A stretch of DNA of 64,000 nt, taken from Permianibacter aggregans (lineage in GTDB: Bacteria; Pseudomonadota; Gammaproteobacteria; Enterobacterales; Permianibacteraceae). A program made the position numbers and the translations under genes. This document shows positions 1 to 64,000 of this stretch, piece by piece (the first letter of the stretch is position 1; every line of letters begins with the position of its first letter). Under the pieces are notes generated by a model. That model was not told the DNA's origin. It saw nothing but the letters and a program-made list of their open reading frames with translations, and did not search any database. The stretch covers positions 558,001 to 622,000 of the forward strand of contig NZ_CP037953.1 in assembly GCF_009756665.1 (NCBI RefSeq), in the 5' to 3' direction.

Positions 1-845
1 GCGATGATGAACGTCAGCAGCACGAACATCATGGTTTTTTCCATTTTCACGGCCCGGAACAGCGGGCCGTAACTGCGGGTCCAGTCATTGGTGTAATGAC
101 TCATCGGCAGGTTCGTTTGTATCTGCATCGCTTTCGCCGGTGCCTGCAGCACTTGCTCGATTTTCAAACGAATGCCGGTCACGGCTTCGCCCATGCGCAG
201 CATGGCCTGCAAATCGCGCATATGGACCATCGCCATCGAGCTATCCATTTCCGCGCGCACTTCAAACGTGCCGACCACGGTAAAGCGGCGCTGGCGCGGC
301 ACAACACCGGCGGCGCCGATCGTTGTCGCTTCCGGAATGATAATCGTGATGTTGTCGCCAACCCGGACGCCAAAGCTGTCGGCCAACACCTGGCCGAGCA
401 CGATGCCAAATTCGCCCGGTTTCAACGCGTCCACGGCGCCGGTGACCATGTGCTCGCCAACGATGGACACTTGCGTTTCCTGCTCCGGCAACACGCCCTG
501 AATCAAACCAAAACGGTTGTAGCCAGCATGGCGGAACATGCCTTGGGCGGTGACGAATGGTGCCGTCGCCAGCACTCCCGGCTCGGTCGCCAGTTGCTGC
601 TGCAGCGTCGCCCAATCCTCGACCTGATTGTCGCGGTTGCTGACGATGATATGCGGCGCCATGCCGAGAATACGGGTGCGTAGTTCGCGCTCGAATCCGT
701 TCATGACCGACATGACCGTGATCAGTACCGTGACGCCAAGCGCGATACCGCCAATCGAGACGATGGAGATAAAGGAAATGAAATGATTGCGCCGCTTGGC
801 ACGGGTGTAGCGCAATCCGACAAAAAACGAAAAAGGGCGAAACAT
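1..845 (-). CDS. lolC: Lipoprotein-releasing ABC transporter permease LolC/LolE (partial, 3' end outside window)
   Basis: The first 281 codons, from the ATG at 843-845 to the window edge, encode an inner-membrane permease of the LolCDE complex, which extracts mature outer-membrane lipoproteins from the inner membrane for LolA. The protein opens with a short cytoplasmic stretch (FVGLRYTRAKRRNHFIS), a first membrane segment near residues 24-46 ending in VMNGFERELR, and a large periplasmic domain to about residue 265. A second membrane segment (MMFVLLTFIIA) is cut by the edge. This is the standard LolC/E and MacB/FtsX-type layout. A divergent PilZ gene beside lolC is also found in Pseudomonas, which favours lolC over lolE. 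The open frame reaches the boundary, so lolD and any further lol genes would lie to the left. Confidence 0.9.
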   Translation of the reverse strand, partial: MFRPFSFFVGLRYTRAKRRNHFISFISIVSIGGIALGVTVLITVMSVMNGFERELRTRILGMAPHIIVSNRDNQVEDWATLQQQLATEPGVLATAPFVTAQGMFRHAGYNRFGLIQGVLPEQETQVSIVGEHMVTGAVDALKPGEFGIVLGQVLADSFGVRVGDNITIIIPEATTIGAAGVVPRQRRFTVVGTFEVRAEMDSSMAMVHMRDLQAMLRMGEAVTGIRLKIEQVLQAPAKAMQIQTNLPMSHYTNDWTRSYGPLFRAVKMEKTMMFVLLTFII

Positions 846-969
846 AGACACACTCGTCAGCTACGGGTGTGCGGCACGGATGCAGCGTGGCAGCCTGCCG
901 GCACAAGGCCGGCATCTTCCCAAATCATGCTAGGCTAAAGCAAGGACAGAACGCCCTGGATAGCTTGCC
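846..969. promoter_or_regulatory. Divergent lolC / PilZ-gene intergenic region with a hairpin
   Basis: This 124-base gap separates two divergent genes and must hold promoters for both. It contains a perfect 7-bp inverted repeat (tgccggc at 896-902 and gccggca at 908-914, loop acaag) lying on the PilZ side. No T-run follows it, so it looks more like an operator or 5'-UTR structure than a terminator. I see no convincing sigma-70 box pair. Confidence 0.3.
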
Positions 970-1533
970 ATGTTTAGCGAACACGATGACCGCCGACGCT
1001 ACTTCCGGATTCGCGACCGCATCGCCTTCTGCTGGTTCGATGCCGCCGATGAGCAGGCCGAAACACGGCATCCGTTGTCCCTGCTACTCGGCCAATCGTT
1101 GTTTCATGATATGCACCGTATCGACGCGGAACACCAGAACCTGCTGCACGCGCTGCAGGAAAAATCCCGCGATCTCGGCCAGTACCTGCATGCACTGAAT
1201 CAGAAAATCGAGCTGATTGCCCGGCAACTGGTGCTGCAGAATGCTTCCGATCACTACCGGACGATGGAGGTGATGCTAAGTGGCAATGGCATCGGTTTTC
1301 CGGTGCCGGAACCAATGGCGCTGGGCAAGCTCTTTGATGCTTATGCGGTTTTGCTCAGTTCTGCCGTCTGCGTCTCGTTTCGCGCGCGGGTGGTCTGGTG
1401 TAGTACGCACCACGATCAAAACTGGGTCGGCGCCGAAATTACCCGCATCAGCGAGCATGATCGCGATGCCATTATCCGCCACACACTGCATGTGCAGGCC
1501 CAGCAACGCCGCAGTCAGAAAAGCGAGGACTAA
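970..1533 (+). CDS. PilZ domain-containing protein
   Basis: This is a 187-residue soluble protein. Its N-terminus carries the RxxxR element typical of PilZ c-di-GMP receptors (RRRYFRIRDRI, residues 8-18). A region near residue 104 (LSGNGIGF) resembles the second motif [D/N]xSxxG, but the Asp/Asn position is not kept, so c-di-GMP binding may be weak or lost. The middle (about residues 50-95) is charged and predicted helical. The gene diverges from lolC, and a PilZ gene occupies the same place in Pseudomonas. A 2-base gap separates it from the next gene, so the two are probably co-transcribed. Family assignment is fairly secure; the function is unknown. Confidence 0.75.
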   Translation: MFSEHDDRRRYFRIRDRIAFCWFDAADEQAETRHPLSLLLGQSLFHDMHRIDAEHQNLLHALQEKSRDLGQYLHALNQKIELIARQLVLQNASDHYRTMEVMLSGNGIGFPVPEPMALGKLFDAYAVLLSSAVCVSFRARVVWCSTHHDQNWVGAEITRISEHDRDAIIRHTLHVQAQQRRSQKSED

Positions 1534-1535
1534 TC

Positions 1536-1838
1536 ATGTTTCGATACCTGTTAATCACGCTGCTTGCCGCCAGTCCGGCCATCATCGCCGAAGAGCTGAA
1601 AATCCCGATTTCCGAACAGGGCAATGAAGAGGTCAAGCGGCCGCACAAAAGCATGCTGAAAGCCGACGTCGAGCGCGTATTTGGCGCACCGCTGGATCGC
1701 ACCGAACCGGTCGGTGAGCCGCCGATTTCACGCTGGCATTACGAAAAATTTATCGTCTATTTTGAATACGACCATGTGGTGCATACGGTGTTGATACACA
1801 AGCGCAAGCCGGAAACGGTGGTCGAAGAGCAACCTTGA
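1536..1838 (+). CDS. Small secreted protein, unknown function
   Basis: This 100-residue protein has a clear Sec signal peptide (MFRYLLITLLAASPAIIAEE, cleavage near residue 18). The mature region contains KADVERVFGAP and a W-H-Y-E-K-F-I-V-Y-F pattern. The 'VxxxFGxP ... W.Y..f.vyFe...V' layout resembles the two halves of the SmpA/BamE-like fold, which is an inference and not a firm match. It follows the PilZ gene by 2 bases, so it is probably in the same transcript, and a bidirectional terminator follows it. No catalytic motif or cysteine is visible. Confidence 0.7.
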   Translation: MFRYLLITLLAASPAIIAEELKIPISEQGNEEVKRPHKSMLKADVERVFGAPLDRTEPVGEPPISRWHYEKFIVYFEYDHVVHTVLIHKRKPETVVEEQP

Positions 1839-1871
1839 GACCTTGCTTGTCCGGACAAATCCGGACCTACA

Positions 1872-1899
1872 AAAATACCCGCTTTTGCGGGCATTTTTT
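1872..1899. terminator. Bidirectional intrinsic terminator
   Basis: The stem cccgc/gcggg (1878-1882 and 1887-1891) around a tttt loop is flanked by an A-run on the left and a T-run on the right. It can end both the PilZ/secreted-protein transcript and the convergent hss transcript. A second perfect hairpin (gtccgga-caaa-tccggac, 1849-1866) precedes it. Confidence 0.75.
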
Positions 1900-1912
1900 A
1901 TCAGGATAAAGC

Positions 1913-3331
1913 TTAGACGACACGCACATTCTTGAACTGCCAGGCGTAGTCATTGTCGACATCTTCCTCGTACAGTTCGCCGCGCTCATGCAGCGGTGTC
2001 CAGTCGGTGTACTGGCCGATAACCGGCCCCAGATACGGCAGCATCACCTCCATATTGCGCTGGAAATCCATTTCATCGGATTCAACAATTCCTGCCTTCG
2101 GATTTTCAATCGCCCAGACAATGCCGGCCAGCACCGCGCAGGTCACCTGCAGGCTCGTCGGGCCATTGAACGGCGCCAATTCTCGCGCTTCCTGAATGGT
2201 CAGTTGCGAGCCATACCAATAGGCGTTTTTCTTGTGGCCGGCGAGCAACACACCGAGCTCATCCATGCCGTCGATGATTTCATCGCGCATCACGCGCTGG
2301 CGTTCCTGCATCTGGAAATTCTTGCCGTTGAATTCGTGCAAGGACATCACGGCGTTATCGCAAGGGTGATAAGCGTAATGACAGGTCGGCCGATAGATCA
2401 CTTTGCCGCTGTCGCGCAGCGTGAAGTAATCGGCGATCGAAATCGCTTCATTGTGAGTGATCAGAAAGCCGTGGAAATGACCGTAGTTCGGCGTCCAGGT
2501 GCGCACCTTTACCGTTGCGCCTGGACGTTTCAAATAGATCGAGGCGTCGCATCCGGATTCGTGGCGACCACCATCTTTCGGAAAATGTTTTTCATGCGTG
2601 CCCCAACCCAGTTCCGCTGGTTGGCTGCCTTCGCTGACAAAGCCATCGCAGGACCAGGTGTTGACGAATTCGCCCATCTGCTTCGGCTTGTCGGTGATTT
2701 GGGTATCGCGCTCGGCGATATGAATCACTTCGATATTGAGTTTCTGTGCAAGCTTTCCCCATTGCTCACGGGTTTTCGGAATCGTGTCCGTGCCGAGAAT
2801 ATCTTTTTGCAGATTGATCAGCGCCTGTTTGACCAAGTGCGAAACCATGCCCGGATTGGCGCCTTGCGCCACGACAGCCGTTGGGCCATTCGGATACTTT
2901 TCTTTCAACGCCAGCATTTTCTCGCGCAGCGCGTAATTCGAGCGAGCAGAAAACGGTTTGTTCGGGTCAGTGTAACCGCCGGCCCAGGGTTCGATGCAGG
3001 TGTCGATATACATTGCGCCGCGCGCCTGGCAAAACTCGATCAGTGCGACCGAGGAAACATCCACCGACAGATTGACCAGAAAATCACCGCGATGGATCAG
3101 CGTATCGAGTTCGCTCTGGTAATTGTCGCGGGTCAAAGGGGTTTGAATGAAACGAATGCCATAGGCTTTGGCTTCGTCTGCACCACGCTCGTCGGCCGTG
3201 ATTATGGTGATTTGTTCCGGTTTGATTTCGATATGCCGCAGTATCAACGGCAACCCCCCTTGCCCTATCGAGCCAAAACCGACAATAACCATATTGCCCG
3301 GCGCACGGGCGTGTTTGACGAAGTCGTTCAT
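1913..3331 (-). CDS. hss: Homospermidine synthase
   Basis: This enzyme of the saccharopine-dehydrogenase-like Rossmann superfamily uses NAD+ to make homospermidine from putrescine. The N-terminal nucleotide-binding motif VIVGFGSIGQGGLPLI is intact. Long blocks characteristic of bacterial homospermidine synthases follow: NLSVDVSSVALIEF, YIDTCIEPW, GANPGMVSHLVKQALI, AERDTQ, VNTWSCDGFVSEG, HNEAISIADYFT and GKNAYWYGSQL. The 472-residue length fits the family. The ATG at 3331 is preferred over an in-frame TTG at 3340, because the AGGAGG at about 3344-3349 lies only 3 bases from the TTG but 12 from the ATG. The choice is not certain. The gene ends the nagZ-led minus-strand run, 106 bases from its neighbour, so it may have its own promoter. 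Confidence 0.93.
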   Translation of the reverse strand: MNDFVKHARAPGNMVIVGFGSIGQGGLPLILRHIEIKPEQITIITADERGADEAKAYGIRFIQTPLTRDNYQSELDTLIHRGDFLVNLSVDVSSVALIEFCQARGAMYIDTCIEPWAGGYTDPNKPFSARSNYALREKMLALKEKYPNGPTAVVAQGANPGMVSHLVKQALINLQKDILGTDTIPKTREQWGKLAQKLNIEVIHIAERDTQITDKPKQMGEFVNTWSCDGFVSEGSQPAELGWGTHEKHFPKDGGRHESGCDASIYLKRPGATVKVRTWTPNYGHFHGFLITHNEAISIADYFTLRDSGKVIYRPTCHYAYHPCDNAVMSLHEFNGKNFQMQERQRVMRDEIIDGMDELGVLLAGHKKNAYWYGSQLTIQEARELAPFNGPTSLQVTCAVLAGIVWAIENPKAGIVESDEMDFQRNMEVMLPYLGPVIGQYTDWTPLHERGELYEEDVDNDYAWQFKNVRVV

Positions 3332-3437
3332 TTCGATCAAGAACCTCCTGGGAACATAAAAGCACCCATCGGCACGACGGGCGCGGAAAGCTTAGCATCT
3401 GCAGCCTGAGCTGTCGCCCGAAGCCGCGGGCCTGCGT

Positions 3438-4169
3438 CTAGCGGCCGAAACGTATCGGCAGCTCCATTTGCTGATAATCCTGCGGCGGCGCCAGCATCTC
3501 GGCTGGTACAGCCTGCTGATTCAGTTGCACCAATTCCATATCGGTGACTTTGCTGTCCGCCTCGAAACGGCTGTAGCGGACCGGAAACCAATCGCTGGCA
3601 ATACCCTGCAGCCATTCCGGCTGCTTGCCCATTTTCTGGCCGAGTAGCGACTGTGCCAATGACTGGCCAAACGCGGCCAGCGAACGAAAGGTCTGCAGCT
3701 CATCGTCTGACAGCTTCAAGGCCTTGGCGCGTACCATGCACATTTCCGCTTCCGGCTTGCCGTTTTCCAGCAAGCTGAAAACCTGGCATTCCATGCCGGC
3801 GACTTTGTCTTTGCGATCGGTCATGTTCAGCTCGCGATGTTTCTCGGCTTCGCGCTGCGCCTCGGCCAGTTCCGGGTTACTCTGGCCAAGCATGGCCATC
3901 ATGCCGCTGGCCATCTGAATCAGCTGATTCAGCGTCGCCTTGTCAACGGTCAGGTAACGCTTACGCTCATGCATAACATGGGTGAACGACTGACTATTCC
4001 GATCCCAAATCGTGTAACCGCTGTCATCGAGATCGGTGCGCAGTTTGCCGTCGGCCAGTTGCATCGTCACCGTGCGGGATTTTTCCCCGTCACCAGTTAC
4101 GTATTGCAGTTTGACATCGGCGCTGGTAACACCAACGAACAGCGACAACAAGACAGCGGAATGTTTCAT
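3438..4169 (-). CDS. Secreted protein with DUF4412-like domain
   Basis: This is a 243-residue exported protein. The ATG at 4169 was chosen because it begins a signal peptide (MKHSAVLLSLFVGVTSAD) and has AAGGA upstream; an in-frame extension to 4265 overlaps the channel gene and looks charged and non-coding. The mature protein begins with a beta-rich stretch (VKLQYVTGDGEKSRTVTMQ, KLRTDL), which is typical of DUF4412-like periplasmic domains. A helical Met-rich middle and two cysteines (VAGMECQVF, EAEMCMV), likely a disulfide, follow. It sits 19 bases downstream of the mechanosensitive channel. No enzymatic motif is visible and the function is unknown. Confidence 0.75.
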   Translation of the reverse strand: MKHSAVLLSLFVGVTSADVKLQYVTGDGEKSRTVTMQLADGKLRTDLDDSGYTIWDRNSQSFTHVMHERKRYLTVDKATLNQLIQMASGMMAMLGQSNPELAEAQREAEKHRELNMTDRKDKVAGMECQVFSLLENGKPEAEMCMVRAKALKLSDDELQTFRSLAAFGQSLAQSLLGQKMGKQPEWLQGIASDWFPVRYSRFEADSKVTDMELVQLNQQAVPAEMLAPPQDYQQMELPIRFGR

Positions 4170-4188
4170 TGTGTGGTTGTCCTTATCG

Positions 4189-5340
4189 TTAATCGGCGCC
4201 GTGCGCCGGTTGTTCGTGCTCTTCTTCCTGCTCGGCGGCTTTTTCGCTGACTGCCATTTTTTCAATCAGCAGCGTACGAGTCGGGAAGGCGACATCAGCA
4301 CCATGCTTGTGCACGATATTGAGAATATTCAGCAGCACGTCATGTTTGACCCGATTGAAATCGGTCCAACTGGTAACCGTGGTCAGCGCATTGAACAGGA
4401 TGTTCAGCGAGGAATCGCCAAATGAATTGAAATAGGCGTTGGTGGCTTCTTCGTTCACCAGTTCCGGATGGGCGCGCATCATGTCGCGGATGTCGCTGAT
4501 GATCGCCAGCATCCGATGCTTGTCTTCGTAGCGAATACCAACGGTTTCACGAATACGGCGATTGGTCATGCGAGTGACGTTCTCCACCGAAATCGTGGTG
4601 AACGTCGAGTTCGGCACGTACAACGGCCGCATGTCGATGGTGCTGATGCGGGTAATGCGCCAACCGATGTATTCAACCGTCCCCTCAACTTCGCGATCCG
4701 GTGAACGAATGTAATCACCGACGACAAATGGCCGATCCATATACAGGAAAAATCCGCCGAAGAAGTTGGCCAGCATATCCTTGGCGGCAAACGAAATCGC
4801 CAAACCACCGATACCACCAAACGCCAACACACCGGAAATGGAAAAGCCAACGGTTTGCAGCAACACCAGGCCGGTAATGATAAAAATACAGACTTTGGTC
4901 AGTTTGCCAACGGCTTCGATGGTGGTTTGGTCGAGACGACTTTCTTCGCTAGGTTCTTTCGATTTTTCGACCAGACGAAGGCTGACACGATTGGTCAGAC
5001 GCAGCAGAAACCAGCCGAGCATCAGCACAATACCGATATCGCGAATCGTCGAGATGGCCTGATTGACGACGGCGACATTGTCGGCGAAGGCGTATTTCAG
5101 CGACAGCGCAATACCGGCGAGCCAAATCGACACGGTGATCGGTTTGTAAATCGCGCCCCAGACGGCGTCATCCCAAACCGATTCGGTGGCATCAAACTTG
5201 GTTTTGATCTTCAGGTCGATGATGCGCCATATCCAATGCACCACCGCAGTCAACAGAATAATGACCGTGACACCACCAATCCAGGCGGCGACACCGGACT
5301 GAGCAATCACCCAATCAATCATTTCGCTGAACGTAGGCAA
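4189..5340 (-). CDS. MscS-family mechanosensitive ion channel
   Basis: This 383-residue inner-membrane channel probably releases solutes on hypo-osmotic shock. It has hydrophobic segments near residues 18-38, 70-88, 100-118 and 150-170, followed by the MscS pore and upper beta domain (GVLAFGGIGGLAISFAAKD, then FFGGFFLYMDRPFVVGDYI) and the VEYIGWRITRI and VPNSTF blocks. The length and layout are closer to the YbdG/YnaI type than to minimal MscS. The start is TTG at 5340, supported by AAAGGAG seven bases upstream; an internal ATG at 5322 lacks such a site. It lies 27 bases after nagZ in the same direction. Confidence 0.9.
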   Translation of the reverse strand: MPTFSEMIDWVIAQSGVAAWIGGVTVIILLTAVVHWIWRIIDLKIKTKFDATESVWDDAVWGAIYKPITVSIWLAGIALSLKYAFADNVAVVNQAISTIRDIGIVLMLGWFLLRLTNRVSLRLVEKSKEPSEESRLDQTTIEAVGKLTKVCIFIITGLVLLQTVGFSISGVLAFGGIGGLAISFAAKDMLANFFGGFFLYMDRPFVVGDYIRSPDREVEGTVEYIGWRITRISTIDMRPLYVPNSTFTTISVENVTRMTNRRIRETVGIRYEDKHRMLAIISDIRDMMRAHPELVNEEATNAYFNSFGDSSLNILFNALTTVTSWTDFNRVKHDVLLNILNIVHKHGADVAFPTRTLLIEKMAVSEKAAEQEEEHEQPAHGAD

Positions 5341-5367
5341 AACAGATCTCCTTTGTTATTCGTTCAT

Positions 5368-6375
5368 TCAAGCACGCAAGAACGGCTGGGCTTGCTGCCA
5401 ACGGCGTTGCGCTCGTAATTCCGCGAGCGAAACAGCCGGTTGTTGCCGACAAAGCGAGACAATTCGCGCTTCCTGCTCGCGCGCAATGGTATGCGGTAAA
5501 GATTGCAATACGTCGATCGCGCCCTGACGATCATTGCAGACCAGCACCATGTCACAACCGGCACTGAGCGCGGCTTCGGCACGGGTGCGAAAATCGCCAA
5601 CGACCGTGGCGCCTTTCATCGCCAAATCATCGGAAAAAATACAGCCGTTGAAACCGAGATCCTGGCGCAAAATCTGTTGCAACCAAACCGGCGAAAAACC
5701 GGCCGGCCGATCATCGACTTCCGGATAAATGATATGCGCCGGCATCACCGCACCGAGCGCGTTACTCAACATTCGGAACGGTTTCAGGCAATCATTTTCG
5801 ATCTCTGCCAAAGCGCGCCGGTCGACCGGCACTTCGGTATGCGAATCGGCAGCGACAAAACCATGACCGGGAAAATGCTTGCCGGTGCCGGCCATACCGG
5901 CCTGCTGCATACCACGCAAAAACGCCGCAATCAACGCGACAACTTGTTCCGGTTCACGGCCGAAGCTGCGATCGCCAATGACTTCACTGTGGCCGAAATC
6001 GAGGTCGAGCACCGGCGCAAAACTGATATCGCAACCGACGGCGCGCACTTCGGCCGCCATTAACCAGCCTAGCACTTCGGCTCTTTTGATCGCCGCCTCG
6101 GTAAAACTGGCGGCGGCAATCTCGCGCATCGGTGGCAGGCGTGAAAAACCTTCTTTCAAGCGTTGCACCCGTCCCCCTTCCTGATCGACGGCGATCAGCA
6201 GCGGTCTTTTGGCTTTACGACGAATATCGTCACATAGCGCACTGACCTGTTCGGGCGTTTCGATATTGCGACTGAACAAAATCACCGCGCCGGTGACCGG
6301 ATGGGCCAGAAGTTCCGCTTCTTCGGCGCTGATTGACGGGCCCTGCAAATCCAGCATTAACGGTCCAAGCCGCAT
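5368..6375 (-). CDS. nagZ: Beta-N-acetylhexosaminidase NagZ
   Basis: This cytoplasmic family-3 glycosidase (335 residues) removes N-acetylglucosamine from anhydro-muropeptides in peptidoglycan recycling. Diagnostic motifs are present: the KHFPGHG loop followed by DSHTEVP, which carries the catalytic His, and IFSDDLAMKGA, which carries the nucleophilic Asp. The N-terminal VDQEGGRVQRL substrate loop is also present. Length is normal for NagZ. The start has AGGT upstream. It is the first gene of a minus-strand run (nagZ, channel, secreted protein, hss) and diverges from the M2 peptidase gene. Confidence 0.95.
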   Translation of the reverse strand: MRLGPLMLDLQGPSISAEEAELLAHPVTGAVILFSRNIETPEQVSALCDDIRRKAKRPLLIAVDQEGGRVQRLKEGFSRLPPMREIAAASFTEAAIKRAEVLGWLMAAEVRAVGCDISFAPVLDLDFGHSEVIGDRSFGREPEQVVALIAAFLRGMQQAGMAGTGKHFPGHGFVAADSHTEVPVDRRALAEIENDCLKPFRMLSNALGAVMPAHIIYPEVDDRPAGFSPVWLQQILRQDLGFNGCIFSDDLAMKGATVVGDFRTRAEAALSAGCDMVLVCNDRQGAIDVLQSLPHTIAREQEARIVSLCRQQPAVSLAELRAQRRWQQAQPFLRA

Positions 6376-6502
6376 GATTTACCTGCTAGTTCTCTGATCG
6401 ATGGGAGTAAAACCGGGCATTTTAACGGATTTGGCCGGTCACTTCAGGGCTTTCATGCTGCGCCGCAGCGCAAGGCGGCCGGCTGTCGTGGCGGCACTTC
6501 CG

Positions 6503-6508
6503 TATAAT
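6503..6508 (+). promoter_or_regulatory. Candidate -10 box for the M2 peptidase gene
   Basis: A consensus TATAAT lies 32 bases before the ATG at 6540, inside the 164-base region separating nagZ from the divergent peptidase gene. No good -35 hexamer sits at 16-18 bases, so promoter activity is only suggested. An AGGGAG ribosome-binding site follows at about 6527-6532. Confidence 0.4.
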
Positions 6509-6539
6509 CGCCACTTCTGTCCATCAGGGAGCCCCTTCG

Positions 6540-8444
6540 ATGTTGTTACCGACCAAACGATTTCTACCCACTGTTGTTGCCGTCACCATTGCGCTGACGC
6601 TCACCGCCTGTCAGAGCGAGAAAATGGAAAACTCGCCAGTGCAGGCCGAAGGCGTAACCGCCGCCGATGCCGAGCAATTCGTCAACCATGCTGAAGCCGA
6701 ACTGCTGAAACTGAACCTGGAAGCCCAAGCGGCCGCGTGGGTCGCGGAAACCTACATCACGGTCGATAGCGAAAAGCTGGCTGCCGATGCCAACGAGAAA
6801 TTCATCGCCAAAGGCGTCGAGTTTGCCAATCAGTCGAAACAGTTTATTGGCATGAATCTGCCGCCGGTCACGGCCCGGAAACTGGAAAAAATCCGTCTGG
6901 CGCTGACCCTGCCAGCACCTTCCGATGCCGAGAAAACCAGTGAACTGGCGAAAATTGCCACCAAGCTGAACAATCAATACGGCGCTGGAAAATACTGCAA
7001 ATCAGTGGATGGCAAAGAGACCTGCTTCAGCCTTGGTCAGCTCGAAGATCAAATCAGCTCAGCCGACAGCACGCCAGCCGAACGTCTGGAAGCCTGGAGC
7101 GGCTGGCACTCGGTGTCGCCAGCGATGCGTGAAGATTATGTACGTCTGGTCAACATCGCCAACGAAGGCGCGAAAGAACTCGGCTACAACGATGTCGGCG
7201 CGCTCTGGCGCTCGAAATACGATATGCCGGCCGATGATTTCGCCAAGGAATTGGACCGCCTCTGGGGTCAGGTTGAGCCGCTGTATCAGGCCCTGCACTG
7301 CCATGTGCGCGCCAAACTGAATGAAAAGTACGGCAGCGATGTGGTACCGGCCAACGGCCCTATTCCGGCCCATATGCTAGGCAATATGTGGGCCCAGCAA
7401 TGGGGCAATATTTACGATGCGGTGAAACCTGAAGGTATCGGCAGCAGCGTCAATCTCGACAAACTGGTCGTCGCCAAATATGGCAACCCGACGACACTGA
7501 CCGTCGACAACGTCAACACGCTGGACCCGAAAACGCTGCCGGAAGGCAAAATGGTTCTCGCTGGCGAAGCGTTCTTCAGCTCACTCGGTTTTGCCCCGCT
7601 GCCGGAAACGTTTTGGCAGCGTTCGCAGTTTTTGAAACCACGCGATCGTGACGTGGTTTGCCATGCCTCGGCCTGGGATTTGGACAACCAGGACGATATC
7701 CGCATCAAGATGTGCATCAAGATGAATGCCGAAGATTTCGTCACCATTCATCACGAGCTCGGCCACAACTATTATCAGCGCGCTTACAAGAACCAGCCGT
7801 TCCTGTTTATGGACAGCGCCAACGATGGCTTCCATGAAGCGATTGGCGATACCGTTGCCCTTGGCATCACGCCAAAATACCTGGTCGAAATCGGTCTGCT
7901 CGATAAAGAACCGGACGCCAGCGAAGACGTCGCGATTCTGCTGCGCCAGGCGCTCGATAAAGTCGCGTTCCTGCCGTTTGGCCTGCTGGTCGATCAATGG
8001 CGCTGGAAAGTCTTCAATGGTGAGCTGACGCCGGCACAATACAACGACGGTTGGTGGCAATTACGCGAAAAATATCAGGGCGTCAAAGCGCCGATTGCCC
8101 GCGATGCCAATGCCTTTGATCCGGGCGCGAAATATCATGTGCCGGGCAATGTCCCGTACTCGCGTTATTTCCTCGCCCACATCCTGCAATTCCAGTTCTA
8201 CAAGGAAATGTGCAAGATGGCCGGCCACGACGGTCCCTTGCATCGCTGCACATTCTACGGCAACAAGGAAGTCGGCGAACGTTTGAACGCGATGCTGGAA
8301 ATGGGCGCCAGCAAACCGTGGCAGGATGCACTGGAAAAAATGACCGGCCAACGCGAAATGGACGCCTCGGCTGTCGAGCAGTATTTTGCACCACTGAAAG
8401 CCTGGCTTGACGAGCAAAACGTCGGACGTCAATGCGGCTGGTAA
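6540..8444 (+). CDS. Peptidyl-dipeptidase A, M2 family (bacterial ACE homologue), lipoprotein
   Basis: This 634-residue zinc metallopeptidase of family M2, the family of angiotensin-converting enzyme, releases dipeptides from peptide C-termini. The zinc site is intact: HELGH at residues 405-409, with the third ligand Glu at about 433 in GFHEAIGD. The family block VCHASAWD is present, and conserved KYHVPGNVPYSRYFLAHILQ follows later. The N-terminus is a lipoprotein signal peptide ending in LTLTAC (Cys near residue 23), so the enzyme should be membrane-anchored and periplasmic. It stands alone, between its own promoter region and a strong terminator. Confidence 0.93.
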   Translation: MLLPTKRFLPTVVAVTIALTLTACQSEKMENSPVQAEGVTAADAEQFVNHAEAELLKLNLEAQAAAWVAETYITVDSEKLAADANEKFIAKGVEFANQSKQFIGMNLPPVTARKLEKIRLALTLPAPSDAEKTSELAKIATKLNNQYGAGKYCKSVDGKETCFSLGQLEDQISSADSTPAERLEAWSGWHSVSPAMREDYVRLVNIANEGAKELGYNDVGALWRSKYDMPADDFAKELDRLWGQVEPLYQALHCHVRAKLNEKYGSDVVPANGPIPAHMLGNMWAQQWGNIYDAVKPEGIGSSVNLDKLVVAKYGNPTTLTVDNVNTLDPKTLPEGKMVLAGEAFFSSLGFAPLPETFWQRSQFLKPRDRDVVCHASAWDLDNQDDIRIKMCIKMNAEDFVTIHHELGHNYYQRAYKNQPFLFMDSANDGFHEAIGDTVALGITPKYLVEIGLLDKEPDASEDVAILLRQALDKVAFLPFGLLVDQWRWKVFNGELTPAQYNDGWWQLREKYQGVKAPIARDANAFDPGAKYHVPGNVPYSRYFLAHILQFQFYKEMCKMAGHDGPLHRCTFYGNKEVGERLNAMLEMGASKPWQDALEKMTGQREMDASAVEQYFAPLKAWLDEQNVGRQCGW

Positions 8445-8468
8445 TCTTCATTTTTTCTTAACTCCCCA

Positions 8469-8497
8469 TCCCCGGCAATCGCCGGGGATTTTTTTTC
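8469..8497 (+). terminator. Intrinsic terminator after the M2 peptidase gene
   Basis: An 8-bp perfect stem, tccccggc (8469-8476) with gccgggga (8481-8488) and a 4-base loop, is followed immediately by a run of eight T. It lies 25 bases after the stop codon. Confidence 0.9.
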
Positions 8498-8535
8498 GTA
8501 CAATGCTTCACTGAAATCGAGTTTCGGAGAGAGCC

Positions 8536-9393
8536 GTGAGCCGTTCCCGTGAATTGCAACAAGCCGTACGCGGCCAGCCGACCCAGGATGGCGCTGGTGT
8601 CAAACTGACCCGGATTCTGACTGGTCAATGGCAACAGCGACTGGATCCGTTTCTGATGCTCGATGAATTCCGCAGCGACAAGGCCGACGACTATATCGCC
8701 GGTTTTCCCGCCCATCCGCATCGCGGTTTTGAAACGGTCACGTACATGCTGGCCGGCAAAATGCGCCATCAAGACAGTGTCGGTAACGAGGGCGTCATCG
8801 GTCCCGGCGATGTGCAATGGATGACCGCCGCACGCGGCATCATTCACGCCGAAATGCCCGAGCAGGAACACGGTCTGATGCATGGCTTTCAACTCTGGGT
8901 CAATCTGCACTCGGACAAGAAAATGCAGCCAGCCGGATACCGCGAATTGGCGGCCGAACAGATTCCGGTGATTGATCTGGAAAACGGCGTGCAACTGAAG
9001 CTGATTGCTGGACGCTTTATGCAGCATGAAGGCGCTGTACAACGCCCGGACACCGAACCGCATCTAATGGATTTGCACTTGCCTGCCGGCGAACGTATTG
9101 AGCTGCCGCTGCCTGTCGCGCATCACGCGTTTGTCTATCCGTTTGTCGGCGATATTGAAGTCGGCGGTAGTGCGCGCCGTTTGCCGCTACAAACGATGGG
9201 CATTCTGGAGACGCATGCTGATGCTGACATGGTTCGCCTGAAAGCCGTCAGCGATGCCCGTATTCTGATTGTCAGTGGCAAGCCACTACGCGAACCGATT
9301 GTTCAGCACGGACCGTTTGTCATGAACAGTGTCGAGCAGATTTATCAGGCCATCAGCGATTACCAGCAAGGCCGCTTTGCCACGCCTCAGTGA
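8536..9393 (+). CDS. Pirin family protein
   Basis: This 285-residue bicupin is related to pirin and YhhW-type quercetinases, which bind iron or another metal. The metal-binding residues of the N-terminal cupin are visible in HPHRGFETVTYML and GIIHAEMPE (His, His, His, Glu). The C-terminal cupin (about residues 175-280) lacks comparable ligands, as is usual. The GTG at 8536 is used as the start because GGAGAGA lies just upstream and the protein begins at the usual family position. The substrate is unknown. The 3' end overlaps the convergent DUF2797 gene by 7 bases. Confidence 0.9.
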   Translation: MSRSRELQQAVRGQPTQDGAGVKLTRILTGQWQQRLDPFLMLDEFRSDKADDYIAGFPAHPHRGFETVTYMLAGKMRHQDSVGNEGVIGPGDVQWMTAARGIIHAEMPEQEHGLMHGFQLWVNLHSDKKMQPAGYRELAAEQIPVIDLENGVQLKLIAGRFMQHEGAVQRPDTEPHLMDLHLPAGERIELPLPVAHHAFVYPFVGDIEVGGSARRLPLQTMGILETHADADMVRLKAVSDARILIVSGKPLREPIVQHGPFVMNSVEQIYQAISDYQQGRFATPQ

Positions 9394-10208
9394 GATACAG
9401 CGATTTGGTAGCCGGTGTACTTGCGGATATTGATCACGCCGGTATCGAAAATCAGATACTGGCCTTTTATACCAAGCAAACTGCCCTGCACTTCCGGTGT
9501 TTTGTCCAAATCGAATGAATTGATTTTTTTCAAATATTCGGTGACGGGATAGCGCAAGGTTTGCACCGGTTCGTTGACGGCCTGAATCGCCTCGTCGCCG
9601 ACATCACCTCGAATCGCATCCAGAGCTTCGGCGGCTTGTATCACCAGCCGGTCGCGTTCCTGTTCCAAGTCCAGCGGCGCCGCATCACCTTTCAGCATCG
9701 CGCGCCAGTCGGTGCGATCATTAACGAAAGCCCGCAAGGCATTTTCCACCAATCCGGATTGATAACGGGTCTGCACCCGAAAAATCGGAACCGCTTGGGT
9801 GGCGCCTTGATCGATCCAACGAGTCGGGATTTGGCTGTGACGGGTAATACCGACTTTCAAGCCAGAGGAATTGGCCAGATACACCACATGCGGAATCATG
9901 CAGTTCGCTTCGCCCCACTGCGGCTCGCGGCAAGTGCCTTGGGCGTAATGGCAAAGCTCTGGTTTGACAATGCAGGAGTCACACTGGGCCAGGGCACGAA
10001 AACAGGGATAACAATAGCCCTGGTTAAAACTTTTCTTTATCGCGCGATTGCAGTGGGTGCAATGAATGATGCCGGAAAAATGCAGCCGCAAAGATTGGCC
10101 AATCAACGGATTCATCGGCAAATAAAAATCGCCCAGTGGCAGTTGATATTCCACCGGCTCGTGCAGTTGCACGCGCATCTTGTCGAGGTTTCCGGCGTAT
10201 TCCGGCAT
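9387..10208 (-). CDS. DUF2797 zinc-binding protein
   Basis: This 273-residue cytoplasmic protein belongs to the uncharacterised DUF2797 family. The N-terminal half contains a cysteine-rich block (CTHC, CYPC, CDSC, then CHYAQGTC, roughly residues 65-110) that can bind one or two zinc ions. Next comes a GIY-YIG-like region (VVYLANSSGLKVGITR, about residues 124-139). An Arg and a downstream Glu (RWIDQGAT, LVENALRAF) are placed as in that fold, which suggests nucleic-acid binding or cleavage by inference only. ATG 10208 is preferred to an in-frame GTG at 10253, which would overlap the promoter region of the divergent gene. Confidence 0.85.
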   Translation of the reverse strand: MPEYAGNLDKMRVQLHEPVEYQLPLGDFYLPMNPLIGQSLRLHFSGIIHCTHCNRAIKKSFNQGYCYPCFRALAQCDSCIVKPELCHYAQGTCREPQWGEANCMIPHVVYLANSSGLKVGITRHSQIPTRWIDQGATQAVPIFRVQTRYQSGLVENALRAFVNDRTDWRAMLKGDAAPLDLEQERDRLVIQAAEALDAIRGDVGDEAIQAVNEPVQTLRYPVTEYLKKINSFDLDKTPEVQGSLLGIKGQYLIFDTGVINIRKYTGYQIAVSH

Positions 10209-10279
10209 TGCTTTTCGATCCTGTTTGCGGTCAATGGCGGTATTATGCGTCACCCGCTACCGAATCGCGAACGCCTTCG

Positions 10280-12905
<2,626 letters not shown>

Positions 12906-13016
12906 TTAGATAAGAGACAACTTCAGCATGCTGCGGCATTCTGGCACCGCAGATCATGGGATTCCGGCCTGCAGTTCTCTACACTGGCGCCCTCTTTGGG
13001 TTTTTACGGGTAAATC

Positions 13017-14858
13017 ATGGAACGTCGTAGAAGTTTGCCGGTTCGAATGCTGATCGGGTTCTGGAATCTGGTCAATGGCACCCGCCGCTTTGTATTCAAT
13101 CTGATTTTCGTTTTTCTATTGGTGATCTTTGTCTCTGCGATTTTCACCGACAAGGGCCCGAAAGTCGAAGACGGTAGCGCGTTGGTGCTGGCGCCACGCG
13201 GTATGGTTGTTGAAGAAGCGATTCACCTGAATCCGTTTGAACAACTGATGAACGATCTCAGTGAAGATCGTCCACCGCAAACCGAATTGCGTGCGTTGTT
13301 AACCGCGCTGCGTAAAGGTGCCGAGGACAAGCGCATCAAAATGCTGGTGATTGACACCAGCGAAATGCTCGGTGCCGGCCCATCGAAACTGGCCGAGTTG
13401 CGCGATGCCATTGTCGAATTCAAAGCCAGTGGAAAGAAAGTCATTGCGCGTGGCGACTGGTTCAGCCAAGCCGGTTATTACCTCGCGGCGCAAGCTGACG
13501 AGGTTTATATCGACAGCTATGGCGGCATCGACATCACCGGTTACGACCATACCCGCACGTTCTATAAATCTGCGCTGGAACGTTTTGGCATCAAGATGCA
13601 CGTATTCCGCGTCGGCTCCTACAAGTCTGCCGTTGAACCCTACTTGCGCGATGACATGTCGCCAGAAGCCAAGGCCAATGCCGAAAAATGGCTGAATGTG
13701 CTGTGGAACGGATATAAAGCCGATGTCGCGACGATGCGCAAGCTGACGCCAGACGATATCCAGCAGTATGCCGATAACATGGGCAAGCTGATGGCCGAGC
13801 AAGGTGGTGACGCCGGTAAGATGGCGCAAGCCCTTGGCCTGATTGACGGATTCAAGAGCCGTATCGAATGGCGCGACTACCTGAAAGAAATGGTTGGCAG
13901 CAATGAGGACGGCAAATCTTTCAAACAAGTCGACGCGATTGAATACGCTGGCCTGTTCCAGGACTTGAATCTGCCAGGACAACCGACCGTCGGCGTCATC
14001 GTTGCCCAAGGCGTTATCGTTGACGGCGAAGGAGAACCGGGCACTGTCGGTGGCGATCGTGTCGCCCAGCTGATTCGCGATGCCCGTGAAAACGACGACG
14101 TCAAAGCGATCGTGCTGCGCGTCGACAGCCCTGGCGGATCGGCCTTCGCCTCGGAAGTGATTCGTCGCGAATTGGTGGCCACCCAGGAAGCCGGCAAGCC
14201 GGTCGTGGTCAGCATGAGCACGCTGGCGGCCTCGGGTGGTTACTGGATTTCTGCGACCGCTGACGAAATCATCGCCAGCCCATGGACGATCACCGGTTCG
14301 ATCGGCATTTTCGGTATGTTCCCGACCATTGATGGCCTGATCAATGAATACGGCATTCACCGCGACGGCGTTGGCACCACCAATCTCGCCGGCGCTTTCG
14401 ATATCGGCCAACCGCTGAATCCGAAAGTCGGCGACATCATTCAGGCAGCAATCAACCACGGTTACGAGAAATTCCTGAGCTTGGTCGGTGAAGGTCGCGA
14501 AAAAACCCGCGACGAAGTGCATGAAATCGCCCAAGGCCAGGTCTGGGCCGGTGAAGATGCGCTGAAAAACGGCTTGGTCGACAAGCTCGGCAATCTGGAT
14601 ACGGCGGTGAAAGCCGCCGCTGAACGCGCCAAGCTCGGCGACAAATACCGGATGCGCTATTTGCAGAAACCGTTAACCCCGGCACAGGAATTCGTTCGCG
14701 GCTTGACCGCCAGCGTAAAAGCCGTGCTGCCGGAATCGACCGACACGCTGCCATCACCATTACTGATGCAGGCGAAATTGGCGGCCAAACAAGCCAAGGA
14801 AGTCATGCAAATGAATGATCCGCGCGGTGTATATGCACACTGCATGTGTGAGCTGTAA
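13017..14858 (+). CDS. sppA: Signal peptide peptidase SppA, 67-kDa type
   Basis: This 613-residue inner-membrane serine protease degrades signal peptides after their release. A single N-terminal anchor lies near residues 24-42 (FVFNLIFVFLLVIFVSAIF). The protein is a tandem duplication of the SppA fold. The catalytic dyad is intact: Lys203 in VGSYKSAVEPYLRDD (first half) and Ser406 in TLAASGGYWIS (second half). Length is like the E. coli enzyme. It is preceded by a 243-base divergent region shared with fadH, in which I see no clear promoter boxes, and is followed by a strong terminator. Confidence 0.96.
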   Translation: MERRRSLPVRMLIGFWNLVNGTRRFVFNLIFVFLLVIFVSAIFTDKGPKVEDGSALVLAPRGMVVEEAIHLNPFEQLMNDLSEDRPPQTELRALLTALRKGAEDKRIKMLVIDTSEMLGAGPSKLAELRDAIVEFKASGKKVIARGDWFSQAGYYLAAQADEVYIDSYGGIDITGYDHTRTFYKSALERFGIKMHVFRVGSYKSAVEPYLRDDMSPEAKANAEKWLNVLWNGYKADVATMRKLTPDDIQQYADNMGKLMAEQGGDAGKMAQALGLIDGFKSRIEWRDYLKEMVGSNEDGKSFKQVDAIEYAGLFQDLNLPGQPTVGVIVAQGVIVDGEGEPGTVGGDRVAQLIRDARENDDVKAIVLRVDSPGGSAFASEVIRRELVATQEAGKPVVVSMSTLAASGGYWISATADEIIASPWTITGSIGIFGMFPTIDGLINEYGIHRDGVGTTNLAGAFDIGQPLNPKVGDIIQAAINHGYEKFLSLVGEGREKTRDEVHEIAQGQVWAGEDALKNGLVDKLGNLDTAVKAAAERAKLGDKYRMRYLQKPLTPAQEFVRGLTASVKAVLPESTDTLPSPLLMQAKLAAKQAKEVMQMNDPRGVYAHCMCEL

Positions 14859-14870
14859 GCTGGCTTGAAG

Positions 14871-14901
14871 AAAAAAGGCGACGATTAAAGTCGCCTTTTT
14901 T
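14871..14901. terminator. Intrinsic terminator after sppA
   Basis: The stem ggcgac (14877-14882) / gtcgcc (14890-14895) has a 7-base loop. It is flanked by six A on the left and six T on the right, so it may act in both directions. It lies 12 bases beyond the sppA stop. Confidence 0.9.
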
Positions 14902-14963
14902 CATGTCAGCACATTTTCAGATAGAATTTCACGCCGATTTCCCCGTTGCTGTCCGAGTGCCAC

Positions 14964-15980
14964 ATGAGTCGAAAATCCGTCTATATCGCCCATACCGGCG
15001 GCACCATTGGCATGAAAAAAACACCACAAGGCTATGCGCCAGTTCGAGGCTATCTCGACGAAGTCATTCGCCGGATGCCGGAATTTCAGCTCGACGATAC
15101 ACCACGGGTCGTGGTTCGCGAGTTTGAAGAGTTAATTGACTCTTCAAACATGACCCCCATTGAGTGGTGGAAGATCGCCGAAGACATTCGCGATCATTAT
15201 GACCAATTCGATGGCTTCGTCATTCTACACGGTACTGACACGATGGCTTATACCGCATCGGCGCTGTCTTTCATGCTGGAGGATTTGTCCAAACCGGTTA
15301 TTGTCACCGGCTCGCAAATCCCGATGGGTGAGCTGCGTTCCGATGGTCGCGACAATCTGGTCGGCGCGGTATTGATGGCGGCAAATTACGCGATTCCGGA
15401 AGTCGGATTGTTTTTTCATGATCGACTTTATCGTGGCAATCGCAGCCAGAAAGTCGATGCCAATGGTTTTCACGCCTTCGACTCGCCAAATTTTCCGCCA
15501 CTGGCCGAGGCTGGCATTGACTTCACCATTAATGAACATCTACTGCTGCCGGGACCGAACAAACCATTCAATGTCCGGCAACTGACCCCTCCCCGACTGG
15601 CTACATTAAGTCTTTTTCCCGGTATCAGCGGCGATATGATTCGGCAATTTATCCAGCCGCCGGTGCAAGGCCTGATTCTGTTGACCTATGGCAGCGGAAA
15701 CGCTCCCTCAAAAGACCAAAATTTTCTGGCCGCACTGGCGGAGGCCAACCAGCGCGGAGTCATCATCGTCAACTGCACTCAGTGTTATCGTGGCAAAGTG
15801 GATATGGAGACATATCAGTGCGGACAAGTATTGAAGCAACACGGAGTCATCAGCGGTCATGACATGACGCACGAAGCCGCCCTAACCAAGCTTTATTACC
15901 TGTTCTCTCTGGGACTCTCCATTCAAGAAATCAAAACTCGAATGCAACAGAATATCCGCGGCGAGTTGACAGAGTCTTGA
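14964..15980 (+). CDS. ansA: Type I (cytoplasmic) L-asparaginase
   Basis: This 338-residue enzyme hydrolyses L-asparagine to aspartate and ammonia. Both catalytic threonine motifs are present: AHTGGTIGMKKT near residue 10 and ILHGTDTMAYTASALSFM near residue 90. The Lys-containing block EVGLFFHDRLYRGNR is also kept. The 338 residues equal the E. coli AnsA length, and there is no signal peptide, as expected for the cytoplasmic isozyme. The ATG at 14964 gives the family N-terminus (MSRKSVYIAHTGG); the TTG 18 bases upstream is not needed. The gene appears to be monocistronic. Confidence 0.95.
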   Translation: MSRKSVYIAHTGGTIGMKKTPQGYAPVRGYLDEVIRRMPEFQLDDTPRVVVREFEELIDSSNMTPIEWWKIAEDIRDHYDQFDGFVILHGTDTMAYTASALSFMLEDLSKPVIVTGSQIPMGELRSDGRDNLVGAVLMAANYAIPEVGLFFHDRLYRGNRSQKVDANGFHAFDSPNFPPLAEAGIDFTINEHLLLPGPNKPFNVRQLTPPRLATLSLFPGISGDMIRQFIQPPVQGLILLTYGSGNAPSKDQNFLAALAEANQRGVIIVNCTQCYRGKVDMETYQCGQVLKQHGVISGHDMTHEAALTKLYYLFSLGLSIQEIKTRMQQNIRGELTES

Positions 15981-16394
15981 CTTTGATTTTTGCTGAAAAA
16001 TCACGTGGGTATGGAAACCTTCATGCAAGTCGCTGCATCGCACCAATACTAAACCCATCTTTTCTTAATCAGAGCAGCGAGCTACGGCTTTGCGAAAGGT
16101 TCCCAGCTCGCTCCTAACAGAACTGCCAATTTTGCACGTTGAAAGCGTAAACAGACAGCGCAAACCATGACGTAACAAACACTATTCTCTGCGCAACTAC
16201 GGTCTTTCTGCATGCTATCCAGCATTACCGGCGGCTTATCAGGCGAGGTTTTCCGGTCAGAGAGGTGGTGAGTCGTCCGAAACAAATAATTAATAATTAT
16301 TTAAGAATTTTGTTGTTTGCAACGACAGTCAATTGTTAGACACTCCCGTAGCGTCTTTCCCTCACCACACAAACCTGAGCATTGGAGTGCGAAA
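15981..16394. other. AT-richer intergenic region without a supported gene
   Basis: This 414-base stretch between ansA and a small lipoprotein gene is visibly richer in A and T than its surroundings. The only structure I see is a dyad (agcgagct at 16076-16083 and agctcgct at 16105-16112) and an AT-only patch around 16287-16310 that could hold a promoter for the lipoprotein gene. A 67-codon minus-strand frame (16082-16285) has no family features and atypical composition, so I do not call it. Confidence 0.4.
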
Positions 16395-16688
16395 ATGAAA
16401 CAACTGCTAACGATAGTTTTGCTGACAGCCGTAACCATGGGATGTGCATCGACAGTATCGGAATCAGCCAAAGTGGGTACAAACAAGGCAAACACAGAGG
16501 CCACAACGCCAGGTAAAAGCGTCGCCGAACTCGACAAGGTCAAGTGCACCAACGAGCAGAAGACCGGTACGCGATTGAAATCGAAAATCTGTATGACCGA
16601 TAGAGAACGACAAGCGGCTCGAGAGCAGGCCCAGCAGGCTGTTTCTGATCACATGCGAAAAAGCAGTTTGGAAGGTGCACAACAGTAA
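16395..16688 (+). CDS. Small lipoprotein with C-x6-TG(T/S)R-x5-C signature
   Basis: This 97-residue protein has a lipoprotein-like signal (MKQLLTIVLLTAVTMGC; Cys near residue 17, with Thr at -3, a slightly weak lipobox). The mature region is Thr/Lys-rich and then shows KCTNEQKTGTRLKSKICM. This resembles a pattern common in small exported gammaproteobacterial proteins, in which two cysteines flank TGSR and a charged E-R-Q-A-A-R-E-Q-A helix follows. The function is unknown. The ATG has GGAG nine bases upstream. The gene stands alone in the AT-richer region, which may indicate acquisition or relaxed selection. Confidence 0.65.
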   Translation: MKQLLTIVLLTAVTMGCASTVSESAKVGTNKANTEATTPGKSVAELDKVKCTNEQKTGTRLKSKICMTDRERQAAREQAQQAVSDHMRKSSLEGAQQ

Positions 16689-16716
16689 TCCCGTAATCAG
16701 CCGTGACGCGATACCC

Positions 16717-16751
16717 CCGGAAATACCTGCGCCTTTCGCTCATATTTCCGG
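16717..16751 (+). other. Inverted repeat downstream of the small lipoprotein gene
   Basis: A perfect 8-bp inverted repeat (ccggaaat at 16717-16724, atttccgg at 16744-16751) has a 19-base spacer. No T-run follows, so terminator function is doubtful. It lies in the 213-base gap between the lipoprotein gene and the convergent reductase gene, which otherwise shows nothing. Confidence 0.3.
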
Positions 16752-16901
16752 TTAATCGCTTACCCCCCTTTCATGACACTTTGCTTATTTAAAAGTCCCC
16801 GCTGATTGCGGCAAGAGGAAGCATATACACAACTTGCTGACTACATAGGCCACTCGACGATCTTACCAATGACTCCATCGCAGATTTTTGCGGAGAATTG
16901 C

Positions 16902-18191
16902 CTAGGAAGCTTCGGATGGCTTAGTCAGTTTATGTCTATCCAAATAATGTTGAAGGTATGTAAACTCCGGCATCACTGTTCCGTTATAGACAATCACTGC
17001 CCGCTGTAACTCTTTGCCTAGACCGGAGTGTGTCAGCGTCTGATTCAAATCCATCTTGACCAACTCCGGCACATATCGCGTCAGTATGGCCGAGAAATGT
17101 CGCGAGGCATCGACCGGTAATTCACACGGCAAGTTGTCGATAGCCATGACGCTGATGCCGTCGGCATGAATGCCATCCTGAATGCCGTCGTTCTCGACAA
17201 AGTAGCTATAGGCCGGCTCGTCAATCGTCGAGATTTTTTTCGTGCATTTCAGGCTGCCGTTGACGTCGCAGGAAATATCACCGACCACCAATGGCAAAGC
17301 TTGCATGTTCTCATTCATACGGGCGATATCGAGGTGGGCCGGATATTTATCGGTCCAATACGGCGTTTGAATCAGCAGCTCAAACTGACCGAGCAAGCGA
17401 TCAAAAATCGAGCGGTATTGCGCTTTACCTAGTTGCAAATACTCCTGGTAATCAAACGCGCCGCCACCAATGCGCTCATGTAAATGCCGAGCACTGGCGA
17501 CACTGAACCAACTGGATTTCGGTGCCTTCTGCGCCAACACCTCGTCAATGGCGACTTCCGGCAAACCGAGCCACTGGCACACTTCTTTGGCGCCTTTGCC
17601 GACATTGCCGGTGCCGACGATCAGCACATGCAAAGGTTTATCATTGGTGACTCGTAATTGCGCCAGTTCGGATTTGATTTCTGACAGCGATGGATAATCC
17701 TTGGTTTGTTTGATGCGCGCATAAGCGGTTGGCTTGCCCATTTTCAACCACTTCTGACCAAGCACAAAAAAGCTGTCAATGGCGCCAGCGATGCCGGCAA
17801 AGCGCCCGAAGGCAATGGTACGCACACCGCGCTCATCGACGATTGGTTCATAGTCGATCAGTGTCGCCCGCTGATCGATAAATTTCTGCAGCAAGCCCAT
17901 ATTGTAGGGCTGCCCCTTGATGGTATGGGAAAAACAGAGATGCACCTGCTGGGGTGCAATCGAAGCGACCGGAGGTTCCTTGATACCAAGCACCAACTGA
18001 AAATTTTCCAGATCGTTATGCAGTTCGGCACCCTGCGCTTTGTAAGCTTCGTCTGGAAAGGCGCGAATCGAGCACGGTTCGACAGCGACCGGAATCTTCT
18101 GCGCTGCCAATTGCGCTATCGACTCCGGCACTAACGCGGCACGACGCTCCCAACGGTTTTTATGTTCCCGGCGAAGAATCGTGCGTAGCAT
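16902..18191 (-). CDS. Lysine-ketoglutarate reductase-like protein (saccharopine pathway, stand-alone)
   Basis: This 429-residue protein of the alanine-dehydrogenase/transhydrogenase-like family closely resembles the N-terminal, lysine-ketoglutarate-reductase half of the eukaryotic bifunctional AASS enzyme. That enzyme condenses lysine and 2-oxoglutarate to saccharopine with NADPH. Matching blocks include RREHKNRWERRAALVPE at the N-terminus, CFSHTIKGQPYNMGLL, IDYEPIVDERGVRTIAFG, RFAGIAGAID, the Rossmann motif HVLIVGTGNVGKGAKEV (about residue 190) and GDISCDVNGSLKC. The saccharopine dehydrogenase half is absent here and no separate gene for it is adjacent. The start has GGGAG upstream. It follows yeaC by 45 bases, so co-transcription is likely. 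The family is clear; the exact substrate is inferred. Confidence 0.85.
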   Translation of the reverse strand: MLRTILRREHKNRWERRAALVPESIAQLAAQKIPVAVEPCSIRAFPDEAYKAQGAELHNDLENFQLVLGIKEPPVASIAPQQVHLCFSHTIKGQPYNMGLLQKFIDQRATLIDYEPIVDERGVRTIAFGRFAGIAGAIDSFFVLGQKWLKMGKPTAYARIKQTKDYPSLSEIKSELAQLRVTNDKPLHVLIVGTGNVGKGAKEVCQWLGLPEVAIDEVLAQKAPKSSWFSVASARHLHERIGGGAFDYQEYLQLGKAQYRSIFDRLLGQFELLIQTPYWTDKYPAHLDIARMNENMQALPLVVGDISCDVNGSLKCTKKISTIDEPAYSYFVENDGIQDGIHADGISVMAIDNLPCELPVDASRHFSAILTRYVPELVKMDLNQTLTHSGLGKELQRAVIVYNGTVMPEFTYLQHYLDRHKLTKPSEAS

Positions 18192-18236
18192 CAGTTAACT
18201 CCCTTTGTTTGCGTTCCTTGAACAGAAAAATCGGTT

Positions 18237-18515
18237 TCAGTTCAACGTGATCTTGAAGGTATCGCCAAACGCCGCTTGCAATCGCTCGCGCTCGCTGTCA
18301 CAGGCAAAGCGCATTTCACCATCGGCAGAAATCGTGTACGGCTCGTCACGATCGGCATCATGGCGAGATTGCCAAATCATCAATGCCTGAATCAGCATTT
18401 CGCGCTGTTCGTCACTGACTCGAGAGCCATCCGGCCAGCGGCCAATTTCAACGGCTGTTTGCAGTTGCTGGTACAACTCTGGCGTGATCTGATCGACCAT
18501 TTGCTCAATATTCAT
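18237..18515 (-). CDS. yeaC: YeaC family protein (DUF1315)
   Basis: This 92-residue protein is similar throughout to E. coli YeaC: it begins MNIEQMVDQITPELYQQL and continues TAVEIGRWPDGSRVSDEQRE and ALMIWQSRHD. These are the defining DUF1315 blocks. It is cytoplasmic, acidic and of unknown function. It lies between the 436-residue protein gene (32 bases upstream) and the lysine-ketoglutarate reductase-like gene (45 bases downstream), all on the minus strand, so the three probably share a transcript. Confidence 0.9.
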   Translation of the reverse strand: MNIEQMVDQITPELYQQLQTAVEIGRWPDGSRVSDEQREMLIQALMIWQSRHDADRDEPYTISADGEMRFACDSERERLQAAFGDTFKITLN

Positions 18516-18547
18516 GACTTCAACTCAACGATTAAATCCGTGGGCAC

Positions 18548-19858
18548 TCAATAACCGTCGCCCATCAACACCTGACAAACCCCCAGCACCGTCCATGGAC
18601 CACGGCTGCCATCGACACGCGGCATCGGTCGGTAGCGTGGCAAACCATCCGGTTTCTTTTCGTTGTTCAACGTATCGCGAATCTGTCGAACCAGTTTCGA
18701 CACGGCGATTTGCGCCGGCCAGCTGCGATAGGCATTCGGCCAGTTCAACGACAGTTGACGCGGTCGCGTGCCGCCGTAACCGGGCACAGTACCGAGCGCA
18801 GCGAAATGCGCGCCGATTTGTTGTTGACCCGCTTCCACCAGCAGGAAATCGAGACGTGACAACAGTGACGCCGAAACGCGGCTGTTCCAGCCGGCGAGCG
18901 CGCCGTCCTCCGATTCTTTGTGGGCGGTGGAGAAACAGGCCAGCCAGGTCCAGCCGCTGTTCATTTTCGCTTCGGCATCGGCGTTTTGCGCCAGCGCCGC
19001 CGCGACCACTTTGCGAACATTGTCCGGCGTTACCTGACGCTGCGGCACACCGAACAGATTGAAAATTTCATTGGCGATTTTCACCGCCAGAAATTGTTCT
19101 TCAACAGTCCACGCACGATTTTCTTCGACGGTCTGCGCCAAAAGCTTTGCCCGGTACAACAGCGAATCGATAATGAAACCGAACCCGGTATGCCCGATAC
19201 GGGGTTTCGGCCAGAAAAAGCGCAATAATCGGTTATCCCAGCCGGAAACTGGGTCGCCGACCGCCTGACGCTGGTACATCGGTTGATACGGATCTTCATC
19301 AATCCAGCGCACCAGCGCCTTGATGTAAGCCTCATCGGCATCACCGGCTTTCGGTACCAATGGCGGATAAATGCTTTCGCCAATGACGCAATTGCCAGCG
19401 TCGTCGATGACCACCGGATCATCGCTGCTGGTTTCGATATCGGCCTGCACCCGTGCTTCCGCGTAGACGAGGTACATTTCTTGCGCGACGAAAGACAAGG
19501 AATCCCAGTAATCGAGCGCCTGGTCGGTCAGACGGGCGCCCGGCACCGACTCGCCCTGTTCATCAACAAAGCTGCAGGAGCGGAGCAGCGCCGGGTTCAA
19601 GCGCATGAATTCATCAGTAGCCTGAACTGTATTGCGGTAAGGCCACGGCACCATCAGCCGGGCTATGACATCGACACTGAAGCGATAACCGCGGTCAAGC
19701 AGCTCACACAGCTTGCCCTCCTGCTCGCGACAGGGAATGCGGCCTTCGCGCCAGCTCGATGGGTCGGCATGAAAGCGTTTGAACCAGACCTTCCAGGCGG
19801 CAACGAAAATGCCTCGGGAAATCTGGTAATTGGCCGCATTGGGAAAGGTCACCTGCAT
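18548..19858 (-). CDS. Uncharacterised protein, possible OGG-fold (HhH-GPD-like) domain
   Basis: I do not recognise this 436-residue protein with certainty. It is soluble, predicted mostly helical and rich in Trp and Tyr, with no signal peptide or membrane segment. The region near residues 304-345 (GWTWLACFSTAHKESED... GWNSRVSASLLSRLDFLL) recalls the 'WxTKxLyF...p.iiDSRVa' element of OGG-fold proteins related to HhH-GPD DNA glycosylases, but the usual Asp is Asn here. It is followed by YGGTRPRQLSLNWPNAYRSW, which looks like a terminal helix-and-loop unit. This assignment is an inference from a short pattern. The ATG at 19858 lacks a clear Shine-Dalgarno site. It is the first gene of the run with yeaC and the lysine-ketoglutarate reductase-like gene. 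Confidence 0.6.
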   Translation of the reverse strand: MQVTFPNAANYQISRGIFVAAWKVWFKRFHADPSSWREGRIPCREQEGKLCELLDRGYRFSVDVIARLMVPWPYRNTVQATDEFMRLNPALLRSCSFVDEQGESVPGARLTDQALDYWDSLSFVAQEMYLVYAEARVQADIETSSDDPVVIDDAGNCVIGESIYPPLVPKAGDADEAYIKALVRWIDEDPYQPMYQRQAVGDPVSGWDNRLLRFFWPKPRIGHTGFGFIIDSLLYRAKLLAQTVEENRAWTVEEQFLAVKIANEIFNLFGVPQRQVTPDNVRKVVAAALAQNADAEAKMNSGWTWLACFSTAHKESEDGALAGWNSRVSASLLSRLDFLLVEAGQQQIGAHFAALGTVPGYGGTRPRQLSLNWPNAYRSWPAQIAVSKLVRQIRDTLNNEKKPDGLPRYRPMPRVDGSRGPWTVLGVCQVLMGDGY

Positions 19859-19942
19859 GATTCAGCGTGTTCAGGTCGTTTTGGGGCCTACATGATAGGC
19901 GTTGAACGGTTTCAAGGGAAACCGGCAGTACTGGTTAATGGC

Positions 19943-20722
19943 TCAAATCACAAATTTCAGTGCCACCAACACCAGCATCACCGAAATGCCGGTACGCACC
20001 AGCGCATCCGGCAGACGATGGGCCAAGCGGGCGCCAACCAGGATGCCAGGAATCGAGCCCAGTAACTGGTAGCCAAGCATGCCGAAATCGGTATGGCCAA
20101 GGGTGAAATGGCCAAAGCCGGCCAGCAATGTCAGCGGCACGGCATGGACAATGTCGGTGCCAACCAGCGTGTTTGGCTGCATGCGCAATGGGTACAGATA
20201 AATCAGCATCGCCGCGCACAAGGTACCGGCACCAACCGAAGTCAGTGTCACAAACACGCCGATGAAGGCGCCGGCCAGTACCGTCAACACCGGTTGAATG
20301 CGCTTGAATGCGGTCGGCGTTTGTAATCGTTGGCTGGTACCAAAGCGATGCAGAAAATTTTTCAGCAGCATGGCCAATGCCGCCAGCAACAGGGCAACAC
20401 CGAGCGCAAACATCAGGGTCTTGTCGTTGTGCAAGGCCGAACTGGTATCGCGCAAAAACAAAATAACGATGACGCATGCCGGCAAACTGCCGAGCCAAAG
20501 CCTGCGCACTACTTGCCAATCCACCGCACCAAGCACATGCACCTGCAGGCTGCCGACCACTTTGGTAGCCGTAGCAAACCACAGATTGGTGCCAATGGCG
20601 ACACCCGGCGCGACACCGAAGAATAGCAAGGCAATCGGCGTCATCAGTGAGCCGCCGCCGATACCGGTCAGACCGATAATGATGCCGACCAACAAGCCGG
20701 CCAGCGTAAAGCCCCACTCCAT
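19943..20722 (-). CDS. TauE/SafE family sulfite/sulfonate exporter-like permease
   Basis: This 259-residue membrane protein has about eight transmembrane segments. The two repeats of the TauE/SafE family are visible, each with a Gly-rich loop: GIIIGLTGIGGGSLMTPI near residue 15 and TLTSVGAGTLCAAMLIYLYP in the second half. The family moves sulfite, sulfonates or other sulfur oxyanions. The ATG at 20722 has AGGAG six bases upstream; a longer frame to 20845 would run into the regulatory region. It diverges from cysD, so a role in sulfur-oxyanion transport linked to sulfate activation is a reasonable inference. Confidence 0.88.
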   Translation of the reverse strand: MEWGFTLAGLLVGIIIGLTGIGGGSLMTPIALLFFGVAPGVAIGTNLWFATATKVVGSLQVHVLGAVDWQVVRRLWLGSLPACVIVILFLRDTSSALHNDKTLMFALGVALLLAALAMLLKNFLHRFGTSQRLQTPTAFKRIQPVLTVLAGAFIGVFVTLTSVGAGTLCAAMLIYLYPLRMQPNTLVGTDIVHAVPLTLLAGFGHFTLGHTDFGMLGYQLLGSIPGILVGARLAHRLPDALVRTGISVMLVLVALKFVI

Positions 20723-20904
20723 GATGTCTCCTGTGACGATGAATTCCCACGCGTGATTGGGCCGCCACTGTGCGCAAAGAAGAAGCCGACAACAAGCGCT
20801 TTGCCGGCATATCGATAGGCGGGATGAATCATATCCCGGCGACAACTCTCAGGTATCATGACGACCAGAATTTATTTCAACTTGCCACTGCCCCACCTGA
20901 GATC
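20723..20904. promoter_or_regulatory. Divergent permease / cysD regulatory region
   Basis: This 182-base region separates the permease gene from cysDNC. It contains a 6-bp dyad, cgggat (20820-20825) and atcccg (20833-20838), 67 bases upstream of the cysD ATG, which could be an operator. A CysB-type control is plausible from the gene content, but I cannot identify a CysB site by eye. Confidence 0.35.
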
Positions 20905-21804
20905 ATGAGTCTGAGCCATATTCGACGCCTGGAAGCCGAAAGCATTCACATCATCCGCGAAGTGGTCGCGGAAACCCGCCATCCGGTCATGCTGTACTCA
21001 ATCGGCAAAGACAGCGCTGTGATGCTGCATCTGGCGCTGAAAGCGTTTTATCCGGCGCGTTTGCCGTTCCCATTGCTGCACGTGGATACCCGCTGGAAAT
21101 TTCGCGAGATGTACGCCTTCCGGGAAGAAATGGTCAAGCGCCACGACCTGGATTTGCGTGTACACATCAACCCGGAAGGCGTTGCCCAGAACATCAACCC
21201 GTTCACCCACGGCTCGTCGGTGCATACCGACGTCATGAAAACCCAAGGGCTGAAGCAGGCACTGAATCATTACGGTTTTGACGCCGCGTTCGGTGGCGCC
21301 CGCCGCGACGAGGAAAAGTCGCGCGCCAAAGAGCGGGTGTTTTCTTTCCGTAACGGCCAGCACCGCTGGGATCCGAAAAATCAGCGCCCGGAATTGTGGC
21401 GCCTGTATAACGCCCGTCTGAACCCGGGCGAGTCGATTCGAGTGTTCCCGCTGTCCAATTGGACTGAACTCGACATCTGGCAATACATCGCGCTGGAGAA
21501 TATTCCGATTGTGCCGTTGTATTTCGCCAAGCCGCGCCCTGTCGTCAAACGCCATGGCAGTTTGATCATGGTTGATGATGACCGGATGCCACTGGAGCCC
21601 GGCGAAAAACCGGAATTGAAATCGGTGCGCTTTCGTACCCTCGGCTGCTACCCATTGACTGGTGCGGTTGAATCGAACGCCACAACATTGAATGACATCA
21701 TTCAGGAAATGCTGCTGGCGCGCACTTCCGAGCGCCAGGGTCGCGTCATTGATCACGATGCCTCGGCATCGATGGAAAAGAAAAAACAGGAAGGGTATTT
21801 CTGA
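20905..21804 (+). CDS. cysD: Sulfate adenylyltransferase subunit 2
   Basis: This 299-residue catalytic subunit of ATP sulfurylase makes adenosine 5'-phosphosulfate from ATP and sulfate in assimilatory sulfate reduction. The PP-loop-type ATP-binding motif [20 protein letters not shown] is near residue 37. [32 protein letters not shown] and [15 protein letters not shown] are all conserved. The ATG at 20905 matches the family start ([18 protein letters not shown]); the extension to 20770 lies in the regulatory region. The stop overlaps the cysNC start (TGATG), so translation is coupled. Confidence 0.96.
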
Positions 21805-23696
21805 TGAGCCTGTTACCGGAAAACACCGCACTGAACGTGCAGGAATACTTGCAAAAACATCAGCAGAAAACCACGCTGCGGTTGATCACCTGCGGCAGCG
21901 TCGATGATGGCAAAAGTACGTTGATCGGCCGTTTGCTGTATGAATCCAAACAGCTTTTCGATGATCAGTTGGCAACACTGGAAGCCGACTCGAAACGTGT
22001 CGGCACCCAAGGCGGTGCGCTCGATTTTGCCTTGCTGGTTGATGGCCTGGCGGCCGAGCGTGAACAAGGCATCACCATTGATGTCGCCTACCGGTATTTT
22101 TCCACTGACGAACGCCAATTCATCATTGCCGACACACCAGGGCATGAGCAGTACACCCGCAACATGGTCACCGGTGCATCGAACGCCGATTTAGCCATTC
22201 TGCTCATTGATGCCCGCAAAGGTGTGCTGACGCAAACCCGCCGTCACAGCTTTCTGTGCTCACTGGTTGGCGTCAAACATATCGTGTTGGCCGTCAATAA
22301 AATGGATCTGGTCGATTACCAGCAGTCGGTGTTCGAGCGCATCGTCGAGGCGTATCAATCGTTTGCGGCACAGCTTGGTTTCGCCAGTGTGCACGCGATA
22401 CCGATGGCCGCGCTGCGCGGTGACAACATCATTGATGCCAGTAAACAAACGCCCTGGTATAAGGGCCCGAGTTTGCTGACTTATCTGAATCGGATAAAGC
22501 TCGAAGAGCAATCCAGCGACGCGCCATTCCGTTTTCCGGTGCAGTGGGTCAATCGGCCGAATCTCGATTTCCGTGGTTTCGCCGGCACCATTGTCAGCGG
22601 CAAAATCAGCGTTGGCGACCCCATCAAGGTGCTGCCGTCCGGCAAACAAAGTCGCGTCGCACGCATCGTGACCGCTGACGGTGATTTGGCCAGCGCTGGA
22701 AAACATCAGGCCGTGACGCTGACGTTGGCCGATGAACTCGATATCTCGCGCGGCGATGTTATCGCCAGCAGTGAATCGCCACCAGCCGTTGCCGATCAGT
22801 TTGAAGCGACGATTGTCTGGATGGACGAACATCCCCTGCTACCCGGCCGCCAATATCTGATCAAAATTGGTCCAAACACCAGCAACGTCACGATCACCGA
22901 TATCAAGCATCAGATCAACGTCAATACGATGGAACATCTGGCCGCGAAAAAGCTGGAGTTGAATGCCATTGCCGTTTGCAATATCAACCTCGATCGCGCC
23001 ATTGCTTTCGACCCGTATCTGCAAAACCGCGATATGGGCGGGTTCATCCTGATCGACAAACTCAGCAACAACACCGTTGGTGCCGGCACCATCCAGTTTG
23101 CTCTGCGCCGCTCGCAAAACATCCACTGGCAACACATCGACGTCAGCAAGAAAGCGCGCAGTGAGCTGAAACATCAGCAGCCCTGCCTGCTCTGGTTCAC
23201 CGGTTTGTCAGGTGCCGGCAAATCCACGATCGCCAACCTGGTCGAAAAGAAACTGCATGCCCTCGGCAAGCACACCTACTTGCTCGACGGCGATAACGTT
23301 CGCCATGGTCTGAACAAGGATCTGGGCTTTACCGATGCCGACCGGGTCGAAAACATTCGCCGTATTGCTGAAGTCAGCAAACTGATGGTTGATGCCGGTC
23401 TGATTGTTTTGACTGCATTCATTTCGCCGTTCCGCTCGGAACGCAGAATGGCCAGACAGTTGTTTGCCGACAACGAGTTTCTGGAAATCTTTATCGATAC
23501 GCCGCTCGCTGTCGCCGAACAGCGTGACCCGAAAGGCCTGTACAAAAAAGCCCGGGCAGGTCAGCTAAAAAACTTTACCGGTATTGATTCACCCTACGAA
23601 GCGCCGGAGCAGGCGGAAATTCATATTGACTCGACCAAGCTGTCAGCGACCGAGGCCGCCGACCTGATTGTTGAGAAAATATTGAACAGGCGTTAA
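21804..23696 (+). CDS. cysNC: Bifunctional sulfate adenylyltransferase subunit 1 / APS kinase
   Basis: This 630-residue fusion protein has two enzymatic parts. Residues 1 to about 440 are CysN, the GTPase that drives ATP sulfurylase, with translation-factor-like GTP motifs: [25 protein letters not shown] and NKMD. From about residue 455 it is CysC, the adenylylsulfate kinase that makes PAPS, with the P-loop [11 protein letters not shown] at about 467 and [26 protein letters not shown] and [10 protein letters not shown]. The CysN-CysC fusion is a known arrangement in many proteobacteria. PAPS reductase and sulfite reductase genes are not in the window. Confidence 0.96.
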
Positions 23697-23732
23697 AAAA
23701 AACGGCAGCCAGCACAATGCCAAGTGTGCCGG
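23695..23732 (-). terminator. Likely terminator of the pel/TPM operon
   Basis: Read on the minus strand, an 8-bp stem with one G-U pair (arms 23725-23732 and 23709-23716) is followed after a few bases by a run of eight T (23695-23702). It lies 12 bases past the stop of the TPM-domain gene. The T-run overlaps the cysNC stop codon, so the two convergent transcripts meet here. Confidence 0.5.
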
Positions 23733-23744
23733 TTGCGCCCAAAT

Positions 23745-24755
23745 TCACCAACGACCGGTGGCTCCACCGCCACCGGATGAGCCGCCACCAAAGCCACCAC
23801 TGGAACCACCTGATTGCGAGTGACGAACAAATCGACTCCAATGATGCTGACAATGTTGGCAGGTGATATTCAAGTAATAACCGCCGGCTGCCGGTGAGTA
23901 CGGTGTGCGCTCAGATTTTCCGGTGTGCTTGCGACATTGCGGGCAGGTTTCGGCACTGGTAAACCAAGCTTTATACGGAATGATTTCGACGTTGTCGCAG
24001 TAGGTGCATTTCCAGACATCGTAATCGACTGAACCCAATGACTCTTCTTTTTGCTGGCCTTTGTCCAGATGTCGATCATCGATATCTTCCGACAGGCGCA
24101 CCATCGCACCCAGACAGCGCTGGCATTGTCGTGGTTTGTTACGTTGGTGACGACGGAACCAGACAAGACCCGCGCCACCAGTCAACGCCGCAGCACCGCC
24201 TAATCCCAGTAGCCACAATACGGGACCCGAATCGGATTCAACGGGTAATGGACTTTCCGGCGAACGATGCAATTGCTCGAAACCATCAAGCGCTCGATGC
24301 ATCGCCTCATACCATTGCTGTTCGCGGAAAAGTGGAACCAGCTTTCGATCCATCAGCCTTTGCATATTGCCGTCATGCTCGCGGCCATAGAACTTGCCGA
24401 GCTCAATACGTGCTTCCCGATCGGCAACGATGATCAGCAGCATGATGCCATCGTTGCGCTCGCGGTTGCCTACGCCCCATTCATTGAACAGCGCGGTCGC
24501 GTAGGATTCGATCGAGCGCTGTTGCCAGTCAGCGGATTTTTGCTGCTGGGTAACCAGCGTGATTTCAAGACCACGCTCACTGCGAATCGAGCGCAGCCTC
24601 TTACGCAGCGATTCGCGTTCGGACTCGCTGAGCAGATTGGCGAAATCATTGACGTAGGGTTCGATGGGCCGCGGCAAATCGCCCGCCGATGCCGTCAGCG
24701 CACAAAACCACAGCAGGATCAGGAAACCGTTACTGCTGCAACATAAACGTTTCAT
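23745..24755 (-). CDS. TPM-domain (YgcG-like) membrane protein with zinc-ribbon region
   Basis: This 336-residue protein has a signal peptide (near residues 5-25), then a TPM domain (about 30-155). The TPM hallmarks are VNDFANLLSESERESL, GLEITLVTQQQ, FNEWGVGNRERNDGIMLLI and ARIELGKFYG. A membrane segment follows near 185-203. A cytoplasmic zinc-binding region contains four CxxC pairs (CQRC, CTYC, CPQC, CQHC), and the tail is rich in Gly and Ser and ends GGGGATGRW. TPM domains occur in acid-phosphatase-like and membrane-repair-associated proteins; no activity is proven here. The ATG at 24755 overlaps the 3' end of pelG by 26 bases, which implies translational coupling to the Pel operon. Confidence 0.85.
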   Translation of the reverse strand: MKRLCCSSNGFLILLWFCALTASAGDLPRPIEPYVNDFANLLSESERESLRKRLRSIRSERGLEITLVTQQQKSADWQQRSIESYATALFNEWGVGNRERNDGIMLLIIVADREARIELGKFYGREHDGNMQRLMDRKLVPLFREQQWYEAMHRALDGFEQLHRSPESPLPVESDSGPVLWLLGLGGAAALTGGAGLVWFRRHQRNKPRQCQRCLGAMVRLSEDIDDRHLDKGQQKEESLGSVDYDVWKCTYCDNVEIIPYKAWFTSAETCPQCRKHTGKSERTPYSPAAGGYYLNITCQHCQHHWSRFVRHSQSGGSSGGFGGGSSGGGGATGRW

Positions 24756-26100
24756 ATTCGAGCCGATTGAATTTTTGCGACAGCATGAAAAGCCCAAGGA
24801 AGGCGCTGAACGTCACCGACACGGCAAAACCGTAACCGAAGGTTTCGGCGCCGAGGAACAACGTGGCCGAGGTCAACACCAGATTCGACAGGAAGAAGCT
24901 CAAGGTAATGACCAGCACTTCGCGGCGGGCATCGAGGTAGAACAATACGTTCAGAATCGCCATCAGCAACACCTGGACGCTGACCGCAACGACATCGATA
25001 TAGAACAGGTAGATGTACAGTGGCGAAATGCCGACCGCTGCCAAGAGATCACGGCCCCATAGCAGACAGAGCACGACGGTCAAGCCCTGCACTTTGAAGA
25101 TCTCGTAGATGCCTTGACGCGCCGTGTAAACCATCTGGTCACGACGATATTCGATATGCATCAGCGTATCGCCTTCGCGCACGGCACGATAAAAGCGCTC
25201 GTATTGCTCGGCGAAATCGGCCTCCATGCGCACCAGGAACACGGCCATGCCCGGCAAAATGAACAAGTAGGCCAGGAAAATCGGCAGGTCGTAAATAATC
25301 GAGGCGCGCAGCGGACCGATCACTGGTTCAGATGTGTACGGTACAAACCAGAAAATAAATTTATCGACCCAGACACCGAGATAATAAAGCGTGCCGACCG
25401 CGAACAGGCTGTAAAAACTTTTACGCCGTTCGAGAAAGTCGAAACGCAGAAAGGTTTGGCCTGGATACTCACGAATGATGTGGCGCAGGAATGCGAACAA
25501 CAAATAGCTGTGGCCAATCAATACACCGGTCAGCAAACCTTCCAACTGCCAGCGGGAAAATGCCAGCGCAATCAGAATCGCCAGCAGATAACCGGTCGCC
25601 AGCGTACGAACAATACGCCGATAGGCTTTCATGCCAGACAGGAAAATCAGCGCCAGCCAGAGCCCACTGAGCACGACGAAATTGGCAATCAGCAATAGTC
25701 TGAGTAATAGCGATCCGCTGAACATCAGGGCCACAACCGGCACTGACCACAAGAAGCCGCCGGCCATCGTCAGCAGCAGCACCCCCATCAAATTCGGCAG
25801 CACATCGGCTTGCGCTTTCGCGTAAGCCTGATCGGCAACAAAACGGGTAAACATCAGCTGCATGCCGCCAGTCCAGATCAGCGAAAGCGCCATCAGATAC
25901 GTGACACAAATCTGGAAGGCGTTGACATGGGTTTGCGCGACGCCAAGCACAACAGCAAGCACACCAATGGCCATGACGCCAAGAATCGACAGCACCCATG
26001 GGCCACCGCTGACCAAGCCGGCGTAACCATAGGCTTTCAGTACATCCCAGTAGCTGTCGCGCTCCAGAATCTTGCGAATTTCAAATCCGATACCGGCCAT
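24730..26100 (-). CDS. pelG: Pel exopolysaccharide inner-membrane transporter PelG
   Basis: This 456-residue polytopic protein has about 12 transmembrane segments and belongs to the Wzx/MOP-like flippase group specific to Pel. It begins MAGIGFEIRKILERDSY, the typical PelG start, and contains the conserved YYLGVWVDKFIFWF and SIIYDLPIFLAYLFILPGMAVFLVRMEADF blocks. With PelD, PelE and PelF it should form the synthase complex that moves the partially acetylated amino-sugar polymer across the inner membrane. The start lies 2 bases after the pelF stop, preceded by a G-rich ribosome-binding site. Confidence 0.96.
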   Translation of the reverse strand: MAGIGFEIRKILERDSYWDVLKAYGYAGLVSGGPWVLSILGVMAIGVLAVVLGVAQTHVNAFQICVTYLMALSLIWTGGMQLMFTRFVADQAYAKAQADVLPNLMGVLLLTMAGGFLWSVPVVALMFSGSLLLRLLLIANFVVLSGLWLALIFLSGMKAYRRIVRTLATGYLLAILIALAFSRWQLEGLLTGVLIGHSYLLFAFLRHIIREYPGQTFLRFDFLERRKSFYSLFAVGTLYYLGVWVDKFIFWFVPYTSEPVIGPLRASIIYDLPIFLAYLFILPGMAVFLVRMEADFAEQYERFYRAVREGDTLMHIEYRRDQMVYTARQGIYEIFKVQGLTVVLCLLWGRDLLAAVGISPLYIYLFYIDVVAVSVQVLLMAILNVLFYLDARREVLVITLSFFLSNLVLTSATLFLGAETFGYGFAVSVTFSAFLGLFMLSQKFNRLEYETFMLQQ

Positions 26101-26102
26101 GG

Positions 26103-27644
26103 TCAGCGCCCCCCGCTCGCCGCTTCCGGCGCGGAATCGGTTTGCAGCGTATCGACATACAGCTGGCGATACGCTGCAAACATCATTTGATCATCGTAGT
26201 AACGCTTGACCCGCTGCAAACCGGCTTGTTGTGCAGCACGCCATTCTGCGCCATCACTTAGCAAGGCGTACGCGGCATCCGCCGTTGCTTCCGGATCAGC
26301 GATGGCTACGACGCGACCGGCGGCGCCCAACGCCCGATCATCCTCACCACTGCCTTCGATCAATTCCCGGCAGGAACCGACATCGGTGGCGACACAAGGC
26401 AGGCCACTGGCAAACGCTTCCAATAGCACCAGCGGCAGTGCTTCGCTGATCGAGGTCAGCACCATCAAACCGAGTTGCGGCAGAATGTCGGCGACGTTTT
26501 GAAAGCCCAGGAATTTAACTTTGCCTTCAAGGCCAAGGCTGCGCACCAGCTCCTTGCACTCTTCGACATAGTCTTCGTCCTCGTCTTCTGGACCAACAAT
26601 CCAGCCTTCGGCCTCTGGCAGTTTGTCGAGCAAGGCGCGCATCGCCCGAATAAAGGTTTTGATGTCCTTGATTGGCACAACCCGACCGACCAGCCCAAGC
26701 ACCGGCGGTATACCTTCTTTTCTCACCTGCAAGACTTTTTCGTAGCGCGGCAGATTGATGCCGTTGGTGATCACCTTGGTTTTTTCCGCCGGTGCACCGT
26801 CGGCAATTTGGCGCAGGCGATTACCTTCATATAGACTGACAATCGGCGCGGCTTGCGCATAAGCCATGCGGCCAATCTGTTCAAAAAACTTGATCCACAA
26901 ACCACGGATGTAACCCATCTCGTCGTGCAGCGTATTGCTGACGTCGTCGTTGTAGTCACGAATCCAGGTCGCTTGAGCCAAATCGATTTTACGTTCTTTG
27001 GTATAGATGCCGTGCTCGGTCAAAATAAACGGCGTGCCACGTTGCAAACGCAGCATGGCGCCAAGCAAACCGGCGTAGCCGGTGGAAATCGCATGCAGCG
27101 CTTTGACCTTTGGCAGTGTTTTGGCAATTTCCGTCAACACGAACAGCGGTGCGTGCATCGTGCGTATCGCCCAAAAGTAATCGACGAATGACGGCTCGGT
27201 GCAACGACTGCGGTATTGCTCGGTGATGTAATCCCAGCTGGCTTCGCTATAGAGAAAGTCTTCGTGGCTGACGCCGTTCTTGGCGCCGAGCTGTTTGAAC
27301 GCGCGCATCATCGTTTCGACCGGCATTGCGTTCTGATCGCGCATTTGTTCATGCAGTTCGCCGATTTCATCAAAGGCTTTCTTGTTGCCGCGCCGTGACT
27401 TGGTCGGATATCGCTTGCTGTCGAGCAAAAAATGCGTTTCAAAATGGGTGACATTGGGCGGAAACTGGTATTGCGCCTTGTCGTACATTTCCGGTTCGCC
27501 GCCGATGAAAATCACGGCGAATTTCAGTTCCGGCAAACCGCTGATGATCTGATGCACCCAGGACGAGACACCGCCGCGCACGTACGGATAAGTGCCTTCC
27601 AGCAGCAGTGCGATATCGGCGACGTAGGTTTCTTTTTTGCTCAT
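26103..27644 (-). CDS. pelF: Pel polysaccharide glycosyltransferase PelF
   Basis: This 513-residue cytoplasmic GT4-family glycosyltransferase is thought to polymerise Pel. The PelF N-terminus DIALLLEGTYPYVRGGVSSW is clear. Further features are LTEHGIYTKERKIDL, the retaining-transferase block LGLVGRVVPIKDIKTFI and the nucleotide-sugar-binding EAFASGLPCVATDVGSCREL. The ATG at 27644 overlaps the pelE stop as ATGA and has GGTGGA upstream; another in-frame ATG lies at 27656. The length is typical of PelF. Confidence 0.96.
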   Translation of the reverse strand: MSKKETYVADIALLLEGTYPYVRGGVSSWVHQIISGLPELKFAVIFIGGEPEMYDKAQYQFPPNVTHFETHFLLDSKRYPTKSRRGNKKAFDEIGELHEQMRDQNAMPVETMMRAFKQLGAKNGVSHEDFLYSEASWDYITEQYRSRCTEPSFVDYFWAIRTMHAPLFVLTEIAKTLPKVKALHAISTGYAGLLGAMLRLQRGTPFILTEHGIYTKERKIDLAQATWIRDYNDDVSNTLHDEMGYIRGLWIKFFEQIGRMAYAQAAPIVSLYEGNRLRQIADGAPAEKTKVITNGINLPRYEKVLQVRKEGIPPVLGLVGRVVPIKDIKTFIRAMRALLDKLPEAEGWIVGPEDEDEDYVEECKELVRSLGLEGKVKFLGFQNVADILPQLGLMVLTSISEALPLVLLEAFASGLPCVATDVGSCRELIEGSGEDDRALGAAGRVVAIADPEATADAAYALLSDGAEWRAAQQAGLQRVKRYYDDQMMFAAYRQLYVDTLQTDSAPEAASGGR

Positions 27645-28621
27645 CGCTTCCACCATGCTTTGACTTGGGCAAAATCGCGTCCGAGTTCGCCACTGCGCTG
27701 GCTTTCGGCCAGGTATTCGCGCACCGCATTGAAGCGGCGCTGGCGAAACGCGACTTCGGCAAAAAACGGCGCCAGCACATCATTGGCTACTCCGAGTTCG
27801 CCGGCCTCATAGAGCGCCGCTTCCGCTGCCATCACTTCATCAGCAGCCAGCAGCATGCGCGCATATAACAACTGACTGCTGCCATCCGGCGCCAGCTCAA
27901 GACCCTGCGACATATAACGGCGCGCCGTGTGCAACCAATGTGCGCGCACGGCGCCTTGCACCAGATTGTGATACACCAGTTCCCAACACAGAGCGGCCAG
28001 TGTTTTCAGATACGGTGCTCGTTGCCTTGCCGGCACTTCCTGCAAATCTTCGGTGAGTTCGGTAATGCGTTCATTCAATTTTTTCTCGGCGCTGTCCATC
28101 ATCGCGTAAGCGAGCAAGCGCACATCATCAACCCGATCGCGCAATGCCAGCGACCAAACCGGCACCGCTTCATGCGCTGACATATAGCGAGTCGCCATCA
28201 CCGCTTTCAGTCGTTTTAGCGGTCGCTCGGCGTAGCGAACGATTTGCCTGAGTGCGCCCTGACTATAGGGCGGCGAGGCGTAAATAACCGGTGGTGAAAA
28301 CGGCAGCTCAGCCAAGGTAATCGTGCGAATCGAGCGCTCCAGCCGCGAACGTGGTGAACGTAAACCGGCAACCAGACCGGCATAAAGACCAAGCGCACCG
28401 ACCACCGGTAACATCCATAGCAGTGCAATCAAAAACCACAGGCTGCGGGTCACCGGCAATTTGTAACGGCGCGGCAATTGATGCCAGAACGCCACGGCCA
28501 ATGCATACGAAGCGATTGAATGCAGCAGCAGCGCCAGCCACCAGAATGTCGGCGCAAACAACACCAGCAGCAGTGTTAGCGCTTCGGCGCCGATACCGAG
28601 CCAGGGTGCCAGCGGGCGCAT
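27641..28621 (-). CDS. pelE: Pel biosynthesis inner-membrane protein PelE
   Basis: This is a 326-residue protein with two or more N-terminal hydrophobic segments (about residues 8-45 and 60-85), followed by a soluble helical part with TPR-like character (about 170-320). It lies between PelD and PelF, the usual position of PelE, which links PelD to the synthase. The sequence is poorly conserved in this family, so the call rests mainly on topology, length and position. The ATG at 28621 overlaps the pelD stop (TGATG); the TTG just before it is not needed. Confidence 0.88.
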   Translation of the reverse strand: MRPLAPWLGIGAEALTLLLVLFAPTFWWLALLLHSIASYALAVAFWHQLPRRYKLPVTRSLWFLIALLWMLPVVGALGLYAGLVAGLRSPRSRLERSIRTITLAELPFSPPVIYASPPYSQGALRQIVRYAERPLKRLKAVMATRYMSAHEAVPVWSLALRDRVDDVRLLAYAMMDSAEKKLNERITELTEDLQEVPARQRAPYLKTLAALCWELVYHNLVQGAVRAHWLHTARRYMSQGLELAPDGSSQLLYARMLLAADEVMAAEAALYEAGELGVANDVLAPFFAEVAFRQRRFNAVREYLAESQRSGELGRDFAQVKAWWKR

Positions 28622-29895
28622 CAATGCGATTCCAGTTGATGAATGACCGCCGGATCGATGTCACCGACTTCGATCAATTCAGAGTCCAGCCCTGCAGGCA
28701 AATTGGCCGACTCGCGCTGCAGCCAGTTTCTGGCACCGAGCGTGTCGGTCAACGGCAATAACAACCAGACGACGACGTGGTTGTTCTCGCGGGTGATGCA
28801 GACCATATCAAGCGCACGAATATGGGCTTTGATGGTTTCAAACGCTTTGCTGACTGGCTCGTGTTCGCCGGAGAACTTGATCAGCATCGCCGGTTGTTTG
28901 AATACTTTCTGATCGCGACGAACACGATCAAAGGCTTTGATGAAACGCGCCACCGAGGTGGTTGCAGAACCGTAAAGCAAGTGATCAATACCGTGCGCGG
29001 CGAGCACCGCCAACAGCTTCAAACTGCTTTCATGAAACGCGAAAAACGGCATCGACTTGACGACCAGCATCGCGTGAATTTCGCCGGCAGCATCGACCAT
29101 CGGCAGCGCCAGCAACAAACCACTTTGTTCGGCCACCGGCGCACTGATCATATTGACGGCCGCAAGCTCACCGTTATCGAGCGCAGCCCGGACAATCGGG
29201 TCATCGGTTTCCAATGTGAATTCAGCGCCATAAGTCGCCAGCGGGGTATCCAGCGCCAAGCGATTGTTTTTGATCGGGTAAATCGCCGCCCGTTCAAGAC
29301 TGCCGTATTCAACCAGCAGTGCCAGCAATTTTTGCAGCGACTCTGGCGTCAGGCCGTCAATGGCATGCAGCGTACTCTGCAAACGCAAAATGCCTTCGCG
29401 CAAACTCAAACCGCTATTTGCCACCGTTTGTTCCAGCCGATCATGCGATAAACGCAACAACTGATAACTGCGGGTGAATTCTTCCAGTCGTTCGGCCCGG
29501 TATTGATTGGTGCCAGCGAGGCGACGTAAACGGCGTTCCCAAACGTCGCGAAATTCACCAGCAACCATCGCGACGACCACAACCCCAATGGCCCAAGGCA
29601 ATGGAAACTCTTCAGCGATTTGCAGCTGTTGATTGATGGCAACACCGAGCGCCGCCAACACCAGCAGCGCGCTGACAAATCCATGAGCAAAACCGTAACG
29701 CAAACCGGCCAGCAACGGCCCTAGCATCGGCCACGGAAACCCTTGGGTCAGACGGAACGGATCCTGTGGTCCGGTTACGTAGGAAACGACGACGGCAACG
29801 GCGGTCAGCACAAAGGTTTCCACCCAGCTGCGCCACGGCGAGACGTTGACATTGACGTTGACGGCATCGACGCCATCCATCCAGGGTTTTCTCAC
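28621..29895 (-). CDS. pelD: Pel biosynthesis c-di-GMP receptor PelD
   Basis: This 424-residue inner-membrane protein is known in Pseudomonas to activate Pel synthesis on binding c-di-GMP. It has about four membrane segments in the first 110 residues (FVLTAVAVVVSYVTG; PMLGPLLAGLRYGFAHG; VVVVAMVAGEF), a helical linker, a GAF domain (about 165-310) and a degenerate GGDEF domain at the C-terminus. The sequence RALD at about 360-363 is a candidate for the RxxD c-di-GMP site; this is by analogy only. The GTG at 29895 overlaps the pelB stop as GTGA, with AGGAG 11 bases upstream. An ATG at 29880 is an alternative. Confidence 0.93.
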   Translation of the reverse strand: MRKPWMDGVDAVNVNVNVSPWRSWVETFVLTAVAVVVSYVTGPQDPFRLTQGFPWPMLGPLLAGLRYGFAHGFVSALLVLAALGVAINQQLQIAEEFPLPWAIGVVVVAMVAGEFRDVWERRLRRLAGTNQYRAERLEEFTRSYQLLRLSHDRLEQTVANSGLSLREGILRLQSTLHAIDGLTPESLQKLLALLVEYGSLERAAIYPIKNNRLALDTPLATYGAEFTLETDDPIVRAALDNGELAAVNMISAPVAEQSGLLLALPMVDAAGEIHAMLVVKSMPFFAFHESSLKLLAVLAAHGIDHLLYGSATTSVARFIKAFDRVRRDQKVFKQPAMLIKFSGEHEPVSKAFETIKAHIRALDMVCITRENNHVVVWLLLPLTDTLGARNWLQRESANLPAGLDSELIEVGDIDPAVIHQLESH

Positions 29896-32600
29896 GGTGT
29901 TGTTGGCTCCTGTTTGGAACGGGTATTCAGCGCCACATGAATGGCGGCCAGGCTTTCGCGGCAAATCGGCAGCTCACTGGCCAACGTGCTGGTGTTGACC
30001 GGTGCGCTGCCGGCAAACCAGCGGTTGGCGCGGTCGACATCATCAAGCGTCAACGGCAGTGTGCCGGAAACGGCCGGACCCGCCGGCTGCAAGACCAGGC
30101 TCTGGGCGACGGCATTGATCATCTGCTGCACGATAGGCATGCGGTTTTCGCGCACGGCGTCGGCGAAATCTTCCCAGGCCGATAGCAGCAGCCGTTCGCG
30201 CTGACGCATCAGGGCAAAAAAGCGAGCGTTGTCGAGTGGCTTGACGATATTCCAGCCGGAACGCAAATCCTGCCAGACCTCGACTTCGTCTTCATCGAGC
30301 GACACCACTTTTGGGTCGTGCACACCATAAAAATAGTCGGCGAGCCGAGCTGGATGCTGGCCGTTCTGGGTGATGACGCCGCCTTGGCCAATTGAACGCA
30401 ATACCTGCAGACGTATCGCATTGGCATGGGCTGGGCAGCCAACCCACTCGATATTGTCGGCCAGCGTCAGGTTCCAGAAGAAATCCTTTGGCCGCGCCTG
30501 CAGGCTTTGCATGAACCAGCCAGCAGCCGACTGCGGCCGGCCCAAAGTCAGTTCGGCCGCGGCCAGCGCCTCGGCCAGTGGCGGCGACACCGCGCCCTGC
30601 TGGCGATAGCCCTGCACTGCCGCTTCCAGCGCCGTCGCGTCGACAGTCGGTTCAGCCAGCAGCAACCAGATAATCGCTTCGCTGACTTCCGGGTCCTGAC
30701 CACGCAGCCGCAGGGTTTCTTTTAAAGCTTTGCGCGCCGCATCGCGATTGCCGGCGGCCATTTTGCGCACAGCGCTGTACATCCAGTAATCCGGCGCTTG
30801 TTGCACCTGTTCCGGCCGAGTTTCGGCCAGCGCCAGCCAGCGGTCGAGCTCCACCCAATTCTTGCGCTGGAACGCAAAGCGCATCAGCCGTTGCAAATCG
30901 CTGATCCGGCCGAGTCGCTCCCAGCCGTAGCGCGCCAGCCGCTCCAGCTCGCGGTCATCGCGGTTGCGCCGGGCCAGTTGCTGAAGCCGGTCAACAATGG
31001 TCGCATCATCGGGCCGGTAGACCAGCGCCTCGGCCAAAGCCTTGCTGGCGTAGGTATCACGGCCAAGCTGCCAGGCCAGATCGGCAAGCAGCAGCCAGTA
31101 GTTTTCGGTTTCCTGTTCCGGTGGCGCCGAGAAACGACGCAACAGCACATCAAGCGCCCGCTCCGGCTCGCCGGCGGCATCCAGTGTGCGGGCCAGGCGC
31201 AGTTCGGCTTGAATGGTATCGACGATGTCGGCGCCATGTAGCGCCGCCAGTGCTTCATCGGGTTCGCCCATCCGGACCAGCAGCCGCGACAAGGTGCGTT
31301 TGGCGGTGACCGAATCGGCAAACTGCAGCAGGTGTCGGCGCAGTTCCTGCTCCAGATGCAGCGGCTCGACCTGGCGCAAACCCGCTTCGATATAGGCAGC
31401 CCACTCCAGTTCGTTCAGCTCACGCCGGGTCGCCAGCAGTTCGATGAGCTGCATCATCGCGGCGTCTTCGGGCAGGTCGCGAGCCAGCGCAAAGGCTCGG
31501 GACTCCGCTTCCGGGTCCGGGCCGGTCATTGCCAGTGACAGCCACATTTCCAAGGCTGGCCGGCTCTGGCTGTTCCAGTCATAAACATGGGCGAGCAAGC
31601 GGTGACGCTCACTACCGGGCTGAACATGCTCACGCAGCAACGGCGCCAACTCGAGCGCGCCAGCCAAGTCGCCAGTCGCAATGCGCAGCCGCAGCAACCG
31701 CTCGGTCAGGTCCGGCTCCGGCGCCGCTTGATGCACCGCAGTCAGCCAACGTAGCGCGTTTTGCTGGTCGCCGAGCGGTTCGGCGATATCGGCAGCCAGC
31801 TGATACAACTCGGTATCCGGACTGGCGCCGGCCATGATGCGTAAGGTAAGCGCCAAGGCATTTTCATCAAGCCCGGCTTGCAGCAGTGCCCGCAAGGTGT
31901 TTTTCGCCAGCGTCTGTTTCAGCTCAGGCGAAGGCTCCAGCAAAAAGGCGCCGGCATAGGATTGGGCCGCCTGTTTCGGGGCATTGGCCGCCAGATAATG
32001 ACGGCCAGCGAGGCGCCACCAGCTGGCTTTGCGCGCCGGTTCGGCCGGCACGGTAATGGCCAGATGCTCGAAGGTCTGGGCCAATACCTGCGGCTCACCG
32101 AATTGCTCAGCCAGTGTCGCCACTTGATCGAGCGCGCTTTCGTTCGGCGCGGTCAGCAGCAATCGGCTGATCAGATCGGCGATCTGCTGACGCAGGGTTT
32201 GCTGGCGTTCTTCACTCGGTCGGCGATAAAGCTGTTGCAGCGATAACTTCAGATCGGCCAGACGGATTTCGAAGCGCAGCGGTTCGCGTTCAATCCATTG
32301 CAGCGGCTCAATGACGCCACGTGCTTCGTCGAGCAAACCGGCCTCGGTCAGTACCTGCACCAACGACAGTCGCAACGGCGCATTGTCCGGGTCGGACTGC
32401 ACCAACACTCGCAGGTAAGCGACCGACAACGCATCTTTGGCGGACAGGTTGGCTGGGTTTCGAAACGCTGGCTGACGCGGGAACAACACCCAAAGCGCGA
32501 CGATGATGACGGCGCCCATGATCAGCAGCGCTGGCGCATTCAGCAGTTTTTCCCGCGCCGGTTGCTGGCGCGGTTTGCGATCAGCGGTTTCAGCAGTCAA
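29892..32600 (-). CDS. pelB: PelB-like TPR protein lacking the outer-membrane barrel
   Basis: This 902-residue protein has one N-terminal membrane anchor (about residues 28-46, LIMGAVIIVALWVLF) and then a long array of TPR-type helices rich in Ala, Leu and Arg to about residue 720. In Pseudomonas, PelB is about 1,190 residues: a periplasmic TPR scaffold plus a C-terminal beta-barrel that exports Pel. Here the last 180 residues are helical or mixed, with no alternating barrel strands and no terminal aromatic strand, so the porin part is missing. The TTG at 32600 is the start, with GAGGA eight bases upstream, and it overlaps pelA by 11 bases. Confidence 0.82.
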   Translation of the reverse strand: MTAETADRKPRQQPAREKLLNAPALLIMGAVIIVALWVLFPRQPAFRNPANLSAKDALSVAYLRVLVQSDPDNAPLRLSLVQVLTEAGLLDEARGVIEPLQWIEREPLRFEIRLADLKLSLQQLYRRPSEERQQTLRQQIADLISRLLLTAPNESALDQVATLAEQFGEPQVLAQTFEHLAITVPAEPARKASWWRLAGRHYLAANAPKQAAQSYAGAFLLEPSPELKQTLAKNTLRALLQAGLDENALALTLRIMAGASPDTELYQLAADIAEPLGDQQNALRWLTAVHQAAPEPDLTERLLRLRIATGDLAGALELAPLLREHVQPGSERHRLLAHVYDWNSQSRPALEMWLSLAMTGPDPEAESRAFALARDLPEDAAMMQLIELLATRRELNELEWAAYIEAGLRQVEPLHLEQELRRHLLQFADSVTAKRTLSRLLVRMGEPDEALAALHGADIVDTIQAELRLARTLDAAGEPERALDVLLRRFSAPPEQETENYWLLLADLAWQLGRDTYASKALAEALVYRPDDATIVDRLQQLARRNRDDRELERLARYGWERLGRISDLQRLMRFAFQRKNWVELDRWLALAETRPEQVQQAPDYWMYSAVRKMAAGNRDAARKALKETLRLRGQDPEVSEAIIWLLLAEPTVDATALEAAVQGYRQQGAVSPPLAEALAAAELTLGRPQSAAGWFMQSLQARPKDFFWNLTLADNIEWVGCPAHANAIRLQVLRSIGQGGVITQNGQHPARLADYFYGVHDPKVVSLDEDEVEVWQDLRSGWNIVKPLDNARFFALMRQRERLLLSAWEDFADAVRENRMPIVQQMINAVAQSLVLQPAGPAVSGTLPLTLDDVDRANRWFAGSAPVNTSTLASELPICRESLAAIHVALNTRSKQEPTTP

Positions 32601-35337
32601 GGCTCAGTTCCTCTGCTGCCTGCGCCGCCGACACCACGACCCGCAAACCGCCCTGCACGACACGGGCGGGTAACGCCTGTTCATTGATCTGCACTCGACA
32701 ACCAGCCGGGATCTGCAGCTCGGCCTGACCACGCGCCTGCAAACGGAACGTGGCCTGATTCGCCTTACTCAACTGCCAATGCTGAAGCGGCGCACTGGCA
32801 TGGATCAGCAACGGCCGATTTTTCTCCGCCGCTGAGACAAACTCCAGTTCGCCAGCGGCGGAGGTCAGGTGCAGATAACGTTGGTCATGGTGTTCACGAA
32901 AGCCGGCAACATCATCGCTGATGGCGACCAAACCAGCAGAAGCTGGCAGCCGCAATGTGCGCAGTTCACCGGCGTACACCTGCCAGCGGCCATCGATATC
33001 ACGGGCCAGACTCGCTTGTTGAAAGCTGCGGGCGCGGCGGACAAATTCATCAAGCCAGAGCGGCAGAGTTTCTTCACGCTGTTGCTGGCGAATGGCTTCA
33101 TCAATGACGGTGGCGGCGCCGTTACGCAGCAGCGCATCGGCATGCAGCGACAGCGAGGCCGGGCGCCAGCGCTGCGGTCCATCGAGCAACTGATTCCACT
33201 CGATGACCTTGCGGTAATTCAATAGCTCGCCATACCAAAGCCGGGCGAACAACGGTTCAGCCACCAGCGGTGTCAGCACCTGAACACCCCAGTCGCTGGG
33301 CTTCAGCAGCGGCGACAGATCGGCAAGGCTTAAGCTACCGGTTTGCCAGTGCAGGCCACCACCACCAATATGCAGCATGTCGCCCTGCTCGGCGGCAGCC
33401 ACGGCGGCCGGTGGCGCCTTGCCGTCGCCGGACCAGATCAGCAGCGGTGCCGCCTGGTCGTCAATACTCTGCAAAAATGCCAGCGTACCGGCGGTTTCCC
33501 GCGAAAGTTCAGCGGCATAGCCAGGCACCTGTACCGAGTATTTATAGAGCGCCTGATCGGCATCGCGTTCGCCGATAAACACTGGCCAGTAAAAAGGATG
33601 GGAATAAGTATGGCTGGCCAAACGCACATGCGGCAGCGCGGCCAGTTGCTGGACTTTCTGCTTTTGTTCGTCGTCGCGGATTTCCGCTTCGATGATGCCG
33701 ATGGTGACCGGCTCCTGATATTGATTCAACAGCGACCGCAGCTTGTCGTAGGCGCTGACACCAGTTGCGGCATCGGTGCGGAACAATTGATCAGCGCGGA
33801 TTTCCAGCAAGCTGATGCGCCGGCCATTTTCGGTAGTCAGGTCAAACGCCGGCTGCAACGGCAAGCGCAAAGCCGCACGCAGGAATGCCACCGGATCGAG
33901 CAGCCATTGGTGCTGGCCACTGGCGTTTTCGTTGATTAAATGGGGGTGTACAGCATAGCCACCGCTGGCGGTGACAGCGACCGGATGAAAGCGTTGGTTT
34001 TCGCCGCTCAAGGTCAACCAGGGTTCACCCAGCGCCTCGATGCGCAAATCCGGGGTGCCGCTACCGACTACCGGCAGATGCTCCGGCCGAGCCAATAACT
34101 GATGCGCCGATTCGGCGGTCAAGGCATGGGTGATCGGTTGATTGTCGCCGGCGTAGCCGACCAGTCGGCGACAGGCGACGCCGGCCGGCACATTGCCGAG
34201 CAACACCACCGGCAAACCGGCATCGGCCTCACGCTGCAAACGCGAACAAACGCCACCGTAGCGGCCTTCCAAGTCGGTAGGCAGCCAGCTGACGACACCG
34301 CTGTAGCGACCGAGCAATGGCTCGATCGGCAAGCCTTGCTGGTCGATATACCAGTAATCAATGGCTAGCCCGAGGTATTCCAGCGGCGTTGCCACGTGTT
34401 TGAACAGCGGCTGGTTCCACTGTTCGGCCGGGCTGCCGTCAACAATGGCCAGCACCCGGCGCGGCATCAGCCGGACCCGGCCCTGGCCCAGCCAGGTCAA
34501 ATCACCATTGGCGACCCAGGGCATAAAGCCCAATTCGAGAATCTGCTTCGCGGTTTTTTCCGCCTCGGCCCATTCCCCGGGCTCGACGTAATCGAGCACC
34601 GTGACCGGCAGATTGAACTCGTCCTGGGCTCGGCGTAATTGGTTGATTAGCCATTGCCGGGTTTCCGGTTTGGTCGGTGCGTGCTTGCCGGTCAGCGGGT
34701 CGAAGCCGTGAAACAGCGACTCGGCGATCATGCCATCGGCATGCTTGGCGACTTTATCCAACACTTCAAAGCCGCGGTTCAGCAGCAGCTTGACGCCCGG
34801 GTAGCGGCGTTTGACCTCGGCCAGCAACAATTGCAGGCCCTGCTCTTGCTGCTCACGGCGCTTGCCGTCGCGCGCCGCCAATAAATAGCTGTCGACAGTA
34901 TCGAGAAAAAAGGCGCGGTAGCCTTGCTGCCAGAGCAGGCCGAAATGCTGGTCAAGCAGGTAGTCGCGCCAGGCCGACGAGGACATATCCATGACCAGAC
35001 TGTTCCAGGTCGGGTTGGTGCCGATCGACCACTTGCTTTTAATCCGGCTGATGTCTTCGCTGTTGCGCGCCACTTCGCCTATCGACACGTAGGCAAAAAT
35101 CGTTGAAGGCAAAGCCAGTAATTGGGTTCGTTCGTGGGCGAGCACCTGGCTGGGTTGAATGACGATCTGCTCGAAATGGCGCAGATCATCAACCGGCGGC
35201 CGCGAGCCGTAGTAAAAAACGATATCGCGCTCAGCCAACGGCGGCACCGTCGCCACGGCGGGAAAAGTCAGCGTCAGCAATGACAGCAGCTGGAAAAACA
35301 TGCGCACAAAACGCCGTGCTGGCGAAAATCCATTCAT
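32590..35337 (-). CDS. pelA: Pel polysaccharide deacetylase/hydrolase PelA
   Basis: This 915-residue periplasmic bifunctional enzyme is the first gene of the operon. After a signal peptide (membrane segment near residues 14-30) comes a glycoside-hydrolase domain (about 35-290; FYYGSRPPVDDL, FLDTVDSYLLAARDG), with Glu206 in MIAESLFHGF at the position of the PelA catalytic glutamate. A reductase-like middle follows, then a CE4-type deacetylase domain with SHTYSHPFYW near residues 573-582 as metal ligands, and a beta-rich C-terminus. The ATG at 35337 starts the signal peptide; an upstream in-frame extension of 123 codons is rejected as it covers the promoter region. PelA trims and deacetylates Pel during export. 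Confidence 0.94.
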   Translation of the reverse strand: MNGFSPARRFVRMFFQLLSLLTLTFPAVATVPPLAERDIVFYYGSRPPVDDLRHFEQIVIQPSQVLAHERTQLLALPSTIFAYVSIGEVARNSEDISRIKSKWSIGTNPTWNSLVMDMSSSAWRDYLLDQHFGLLWQQGYRAFFLDTVDSYLLAARDGKRREQQEQGLQLLLAEVKRRYPGVKLLLNRGFEVLDKVAKHADGMIAESLFHGFDPLTGKHAPTKPETRQWLINQLRRAQDEFNLPVTVLDYVEPGEWAEAEKTAKQILELGFMPWVANGDLTWLGQGRVRLMPRRVLAIVDGSPAEQWNQPLFKHVATPLEYLGLAIDYWYIDQQGLPIEPLLGRYSGVVSWLPTDLEGRYGGVCSRLQREADAGLPVVLLGNVPAGVACRRLVGYAGDNQPITHALTAESAHQLLARPEHLPVVGSGTPDLRIEALGEPWLTLSGENQRFHPVAVTASGGYAVHPHLINENASGQHQWLLDPVAFLRAALRLPLQPAFDLTTENGRRISLLEIRADQLFRTDAATGVSAYDKLRSLLNQYQEPVTIGIIEAEIRDDEQKQKVQQLAALPHVRLASHTYSHPFYWPVFIGERDADQALYKYSVQVPGYAAELSRETAGTLAFLQSIDDQAAPLLIWSGDGKAPPAAVAAAEQGDMLHIGGGGLHWQTGSLSLADLSPLLKPSDWGVQVLTPLVAEPLFARLWYGELLNYRKVIEWNQLLDGPQRWRPASLSLHADALLRNGAATVIDEAIRQQQREETLPLWLDEFVRRARSFQQASLARDIDGRWQVYAGELRTLRLPASAGLVAISDDVAGFREHHDQRYLHLTSAAGELEFVSAAEKNRPLLIHASAPLQHWQLSKANQATFRLQARGQAELQIPAGCRVQINEQALPARVVQGGLRVVVSAAQAAEELSLDC

Positions 35338-35567
35338 GAGAATGTGCAGACAACCTTGCCGGAATCGGTGCAGGCGAAACAAAGTGCCACATTCTAGCGG
35401 ATGAATACCGGTTTGTACGTGGCGTAGCGCTGGCGCGGAAATATTTCTGCCCGGTTTCGCTTTTTGCGTTGGCAGCAGGCAATATGCCACCATAGTGCGC
35501 CGTTGCGTGTCAGCGCATCGGCCCATGGATACTCCCCACAAAAAAGGCTCGTCAGGTTTCATTGCGC
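35338..35567. promoter_or_regulatory. Divergent pelA / ypjD regulatory region
   Basis: This 230-base gap must hold the promoter of the whole pel operon on the minus strand and that of ypjD-yfjD on the plus strand. I find no clear sigma-70 box pair or strong dyad by eye. The pelA start has only a weak ribosome-binding site. Confidence 0.35.
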
Positions 35568-36368
35568 ATGTTGAACAGTATTGAATTGCTTGCCTTGCTA
35601 ACCGCGCTGTTCTACTTCGTACAGGCTGCCGGGCTATACACCCTACTGCGCCGGCAAATCGCCATTCCCCATTACCTGAGCTTGCTGGCCTTGTTACCGG
35701 CGGCACTGCAAGCGGCCTTGCTGCATATGCTGATCGACACGCCAGTCGGCCAGAACCTGAATTTGATCAACATCGCCTGCATGGTCAGCTGGCTGATCGT
35801 ATTGCTGCTGATGATTCCCGGTCGTCATCTGGCGGCACCGCTGCTGATGATCGTGCTGCCGATTGCCGGTTTATTGTCCGCGCTGGCGCCCTGGTTTGCT
35901 GCTTCGCCGATTCGGCCACTGACCGGCGAATGGATGACCCTCGCCCATATTTTGACCGCGTTGCTTGGTTATAGCCTGATGATGGTAGCCGCGATTCAGG
36001 CGCTGGTGCTCTGGTGGCTGGAAAAGCAATTGCGCAAGGCGCCGATGAATGTCTCCAGCTGGCTGCCGCCACTGCAATTACAGGAAGCGTTTCTGTTCCG
36101 GCTGATCAGCGCCGGATTCATTCTGCTCAGTATCGCGATGGCGATTGCCGTGTTCGGTGTGCCGGAAGCCTTTGCCCAGACGCCAACGCATAAAACGGTA
36201 TTGTCGATACTCGGTTGGGCTGTGTTCGGCGTGCTGTTGATTGGTCGCTTTCGTTACGGCTGGCGCGGTCGCATCGCCGTGCGCTGGACCCTGTTCGGCT
36301 TTGCGCTATTGGCGCTTTCCTATGTTGGCACCCGCATTGTCATCGAGTACCTGATCGGTCCCCGCTAA
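35568..36368 (+). CDS. ypjD: Inner-membrane protein YpjD, cytochrome c assembly (CcsA-like) family
   Basis: This 266-residue protein has about eight transmembrane segments and the WWD-less CcsA/CcmC-like fold of YpjD. Conserved elements include LAHILTALLGYSLMMVAAIQAL, ALVLWWLEKQLRK, FRLISAGFILLSIAMAI and HKTVLSILGWAVFGVLLIGR, with histidines in LAHI and THKT placed as in heme-handling relatives. The ATG at 35568 is preferred to the TTG six bases upstream. It is followed after 11 bases by yfjD, and the same pair occurs in E. coli. Confidence 0.9.
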   Translation: MLNSIELLALLTALFYFVQAAGLYTLLRRQIAIPHYLSLLALLPAALQAALLHMLIDTPVGQNLNLINIACMVSWLIVLLLMIPGRHLAAPLLMIVLPIAGLLSALAPWFAASPIRPLTGEWMTLAHILTALLGYSLMMVAAIQALVLWWLEKQLRKAPMNVSSWLPPLQLQEAFLFRLISAGFILLSIAMAIAVFGVPEAFAQTPTHKTVLSILGWAVFGVLLIGRFRYGWRGRIAVRWTLFGFALLALSYVGTRIVIEYLIGPR

Positions 36369-36379
36369 AGGAGTACCCC

Positions 36380-37672
36380 GTGGACAGTTTCTCCACGATC
36401 GAAGTCCTGCTATTCCTGTTTCTGTTGTTCATGCTCTCCGGCAGTTTTTCCGGCTCCGAAACTGGCATTCTCGCGATCAACCGTTACCGCGTCCGGCACT
36501 TGGCCAAACACGGCCATGGCGGTGCACAGCGCGTGCAGAAACTGCTCGATCAACCCGACCGCTTGATTGGCCTGATCATCACCGGCAACACGGTCGTCAA
36601 TATTCTCGCCTCAGCCGTTGCTACCGTACTGTCAGTGCGCATCTTTGGCGAAGAATGGGGCATTGTGATCGCGACGATCGCGCTGACGCTGATCATGTTG
36701 ATTTTCTGCGAAGTCGGGCCGAAAACGCTGGCGGCGTTGAAACCGGAGCGGGTGGCCTTTCCTGCCGCATACGTACTGACACCATTATTGAAAGTCACCT
36801 ACCCGGTGGTCGCCGCGATCAACTGGCTGGCCAATTCAGTGTTGCGCGTGTTCGGCGTCAACACCAAAGAAACCGGTGGCCATGTATTGAGTTCGGAAGA
36901 ACTGCGCACTGTTGTCAACGAAGCCGGCGCGCTGCTGCCAAAGCGGCACCAGAGCATGTTGCTGAGCATTCTCGATCTGGAAAAAGTCACCGTCGAAGAC
37001 ATCATGGTACCGCGCAATGATATCGTCGGCCTCGATTTGAATTTGCCGGAAAACGAATTGATGCCGGCACTGCTCAATTGCCAGCACACCCGGCTATTGG
37101 CCTGGCGCGATGACATCAATAATGTCGTCGGTTTTCTGCATGCTCGTGACACGCTGCCGCTGCTCGCCGATGAAGATTTTGCCATCGAGCAACTGCAAGC
37201 GATTCTGCGCGAACCCTACTTCATTCCGGAAGGCACAACGCTGACCCAGCAACTGCTGAACTTTCAGCGTAATCGTCGCCGTATCGGTTTGGTCGTCGAT
37301 GAATACGGTGAAGTGCAGGGACTCGTTACCTTGGAAGATATTCTCGAAGAAATTGTCGGCGAATACACCACCGATATCGCCGCGCAAGTGAACCGCGATG
37401 TGACACCGCTTGATGACGGCCATTTTCTCGTTGATGGCGCCGCCAACCTGCGCGACCTGACCCGCAGCACGCAATGGCTGCTGCCGACTGATGGCCCGAA
37501 AACCCTGAACGGTTTGATCCTTGAATACCTGGAAACGCTGCCGACTGGCGGCACCTGCATTCGCTTGCACGGCTACCCGATGGAAATCCTGCAGGTGAAA
37601 GACAATATGGTCAAAGCCGTCAAAGTGATGCCGGATTTATACAGCCCAACGGAATTGAGTAAAACACCATGA
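36380..37672 (+). CDS. yfjD: CNNM/CorC-type transporter with DUF21, CBS pair and CorC domain
   Basis: This 430-residue protein has an N-terminal DUF21 membrane domain (about 1-180; SGSFSGSETGILAINRYR, NPDRLIG-like QPDRLIGLIITGNTVVNI, CEVGPKTLAALKPE). A CBS-domain pair follows (about 205-330; VEDIMVPRNDIVGLDL, GLVVDEYGEVQGLVTLEDILEEIVGE), then a C-terminal CorC/HlyC domain. This family handles magnesium or cobalt ions. The GTG at 36380 is supported by AAAGGAG six bases upstream and by the family N-terminus; frames starting earlier overlap ypjD. The stop overlaps the next gene as ATGA. Confidence 0.93.
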   Translation: MDSFSTIEVLLFLFLLFMLSGSFSGSETGILAINRYRVRHLAKHGHGGAQRVQKLLDQPDRLIGLIITGNTVVNILASAVATVLSVRIFGEEWGIVIATIALTLIMLIFCEVGPKTLAALKPERVAFPAAYVLTPLLKVTYPVVAAINWLANSVLRVFGVNTKETGGHVLSSEELRTVVNEAGALLPKRHQSMLLSILDLEKVTVEDIMVPRNDIVGLDLNLPENELMPALLNCQHTRLLAWRDDINNVVGFLHARDTLPLLADEDFAIEQLQAILREPYFIPEGTTLTQQLLNFQRNRRRIGLVVDEYGEVQGLVTLEDILEEIVGEYTTDIAAQVNRDVTPLDDGHFLVDGAANLRDLTRSTQWLLPTDGPKTLNGLILEYLETLPTGGTCIRLHGYPMEILQVKDNMVKAVKVMPDLYSPTELSKTP

Positions 37673-38199
37673 ATGACATTGCGACAATGCCAACGCTGGA
37701 AACCGAGCGATTGATTTTGCGCGCGTTCAACGAACACGATGTTGACGCGATGTACTTGCTTGGCACGATTCCGGAAATCATCCGCTATGCCGGCAATCAG
37801 CCGCTGCAATCGAAAGCGCAAGCGGAGGAGTATTTGCACAAACATCCCTTGCGCGATTATCAAGTTCACGGTTACGGCCGCTATGCCCTGGTATGGAAAG
37901 CCAGCAATGAAGTGATCGGCTTTTCCGGAATCAAGTTTCTTGATGAAGTGCAGGAAAATGAACTGGGTTATCGTTTGTTTCCAGAGTATTGGGGAAAAGG
38001 TTTGGCAACCGAAGCGGCACGTGCGGTACTGCCCTATGCCAAAGACACCCTGAAATTGAATCGACTGGTAAGCCTGATTCATCCGGACAATCACGCGTCA
38101 AAAAATGTTGTGCGCAAACTGGGATTTCAGTTGGAGAAGTGTGTACGGGTATCGCTGATCACGGACACCGATGTTGAAGTGCATGCCGGTGCACTATAA
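37669..38199 (+). CDS. GNAT family N-acetyltransferase (RimJ-like)
   Basis: This 176-residue acetyltransferase has the N-terminal LETERLILRAF of the RimJ/RimL-type GNAT subfamily. Its acetyl-CoA loop ELGYRLFPEYWGKGLATEAARAV occupies motif A, and RLVSLIHPDNHASKNVVRKLGF occupies motif B (about residues 125-148). The substrate is not predictable. It overlaps yfjD by 4 bases (ATGA) and is probably co-transcribed with ypjD-yfjD. A terminator hairpin begins inside its last codons. Confidence 0.93.
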   Translation: MNDIATMPTLETERLILRAFNEHDVDAMYLLGTIPEIIRYAGNQPLQSKAQAEEYLHKHPLRDYQVHGYGRYALVWKASNEVIGFSGIKFLDEVQENELGYRLFPEYWGKGLATEAARAVLPYAKDTLKLNRLVSLIHPDNHASKNVVRKLGFQLEKCVRVSLITDTDVEVHAGAL

Positions 38200-38217
38200 A
38201 CACCGGCATGCGTTTTT
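38181..38217 (+). terminator. Intrinsic terminator overlapping the acetyltransferase stop
   Basis: A perfect 11-bp stem (gcatgccggtg at 38181-38191, caccggcatgc at 38201-38211) has a 9-base loop containing the TAA stop codon. It is followed by GTTTTT. It ends the ypjD-yfjD-acetyltransferase transcript, right before the convergent GST gene ends. Confidence 0.85.
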
Positions 38218-38876
38218 CAGGCCTTCGGCAACAAACAATACGGTGCCGGAATCCCTTCCAACTGAAACGTCCGCTGCACGGCGCTGCGCTCGCTCAAGCG
38301 ATCGACCAGCGCGGTCAACGCCGGGTATTTTCGATAAGGTGGCTCGACAAACCAGCGGCCCCAGCGCGTCAGCATCAGCAAAAAGAAATCGGCTACACAG
38401 GGCGCCTCACCCAACAGATAGGGCCCATGCTGCGCCAAATGCTCGGTGATTTGGCTGAAATAGCGTTGCGCCGTCTGCTCGGCATTGGCTTTGATGGCTT
38501 GCACCTCGTTGCCCTCGCCGGCAAAACGCTCAGGATAGAAAAAGCTGATCAGTGCCGGCTGCAGACTGTTGGTCAGCAACATCAGCCATTGATAGGCCTT
38601 GGCGCGTTTGATCGTGCCCGGTGCCGGCAATAAACCGGCATTCGGATACAGATCGGCCAGATGCAGGCAAATCGCTGCCGATTCGAAAATCGCCGTACCT
38701 TCCAGCACCAGCGTTGGCACCCGGGCATACGGATTCAACTTCAAATAAGCGGGTTGACGGTGTTCGCCAGCGGCGTTGTCGAGTTTGACAAACTCGTAAT
38801 TGGCGCCGATTTCCTCCAATACCATTCTCGGCGCCAGGCTGGCGGCACCGGGAAATCCATACAACTGCATGATCAT
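38217..38876 (-). CDS. Glutathione S-transferase family protein
   Basis: This 219-residue protein has the two-domain GST layout. The N-terminal thioredoxin fold (about 1-80) contains LYGFPGAASLAPRMVLEEIGA, YARVPTLVLEG with the cis-Pro, and the ES pair IFESAAICLHLAD that binds the glutathione gamma-glutamyl group. The C-terminal domain is all-helical, with YLLGEAPCVADFFLL as the N-capping/hydrophobic-staple region. The active-site Ser or Tyr near the N-terminus is not obvious. The start has AGGAG eight bases upstream. It diverges from the MSHA operon. Confidence 0.92.
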   Translation of the reverse strand: MIMQLYGFPGAASLAPRMVLEEIGANYEFVKLDNAAGEHRQPAYLKLNPYARVPTLVLEGTAIFESAAICLHLADLYPNAGLLPAPGTIKRAKAYQWLMLLTNSLQPALISFFYPERFAGEGNEVQAIKANAEQTAQRYFSQITEHLAQHGPYLLGEAPCVADFFLLMLTRWGRWFVEPPYRKYPALTALVDRLSERSAVQRTFQLEGIPAPYCLLPKA

Positions 38877-39065
38877 CTGAAGCGCTCCTCTTCTTCGCTA
38901 CACGCATAGCCCAGGACCGGGCAAATTTGACCAACGGCAAATAGCTGCCAAAATTGTACAAACACACTATATCTTGCTCTAATCACCCGAGCGCCGTGAA
39001 CAGACACATCACGCCTTCACGGAAACACAGCGTTTCCTGCAGGCCATTAAAACCATAAAAGGACC
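38877..39065. promoter_or_regulatory. Divergent GST / MSHA operon regulatory region
   Basis: This 189-base gap precedes the first MSHA gene. A possible plus-strand promoter is TTGTAC (38954-38959) with TCTAAT (38978-38983) at 18-base spacing; the -35 match is poor. An AAAGGA ribosome-binding site lies directly before the mshI ATG. Confidence 0.35.
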
Positions 39066-40037
39066 ATGACGTTGTCACCGCCACTTTTTGGACGCGCCCA
39101 GAACAAGAAAAGCCAGCTGAGCCTAGGCTTGCGGCTCGGTTCCCAGCAGTTTTCCCTGGCTTGCCTGCAAGCGCAGCCTGAGTCCCCGCTGCTGCAGCGG
39201 GTGCACACCGAAGCTACCTCCGGCCTGGAAGACTTCAGCCAAAAGCTGACGCGGCTGGTTGATCAGTGGCAGTTGCACGGCGAAATCGCCCGCGTTGTTT
39301 TGAACAATGATCTCTATCGGCTGCTGCAGGCCGACACCCCGAACGTGCCGGAACCGGAGCGCGATGCCGCGCTAGCCTGGTCGCTGAAAGACGTGCTCGA
39401 TTTTCCGGCCACCGAAGCCGTGATCTCCAGCTTTCTGCCGCCGGTATCACCACGTGGAGGTAATGAGCGCTTGTTTGTCGCCGCCGCCCACAAAGCGAAA
39501 ATTCGCCCGTATGTGGAGAAAATTGCCGCCGCCGGGTTGAAACTGGACACCATCGATATCCCGGAACTCTGCGCTCGCAATCTACTGACGAAACTGAATC
39601 CGCCGATTCCCAGCATTGCGATGTTGGTGCAAAGCGGTCGCGGCGCGGTGATTTATGTTTTTCACGACAACGAGTTGGTCATTTCCCGGCCGCTGGCCGG
39701 CATTGGTGATATGGCGGTGTTGTTCTCCGGCTATGAGAACCGGCAATTAATGGACCAACTGGTGTTGGAGATTCAGCGCACGCTCGACTTTTACGAAAGC
39801 CAGATCGGCCGCCGCCCGATTGGCAAGCTGGTGTTGCCGCCACTGCCGGATGAGCTGACACCGCTACCGGAATTTTTGCGACAAAACCTGAATGTCGCGC
39901 TACTGTCGCTGGATATCGCCACACTGTTGCCGACCGATGAATCGATCGACAAAACCGCGTTACCGCAAGCCTGGCTTGCCGTCGGCGCAGCGTTGCGCGA
40001 GCTGCCGGTTTCGGAGGTGCAACGTGCAACAGGTTAA
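39066..40037 (+). CDS. mshI: MSHA biogenesis protein MshI (PilM-like)
   Basis: This 323-residue cytoplasmic protein has the actin-like fold of PilM/GspL-type assembly factors (LSLGLRLGSQQFSLACLQ at the N-terminus, then YRLLQADTPNVPEPERDAALAWSLKD). It should form the inner-membrane assembly platform with the following PilN-like and MshJ proteins. It is the first gene of the MSHA operon; no mshH precedes it. The next gene overlaps by 14 bases. Confidence 0.9.
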   Translation: MTLSPPLFGRAQNKKSQLSLGLRLGSQQFSLACLQAQPESPLLQRVHTEATSGLEDFSQKLTRLVDQWQLHGEIARVVLNNDLYRLLQADTPNVPEPERDAALAWSLKDVLDFPATEAVISSFLPPVSPRGGNERLFVAAAHKAKIRPYVEKIAAAGLKLDTIDIPELCARNLLTKLNPPIPSIAMLVQSGRGAVIYVFHDNELVISRPLAGIGDMAVLFSGYENRQLMDQLVLEIQRTLDFYESQIGRRPIGKLVLPPLPDELTPLPEFLRQNLNVALLSLDIATLLPTDESIDKTALPQAWLAVGAALRELPVSEVQRATG

Positions 40038-40626
40038 CCTCTTTTTACCGGAGTTTGTGCCGGCCCCTGCCCGGCTTGGCTTACGCGCCGTTGGCATGGC
40101 AGCGCTGGCGATGATCATGCTGATCGTGCTGATCAGTCTGTTTCTGCTGAAGCAATTGAATGAAGCACGCGCCGTCACCAGCGAGCTGAATCAGAAAACC
40201 CAGGCCATCACCGAAGCGATCACCCGCACCCAGGGCGACCGCCAGGCCCAGATCGACGCCGCGGCGCGCAAGGAAGGATTGCAAAAGCAACTGGAGCTGC
40301 AGCGGCAATTGCTGGCCGATCTGGAGCAACGGGCACAGGTCGATGTGCGCGGTTTCTCGCCGTTGCTCGATGCGCTGGCGCGTACACCGATGCCGCAGAG
40401 CTGGCTGACCGAGATTGATATGCGCGGCCAACAATTTCTGCTGAAAGGTGAAACCACCAACGCCAAAATGCTGCCGGATTGGATCGCCGCGCTTCAGCAA
40501 AATGATTACCTGCACAATAAATCGATGAGCTACCTGCAGATTCAACCGGTTGAGCAAAAACCCGGTGTGCTGCAGTTTGAGCTTGGCGATCGCCTGGACG
40601 GAGCGCAAGACGATGAATCTCGGTAG
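40024..40626 (+). CDS. PilN-domain MSHA assembly protein (second MshI-type gene)
   Basis: This 200-residue bitopic inner-membrane protein has a short cytoplasmic N-terminus (QQVNLFLPEF, the PilN-type peptide that docks on PilM), one membrane segment (about 20-42), a coiled coil (about 45-105) and a ferredoxin-like periplasmic domain with PMPQSWLTEIDMRGQQFLLKGET. The GTG at 40024 is preceded by GGAGGT at five-base spacing and overlaps mshI. Earlier in-frame ATGs are inside mshI and do not fit the family start. Confidence 0.88.
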   Translation: MQQVNLFLPEFVPAPARLGLRAVGMAALAMIMLIVLISLFLLKQLNEARAVTSELNQKTQAITEAITRTQGDRQAQIDAAARKEGLQKQLELQRQLLADLEQRAQVDVRGFSPLLDALARTPMPQSWLTEIDMRGQQFLLKGETTNAKMLPDWIAALQQNDYLHNKSMSYLQIQPVEQKPGVLQFELGDRLDGAQDDESR

Positions 40627-41263
40627 TCATTTCCGCCGCCTCGATACCCGTTTTCTGGCGCTCAGCAAACGGGAACGGGTGATCATGCTGGTGCTGACCA
40701 TCGTGGTGCTGTTGGCAATCGGTCAATTCGCGATTTTTCTGCCGTTGCAAAACACCATCCGGGCTGAACAGCAAATGCAGGAACAACGCCGACGCGATAC
40801 CGAATTATTGGAAAATGAATACGCGCAGTTGCAGAGCTTTGTTGCCGGCCAGAACGATGTCGCCATTGTCGCGTCACTGGAACAAAAACTGGCCGATATT
40901 CAGCAACGCATGACACAACTCGGCAACCGGATGGTCGCGCCTTCGGAAATGGTCGAGCTGCTGCAGCAATTGCTGTCGAAAGAATCCGGCATGCGCGTTG
41001 TCGCGCTGGAAAAACTACCACTGGAACGCGACAACAATGGCGAACCGAATGGCCAACCCGACAGCCAGCTATTCCGACATCGTCTGCGCCTGACGCTGTA
41101 TGGTAATTACCTGGAAAACCTGCGCTATCTGCAGAGAATGGAAGCGTTGCCCTGGCAGGTGTTTTGGGACCGTTTGCATTATCGCGTCGAGCAATATCCG
41201 AACGCCTATGTCACGATTGAAATCGCGACGCTGGCTGATAACAAGGAGTGGATCGGTGGTTAA
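40613..41263 (+). CDS. mshJ: MSHA biogenesis protein MshJ (PilO/GspM-like)
   Basis: This 216-residue bitopic protein has one membrane segment near residues 24-44 (VIMLVLTIVVLLAIGQFAIF), a coiled coil (about 50-105) and a periplasmic ferredoxin-like domain ending in LPWQVFWDRLHYRVEQYPNA, which is characteristic of MshJ. The ATG at 40613 has GGAG upstream and overlaps the preceding gene by 14 bases. It should pair with the PilN-like protein in the alignment subcomplex. Confidence 0.9.
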   Translation: MNLGSHFRRLDTRFLALSKRERVIMLVLTIVVLLAIGQFAIFLPLQNTIRAEQQMQEQRRRDTELLENEYAQLQSFVAGQNDVAIVASLEQKLADIQQRMTQLGNRMVAPSEMVELLQQLLSKESGMRVVALEKLPLERDNNGEPNGQPDSQLFRHRLRLTLYGNYLENLRYLQRMEALPWQVFWDRLHYRVEQYPNAYVTIEIATLADNKEWIGG

Positions 41264-41594
41264 GTCGCTTCTTGGTTTACTGTTGCTGTTCGCGGTCAAC
41301 ACTGAAGCCGCGGAACTGCGCGACCCAACCCGACCGCTGTGGTCACCACCTTCCGAGGCGGCGGCGAGCAAACCCGCTGAGCCATTGTTGACAGCGGTGT
41401 TAATCCAACCGGACAAACGTTTGGCGTTGATTGGCGAGAAATATTACCAGGTTGGCGACACGGTGAACGGCGCTCGCCTACTGCAAATTGAATTCGATCA
41501 CGTGGTCTTGAGCGGCCGTAATGGAACGCAAAAACTGCTGCTGACCCCGACAATAAAAACCCGCCCAACGGCGGCAAAGGTAACACCTCTATGA
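41256..41594 (+). CDS. mshK: MSHA biogenesis protein MshK (PilP/GspC-like)
   Basis: This 112-residue exported protein has a signal peptide (VVKSLLGLLLLFAVNTEA) and a mature start of ELRDPTRPLW, the usual MshK/PilP-type 'RDPTRP' sequence. A single small beta domain (LTAVLIQPDKRLALIGEKYYQVGD, then LLQIEFDHVVLSGRNGTQKLLL) links the inner-membrane platform to the secretin. The GTG at 41256 has AGGAG eight bases upstream and overlaps the mshJ stop. Confidence 0.85.
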   Translation: MVKSLLGLLLLFAVNTEAAELRDPTRPLWSPPSEAAASKPAEPLLTAVLIQPDKRLALIGEKYYQVGDTVNGARLLQIEFDHVVLSGRNGTQKLLLTPTIKTRPTAAKVTPL

Positions 41595-43210
41595 TGACAA
41601 GCCCGAAAACGCTGCCCCTGTCCCTGATCAGCATCCTGTTGTTGAACGCTTGCCAATCGGTGCCACCGAAAGCGCGCGCGCCCGGGCCGGTAAGCGAAGC
41701 CATCGAAGCCAGTCAACAGGCGCAAACACCACCGCCGGTACCGCCGAAAGCGGTGATCGACAGCCTGATCCCTGATGCTCCGATCATCGCCGTCAATGAG
41801 CCGCGTTTCGACGTCAATGTCAGCGAGGCCGAGGCAGCCAAATTTTTCGCCGGATTGGTTAGTGGCAGCTCGTACAATATTGCTGTGCGGCCCGACGTCA
41901 AAGGCAATATTTCGCTGAGCCTGCGCAATGTCAGCGTACCGGAAGTCATGGAGATTGTTCGTGACGTGTATGGCTACGAATACGACCGTAAAGGCAACTT
42001 GTTTACCGTGCACCCCGCCGGTTTGCAAACGGCGATTATCCCGGTTAACTACCTGAACTTACAGCGCAAAGGCAGCTCGCAAACGCGGGTCAACTCCGGC
42101 CAAGTCGCCGATGCCGGCACCAGCGAAGGGCAATCCGGTGGCAGCTCACAAAGTAGCGGCGGCGGTACACGGCCAGAAATCGCGCCCGCCACTGACATTA
42201 AAACCACCAGTGAAGCCGACTTGTGGAAAGAGCTGCAAACAACATTGGCCTCGCTCGTAAGCGGCAATCCTGGCAGCAGCATCGTCGTTAATCCACAAGC
42301 CAGCTTGGTGGTAGTGCGCGCCATGCCACATGATTTGCGTAGTGTCCGTCAGTATTTGCAATCGGCCGAAGCGCATTTGCAGCGGCAAGTCATTCTGGAA
42401 GCGAAAATTTTGGAAGTGACGTTGAATGACGGCTTTCAGGCCGGCATTGATTGGACACGATTACACACCACTAACAGCGGTAACACGCTATCGGTAGGCC
42501 AGACCGGGCAAGTGCTGAACCTGCCCAGCGTCGCCAACCCGTTAAACGGCATGCTGACCACAGTGTTCAATAGTTCCGACTTCAATGCCACCATTGATTT
42601 ACTAAGCACACAAGGTACCGTGCAAGTACTGTCGAGCCCGCGCGTCTCCACGCTGAACAATCAAAAAGCGGTTATTAAAGTTGGCTCTGATGAGTTTTTC
42701 GTCACCGGCATTTCAACCACCACCGTGACCGGCGCAACCGCAGCGACCAGCACACCGAACGTCACGCTATCGCCATTTTTCTCCGGCATCGCGCTCGATG
42801 TCATGCCACAGATCAGTGAAGCCGGCGAAATCGTGCTGCATATTCACCCGACCGTTTCGGAAGTACGCGACCAAACCAAATCGCTGGAATTCGGCTCGGA
42901 AGTTTTCTCACTGCCACTGGCGCTCTCGACCGTGCGTGAAGCCGACTCGATTGTCCGCGCCCGTAGCGGCCAGATTGTCGTCATCGGCGGTCTGATGCAG
43001 GACAAACTGATCCAAAATGATTCCGGTGTGCCGTTCCTGAAAGACATTCCCTGGCTAGGCAAACTGTTCACCCAGCAGCGTGAAAGCCAGAACAAGAGCG
43101 AGCTGGTCATTCTGCTGCGCCCGGTTGTGACCGACGACACGGTATGGAAAAACGAAATTGATCGGGCACAGAAACAACTGAATGCACCATTGACAGGGAA
43201 CGGTTGGTAA
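41591..43210 (+). CDS. mshL: MSHA secretin MshL
   Basis: This 539-residue outer-membrane secretin is made as a lipoprotein (LISILLLNACQS, Cys near residue 17). The N-domains include VSEAEAAKFFAGLVSGSSYNIAVRPDVKGNISLSL-type STN/secretin_N repeats (about 75-140), then a Gly/Ser-rich linker (about 170-200). The C-terminal secretin domain (about 255-525) contains VILEAKILEVTLNDGFQAGIDW, VQVLSSPRVSTLNNQKAVIKVG and GQIVVIGGLMQDK. It overlaps mshK by 4 bases. Confidence 0.95.
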   Translation: MMTSPKTLPLSLISILLLNACQSVPPKARAPGPVSEAIEASQQAQTPPPVPPKAVIDSLIPDAPIIAVNEPRFDVNVSEAEAAKFFAGLVSGSSYNIAVRPDVKGNISLSLRNVSVPEVMEIVRDVYGYEYDRKGNLFTVHPAGLQTAIIPVNYLNLQRKGSSQTRVNSGQVADAGTSEGQSGGSSQSSGGGTRPEIAPATDIKTTSEADLWKELQTTLASLVSGNPGSSIVVNPQASLVVVRAMPHDLRSVRQYLQSAEAHLQRQVILEAKILEVTLNDGFQAGIDWTRLHTTNSGNTLSVGQTGQVLNLPSVANPLNGMLTTVFNSSDFNATIDLLSTQGTVQVLSSPRVSTLNNQKAVIKVGSDEFFVTGISTTTVTGATAATSTPNVTLSPFFSGIALDVMPQISEAGEIVLHIHPTVSEVRDQTKSLEFGSEVFSLPLALSTVREADSIVRARSGQIVVIGGLMQDKLIQNDSGVPFLKDIPWLGKLFTQQRESQNKSELVILLRPVVTDDTVWKNEIDRAQKQLNAPLTGNGW

Positions 43211-44112
43211 TGATCCGGTATCAGGAATTTTTTGGCCTGAACGCAGCGCCGTTCAGTCTGACGCCTGATACCCGTTTTTTCTGCGCGCTGACGCCGCACG
43301 TGCAGGCGCTGAATGTGCTGATGGTGGCACTCAGTCAACACGAAGGCTTTATCAAAATTACCGGCGAAGTCGGCAGTGGCAAAACCCTGCTATGCCGGAT
43401 GCTGCTGAATCGTCTGCATGGTCACCAGCCCTACGCCTATATTGCCAATCCAGCGTTATCGCCCACGGCGTTCAAAATGCAATTGGCCAGCGAGCTGGGG
43501 CTGAAACTGGAGCAAGACAGCGAGGCACAGCTCAATGGCAAAATTGAGCGACAGTTGCTGGCGCTGAATCAGCACGGTCATCCGGTTGTGCTGGTCATTG
43601 ATGAAGCACAAGCTCTGCCACTTGAAACCCTGGAAACGCTGCGACTTTTTTCCAATCTGGAAACCGAAACCGGCAAGCTGCTGCATATTGTGCTGTTTGG
43701 ACAACCGGAGCTAGATAAAAAATTGCAGCAGCCTTCCGTCCGGCAGTTGTTGCAACGAATCGCCTTTTCCTATCAATTAAAGCGTTTGCATCAGCATGAA
43801 GTGCAGCATTACCTGCAACATCGTTTACACATTGCCGGATACCAGGGCAAGCCGGTATTCGGCGTCTTGGCTTCCGCGAGCTTGCGTTTCTTCAGTCGCG
43901 GTGCACCGAGACTGGTCAATATCCTCGCGCAAAAATGCTTGCTGTTGGCCTACGCCGGACAACGCCAGCAGGTGCGAATGAGGGATACTTGGAAAGCCGC
44001 ACTGGATACCGATTCTGCTCGCTTACGTTTGATCCGATTGCTACGCCCGCTTGCCATGCTATTCGCGCTTGGCAGTGCCAGCGCGGCGTTGGCCTTTTGG
44101 AGTCTGTCGTGA
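43210..44112 (+). CDS. mshM: MSHA biogenesis ATPase MshM (ExeA-like)
   Basis: This 300-residue AAA ATPase of the ExeA/GspA family starts YQEFFGLNAAPFSLTPDTRFF, a family hallmark. Walker A is GEVGSGKTLLCRML (about residues 55-62) and Walker B is VVLVIDEAQAL. A single C-terminal membrane segment follows (about 278-298). It may help assemble or place the secretin in the cell wall. The ATG at 43210 shares its A with the mshL stop (TAATG); the TTG two codons earlier is not needed. Confidence 0.92.
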   Translation: MIRYQEFFGLNAAPFSLTPDTRFFCALTPHVQALNVLMVALSQHEGFIKITGEVGSGKTLLCRMLLNRLHGHQPYAYIANPALSPTAFKMQLASELGLKLEQDSEAQLNGKIERQLLALNQHGHPVVLVIDEAQALPLETLETLRLFSNLETETGKLLHIVLFGQPELDKKLQQPSVRQLLQRIAFSYQLKRLHQHEVQHYLQHRLHIAGYQGKPVFGVLASASLRFFSRGAPRLVNILAQKCLLLAYAGQRQQVRMRDTWKAALDTDSARLRLIRLLRPLAMLFALGSASAALAFWSLS

Positions 44113-45209
44113 GCGTGGTCAATGAAGTCTTGCGCGACCTGTCGCAACGGCAACCGGAAGCCTATGCCCATCTGCGCGCAGAAACGCCGACGACGATAGC
44201 GCCGAATCGTCACGGCTTGATGTGGCTTTTGATGGCGCTGATTTTGTCGTCACTGCTGGCGTTGTATTGGTGGCAAAGCCGGGAACACGCGCCGACTACC
44301 AAGCCAGCAGCACCAGCAAGCAATCCGTCATTGGTCGCCGCCAACACGACTGCCGCCACTGATGTTCAAGCGGTTATCGAATTGCCCGCAGCTGGCGCTC
44401 AGCAATACCACGTCGAACCGTTGGCTGCCGCGCAACCTGCCGCTGACGATATTGAGCTGGCTGAAATCAAGCTTGTGACGACTACGGCGAGCGAGCGGAA
44501 CAAAGAAGAAATTTCGACAACAAAGCCATTGGTTGCCAAGGTTCAGCAAACCAAAACAAACGTCAGCGCCGATTCCTCTGCCGCCAACTCAAACACGCCG
44601 CCAATTGACATCAAACCAGCGGTTCTCAGCGTCGCCGAACAGCAACAAACGCTGTCGCAATCAGCGCAGCTGGCATTGAGTCGTGGCGATGTCGTGGCTG
44701 CCGAAAAATGGCTGCGTGAAGCACACGAACTCGCCCCTGACGAAACTTCAGTGCGCAATAGCTGGTTGAAAACCTTGATTGCAGTTGACAGCGCTCGAGC
44801 GGAAACACAACTGCAACTACTGTTACAACGACATCCGGAAGACTGGCTGTTGCGTGAATTGCTGGCGAGCCTGTGGATTCGTCAGCAACGCTTCGATGCC
44901 GCGCTCTCCACTCTGCATGCGGCGTCACCACCAATGGCTAACGCCGCTGATTATTACGCGTTGAAAGCACTGGCATTGCAGCAGACCGACAAGCATCCGG
45001 AAGCCTTGTCACTGTATCGGGCTTTGATGCAACTGCAACCGCAGCACGGCGCACATTATGCCGGTGCGGCAATTTCCGCCGAACGTATCGGCGACATCAA
45101 TTTCGCCAACCAGGCTTATGGCCGGGCCCTGGCTGATCTGCAATTACCCGCGCCGCTGCGCGCTTATGCCGAACAACGGCGCCGACAACTATTACAGGCA
45201 ACACCATGA
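44109..45209 (+). CDS. mshN: MSHA biogenesis TPR protein MshN
   Basis: This 366-residue protein begins VSVVNEVLRDLSQRQ, the standard MshN start, and has a membrane anchor near residues 38-56. A low-complexity Ala/Thr/Pro linker follows (about 60-175), then TPR repeats (about 180-365; ALSRGDVVAAEKWLREAHEL, LLQRHPEDWLLRELLASLWI). The GTG at 44109 overlaps the mshM stop as GTGA; frames starting earlier lie inside mshM. It is probably a periplasmic scaffold, functionally like PilF/GspB-type helpers. Confidence 0.9.
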   Translation: MSVVNEVLRDLSQRQPEAYAHLRAETPTTIAPNRHGLMWLLMALILSSLLALYWWQSREHAPTTKPAAPASNPSLVAANTTAATDVQAVIELPAAGAQQYHVEPLAAAQPAADDIELAEIKLVTTTASERNKEEISTTKPLVAKVQQTKTNVSADSSAANSNTPPIDIKPAVLSVAEQQQTLSQSAQLALSRGDVVAAEKWLREAHELAPDETSVRNSWLKTLIAVDSARAETQLQLLLQRHPEDWLLRELLASLWIRQQRFDAALSTLHAASPPMANAADYYALKALALQQTDKHPEALSLYRALMQLQPQHGAHYAGAAISAERIGDINFANQAYGRALADLQLPAPLRAYAEQRRRQLLQATP

Positions 45210-46891
45210 ATCAACGCAAGATCCGGATAGGCGATCTGCTGGTCGAATCCGGCGTCATCACTGCTGGTCAATTGCAGGCTGCACTGCGCGAACAGGCGCG
45301 TACCGGGCAACGGCTCGGCACCACGCTGGTCGATATGCAACTGGTCGAAGAATCGCAGCTACTGAACATTCTTGCCCAGCAATTGCAAATTCCTTTCGTG
45401 GAGCTTGGTCGCATTCGCTTGAATGAAGCCTTGGCGCAACGACTGAACGAAGTGCAAGCGCGCCGCTACCGGGCATTGATCATCGAAGAAGGCCCAGCTC
45501 ACTATTTGGCGGCAGTTTCTGACCCAACCGATCTGACCCGCATCGACGAGATGCAAAGCCTGCTGGATAAACCGCTGAAAATCGCTGTTGCGCGCGAATC
45601 GGAATTGATGCGCGCGATCGACATCATCTATCGCCACACCGAACAAATCGAAAGCCTGGCGCTGGAGTTGAGCGAAGCCGGTGGCGACCAATTCGATCTG
45701 GCAACGCTCACCGAAGCGGTCGATGTGTCGGAAGCGCCAGTTGCCCGATTGCTGCAAAGCATTTTTGAAGACGCGATCAAGATGGGCGCTTCCGATATCC
45801 ACCTGGAACCGGAGGAAAATGGTCTGCGAATCCGGATGCGTGTCGATGGCGTATTGCAGGAACAAATGGTCAAGGAAAGCCGCATCGCCAGCGCTGTGGT
45901 GTTGCGTTTGAAACTGATGTCGAATCTCGATATCTCGGAAAAACGCCGACCACAGGATGGCCGCTTCAGTATGGTCGTGCAGGGCCGGCAAATTGATGTG
46001 CGCTTGGCAACGCTGCCGCTGAATTATGGTGAATCGGTGGTCATGCGCTTGCTCGATCAAACCGGCGGCCAGTTGACCATCGCCCAGCTCGGCATGCTGC
46101 CGGAACATCAGAAACTATTCGAGCAACTACTGAGCTATCCGCACGGCATCATCCTGGTGACCGGCCCGACCGGTTCCGGTAAATCGACCACGCTGTATGC
46201 GGCGCTGAACAGGTTGAATCAACCGGATGTGAAAATCATCACCGTTGAGGATCCGGTGGAATACCGTTTGCCACGCGTCAACCAGATTCAGGTCAATACC
46301 AAGATCGATCTGACCTTTGCTGCCGTGCTGCGCACCGTGTTACGCGCCGACCCGGACATCATCATGGTCGGTGAAATGCGCGATCAGGAAACCGCCGAAA
46401 TCGGTTTGCGCGCGGCGCTGACCGGCCACTTGGTGCTGTCGACGCTGCACACCAACGATGCGATACAAAGCGCGATGCGTCTGGGTGACATGGGTGCCGA
46501 ACCGTATCTGGTAGCCAGTACCTTGCGCGGTGTCATTGCCCAGCGACTGGTGCGCAAACTGTGCCCGCAGTGTGCTCGGGGCAGTGAGCCCACACCGCAA
46601 CAGAAAAGCTGGCTGCAGCATCATGGAGTTGAAGAATCACAAACGTTCAAAGCGCCGGTAGGTTGCAATCATTGCAATCAAAGTGGCTATCGGGGCCGTA
46701 TCGGCGTGCACGAGATCTTGATTATTGACGATGCCATGTCCGAAGCGCTGCGTCGTAACGATCAGGATGGATTTGTTCAGGCCGCACGTGCGGCCAAGCA
46801 CTACACACCACTGGCGATGAGCGCGCTGGAGCGAGCTCGCCAAGGCGTTACTTCACTGGACGAAGTGCTGCGTGTCAGTGAGGGGGCCTGA
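45206..46891 (+). CDS. mshE: MSHA pilus extension ATPase MshE
   Basis: This 561-residue GspE/PilB-type ATPase powers pilus extension. The N-terminal MshEN domain (about 1-65) shows the two-part c-di-GMP-binding pattern: RIGDLLVESGVITAGQLQAA, then Q and RLGTTLVDMQLVEESQLLNI. The first half has Ile for Leu in the usual RLG. Walker A is GPTGSGKSTTLYAA near 319-327, the Asp box and Walker B (DPDIIMVGEMRD) are present, and a zinc-binding four-Cys motif is CPQC (about 453) with CNHC (about 487). It overlaps mshN by 4 bases. Confidence 0.96.
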   Translation: MNQRKIRIGDLLVESGVITAGQLQAALREQARTGQRLGTTLVDMQLVEESQLLNILAQQLQIPFVELGRIRLNEALAQRLNEVQARRYRALIIEEGPAHYLAAVSDPTDLTRIDEMQSLLDKPLKIAVARESELMRAIDIIYRHTEQIESLALELSEAGGDQFDLATLTEAVDVSEAPVARLLQSIFEDAIKMGASDIHLEPEENGLRIRMRVDGVLQEQMVKESRIASAVVLRLKLMSNLDISEKRRPQDGRFSMVVQGRQIDVRLATLPLNYGESVVMRLLDQTGGQLTIAQLGMLPEHQKLFEQLLSYPHGIILVTGPTGSGKSTTLYAALNRLNQPDVKIITVEDPVEYRLPRVNQIQVNTKIDLTFAAVLRTVLRADPDIIMVGEMRDQETAEIGLRAALTGHLVLSTLHTNDAIQSAMRLGDMGAEPYLVASTLRGVIAQRLVRKLCPQCARGSEPTPQQKSWLQHHGVEESQTFKAPVGCNHCNQSGYRGRIGVHEILIIDDAMSEALRRNDQDGFVQAARAAKHYTPLAMSALERARQGVTSLDEVLRVSEGA

Positions 46892-46926
46892 TGAAAACTC
46901 CAATCTTGTTAGCGGATAAAAGCTGA
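46891..46926 (+). CDS. Possible 11-codon ORF between mshE and mshG
   Basis: An ATG that shares its A with the mshE stop (TGATG) opens a frame of 11 sense codons (MKTPILLADKS) ending at TGA 46924-46926, two bases before the mshG ATG. AGGGGG lies 4 bases upstream of its ATG, a better ribosome-binding site than mshG itself has. It fills the only sizeable gap in the mshI-mshO part of the operon. It may act by translational coupling rather than through its peptide, or it may be chance. Confidence 0.3.
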   Translation: MKTPILLADKS

Positions 46927-46928
46927 GC

Positions 46929-48155
46929 ATGCCGTTTTACTATTACAAAGGCCGCAACAAAGCCGGCGAAATCGTCGAGAATCGGGTCGAATCCGGCTCG
47001 GCCGATGCCCTCGCCTCACGCTTGTTGGCCGATGGCATCACACCGATACACATCGACGAACAGATTGCCGCGGTGCCGAAACGCGTCGTCAAGTTCACGC
47101 TGTTCAAGCGCGGCCAAACGCAGCTGCCGGATTTGATCATGTTCAGCCGGCAAATGTACTCACTGACCAAGGCTGGTGTGCCGATTATCCGTGCCATCAC
47201 CAGCCTCGCCGAAACCACGCAATCGGAAGAACTCGCAGAGGCCTTGCGCCATATCGTCGATGATCTTTCGGGCGGTATTGAGCTGGCTGCAGCCATCGGC
47301 AAACAAGGTCATGTGTTCACACCGCTGTATGTCAGCATGGTGCATGTCGGCGAAAACACCGGTCGACTCGATTTGGCGTTTGAACAGTTGTCGAGTTATC
47401 TCGAACTGGAAATGCTAACCAGACAGCGAATCAAGGAAGCGTTGCGCTACCCAAGCTTCGTGGTCGTCGCAATGATTGCCGCGCTTTTTGTGATCAATAT
47501 TTTCGTTATTCCGGCATTTTCCGGGATGTTCGCGGCGTTTAAAGCCGAACTACCGCTACCTACCCGAATTCTGATATTTGTCTCTGACTTTTTTCTGGCG
47601 TACTGGCCCTACATGGCCGTCGCACTGATTGCCGCTTTTGTATTTTTCAAGCAATGGAAAGCTACAATACACGGCGAGCTGCGTTGGGATGGTTGGAAGA
47701 TTCGCTTTCCGATTGTCGGTCCAATTATTCACCGCGCCCTGCTCTCGCGTTTTGCCCGTTCTTTCTCGATGTGCCAGCGCGCCGGTGTACCGATTTCCAC
47801 TTCACTCGCTGTCGTCGCCAATGCTGTCGATAACGCCAAAGTCGCACAGCAGGTACGCAAGATGCGTGAAGGCGTCGAACGTGGAGAAAATATCAGCCGG
47901 GCGGCGCGCAATACTGGCATGTTCTCACCTTTGGTACTGCAAATGCTCGTGGTCGGTGAGGAAACCGGCCAGCTCGACCAATTGCTCGATGAGGTGGCAG
48001 ACTTCTATGAACGCGAAGTCGATTACGATCTGAAAAAGCTTTCGCAGAACATCGAACCCATTTTGATTGTCGCGATGGGCATCATGGTGCTGGTGCTGGC
48101 GCTCGGTATTTTTCTGCCAATGTGGGAATTGGCGTCAGCGGCTCGAGGCAACTGA
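46929..48155 (+). CDS. mshG: MSHA inner-membrane platform protein MshG (PilC/GspF-like)
   Basis: This 408-residue protein has two GspF domains (about 70-195 and 275-400), each with the pattern FSRQMYSLTKAGVPI or FARSFSMCQRAGVPI and a later MVHVGENTGRLD or MLVVGEETGQLD. Three to four membrane segments lie near 172-195, 220-240 and 378-398. It forms the rotating or anchoring platform for MshE. The start lies 2 bases after the small upstream ORF. Confidence 0.95.
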   Translation: MPFYYYKGRNKAGEIVENRVESGSADALASRLLADGITPIHIDEQIAAVPKRVVKFTLFKRGQTQLPDLIMFSRQMYSLTKAGVPIIRAITSLAETTQSEELAEALRHIVDDLSGGIELAAAIGKQGHVFTPLYVSMVHVGENTGRLDLAFEQLSSYLELEMLTRQRIKEALRYPSFVVVAMIAALFVINIFVIPAFSGMFAAFKAELPLPTRILIFVSDFFLAYWPYMAVALIAAFVFFKQWKATIHGELRWDGWKIRFPIVGPIIHRALLSRFARSFSMCQRAGVPISTSLAVVANAVDNAKVAQQVRKMREGVERGENISRAARNTGMFSPLVLQMLVVGEETGQLDQLLDEVADFYEREVDYDLKKLSQNIEPILIVAMGIMVLVLALGIFLPMWELASAARGN

Positions 48156-48685
48156 TGAGGCGAGCGCGAGGTTTTACCGCGCTGGAGTTTATCGTCATTT
48201 GCACGATTGTTGCGGGCATTGTCTGGGCGTTGATCCCGCGCATCACCGACACGCTGAAGCTTGCCCATGAACAGGCCGTAATGAATACCGGCATCGCGCT
48301 TCGAGAGAATGTTCAGTGGGCGCAACGCAAGTGGCTCGCCGCCGCCAACCATCCAAACATTATCGATTGGCCCAATACCGCCAGTCGCACGCTGATGCTG
48401 AACCCGGCTGGTTTTCCGATTGGTGGCCCGGAACACTCTAGCGAACAGACGCTGAGCGCATTGCGCTGTGCCTGGCTCTGGCAGGGCCTGCTCGGCGGCA
48501 GTCCGCCTGCGGCAGCCATCAGCGGCGACAGTACCTACCGGGTATTGACCGATTATCAGCCGGAACAGGGGCTGGGCTGCCTTTATCGTTATCGGCTTGC
48601 CGGCACCATGTCGATAAGGTACTACCCGGACACCGGCACAGTTTTGATAGACCATCGTTTCGAATCAGACGCCGTCGGACGCTGA
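48155..48685 (+). CDS. mshF: MshF-like prepilin-type protein
   Basis: This 176-residue protein has a short basic leader (MRRARG), then FTALEFIVICTIVAGIVWAL, a prepilin-type helix with Glu at +5 after the expected Gly/Phe cleavage site. The C-terminal part contains two to three cysteines and is not similar to anything I can name. Position between mshG and mshA is that of mshF in other MSHA clusters, and the call depends partly on this. The ATG shares its A with the mshG stop (TGATG). Confidence 0.75.
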   Translation: MRRARGFTALEFIVICTIVAGIVWALIPRITDTLKLAHEQAVMNTGIALRENVQWAQRKWLAAANHPNIIDWPNTASRTLMLNPAGFPIGGPEHSSEQTLSALRCAWLWQGLLGGSPPAAAISGDSTYRVLTDYQPEQGLGCLYRYRLAGTMSIRYYPDTGTVLIDHRFESDAVGR

Positions 48686-48892
48686 ACGATTTGGGCCGAT
48701 TTACCGCCAATCAGAAATTTCGGCGGAAACTGGCACAATTCCATAGATTTCCTAAAATGATGGTAAGCTGGATTTAGAAAGCTCTGAAAACCACGGTCTT
48801 TCAGAGATTTCTGTAGGGACATCGTTGCTTCGCCGAAGCGGCAATAACAAGGAAAGCAAACAACCGATTCATTCCTACTATTGGAGAGCACT
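48686..48892 (+). promoter_or_regulatory. mshA upstream region with leader hairpin
   Basis: This 207-base gap before the major pilin gene is the largest within the cluster and probably holds a second promoter for high pilin expression. It contains a perfect 8-bp hairpin, ctctgaaa (48782-48789) and tttcagag (48799-48806), without a strong T-run. TTGGAGAG just before the ATG at 48893 is a good ribosome-binding site. I see no clear -35/-10 pair. Confidence 0.45.
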
Positions 48893-49327
48893 ATGAAACA
48901 ACGTGGTTTCACCCTGATCGAACTGATCGTCGTGATCGTCATCCTCGGTATTCTGGCCGCCACCGCCGCCCCGCTTTTTGTCGATTTGAAAGCAGACGCC
49001 AACCGTGCCGTATTACAGGGTGTCGAAGCATCGGTTCGTAGCGCCTCGACCCTGGTTTACGCCAAAGCTCAAATTGCTGGTCAAACCGGTGCCACGGGTA
49101 CGGTAGTCATCAATGGTAACAACATCTCCACAGCATATGGCTACCCAGCCACTTCGGCGTTAACCAGCGTACTGACCCTGTCACCCGCAGCAGACTTCAA
49201 TACTGCTACAGCGGGAACCATTCAGCTGGTAAAGGCAACCACTCCTGCTGACTGCCAGATTGTTTATGCCGAACCCACTGCGGTTAACACCGAGCCGGCG
49301 ATTACCATTACCAACACCGGTTGCTGA
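48893..49327 (+). CDS. mshA: MSHA major pilin MshA
   Basis: This 144-residue type IV prepilin has a five-residue leader (MKQRG), then FTLIELIVVIVILGILAATAAP, the canonical cleavage site and hydrophobic assembly helix with Glu at +5. The globular part is Ala/Thr-rich, with a pair of cysteines near the C-terminus (ADCQIVY and the terminal GC) that should form the D-loop disulfide. The ATG at 48893 follows a strong ribosome-binding site. It is the only major-pilin-type gene here; a separate mshB is not seen. Confidence 0.93.
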   Translation: MKQRGFTLIELIVVIVILGILAATAAPLFVDLKADANRAVLQGVEASVRSASTLVYAKAQIAGQTGATGTVVINGNNISTAYGYPATSALTSVLTLSPAADFNTATAGTIQLVKATTPADCQIVYAEPTAVNTEPAITITNTGC

Positions 49328-49331
49328 ATTT

Positions 49332-49793
49332 GTGCCCCGGCGACAGCAAAAGCAGCAACATCACGTTGCTGCTTTTACCTTGCTTGAACTGATCATCACG
49401 ATCATCATTATCGGCGTGCTAGCTGCTGTTGCCGCCCCAATCTTCTTCTCGGAATCCTCGTTTTCCTCAACAGCCGCTCGCGACGAAATGCTCACCGCCT
49501 TGCGCAATGCGCAGCAGCGGGCCATGGCTGATGCCGGCACAGTCACCTGCTTCATCACCACCAGCAACAGTTACAGTGTTAATCGTGCTTGTACACCCGG
49601 TGCAGACGGCACACCAATCATGCTGCCGGAACGTAGCGGTTCTTACCCTCGCGCACTACCCGATAGTGTTACCGTTGCACCGGCAACCAAACTGATATTC
49701 GGTTCACTCGGCACCACGACAGCAACAACGTTTGTATTCAGTGGTGGCGACAGGCTTTGTGTGGAGGCCAGCGGTTATGCCTATGCCTGCTGA
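49332..49793 (+). CDS. mshC: MSHA minor prepilin MshC
   Basis: This is a 153-residue prepilin-like protein. The best start is the GTG at 49332, five bases after the mshA stop, which gives the leader VPRRQQKQQHHVAA before FTLLELIITIIIIGVLAAVAAP. The residue at -1 is Ala, where prepilin peptidase normally needs Gly. An ATG at 49266 inside mshA is a longer alternative. Two Cys pairs (VTCF/RACT and RLCV/YAC) may form disulfides. A perfect hairpin lies in the leader codons (49348-49376). It probably belongs to the tip complex of minor pilins. Confidence 0.82.
   Translation: MPRRQQKQQHHVAAFTLLELIITIIIIGVLAAVAAPIFFSESSFSSTAARDEMLTALRNAQQRAMADAGTVTCFITTSNSYSVNRACTPGADGTPIMLPERSGSYPRALPDSVTVAPATKLIFGSLGTTTATTFVFSGGDRLCVEASGYAYAC
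49348..49376 (+). terminator. Terminator-like hairpin inside the mshC leader
   Basis: A perfect 12-bp stem (aaaagcagcaac at 49348-49359, gttgctgctttt at 49365-49376) closes on a 5-base loop and ends in TTTT. It lies 20 bases past the mshA stop and within the first codons of mshC. It may act as a partial terminator or mRNA 3'-end stabiliser that keeps mshA expression above that of the minor pilins. The T-run is short, so full termination is unlikely. Confidence 0.6.
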
Positions 49794-50328
49794 ACACCTC
49801 CGTCACTGTTTTTTGCATGACATCAAACAGCGAGGCTTTACGCTGATTGAACTGATTGTCACGATTATCGTCACCGCCATCGCGTTCACTGCGCTCAGTG
49901 TCTGGATGCTAGGCGCCAATCGTGACAGTGTCGATCCGGTGATCAGCATGCGCGCCGCGACACTTGGTCAGGCGTACCTTGAGGAAATCCTCAGCAAGCG
50001 TTTTGACGAGCAGAACAGTCCCGGCGGTATCCCGCGCTGCAATGACGATGGCCCAGCCTGTACTTCAGCCGCCAACTTTGGCCCCGATGGCGAAACCCGT
50101 GAATTTTTTGATGATGTCGATGATTATCATGGCTTGAGCGAGTCACCACCGCGTAACAATTTCGGTAACGAGCGTAGTCAGTACAATAACTTCTCAGTCG
50201 CGGTCAGCGTCAGCTACGACGGCGGCACATTTGGCTTGTCGGCGCAGGAGTTGAAACGGATTGAGGTAACTGTGCGCACGCCCAGCGGCTTTCCATTTGT
50301 GTTCACCGCGTATCGGGGGAACTTCTGA
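49777..50328 (+). CDS. mshD: MSHA minor prepilin MshD
   Basis: This is a 183-residue prepilin-like protein. The leader from the ATG at 49777 (MPMPAEHLRHCFLHDIKQRG) ends at the standard Gly before FTLIELIVTIIVTAIAFTAL, with Glu at +5. GGAGG lies nine bases upstream; another in-frame ATG is two codons later. The start overlaps mshC by 17 bases. The mature part contains an acidic DDVDDYHGLSE-type stretch and the TVRTPSGFPFVFTAYRGNF ending typical of GspI/PilV-like MshD proteins. Confidence 0.88.
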   Translation: MPMPAEHLRHCFLHDIKQRGFTLIELIVTIIVTAIAFTALSVWMLGANRDSVDPVISMRAATLGQAYLEEILSKRFDEQNSPGGIPRCNDDGPACTSAANFGPDGETREFFDDVDDYHGLSESPPRNNFGNERSQYNNFSVAVSVSYDGGTFGLSAQELKRIEVTVRTPSGFPFVFTAYRGNF

Positions 50329-51107
50329 TGCGCAGCCATGGCTTCACGCTGATTGAACTGATTGTCGTGATCGTCATCATCGGTATCTTGAGTGTCGGTT
50401 TCACCTCGCTCTATACGCAAAGCATTGATCAGTATCTCGACGCCAATCGTCGCAGTGATTTGAGCGCAACCGCGCGGCTGGCGCTGGAACGGGTCAGCCG
50501 GGAATTGCGCGATGCCTTACCCAACAGTGTCCGTGTCACGCCCTCCGGCAACTGCGTTGAATTTCGACCGCTTGCCACTGCCCAGTACTATCTTGACATT
50601 CCGATTGCGGCACCGGCTTCATCATTCAGTGCCATTACATTCCCCTTGCCAAGCAGCGGTAGTTGGTCTGCGGCGATCATGCCGCTCGACATTGCAGATA
50701 GTTACGATACCTCGGCCAGCAACAGCAAAGCGGTGGTTGGTATTGCCAGTGTGAGTCCGCTCGGCACCAATAGCGTGCAGGTCAATCTGGTCAGCGCCAA
50801 CCGCTTTCCGCGCACCTCTCCTGCACGCCGCTTTTTTGTCACGGGCACGCCGATTTCATTCTGTGTCAGCGCGGGTGAATTACGTCGCTACCAAGGCTAT
50901 GGCGTACAAGCCACGCAACCAACACCGGGTTCCGGCTTAAGTGGCGGCGATTTGCTGGCCCGAAATATCGTCAATCCGGCAGCGATTTTTCAGTATCAGG
51001 CCGGCACTCTGGAACGCAACGCACTGTTGACCGTGGCGCTGGATTTACGCAGCGGCGACGAACAAATTCGTCATGAGCATGAGGTATTGATTCGCAATGT
51101 ACCGTGA
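50328..51107 (+). CDS. mshO: MSHA minor prepilin MshO
   Basis: This 259-residue prepilin-like protein of the PilW/GspJ type has the leader MRSHG and then FTLIELIVVIVIIGILSVGF with Glu at +5. The LALERVSRELRDALPNSVRV block shortly after the helix is the common hallmark of MshO/GspJ. The ATG shares its A with the mshD stop (TGATG). Confidence 0.92.
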   Translation: MRSHGFTLIELIVVIVIIGILSVGFTSLYTQSIDQYLDANRRSDLSATARLALERVSRELRDALPNSVRVTPSGNCVEFRPLATAQYYLDIPIAAPASSFSAITFPLPSSGSWSAAIMPLDIADSYDTSASNSKAVVGIASVSPLGTNSVQVNLVSANRFPRTSPARRFFVTGTPISFCVSAGELRRYQGYGVQATQPTPGSGLSGGDLLARNIVNPAAIFQYQAGTLERNALLTVALDLRSGDEQIRHEHEVLIRNVP

Positions 51108-51537
51108 AGCTCAACAATCAATGACCTTAGTTTCCCCACCGGTGGCTTGGAGTCGGATGAGCGGTTTCAGTTTGCCGGCCGCGATGTTCATACTGGTGGT
51201 GCTGGCCTTGCTCGCCGCAGCGGTGTATCGCACCGTTGCCATCAGCAACAGCAGTGTCGCGCTGGAGATGCTTTCTGCCCGCGCCTTTCTGGCGGCTGAA
51301 AGTGGTGCCCAGGCGACGATGATGCAGTTGTTTCCGACCAATGGAGCACCAGCCAGTTGCGGTATGCCGAGTTGGAATTTAACCGGCAGCGGCTTTAACA
51401 ACTGCACCGTGCAGGTACGCTGCAACACCACCACAGCCGATAGCGTAACGGTTTATGCCATCAGCAGCGTCGGCCGCTGCCAGGCTGGCGACTTACAAGC
51501 CAGTCGAACGCTGGAAGTGTTGGCCAATGAGTCCTAG
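51097..51537 (+). CDS. mshP: MSHA minor pilin-like protein MshP
   Basis: This 146-residue protein has a long leader of about 22 residues ending MSG, then FSLPAAMFILVVLALLAAAVY. The Glu normally at +5 is replaced by Ala, which is usual in MshP/PilX/GspK-type tip pilins. ARAFLAAESGAQATMM follows the helix, another feature of this group. It overlaps mshO by 11 bases. Confidence 0.88.
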   Translation: MYREAQQSMTLVSPPVAWSRMSGFSLPAAMFILVVLALLAAAVYRTVAISNSSVALEMLSARAFLAAESGAQATMMQLFPTNGAPASCGMPSWNLTGSGFNNCTVQVRCNTTTADSVTVYAISSVGRCQAGDLQASRTLEVLANES

Positions 51538-51546
51538 GTTGTCACC

Positions 51547-54500
51547 ATGCATGTAGTTCTGAAATTTTGGTGCATACTCGCCAATACACGACCGATGATT
51601 TTCGGCGTTCTTTCGGTATTGCTGCTGAGTCAGCCAGTAGATGCCGCAGTCAGTTATATCGGTCAGGACGTAGAGGTCGCCACGAGCAACAGCGCCACCA
51701 GCCTGACCGTCACCCCGGCGAGTGGCACCCAGGAAGGCGATTTGTTGCTGGCGCACCTGACGGTGCGTTCGGACAACTTTGGCATCCCGCCATCGGGCTG
51801 GACCGCCGTGTTCAATCTGACCAACGACGGTGTACGCCATCAACTCTGGTATCGAATCGTGCCGACCGGCGGACTCGGCAATCAAACCTTTAGCTTTGAC
51901 GACGATGGTCGTGCGGTGTTGGGGGTGTCGACTCTGCGCGGCGCCGACCCGTCGAATCCGATTGCCGCTTATGGCAGCAACAGCGATTGGTGGTGGACAG
52001 CCACGGCACCGTCGGTCGATGTGACTACCGCCGACAGCTACGCCTTGGCGTATTTTGCTGGGGATGATGGCAACGAGTCATTTACGCTCGCCACCACCGG
52101 TCGCATTCCCGCTTGGTCGCACCGAACCACCGGTGGCAGCAGTAATGGGGTATCTGGTGCGATGTGGCATTTTCCACGCAGCTCCACCGGACCTTCCGGC
52201 TCGACCGATGCCAATTACTGGTTTGACGAATGGTCGGCAGTAACCGTGATCATCGCTCCGGGCACCCCATTTAGCTGCTTCGCTGATGATTTCAATCGCG
52301 CGTCGGGAGTCGGTAGCGATTGGGCAGTCGCCTTCAGCTCAGGTTCTTTCGGATCACCACAAATTATCAATAACCGGTTGCGACTGACCAATGCCAGCAG
52401 CAACGCGGCCACCGCAGCGACTTTGCAGCGAGTATTCCCAGGTGCCGGTAATTACGTCGAACTGGAATTCATCATGTATGCCTATGGTGGCAACGGCGCT
52501 GATGGTATTGCGATTATTCTTTCCGACGCCGAAACCACTCCGCAGCCGGGTGGCTATGGTGGCTCGCTCGGTTATGCACAGCGCTGCGGTATCGACGGTT
52601 TTGCCGGCGGCTGGCTTGGCATCGGCCTGGATGAGTACGGCAATTACTCGACCAACGGAGAATGCCGTGTTGCCGGTCCAGGCTTTCGTACCGACGCCAT
52701 TGCGGTACGCGGCTCTGGCAGCGGCACCTCGGGTTATCGTTATATCGCTGGCACCAATTCACTGTCTCCCGGTGTCGATCAAAATAGCAGCGGCCACCGT
52801 TATCGGATTCGCATCGACGCCCGCACCAACGTAATTCCCGTTACCGTTGACCGTGACACTACTGGCACCGGCAACAACTATTCCAATCTAATTTCCATTG
52901 CCAACATCGCCACGGCAACTGGCCAGGCGGCATTGCCGGAAAACCTGTTGTTGTCACTGACCGGTTCCACCGGTGGCTCCAATAATATTCATGAGATAGA
53001 TAATCTCGGCGTTTGCGCATTACAGATGGATCCAATTACTGAACAGATTGATCATTTCGACTTCACGCCGTTGGAAACGCCGCTTACTTGCAAACCGACG
53101 CTCATGCGCGTGCGTGCCTGTATGGATGCAAACTGCACAAGCACCTACAACGGCAACGTGAGCGTTAATCTCGGTCCGAGCGGCTGGCAAGGCTCGCAGC
53201 CTTATACGCTGACCAATGGTATCGGTGAATTCTATTTCAGCCGAACGACGATTGGCGCTCAAACCACATTCACGGTCACCAACAGTTCGGTGCCGATAAA
53301 ACCGTTTTCACAAATCACGTGCAATGGTGTATCGCCGTGTTCGATTGTTTGGCAAGACGCCGGCCTTGATTTCAACATGCCTACACTCACCAGCAACAAA
53401 CCGAGTAACGCTTTTAACATTCGTGCGGTGAAAAAAGATGACACAACACAAAGCTGTGCACCGGCATTTACCGGTAGTCGCACGGTTAGTTTTTATTCGA
53501 ACTATCAGAATCCGGCATCCGGTTCTGCGGCAATGTCCGTTCGCGATACCAGTACCCCTGCGCTGACCAGCATCGGACAAAGCTTTGCCAGCCGCACACC
53601 GATAACTTTGAATTTTAACAACAACGGCGAGGCGCAAATTCATGCTCATTATCCGGATGCCGGCGAGATTCGCCTGTATGCCCATTACCAAGGCAGCGCC
53701 GCCAATAATGACAATGGACTGGTGCTAAGCGGAGACAGCTATGATGTTGCCGTTCCAGCCGGCTTCTGCGTCGAAGCAATGACATTTGCTTCGCCATCGA
53801 CACCTCTCCCCAGTTGCGATGACGCCAATTGTCCGGGCTATCAACGAGCTGGTGAGAGTTTTCCGTTGCGCATCAGCGCGCGTGCATGGCAAGCCGATGG
53901 CGAAACCGGTACGGAACTCTGCGACAATCTGCCGACACCGAATTTTCGGCATGTTGATTTTGAACTGACGCACCAACGCGAAAGCGATTCAGACTTGCTC
54001 GTCGATGGCGCGCTTGGTGTTGATGACAACATCGAAATCACCACCAATGGCACCGTCACGCTGAATAATCAAACGCTTTCCGAAGCGGGTCGCTTCCTAA
54101 TTTCAACAAGTATTGCCAACAACTATTTCGGGATACCGCTGCCGGTTTCCAGCAGCGCACCGATCGGTCGCATCTACCCCTATCGCTACGACATTACCGA
54201 TTTGGTTTACGAGGCCGCCTGCGATGTGCCCACTACCACCACGCCTTTTACCTATGCGGGCTTAGCTACAGCGCCGATAAAACCCGGGCAACTGATTCCA
54301 TTCGGCGCCAGCATTCGGGCCGTCAACAAAGCAGGCCAGGTGCTGACCAATTATCACGGTGCGTACGCCAAGTTGAATGGCGAAGAACCGGTGTTTGCCG
54401 ACTTCTCCGGTGCCGTTGCAGCGAGCGATGGCGATTTTTTCAGCAGCGCCGAATTAGGTTTTCTGGTCGGTATCAGCAATTTCGTCCCGAACGATTTGCA

Positions 54501-55050
54501 GTACCGTTTCAACAGCCCAAGAGCGCCCTACGAGGTCAGCGCGCAACTGTCCGTAACTGACTCCGATGGCGCGACCGGTAGCTCTGAGATCTCCGTTGCT
54601 CGTGAATATCGTCTCGGTCGATTGCGCGTGGAGAATGCTTACGGTCCGGAACAACTACCATTACCCATTCCTCTGCGTGCCGAATATTTTGACGGGACTC
54701 GTTATCGACAAAATGCCGCCGATAACTGCACAACTTACCTCGGCAGCAATGCCAGCCTTGCTGATGGCTCAATGAGCGCAACGCTAACCCCGGTTGCCGG
54801 CCCAAGCTCGGAGCAAACCATGCAGACGGGAGCCAGCACAGGCGCCAACCCGTTGTTGTTGACAGCACCCGGAACGGGAAATGTCGGCAGCGTCAATGTG
54901 ATTTACACGCCGCCAGTATGGTTGCAGTTTGACTGGAACAATGATGGTAGTAACGATGCAACCACTACCGGCGTCGCGACGTTCGGCCGCTATCGGGGCT
55001 CGGATCGGGTGATTTATTGGCGCGAGCAACGGCCGCCAATCATTCCGTAA
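51547..55050 (+). CDS. mshQ: Large MSHA-associated surface protein MshQ with L-type lectin-like and DUF6701 domains
   Basis: This is a 1,167-residue exported protein with a signal peptide ending near residue 34. Residues 35 to about 235 form a beta domain rich in Ser, Thr and Trp. About 243-490 looks like an L-type (legume-like) lectin domain, with DDFNRASGVGSDW, NGADGIAIIL, GGSLGYA and GGWLGIGLDEYGN. The rest (about 500-1,165) fits DUF6701 as found in MshQ, with several cysteine pairs and the ending WLQFDWNNDG... GVATFGRYRGSDRVIYWRE. It is the last gene of the operon and the probable pilus-tip or cell-surface adhesin; sugar binding is inferred. Confidence 0.92.
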   Translation: MHVVLKFWCILANTRPMIFGVLSVLLLSQPVDAAVSYIGQDVEVATSNSATSLTVTPASGTQEGDLLLAHLTVRSDNFGIPPSGWTAVFNLTNDGVRHQLWYRIVPTGGLGNQTFSFDDDGRAVLGVSTLRGADPSNPIAAYGSNSDWWWTATAPSVDVTTADSYALAYFAGDDGNESFTLATTGRIPAWSHRTTGGSSNGVSGAMWHFPRSSTGPSGSTDANYWFDEWSAVTVIIAPGTPFSCFADDFNRASGVGSDWAVAFSSGSFGSPQIINNRLRLTNASSNAATAATLQRVFPGAGNYVELEFIMYAYGGNGADGIAIILSDAETTPQPGGYGGSLGYAQRCGIDGFAGGWLGIGLDEYGNYSTNGECRVAGPGFRTDAIAVRGSGSGTSGYRYIAGTNSLSPGVDQNSSGHRYRIRIDARTNVIPVTVDRDTTGTGNNYSNLISIANIATATGQAALPENLLLSLTGSTGGSNNIHEIDNLGVCALQMDPITEQIDHFDFTPLETPLTCKPTLMRVRACMDANCTSTYNGNVSVNLGPSGWQGSQPYTLTNGIGEFYFSRTTIGAQTTFTVTNSSVPIKPFSQITCNGVSPCSIVWQDAGLDFNMPTLTSNKPSNAFNIRAVKKDDTTQSCAPAFTGSRTVSFYSNYQNPASGSAAMSVRDTSTPALTSIGQSFASRTPITLNFNNNGEAQIHAHYPDAGEIRLYAHYQGSAANNDNGLVLSGDSYDVAVPAGFCVEAMTFASPSTPLPSCDDANCPGYQRAGESFPLRISARAWQADGETGTELCDNLPTPNFRHVDFELTHQRESDSDLLVDGALGVDDNIEITTNGTVTLNNQTLSEAGRFLISTSIANNYFGIPLPVSSSAPIGRIYPYRYDITDLVYEAACDVPTTTTPFTYAGLATAPIKPGQLIPFGASIRAVNKAGQVLTNYHGAYAKLNGEEPVFADFSGAVAASDGDFFSSAELGFLVGISNFVPNDLQYRFNSPRAPYEVSAQLSVTDSDGATGSSEISVAREYRLGRLRVENAYGPEQLPLPIPLRAEYFDGTRYRQNAADNCTTYLGSNASLADGSMSATLTPVAGPSSEQTMQTGASTGANPLLLTAPGTGNVGSVNVIYTPPVWLQFDWNNDGSNDATTTGVATFGRYRGSDRVIYWREQRPPIIP

Positions 55051-55069
55051 AACAATTATCGATGAGGAC

Positions 55070-55663
55070 TCACGCCATCAACCAGGCTTGTATGGCGCGG
55101 CCGAACAGGTAAAACAACAGCACGATTAGCAGCGCCCACAAACCGGCTTTTAATTTATTCCGCTGCCACAGTGTTTCGGCCTCATCGCCGTAGTGATGCA
55201 CCAGCCACACCAGGCCAAAATATCGGATGGCGCGCGCGATGCTTGCAGCCAGCAAGAAAAGCCAGAACGAATAGTCACCCGCTCCGGCTGCCAGCATGCC
55301 GATCTGAAACGGAATGGGTGAAATGCCAGTCGCCAAAACAAAAAGAAAGCCATGATCGCGCAACATCTCGCGCATGTTTTTATAAGCATCCGGCGAGGCA
55401 AACCATTCGATGATCGGCTGCCCCAGCCACTGCATCAGGTAAGCGCCAACCAGATAAAACAAGCTGGCACCCAACAGGCAGGTAATGGTTACGACCGCGG
55501 CGGTTCGCAACATCCTATCGCGATTACGAATCAGAAAAGGGATCAGAACGGATTCCAGCGGAATCGGCAGAATCGTTGTTTCCAGAAATGAAAACACACC
55601 CAGCACCGTCCATGGATAACGCGTTTCAAAAACCTGGCGATAGAAACTCTCCAGCCATTTCAC
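55070..55663 (-). CDS. VTT-domain (DedA/YqaA-like) membrane protein
   Basis: This 197-residue protein has about four to five membrane segments. The VTT-type re-entrant elements are visible as FSFLETTILPIPLESVLIPFL near residues 24-45 and LATGISPIPFQIGMLAAGAG near 112-131. The N-terminal YPWTVLGVFSFLE arrangement is YqaA-like. Relatives move lipids or support the proton-motive force. It lies 22 bases after purT on the same strand and converges on mshQ, from which it is separated by 19 bases. Confidence 0.88.
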   Translation of the reverse strand: MKWLESFYRQVFETRYPWTVLGVFSFLETTILPIPLESVLIPFLIRNRDRMLRTAAVVTITCLLGASLFYLVGAYLMQWLGQPIIEWFASPDAYKNMREMLRDHGFLFVLATGISPIPFQIGMLAAGAGDYSFWLFLLAASIARAIRYFGLVWLVHHYGDEAETLWQRNKLKAGLWALLIVLLFYLFGRAIQAWLMA

Positions 55664-55685
55664 CCGGACGCGCCCTGTTGCTTGT

Positions 55686-56903
55686 TTAGCGCTTGCTTGG
55701 ATAAGAAACGTTTTTTACCGCACCACCAGCAACACTAACCGTGGTCGCCACATTCAATGCTTTGTCGCGAGCATCCTGAATGCTATCGCCACGCGCCAGG
55801 CCAACGCCCATACGTCGCTTGCCTTTGACTTCCGGCTTGCCAAACAAGCGAAGTTGGGTATCCGGTGCCTTCATCGCCTCCGCAAGGTTACCGAACTGTA
55901 CTGACTGCGAGTCGCCTTCGATTAACATCGCACATGACGCACTCGGTCCCCACTGACGAATGATCGGAATCGGCAAGCCGAGAATGGCTCGGGCATGCAA
56001 AGCAAATTCGGATAACTCCTGCGATACCAGCGTCACCAACCCGGTGTCGTGCGGTCGCGGACTGACTTCGGAAAATATCGCCTTGTCGCCTTTGATGAAT
56101 AACTCAACACCAAAGATGCCGCGACCACCGAGCGCTTCGGTAATTTTCGCTGCGATGTGTTGCGATTCTGCCAAGGCTTTTTCCGACATCGGCTGCGGCT
56201 GCCAGGATTCGCGGTAATCGCCATCGACTTGAACATGACCAATTGGCGCACAGAATTGCGTGCCGGAATTCGAACGCACGATCAGCAGTGTGATTTCATA
56301 ATCAAAATCAACAAAACCTTCGACAATCACCCTGCCCTTGCCGGCACGGCCACCTTCCTGCGCGTACTGCCAGGCATGATCAATATCGCCTTCTGCTTTG
56401 ATTACGCTTTGGCCTTTGCCGGAACTGCTCATGATCGGTTTGACGACACAAGGCATCCCAACCGTTTTCACCGCTGCCCGAAACGAGGCTTCATCATCAG
56501 CAAACTGATAGGGAGACGTCGGCAAGCCAAGCTCTTCGGCGGCGAGGCGGCGAATTCCCTCACGATTCATCGTCAGCTTCGCGGCACGCGCGGTGGGAAT
56601 CACTGTGTAGCCTTCGCTTTCCAGCTCCAGCAAAGAATCGGTCGCAATCGCTTCAATTTCCGGCACGATAAACGCCGGTTTTTCTTGTTCCACGACCGCA
56701 CGCAACGCGGCGCCATCGAGCATATTGATCACATGCGAACGATGAGCGACCTGCATCGCCGGCGCTTTGGCGTAGCGATCAACGGCAATGATCTCACAGC
56801 CGAAACGTTGTAGCTCGATTACCACTTCTTTTCCGAGCTCACCGCAACCGAGCATCATGATGCGGGTGGCGTTAGCGGTTAATGGTGTTCCGATAGTTGT
56901 CAT
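55686..56903 (-). CDS. purT: Formate-dependent phosphoribosylglycinamide formyltransferase
   Basis: This 405-residue ATP-grasp enzyme formylates glycinamide ribonucleotide using formate and ATP in purine synthesis. Conserved blocks include [21 protein letters not shown] at the N-terminus, [73 protein letters not shown] and the C-terminal [10 protein letters not shown]. The length matches the family. Its promoter must lie in or next to the structured element upstream. Confidence 0.96.
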
Positions 56904-57312
56904 AGTGAATTACTCATTTTTGTAAAACCAATCCGTTTAAAAAAGATTAAAAAATTGATCGTCTTGTTTTGTCGAAGCCAAAAACACCAGAAAAGAAAAA
57001 ACGGGGCCCCGTATGCGCCAGCCGGCAACGAGCGTTCGTAGGCCGGGTATGCCAGCAGGGACAGCTGGCATAGCACTGATAAGGCATGGATGCCGCGTCA
57101 GTGCGGCCCGAGCCAGAGAATGCTCGTTGCCGGAACGGCCTAGTCGAAGCAGAATAACTTTCCTGGCGCTTCGGGGCGCGCTTCTCTTTGGGTACTTTCT
57201 CTTGCGCGAACAAGAGAAAGTACCTCGGTCGCCGGTCCGAGAACCGGCAAACGCAAAAGTCGAAAGACATTGGGTTGCGCTAGGCACCAGAAAGATTCGA
57301 TCAAACACAACC
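56904..57312. repeat. Structured intergenic element (probable dispersed repeat) upstream of purT
   Basis: This 409-base gap has no credible gene but is dense with inverted repeats. An outer pair (ccggcaacgagc at 57022-57033 and gctcgttgccgg at 57122-57133, extendable to 16 pairs) encloses two inner hairpins: tatgccagc/gctggcata (57048-57056, 57064-57072) and gcactga/tcagtgc (57073-57079, 57098-57104). Outside follow cgaagc/gcttcg (57145-57150, 57168-57173), a perfect 14-bp hairpin (57191-57204 with 57211-57224, loop cgcgaa) and gccggt/accggc (57231-57236, 57243-57248). The 14-bp 'GTACTTTCTCTTG' type hairpin resembles a motif widely dispersed in gammaproteobacterial intergenic regions. The short frames across it look like spurious translations of such repeats. 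Confidence 0.6.
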
Positions 57313-59700
57313 TCACCGCTGCTGCGCCACCAACTTCAAGGTATACACCGTCTCTCCCGGCAAGAACGGCGTTGGCCTGCCATGCAACCAATCGTCATGC
57401 CCAGCCAGATAAAACGGTGACAGCGGATGGCCGCTCTGGCCGCCCGGCATATGGAAAATCCCGCGCTCTTCGTGACCTGGAGATACCACCATACGCTCCG
57501 ATGCGCCAAAGGTTGGTGCCGCAACTCGCGGCATATTGGCATCGCCCATAATCGGCGTGTACGGCGCATCGAGGTATTTGCCGACAATCGGAATAAAGCG
57601 GCTCAATGGATGACGAATGCTGGCGCGGTTGCGCTCACCCCAGGTCTTGTTCAGAAAATCCTGTGGCGTATCGATACCCAGATCGTCCAACGTGGCGGAA
57701 AGCACGGTCAGCTGCAACTCCTGCCAGCTTTTGAAAGGCGCTGGCAGAAAATGCGCAGGTTCCTTGTCGAGCACATCGGTCAATACCGCCTCCCACTGAT
57801 TGCTCAGGTGGCCAACTCGCCAATCCGGATGGCTTTCATAAACCGGCTGCAGCCAGGCCCGATACAAGGTGTCACGCAACATGTAACGGTAGGCACGAAC
57901 AATTCGGTAAGCGACGGCGCTGTCACTGGCCTGCAGGCTCTTTTCGAATTTCAGCTGATCCATCAGCGCATCAAACAAGGGATTTTCTTCGCCATGGCGA
58001 GCCGACAACAACGCGATCAAACGATCCCGCCATTTTTCCAGGAGCACGCCGCGGTGATCGAGTGCAATGTCGAGCAAATCCTGTTCGGTGAATGTTGATT
58101 TGGCGAACAGGCCTTCACGAATTTGCTTCGCACGCGCGCCCAAATCGTAACCACCATCGCCGAGCACTTTCAGCGCCTCGCCGGACACGACGCGATTGTT
58201 GGCCGTCCACAAACGGCCATGTCCCGGATTCATGACCAACGGGTATTGCTCCGGTTCGGTGACGCCCTGCCAGGCACAATGACCATTGGCCAATGAAATC
58301 GGCAAGTCTGGCTCACAGCCATTGCGTTTGGGAATGGCACCGATAATCGTCCAGGCGATATTGCCCTCATTATCCGTCACCAAAAAATTCTGCGATGGCA
58401 TGCGCGTGACTTGCGCCAATTGCACGGCGTCGGCAGCGGATTTCGATTTCTCGATATTCAACAAACCAAAATTCATCGTGTGTTCGACATCATGCGCGAG
58501 CCAGCGGAACGCGTAACGAGTGCCGTCGGCATCCTGATGCAATACCGGTCCCCAACGGGTTTTCTCAAACACAAATTCCAGCGCTGTTTCGCCTTTGATT
58601 TCGATGACTTCAGTGACTTTCTCGATCGGCTGCAAACCATCCGGCGTTTGGTAGTGATGTTCATCTGGTTGTTCCAAACGCACGACATCACTGAAATCGC
58701 CATAACTGTTGGTGAAGCCCCAAGCGATATTCCCGTTGCTGCCGGCAATCATCAGCGGCACACCGGGCAGACTTACGCCGGTCATGCGAATCGACTCCGG
58801 TTGTTGATAAATGAGCGAAGCACGAAACCAGACATTGGGCACCTGCAAACCAAGGTGCATATCGTTTTGCAGAATGGCACTACCGGTTACCGACAAATTA
58901 CCCGCCACAGCCCAGTTATTACTGCCGGGAAACACCGATTCGGCGCGTCGATTGAAATCCAATGGCAAATCGATTTTTGGTTGCCAATTCGGCAATTGCT
59001 CGGCACTCGGCATTGCCACCAGCGGCATTGGCTCACCCCAGAGCGGTGCATCCCAGATTGATCCTTTGGCATCGAGATACGTGAACAACGGCTCTGGTAT
59101 CGCTTTCTTTACGCGCAACCGGGTCAGCTCTTTATCGACATCGGAATGCTGCAGAACCAAATACATTGAGTAGGCAACCAGAATCGAATCAGCAGCCTGC
59201 CATGGCGTTGGATCGGTACCGAGAATTTTATATTCGAAGGGTTCGTTTCCGAGTTTTTGCCGCCCTTCATTGACGCCTTCGACGTAGGCCGCCAATAACA
59301 GTTTTTCCTCATCAGATAATTTTTCCACCACCGCTTCGGCACGCATTCGTAGTTGATGGCGGCGGATTTCCTTGTCGACGTCGAGCGCCGCCTTGCCAAC
59401 CAGTGCCGACAATTCACCCGCGGCGCGTCGACGCATCAAATCCATATGAAAGTAACGCTCCTGGCCGTGCACAAAACCCAAACCGCGAGCAACATCGCGC
59501 CGGGTTTCAGAAGTAATGGTAACGGTGCCGTTGGCGTCACGTTCGATGGTGATGGGCTGTTCCACTTGCGCCAGCGGAATGCTGCCATCGAGGATAGGCA
59601 AACTCGCTTTCAACTCCCAGTAGGCCCAGAGACTAACGCCTCCAAGCACGACAAAGAGCAACACCACAATGCGCAAGGTCCAGCGGAAAAAAGGGTTCAT
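57313..59700 (-). CDS. Penicillin acylase family protein (Ntn hydrolase)
   Basis: This 795-residue protein of the penicillin-amidase/AHL-acylase family is made as one chain that cleaves itself. After an N-terminal membrane or signal segment (about 8-30) comes the alpha subunit, then the junction PGSNNWAVAG near residue 257, where the Ser after Gly would become the N-terminal nucleophile. GSNGNIAWGFTNSYGDFSD and TEPEQYPLVMNPGHGRLWTANNR, with the conserved oxyanion Asn and Arg-type residues, follow in the beta subunit. The substrate could be beta-lactams, acyl-homoserine lactones or other amides; the sequence does not decide. The ATG at 59700 is preferred to a GTG at 59736. Confidence 0.93.
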   Translation of the reverse strand: MNPFFRWTLRIVVLLFVVLGGVSLWAYWELKASLPILDGSIPLAQVEQPITIERDANGTVTITSETRRDVARGLGFVHGQERYFHMDLMRRRAAGELSALVGKAALDVDKEIRRHQLRMRAEAVVEKLSDEEKLLLAAYVEGVNEGRQKLGNEPFEYKILGTDPTPWQAADSILVAYSMYLVLQHSDVDKELTRLRVKKAIPEPLFTYLDAKGSIWDAPLWGEPMPLVAMPSAEQLPNWQPKIDLPLDFNRRAESVFPGSNNWAVAGNLSVTGSAILQNDMHLGLQVPNVWFRASLIYQQPESIRMTGVSLPGVPLMIAGSNGNIAWGFTNSYGDFSDVVRLEQPDEHHYQTPDGLQPIEKVTEVIEIKGETALEFVFEKTRWGPVLHQDADGTRYAFRWLAHDVEHTMNFGLLNIEKSKSAADAVQLAQVTRMPSQNFLVTDNEGNIAWTIIGAIPKRNGCEPDLPISLANGHCAWQGVTEPEQYPLVMNPGHGRLWTANNRVVSGEALKVLGDGGYDLGARAKQIREGLFAKSTFTEQDLLDIALDHRGVLLEKWRDRLIALLSARHGEENPLFDALMDQLKFEKSLQASDSAVAYRIVRAYRYMLRDTLYRAWLQPVYESHPDWRVGHLSNQWEAVLTDVLDKEPAHFLPAPFKSWQELQLTVLSATLDDLGIDTPQDFLNKTWGERNRASIRHPLSRFIPIVGKYLDAPYTPIMGDANMPRVAAPTFGASERMVVSPGHEERGIFHMPGGQSGHPLSPFYLAGHDDWLHGRPTPFLPGETVYTLKLVAQQR

Positions 59701-59752
59701 GGTCGGTGGTGGGAACAATGGTCTGGAAAAGACCACAGTCTAGCGTCATTTG

Positions 59753-59786
59753 CCAGATAAAAAAAACGCGCTCCGAAGAGCGCGTT
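59753..59786 (-). terminator. Intrinsic terminator of the DUF1501 operon
   Basis: On the minus strand a perfect 9-bp stem (arms 59778-59786 and 59765-59773, loop TTCG) is followed by a run of eight T. It lies 19 bases after the DUF1501 stop and insulates the acylase gene. Confidence 0.9.
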
Positions 59787-59805
59787 GAATGCATGAAGAA
59801 AAGTG

Positions 59806-61398
59806 TTATCCGCCAATGCGGCCGTTGACGATAGGCTGGAACGCGATCAGTGAATCGAGCACGCCGCCGGAACCGAGTCCGTTGGTTGGAAACACCGTTG
59901 AAAACTGGTCCTGCTCATCATGCAAGGCCATGTAGTTCAACAGCACCGTTTCCACCAGCAGATTGACGTTATTGGCCGCCGGACTGGACGAGCTTTCGAC
60001 ATCACCGCTGGCGCGGAAATAACCGATTTGTTGCTTGCGAGCCTGCTCGGTCGGCGAGGCTCCCATCAATTGTGGCCGGCCATTCGGGTTGTAAACCAGG
60101 AAGAACGACGCGGCCGTCGATTGGTTGTCGCTGGCCCACATGAATTTGCCACGACCATCGACCGAGTTGTCGACCATACCGTTCGAGGACAAGGCGCCAT
60201 CGGAGAACACGTACAGCATGACCGGCATATTGAGCCGCGCCGCATATTCGAGAATTGCGCCCATGCAACGGCCAGCGCGCAAATCGCGCACTTCGCCGGT
60301 GGAGCGGCCCTGACCGTGGTAATCGTAACCGCCCATCGAAATGGTGCCGGCGCCGGCATAGCCATTCATGACCAGCTTCATGACCGAGGCAGTTTTCGAG
60401 AACTCGCGATCACCCATGTCTTCCGCTGAGAATACCCCGGTGGCGCCAACGATATCGGGATCTTCCAGCGGACCGATTGGTGTCGTGCCGAAACGGTCGA
60501 ACAAATCGGCGCTCTTCAAGTAGCCGCACTTGACCATGTTCTTGACGATGGCATCAGTCGACAGATTGGTGTTGACCCGGCCCATTTTCTGGTCGCTCAA
60601 GCGATACACCGACTCCATCACCTTCAGCGCTTCGTCCGGCTGCAGTAAACCGACCAAATCACCGACATCAACCAAGCCAGTAACATCAGAAGGACGGTCG
60701 ATCTTGGTCGGCCGCGCGGTTGGGTCCATCATCGCCATCGGCGCCATCGAGTTACCGCCCGACTCCGAGGTTGAAGTGCCAATAGTGGTCAGCAACTCGC
60801 CTTTGACGCCGTATTTGGCCAAGCCGTACATCGGGTTATGCGGGTTGTTGCTGGTATCGTTTTCAGAACGGGCCGGAATTACCGCGCCATTGATATTGGC
60901 GCGTGTCGCTGGCGAGGTTTTTTCCAGAATACCGCGCAAGAAAGCGCTGTCGGAATGAAACGCCAAACCGAGCTCAGTGTTGTAATGCGGCAGATTGGTC
61001 ACCGGATCATTGACTGACGGCACCATGTCGCCGGGCAAGCCGAGTTTGGCGTAGCCTTCGGTGGTCAGGAAATCAAGCTGTCCGCCCTGCTTACCGACCA
61101 GCACGTTCGAACCGGCGATATTGCCACCGCCCGCCAAATCGATACAGATAAACGGGATTTTACCGGCACCGGCAACGGTGATACCGCAACCGGCGCGCAG
61201 ACCATCAAGATCTGGCGACAGCGCCGCATACGCCGCACGCGGATTGGCAAACATGCTGAAGATGGTCGGGCCCATGACGGTGCCGACACCAGAGATCAAA
61301 CCGGCACGCAAAAAATCACGACGCGATTTCGGACGCGGGTGATCCGGGTGCAGTAACGGTGCATCAGGATCGAGCGGATTGAATGGCATTTTTTTCAT
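59806..61398 (-). CDS. DUF1501 family exported protein (Tat substrate)
   Basis: This 530-residue protein has a twin-arginine signal: SRRDFLRAGLISGVG with RR at about 26-27, after an unusually long Asp/Pro-rich start. The body is an alkaline-phosphatase-superfamily-like DUF1501 domain, with FICIDLAGGGNIAGSNVLVGKQ near the N-terminus, MGGYDYHGQGRSTGEVRDLRAG and VFSDGALSSNGMVDNS. Members are thought to be periplasmic hydrolases of the sulfatase-like fold, but no activity is established. The ATG at 61398 has GAGGAG upstream; earlier in-frame codons overlap the next gene. It lies 19 bases downstream of the LamG/cytochrome gene. Confidence 0.9.
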   Translation of the reverse strand: MKKMPFNPLDPDAPLLHPDHPRPKSRRDFLRAGLISGVGTVMGPTIFSMFANPRAAYAALSPDLDGLRAGCGITVAGAGKIPFICIDLAGGGNIAGSNVLVGKQGGQLDFLTTEGYAKLGLPGDMVPSVNDPVTNLPHYNTELGLAFHSDSAFLRGILEKTSPATRANINGAVIPARSENDTSNNPHNPMYGLAKYGVKGELLTTIGTSTSESGGNSMAPMAMMDPTARPTKIDRPSDVTGLVDVGDLVGLLQPDEALKVMESVYRLSDQKMGRVNTNLSTDAIVKNMVKCGYLKSADLFDRFGTTPIGPLEDPDIVGATGVFSAEDMGDREFSKTASVMKLVMNGYAGAGTISMGGYDYHGQGRSTGEVRDLRAGRCMGAILEYAARLNMPVMLYVFSDGALSSNGMVDNSVDGRGKFMWASDNQSTAASFFLVYNPNGRPQLMGASPTEQARKQQIGYFRASGDVESSSSPAANNVNLLVETVLLNYMALHDEQDQFSTVFPTNGLGSGGVLDSLIAFQPIVNGRIGG

Positions 61399-61417
61399 GT
61401 TGGCATCTCCTCTCGCG

Positions 61418-63913
61418 TTACTGCACGAGCATCGCAGCACCACCGATTCCGGCGGCACAGACAGCTTTGACAATACTGGCGGTTTTGTTGGCCGGGCAGC
61501 TGGTGCCACAAACCGACAACTGATCAATCAACGCGTTCAGTTCGGTGCGGACACTGGCATCCGTCGGCTGCGAACTGATGTTCACGCCAAGAATCCGAGC
61601 CAGTAATGGATCGAGAATCTGGTTGCGGCCCGTCGCATTGAAAGCGACGCCCGGTTGCGCCGAGAAATTGAAGCCAGGGAAATAGGCACTGCGTTTTGTC
61701 GTGTCTTCGACCAGCGCGTTGCAGTACTGAATCGCCAATTGAGTGATACCCATCTGGTGCGCGGCACTGAATGTCGTGATCAGTTCGTCGTTCGGCAAGC
61801 CCTGACGAATGGTCTGGAACAGTGCCTGCACATTCGGATCGGTCTGCTCTACAGTGGTCAGCACACTCATCGACGCATTGATTTCATCAAACGTGCGCAC
61901 ACCGATTGCCGATACTGGATCGCCATCGGCTGGCGGCAGCGGTGTTGGCGGCACCGGGTCAAGACGAACATGAGTGTGGGCACCGATGCGATCGAAAGTC
62001 AGGAAGAACTCGTCAGCAGACGGGCCTTTTTCCAGCGCGACCACGGTGCCGAGCGTCGACAGATCTTGTCGGGCCTGGCTGATTTCCACATCGATATTGG
62101 CGTAAGCCTGCCCAACCGGCGCTTCACGGCCATTGATACCGATGCGCATGCTTTGCACCGGAATATCGCTGAAGCTGGCGGCGCTGTTCAGACTGGCGAA
62201 GAACGGTTTATCAAACAGGTAACCATAGCTGTCAAAGCGACTGACTTCGATGACGATGTAACACTGCGGCACTGAGTTGACCGTGCACTCTGGCACGTCG
62301 AGCAGATGCGAGACGTTGAACAGCAGGAAGTAACGCTCACCGACACCGGCTTCGAAGTTCTGAGCGATTTGTTCGTCGCTGAGTACGCGATTGTGAATCG
62401 CCACCAGCTTGACGATACCGGCCCACGGTAACTGGCCATCGGTTTCATTGCCGAGCACGAAAGCAAACGTGCTGTCCCAGTCATTCAAATGACCCGGATC
62501 TTCGTCGTCCATGTCACCGGTGAATTCACCGTTGACGTAAATGCGACGACCGTTGATCGGATCGTAGGTCATGACCACGTGCTGCAAAGTGGCCTGCAGA
62601 CGTTCGTCATCATCAGCGGTCGCCAATGCAGGCATACCATCACCGGCGGTGTTGGCGTGACGCATCAGGAATTCATAATTGTAGGCCGTTTGGCCAACCG
62701 TGAAGTTGGTGCGATCTTCACCGGCTGAATAGCTGATGATACGGGCCGGACCATCCTGCACGACGTTGGCTGGCGCCACCCAGGCTTCAACCGAGTATTC
62801 GCCGGTGGCCTTGATCAAATCGTGTAGTTTTTTGCTGTTGGCCGTTGAGCCTTGGGCGCGGCCATTGGTGAATTGCAGACCCCAGCCGCCAACCCACTCG
62901 ACGCCGCCGGAAATGGTCAGGTTCAGCGCAGGCTCGACACCGCTGGTGTCGTAGGCAATCGGGCCGGAACCGGTTTTGAATTCCCAGCGGGCAATGGCGT
63001 TGGCATCGTGACGGCCACCGGAGCTGGCAACAATGCCATCCACCAAACGATTGGCGGCAGAAATCACCAAATCCGGATCGACTTCGGTCAGCGGAATGCC
63101 GTCGACGAAGGACTGAATTGCCTGCTCCATCGTGTTGGCATTTTCGGTGCAATTGCTCCAGCAGTTGTGGAATTCCGAACGCAAACGCACGACCAAACGC
63201 GACAGTGGTACGTTGTCGAGATTGATACGGCTTTGCGCGGCGGAATACGCCAGATCGATATCGTCACTGCCAAAGAACGGTGATTGCGCGTTACCGGCCG
63301 TGTCGCTGTGGCAGCGCGAGCAATACTGCTCCAGAACTGGGTAAACAGTCGAGGCAAACAGGCTGCTGTCAGCAGGGAAACTGCGGGCATCGCCCGGCAT
63401 GAAAATGTTGTCTGGCGGCGTCAGCACCACTTCAGTGGCGCCACCGCCTACCGAGCCGCCGGCCCAGTTGGTGATGTAGCTGGTGATCGTATCGGCACAG
63501 GCACCATTGCTGGCCAACCAGCAGTTGTGACCTTCACCGACTTTGATCACCATCCGCGATTCGGCGGGGCGACTCAGATTGACGACGGTATTGGCCGCCG
63601 CGTACGCAAGGTTGATGTCATCGGTGCGGACAAACTGTGGCGTTTGACCACCGGTGCCGTGGCAGGAACCGCAGCGGTCGGCACGCACCAGATTGTCCCA
63701 GACTGCCAGTTTGAATCGTTGCACATCTTCCGACTGCGGCGGCGGACCGCTGTAGTTGGTGCCTGGATTCGGCTGTCCGGAATTGTTGTTTTCCTCGACC
63801 GAGGCACCGCCACCACTACAGGCGGCAAGCAGCGTGAGGCCGGAAGCCATTGCCAGCGTTTTCAGCCATTTCATCGATAATGGCATCGGCAAAAGCGCTT
63901 GAATCTTATTCAT
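61418..63913 (-). CDS. LamG-domain lipoprotein with two cytochrome c-like CxxCH repeats
   Basis: This is an 831-residue lipoprotein (LTLLAACSGGG, Cys near residue 32). Residues about 65-155 and 185-275 are two related units. Each has a heme-binding motif (CGSCH at 81-85, CSRCH at 198-202), then a DDI(N/D)LAY(A/S)AA stretch and an HNCW motif (129-132, 249-252). A LamG/concanavalin-like domain follows (about 300-520; WEFKTGSGPIAYDTSG, HVVMTYDPINGRRIYVNGEFTG, HNRVLSDEQIAQNFEAG). The remaining 300 residues are not recognised. The ATG at 63913 has GGAG eight bases upstream. It is the first gene of a pair with DUF1501. Confidence 0.9.
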   Translation of the reverse strand: MNKIQALLPMPLSMKWLKTLAMASGLTLLAACSGGGASVEENNNSGQPNPGTNYSGPPPQSEDVQRFKLAVWDNLVRADRCGSCHGTGGQTPQFVRTDDINLAYAAANTVVNLSRPAESRMVIKVGEGHNCWLASNGACADTITSYITNWAGGSVGGGATEVVLTPPDNIFMPGDARSFPADSSLFASTVYPVLEQYCSRCHSDTAGNAQSPFFGSDDIDLAYSAAQSRINLDNVPLSRLVVRLRSEFHNCWSNCTENANTMEQAIQSFVDGIPLTEVDPDLVISAANRLVDGIVASSGGRHDANAIARWEFKTGSGPIAYDTSGVEPALNLTISGGVEWVGGWGLQFTNGRAQGSTANSKKLHDLIKATGEYSVEAWVAPANVVQDGPARIISYSAGEDRTNFTVGQTAYNYEFLMRHANTAGDGMPALATADDDERLQATLQHVVMTYDPINGRRIYVNGEFTGDMDDEDPGHLNDWDSTFAFVLGNETDGQLPWAGIVKLVAIHNRVLSDEQIAQNFEAGVGERYFLLFNVSHLLDVPECTVNSVPQCYIVIEVSRFDSYGYLFDKPFFASLNSAASFSDIPVQSMRIGINGREAPVGQAYANIDVEISQARQDLSTLGTVVALEKGPSADEFFLTFDRIGAHTHVRLDPVPPTPLPPADGDPVSAIGVRTFDEINASMSVLTTVEQTDPNVQALFQTIRQGLPNDELITTFSAAHQMGITQLAIQYCNALVEDTTKRSAYFPGFNFSAQPGVAFNATGRNQILDPLLARILGVNISSQPTDASVRTELNALIDQLSVCGTSCPANKTASIVKAVCAAGIGGAAMLVQ

Positions 63914-63963
63914 GATCATTTCTCCGCGTTCTTCTGTCGATACCATCATTCGCCTTTGCAGTA

Positions 63964-63982
63964 ATTCGCCGATTCGGCGAAT
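63964..63982. promoter_or_regulatory. 19-bp perfect palindrome upstream of the LamG/cytochrome gene
   Basis: The sequence ATTCGCCGATTCGGCGAAT is a perfect dyad of 9-bp arms around a central T, 50 bases upstream of the start at 63913. Its size and place suit an operator for a dimeric regulator. No regulator gene is visible at this edge of the window. Confidence 0.5.
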
Positions 63983-64000
63983 ACCCGCTTGAGCTGATAG

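Follow-up and report, generated by a model that had tools for sequence, protein, structure and literature searches.

A pelABDEFG operon without PelC and without the PelB barrel in Permianibacter aggregans, Nitrosospira and Nitrosovibrio

The pel operon of Permianibacter aggregans raises the question of what becomes of a Pel-type polysaccharide when its known outer-membrane exit is missing. In Pseudomonas aeruginosa, the chain is led by PelB to PelA, acquires positive charge through deacetylation and is exported by PelC together with the anionic PelB barrel; PelC is proposed to act as an electronegative funnel for cationic Pel, and Pel output in this organism is reported to depend on each of the three: deacetylation, PelC and the barrel. 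We analyzed a window of 64,000 nucleotides (positions 558001-622000) from a 4.27 Mb genome that is assembled as a single contig and is 100% complete. An earlier note on this DNA had described an operon pelA-pelB-pelD-pelE-pelF-pelG with overlapping ends, and the open reading frames together with profile and PDB matches place the genes in this order on the minus strand (35337-24730), with ends that overlap or almost touch throughout the run:

32590-35337, minus strand: pelA, 915 aa, ATG at 35337; signal peptide, GH166 hydrolase and CE21 deacetylase
29892-32600, minus strand: pelB, 902 aa; anchor helix 22-39, TPR superhelix and alpha-rich C-terminal region
29892-29895, minus strand: GTGA overlap of the pelB stop and the pelD start, read from the sequence
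28621-29895, minus strand: pelD, likely GTG start at 29895; GAF and degenerate GGDEF domains, RxxD
27641-28624, minus strand: pelE, an open reading frame similar to pelE of relatives
26103-27656, minus strand: pelF, glycosyltransferase (NF038011, E 1.9e-234)
24730-26100, minus strand: pelG, inner-membrane exporter (PF16933, E 3.3e-148)

The core of the Pel biosynthetic operon, PelF and PelG, is therefore present according to Pfam/NCBIfam, and the genome profile search found no second PelG besides that of the window. The GGDEF domain of PelD is recognized by PF16963 (E 2.4e-6), and its c-di-GMP I-site RxxD is retained (RALD aligned to RGLD). A same-strand gene for a TPM-domain protein (window 23745-24797) overlaps the end of pelG; in the congener, too, such a gene (L043:14938-15960) lies next to pelG. 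Elsewhere in the window (39066-46891), plus-strand genes resemble, by their translations only, a pilus or type II secretion-like biogenesis cluster with PilM/N/O/P-like proteins and a secretin.

Residues 16-739 of PelB match P. aeruginosa PelB (9h80, E 1.3e-23) in a PDB sequence search; Pfam/NCBIfam detect TPRs, and both the N-terminal membrane helix (22-39 in the AlphaFold2 model) and the TPR scaffold are present. The AlphaFold2 model of the 902-residue protein (mean pLDDT 83) contains only helices and not a single strand of at least three residues, and Foldseek retrieves with it only generic TPR-like solenoids at low TM-scores. In the alignment with 28 canonical PelBs, which are mostly ~1050-1360 aa long (a few extracted open reading frames are longer or truncated by contig ends), the alpha-rich region is retained and conserved up to the barrel junction, and the protein ends exactly where the barrel would start. 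A C-terminal 16-strand barrel was thus detected in PelB neither by the alignment nor by the model nor by a barrel profile, as the earlier note had supposed when it named structure prediction as the check. The charge of the C-terminal region does not set this protein apart, since the clade and canonical distributions overlap. The only two cysteines of PelB, C722 and C880, are both invariant in the barrel-less clade described below, most canonical PelBs having none or one; judging from the sequence, a C722-C880 disulphide could possibly close the barrel-less end. The congener PelB (L043:6626-9640) carries an additional threonine/alanine-rich tail of ~80 residues after the alpha-rich region.

No open reading frame in the operon fits PelC. 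In canonical loci, pelB and pelD are separated by ~490-750 bp, a gap that usually holds a PelC lipoprotein frame of ~170-200 aa; here the 4-base GTGA overlap, common to nearly all clade members listed, occupies the place of the barrel-coding 3' end of pelB and of pelC. Because these two stretches are adjacent in canonical operons, barrel and PelC were plausibly lost in one contiguous deletion. A PelC profile (25 sequences) that recovered PelC in 3/3 canonical genomes gave zero matches in the whole genome at E<=0.1, so the missing pelC inferred in the earlier note holds genome-wide. Lacking both the PelB barrel and PelC, the system cannot use the PelBC exit.

The missing parts might still be supplied in trans by a complete canonical Pel system elsewhere, and such systems exist in relatives: four Nitrosospira/Nitrosovibrio genomes (L065, L066, L067, L069) carry, far from the barrel-less operon, another pel operon that encodes PelC and a barrel PelB of ~1190 aa. 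The profiles for barrel and PelC both recover their targets in canonical genomes, including the divergent second copies in these four, and the barrel profile (29 sequences) has zero matches in the genome of the window at E<=1. The window genome, the congener and seven other Nitrosospira/Nitrosovibrio have a single PelG each and neither PelC nor barrel (among the 11 Nitrosospira/Nitrosovibrio genomes, 7 have neither and 4 have both). As the assembly is one contig and 100% complete, supply in trans is refuted for the window's genome and we give it a negligible chance; the complete pelB-pelC pair for which the earlier note proposed a search was not found. The second operons (L185-L188) have a rearranged order, pelC-D-E-F-G-A; where the barrel pelB is visible, it does not adjoin pelC.

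Another explanation is that PelB is functionally split: a barrel of another family, encoded at an unlinked locus, would dock on the alpha-rich end and export a neutral or otherwise modified polymer. The conservation of this region up to the barrel junction and the purifying selection on it (see below) speak for such an arrangement, as does a fission of pelB recorded in aquatic thermophiles (PMC7112194), and candidate outer-membrane proteins exist, since every genome searched has at least one OPX protein and Alginate_exp-family barrels were also found. The individual candidates, however, fall away. A separate gene for a PelB-type barrel, as in a fission variant, was not found in the genome at E<=1, nor was a BcsC barrel in a profile search with an E. 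coli control, and the matches to PgaA, searched for with the same kind of control, are TPR stretches below the cut-off. The only OPX protein of the genome belongs to a complete XrtA/PEP-CTERM exopolysaccharide cluster, and its only Alginate_exp-like protein, at 468 kb, is an isolated porin with unrelated neighbours that matches one third of the model. The operon flanks of relatives share no recognized barrel gene that could serve as a substitute pore: Nitrosospira loci are flanked by GCV_T and GST genes, and in the window and the congener, pelA is preceded by two shared genes and pelG is followed by the TPM-domain gene. These absences rest on family profiles, which would not detect a barrel from an unrelated family. 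We regard the split as a serious contender that we would nevertheless bet against. The XrtA/PEP-CTERM cluster itself (G000:C1:2380111-2388000, L190) comprises genes for the OPX protein, a chain-length protein, a tyrosine kinase, an outer-membrane protein, a polysaccharide deacetylase and exosortase A.

The barrel-less pelABDEFG architecture is shared by the congener (L043) and by Nitrosospira and Nitrosovibrio (L056-L069, without L068, which is a Marinobacter). A profile made from the C-terminus of the clade's PelB identified barrel-less PelBs in 23/125 Nitrosomonadaceae, all with frames of 906-946 aa, and in 1/369 genomes sampled across the class of the window, namely the window's own. Ten of the Nitrosomonadaceae loci were read, and all ten have pelA-pelB-pelD without any PelC match. 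The comparison of loci suggested in the earlier note thus yields the same architecture in 24 further genomes, a recurrence that argues against chance. In a tree built from 98 PelF rows, those from barrel-less operons (15) group as a single clade with support 100. Within it, the PelB of the window is nearer to Nitrosospira PelB (~50% identity) than to that of the congener (42%), despite the homologous pel flanks of the latter, a pattern that would reflect either an exchange by horizontal transfer or rapid divergence in the congener. In Nitrosovibrio tenuis Nv1 (L069:6118-8907), ~2.8 kb with opposite-strand open reading frames lie between pelD and pelE, apparently an insertion.

One could read the operon as a degrading Pel remnant that makes nothing, given that barrel, lipoprotein and, as shown below, the catalytic base of PelA are missing and each is reported to be needed in P. 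aeruginosa. However, none of the genomes read, which come from two lineages, has an interrupted frame, the overlapping gene starts are kept, and the active-site change is uniform. In comparisons of related strains, pelA and pelB taken whole give dN/dS values of 0.08-0.15, and the C-terminal 165 residues of PelB alone give 0.12-0.22; across PelA, PelB, PelD, PelF and PelG the values span 0.03-0.2. Such strong purifying selection indicates that the shortened PelB is maintained rather than decaying; it largely refutes the remnant, which we consider highly improbable.

PelA, which the earlier note had passed over in this respect, carries a change that is new here. The protein matches Pseudomonas thermotolerans PelA (9cgy) over nearly its whole length (E 7e-120), and its AlphaFold2 model (pLDDT 88) superimposes on that structure with TM 0.81/0.90. 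The GH166 catalytic residues D160 and E218 are retained (FLDT and AESL motifs). In the CE21 domain, the MT1 motif is H-[IVL]-D-G-D in 66/66 aligned PelAs from outside the barrel-less group, comprising in P. aeruginosa numbering H526, the catalytic base D528 and the metal ligand D530. In barrel-less PelAs, the motif is [E/D]-[V/I]-R-[G/A]-D in 24/24 (14/14 aligned and 10/10 more). In the PelA of the window, the motif is E512-I-R514-A-D516 and closes a strand that is modelled with confidence; in the alignment, D528 is replaced by R and H526 by E, and the CE21 catalytic base and its H526 partner are thus absent. The metal triad D530, H600 and H604 (ligand motif SHTYSHP), the acid H761 and E723 are all retained in barrel-less PelAs. 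The active-site residues of PelA have been described as conserved across homologues (PMC12022489). The PelA of one second, canonical Nitrosovibrio operon retains D-G-D and has Q in place of H526.

Deacetylation may nonetheless persist through a rewired site, with a polymer that is still cationic Pel and leaves by another pore. Either E/D526 might serve as a relocated base activated by R528, so that the charges of the H526/D528 pair would be swapped, or the histidine of MT5 would be both acid and base, as in IcaB (PMC13254593), an enzyme that sets a precedent for catalysing the reaction with no free aspartate in MT1. The uniform, undecayed MT1 motif in 24/24 proteins, the retained metal ligands, E723 and H761, and the confident prediction of the MT1 strand in the model speak for this option. 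Set against it, exchange of the catalytic-base aspartate for alanine abolishes the esterase activity of PtPelA, and P. aeruginosa with D528A PelA makes no extracellular Pel, for which periplasmic degradation by GH166 was proposed (PMC10269871); moreover, neither of the components that handle cationic Pel, PelC and the anionic barrel, is left. We consider a rewired deacetylase unlikely.

With the exit pore and the ring protein gone and the PelA site altered, the sugar is either modified or leaves in a way not described so far. We propose, with a probability of roughly 45%, that these operons represent a derived, functional pelABDEFG lineage without the export module for cationic Pel, in which the chain is most likely cut by PelA in the periplasm. 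Synthesis and translocation of a GalNAc-type polymer by PelF, PelG, PelD and PelE, controlled by c-di-GMP, would continue, and the inner-membrane-anchored TPRs of PelB would still hold PelA in the periplasm. The chain would not be turned into the usual cationic Pel and would have no PelBC exit; most likely it would meet PelA on the PelB scaffold and be cut there by the intact GH166 domain. The product would presumably be an acetylated alpha-1,4-GalNAc oligo- or polysaccharide, retained or leaking through general porins. By analogy, the lineage resembles the P. aeruginosa D528A mutant made permanent, with the export parts lost too. The retention of the alpha-rich end speaks for a function of this part of PelB in docking, which makes an unrelated, unlinked pore nearly as likely, and a dedicated pore of this kind is a close second to the periplasmic product. 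In a broader formulation, which we offer tentatively and at somewhat less than even odds, the Gram-negative Pel pathway has been re-purposed towards a GalNAc polymer or oligosaccharide, non-cationic or newly modified, that acts in or from the periplasm, with a barrel-free PelB anchored in the inner membrane and a neofunctionalised PelA esterase domain bearing E/D-x-R-x-D instead of H-x-D-G-D. Since barrel loss, PelC loss and the PelA change all lie on one branch, their association counts as one event and is a correlation only. The system is a real variant barred from the PelBC exit; the profile searches found no exit pore that would bear out the variant secretion route suggested in the earlier note, and both outcomes foreseen there, another exit or a periplasmic or cell-associated polymer, are compatible with the data.

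These operons form a natural, conserved lineage without deacetylase base, PelC and barrel, found both in ammonia oxidisers and in the complete genome of an unrelated bacterium. The lineage makes it testable whether a requirement of the pore for a cationic chain is what links deacetylation to export. Searches based on PelC miss it, and the annotation of barrel-less genomes as 'Pel producers' may be wrong about the product.

No description of a barrel-less Pel variant was found in the open-licence literature, but several known systems share individual features with it. Nitrosospira multiformis, from the genus of the largest barrel-less group, is reported to have a duplicated pel operon with locus gain and loss (PMC7112194, Fig. 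5 ii), and the accessible portions of that paper make no mention of barrel loss or of a PelA active-site change. They also report pelB fission in aquatic thermophiles (Fig. 5 iii), where, as here, the TPR part lacks a fused barrel; PelB is split there, whereas no barrel gene was found in the genome of the window. The Bacillus cereus pelDEADAFG operon (PMC7112168, PMC13254593) likewise has neither an outer-membrane barrel nor PelC. The Gram-positive type of operon lacks PelB and has PelADA in place of full PelA, whereas the window operon, in a two-membrane cell, keeps a full-length PelA with its hydrolase and an anchored TPR PelB; Bacillus PelADA retains its catalytic aspartate, D262, unlike the PelA of the window. 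With P. aeruginosa pelABCDEFG, the operon shares the GH166 residues of PelA, the anchor helix and TPRs of PelB, the RxxD of PelD, PelE, PelF and PelG, and the gene order apart from pelC; it differs in having neither PelC nor the PelB barrel and in the change of MT1 from H-x-D-G-D to E-x-R-A-D.
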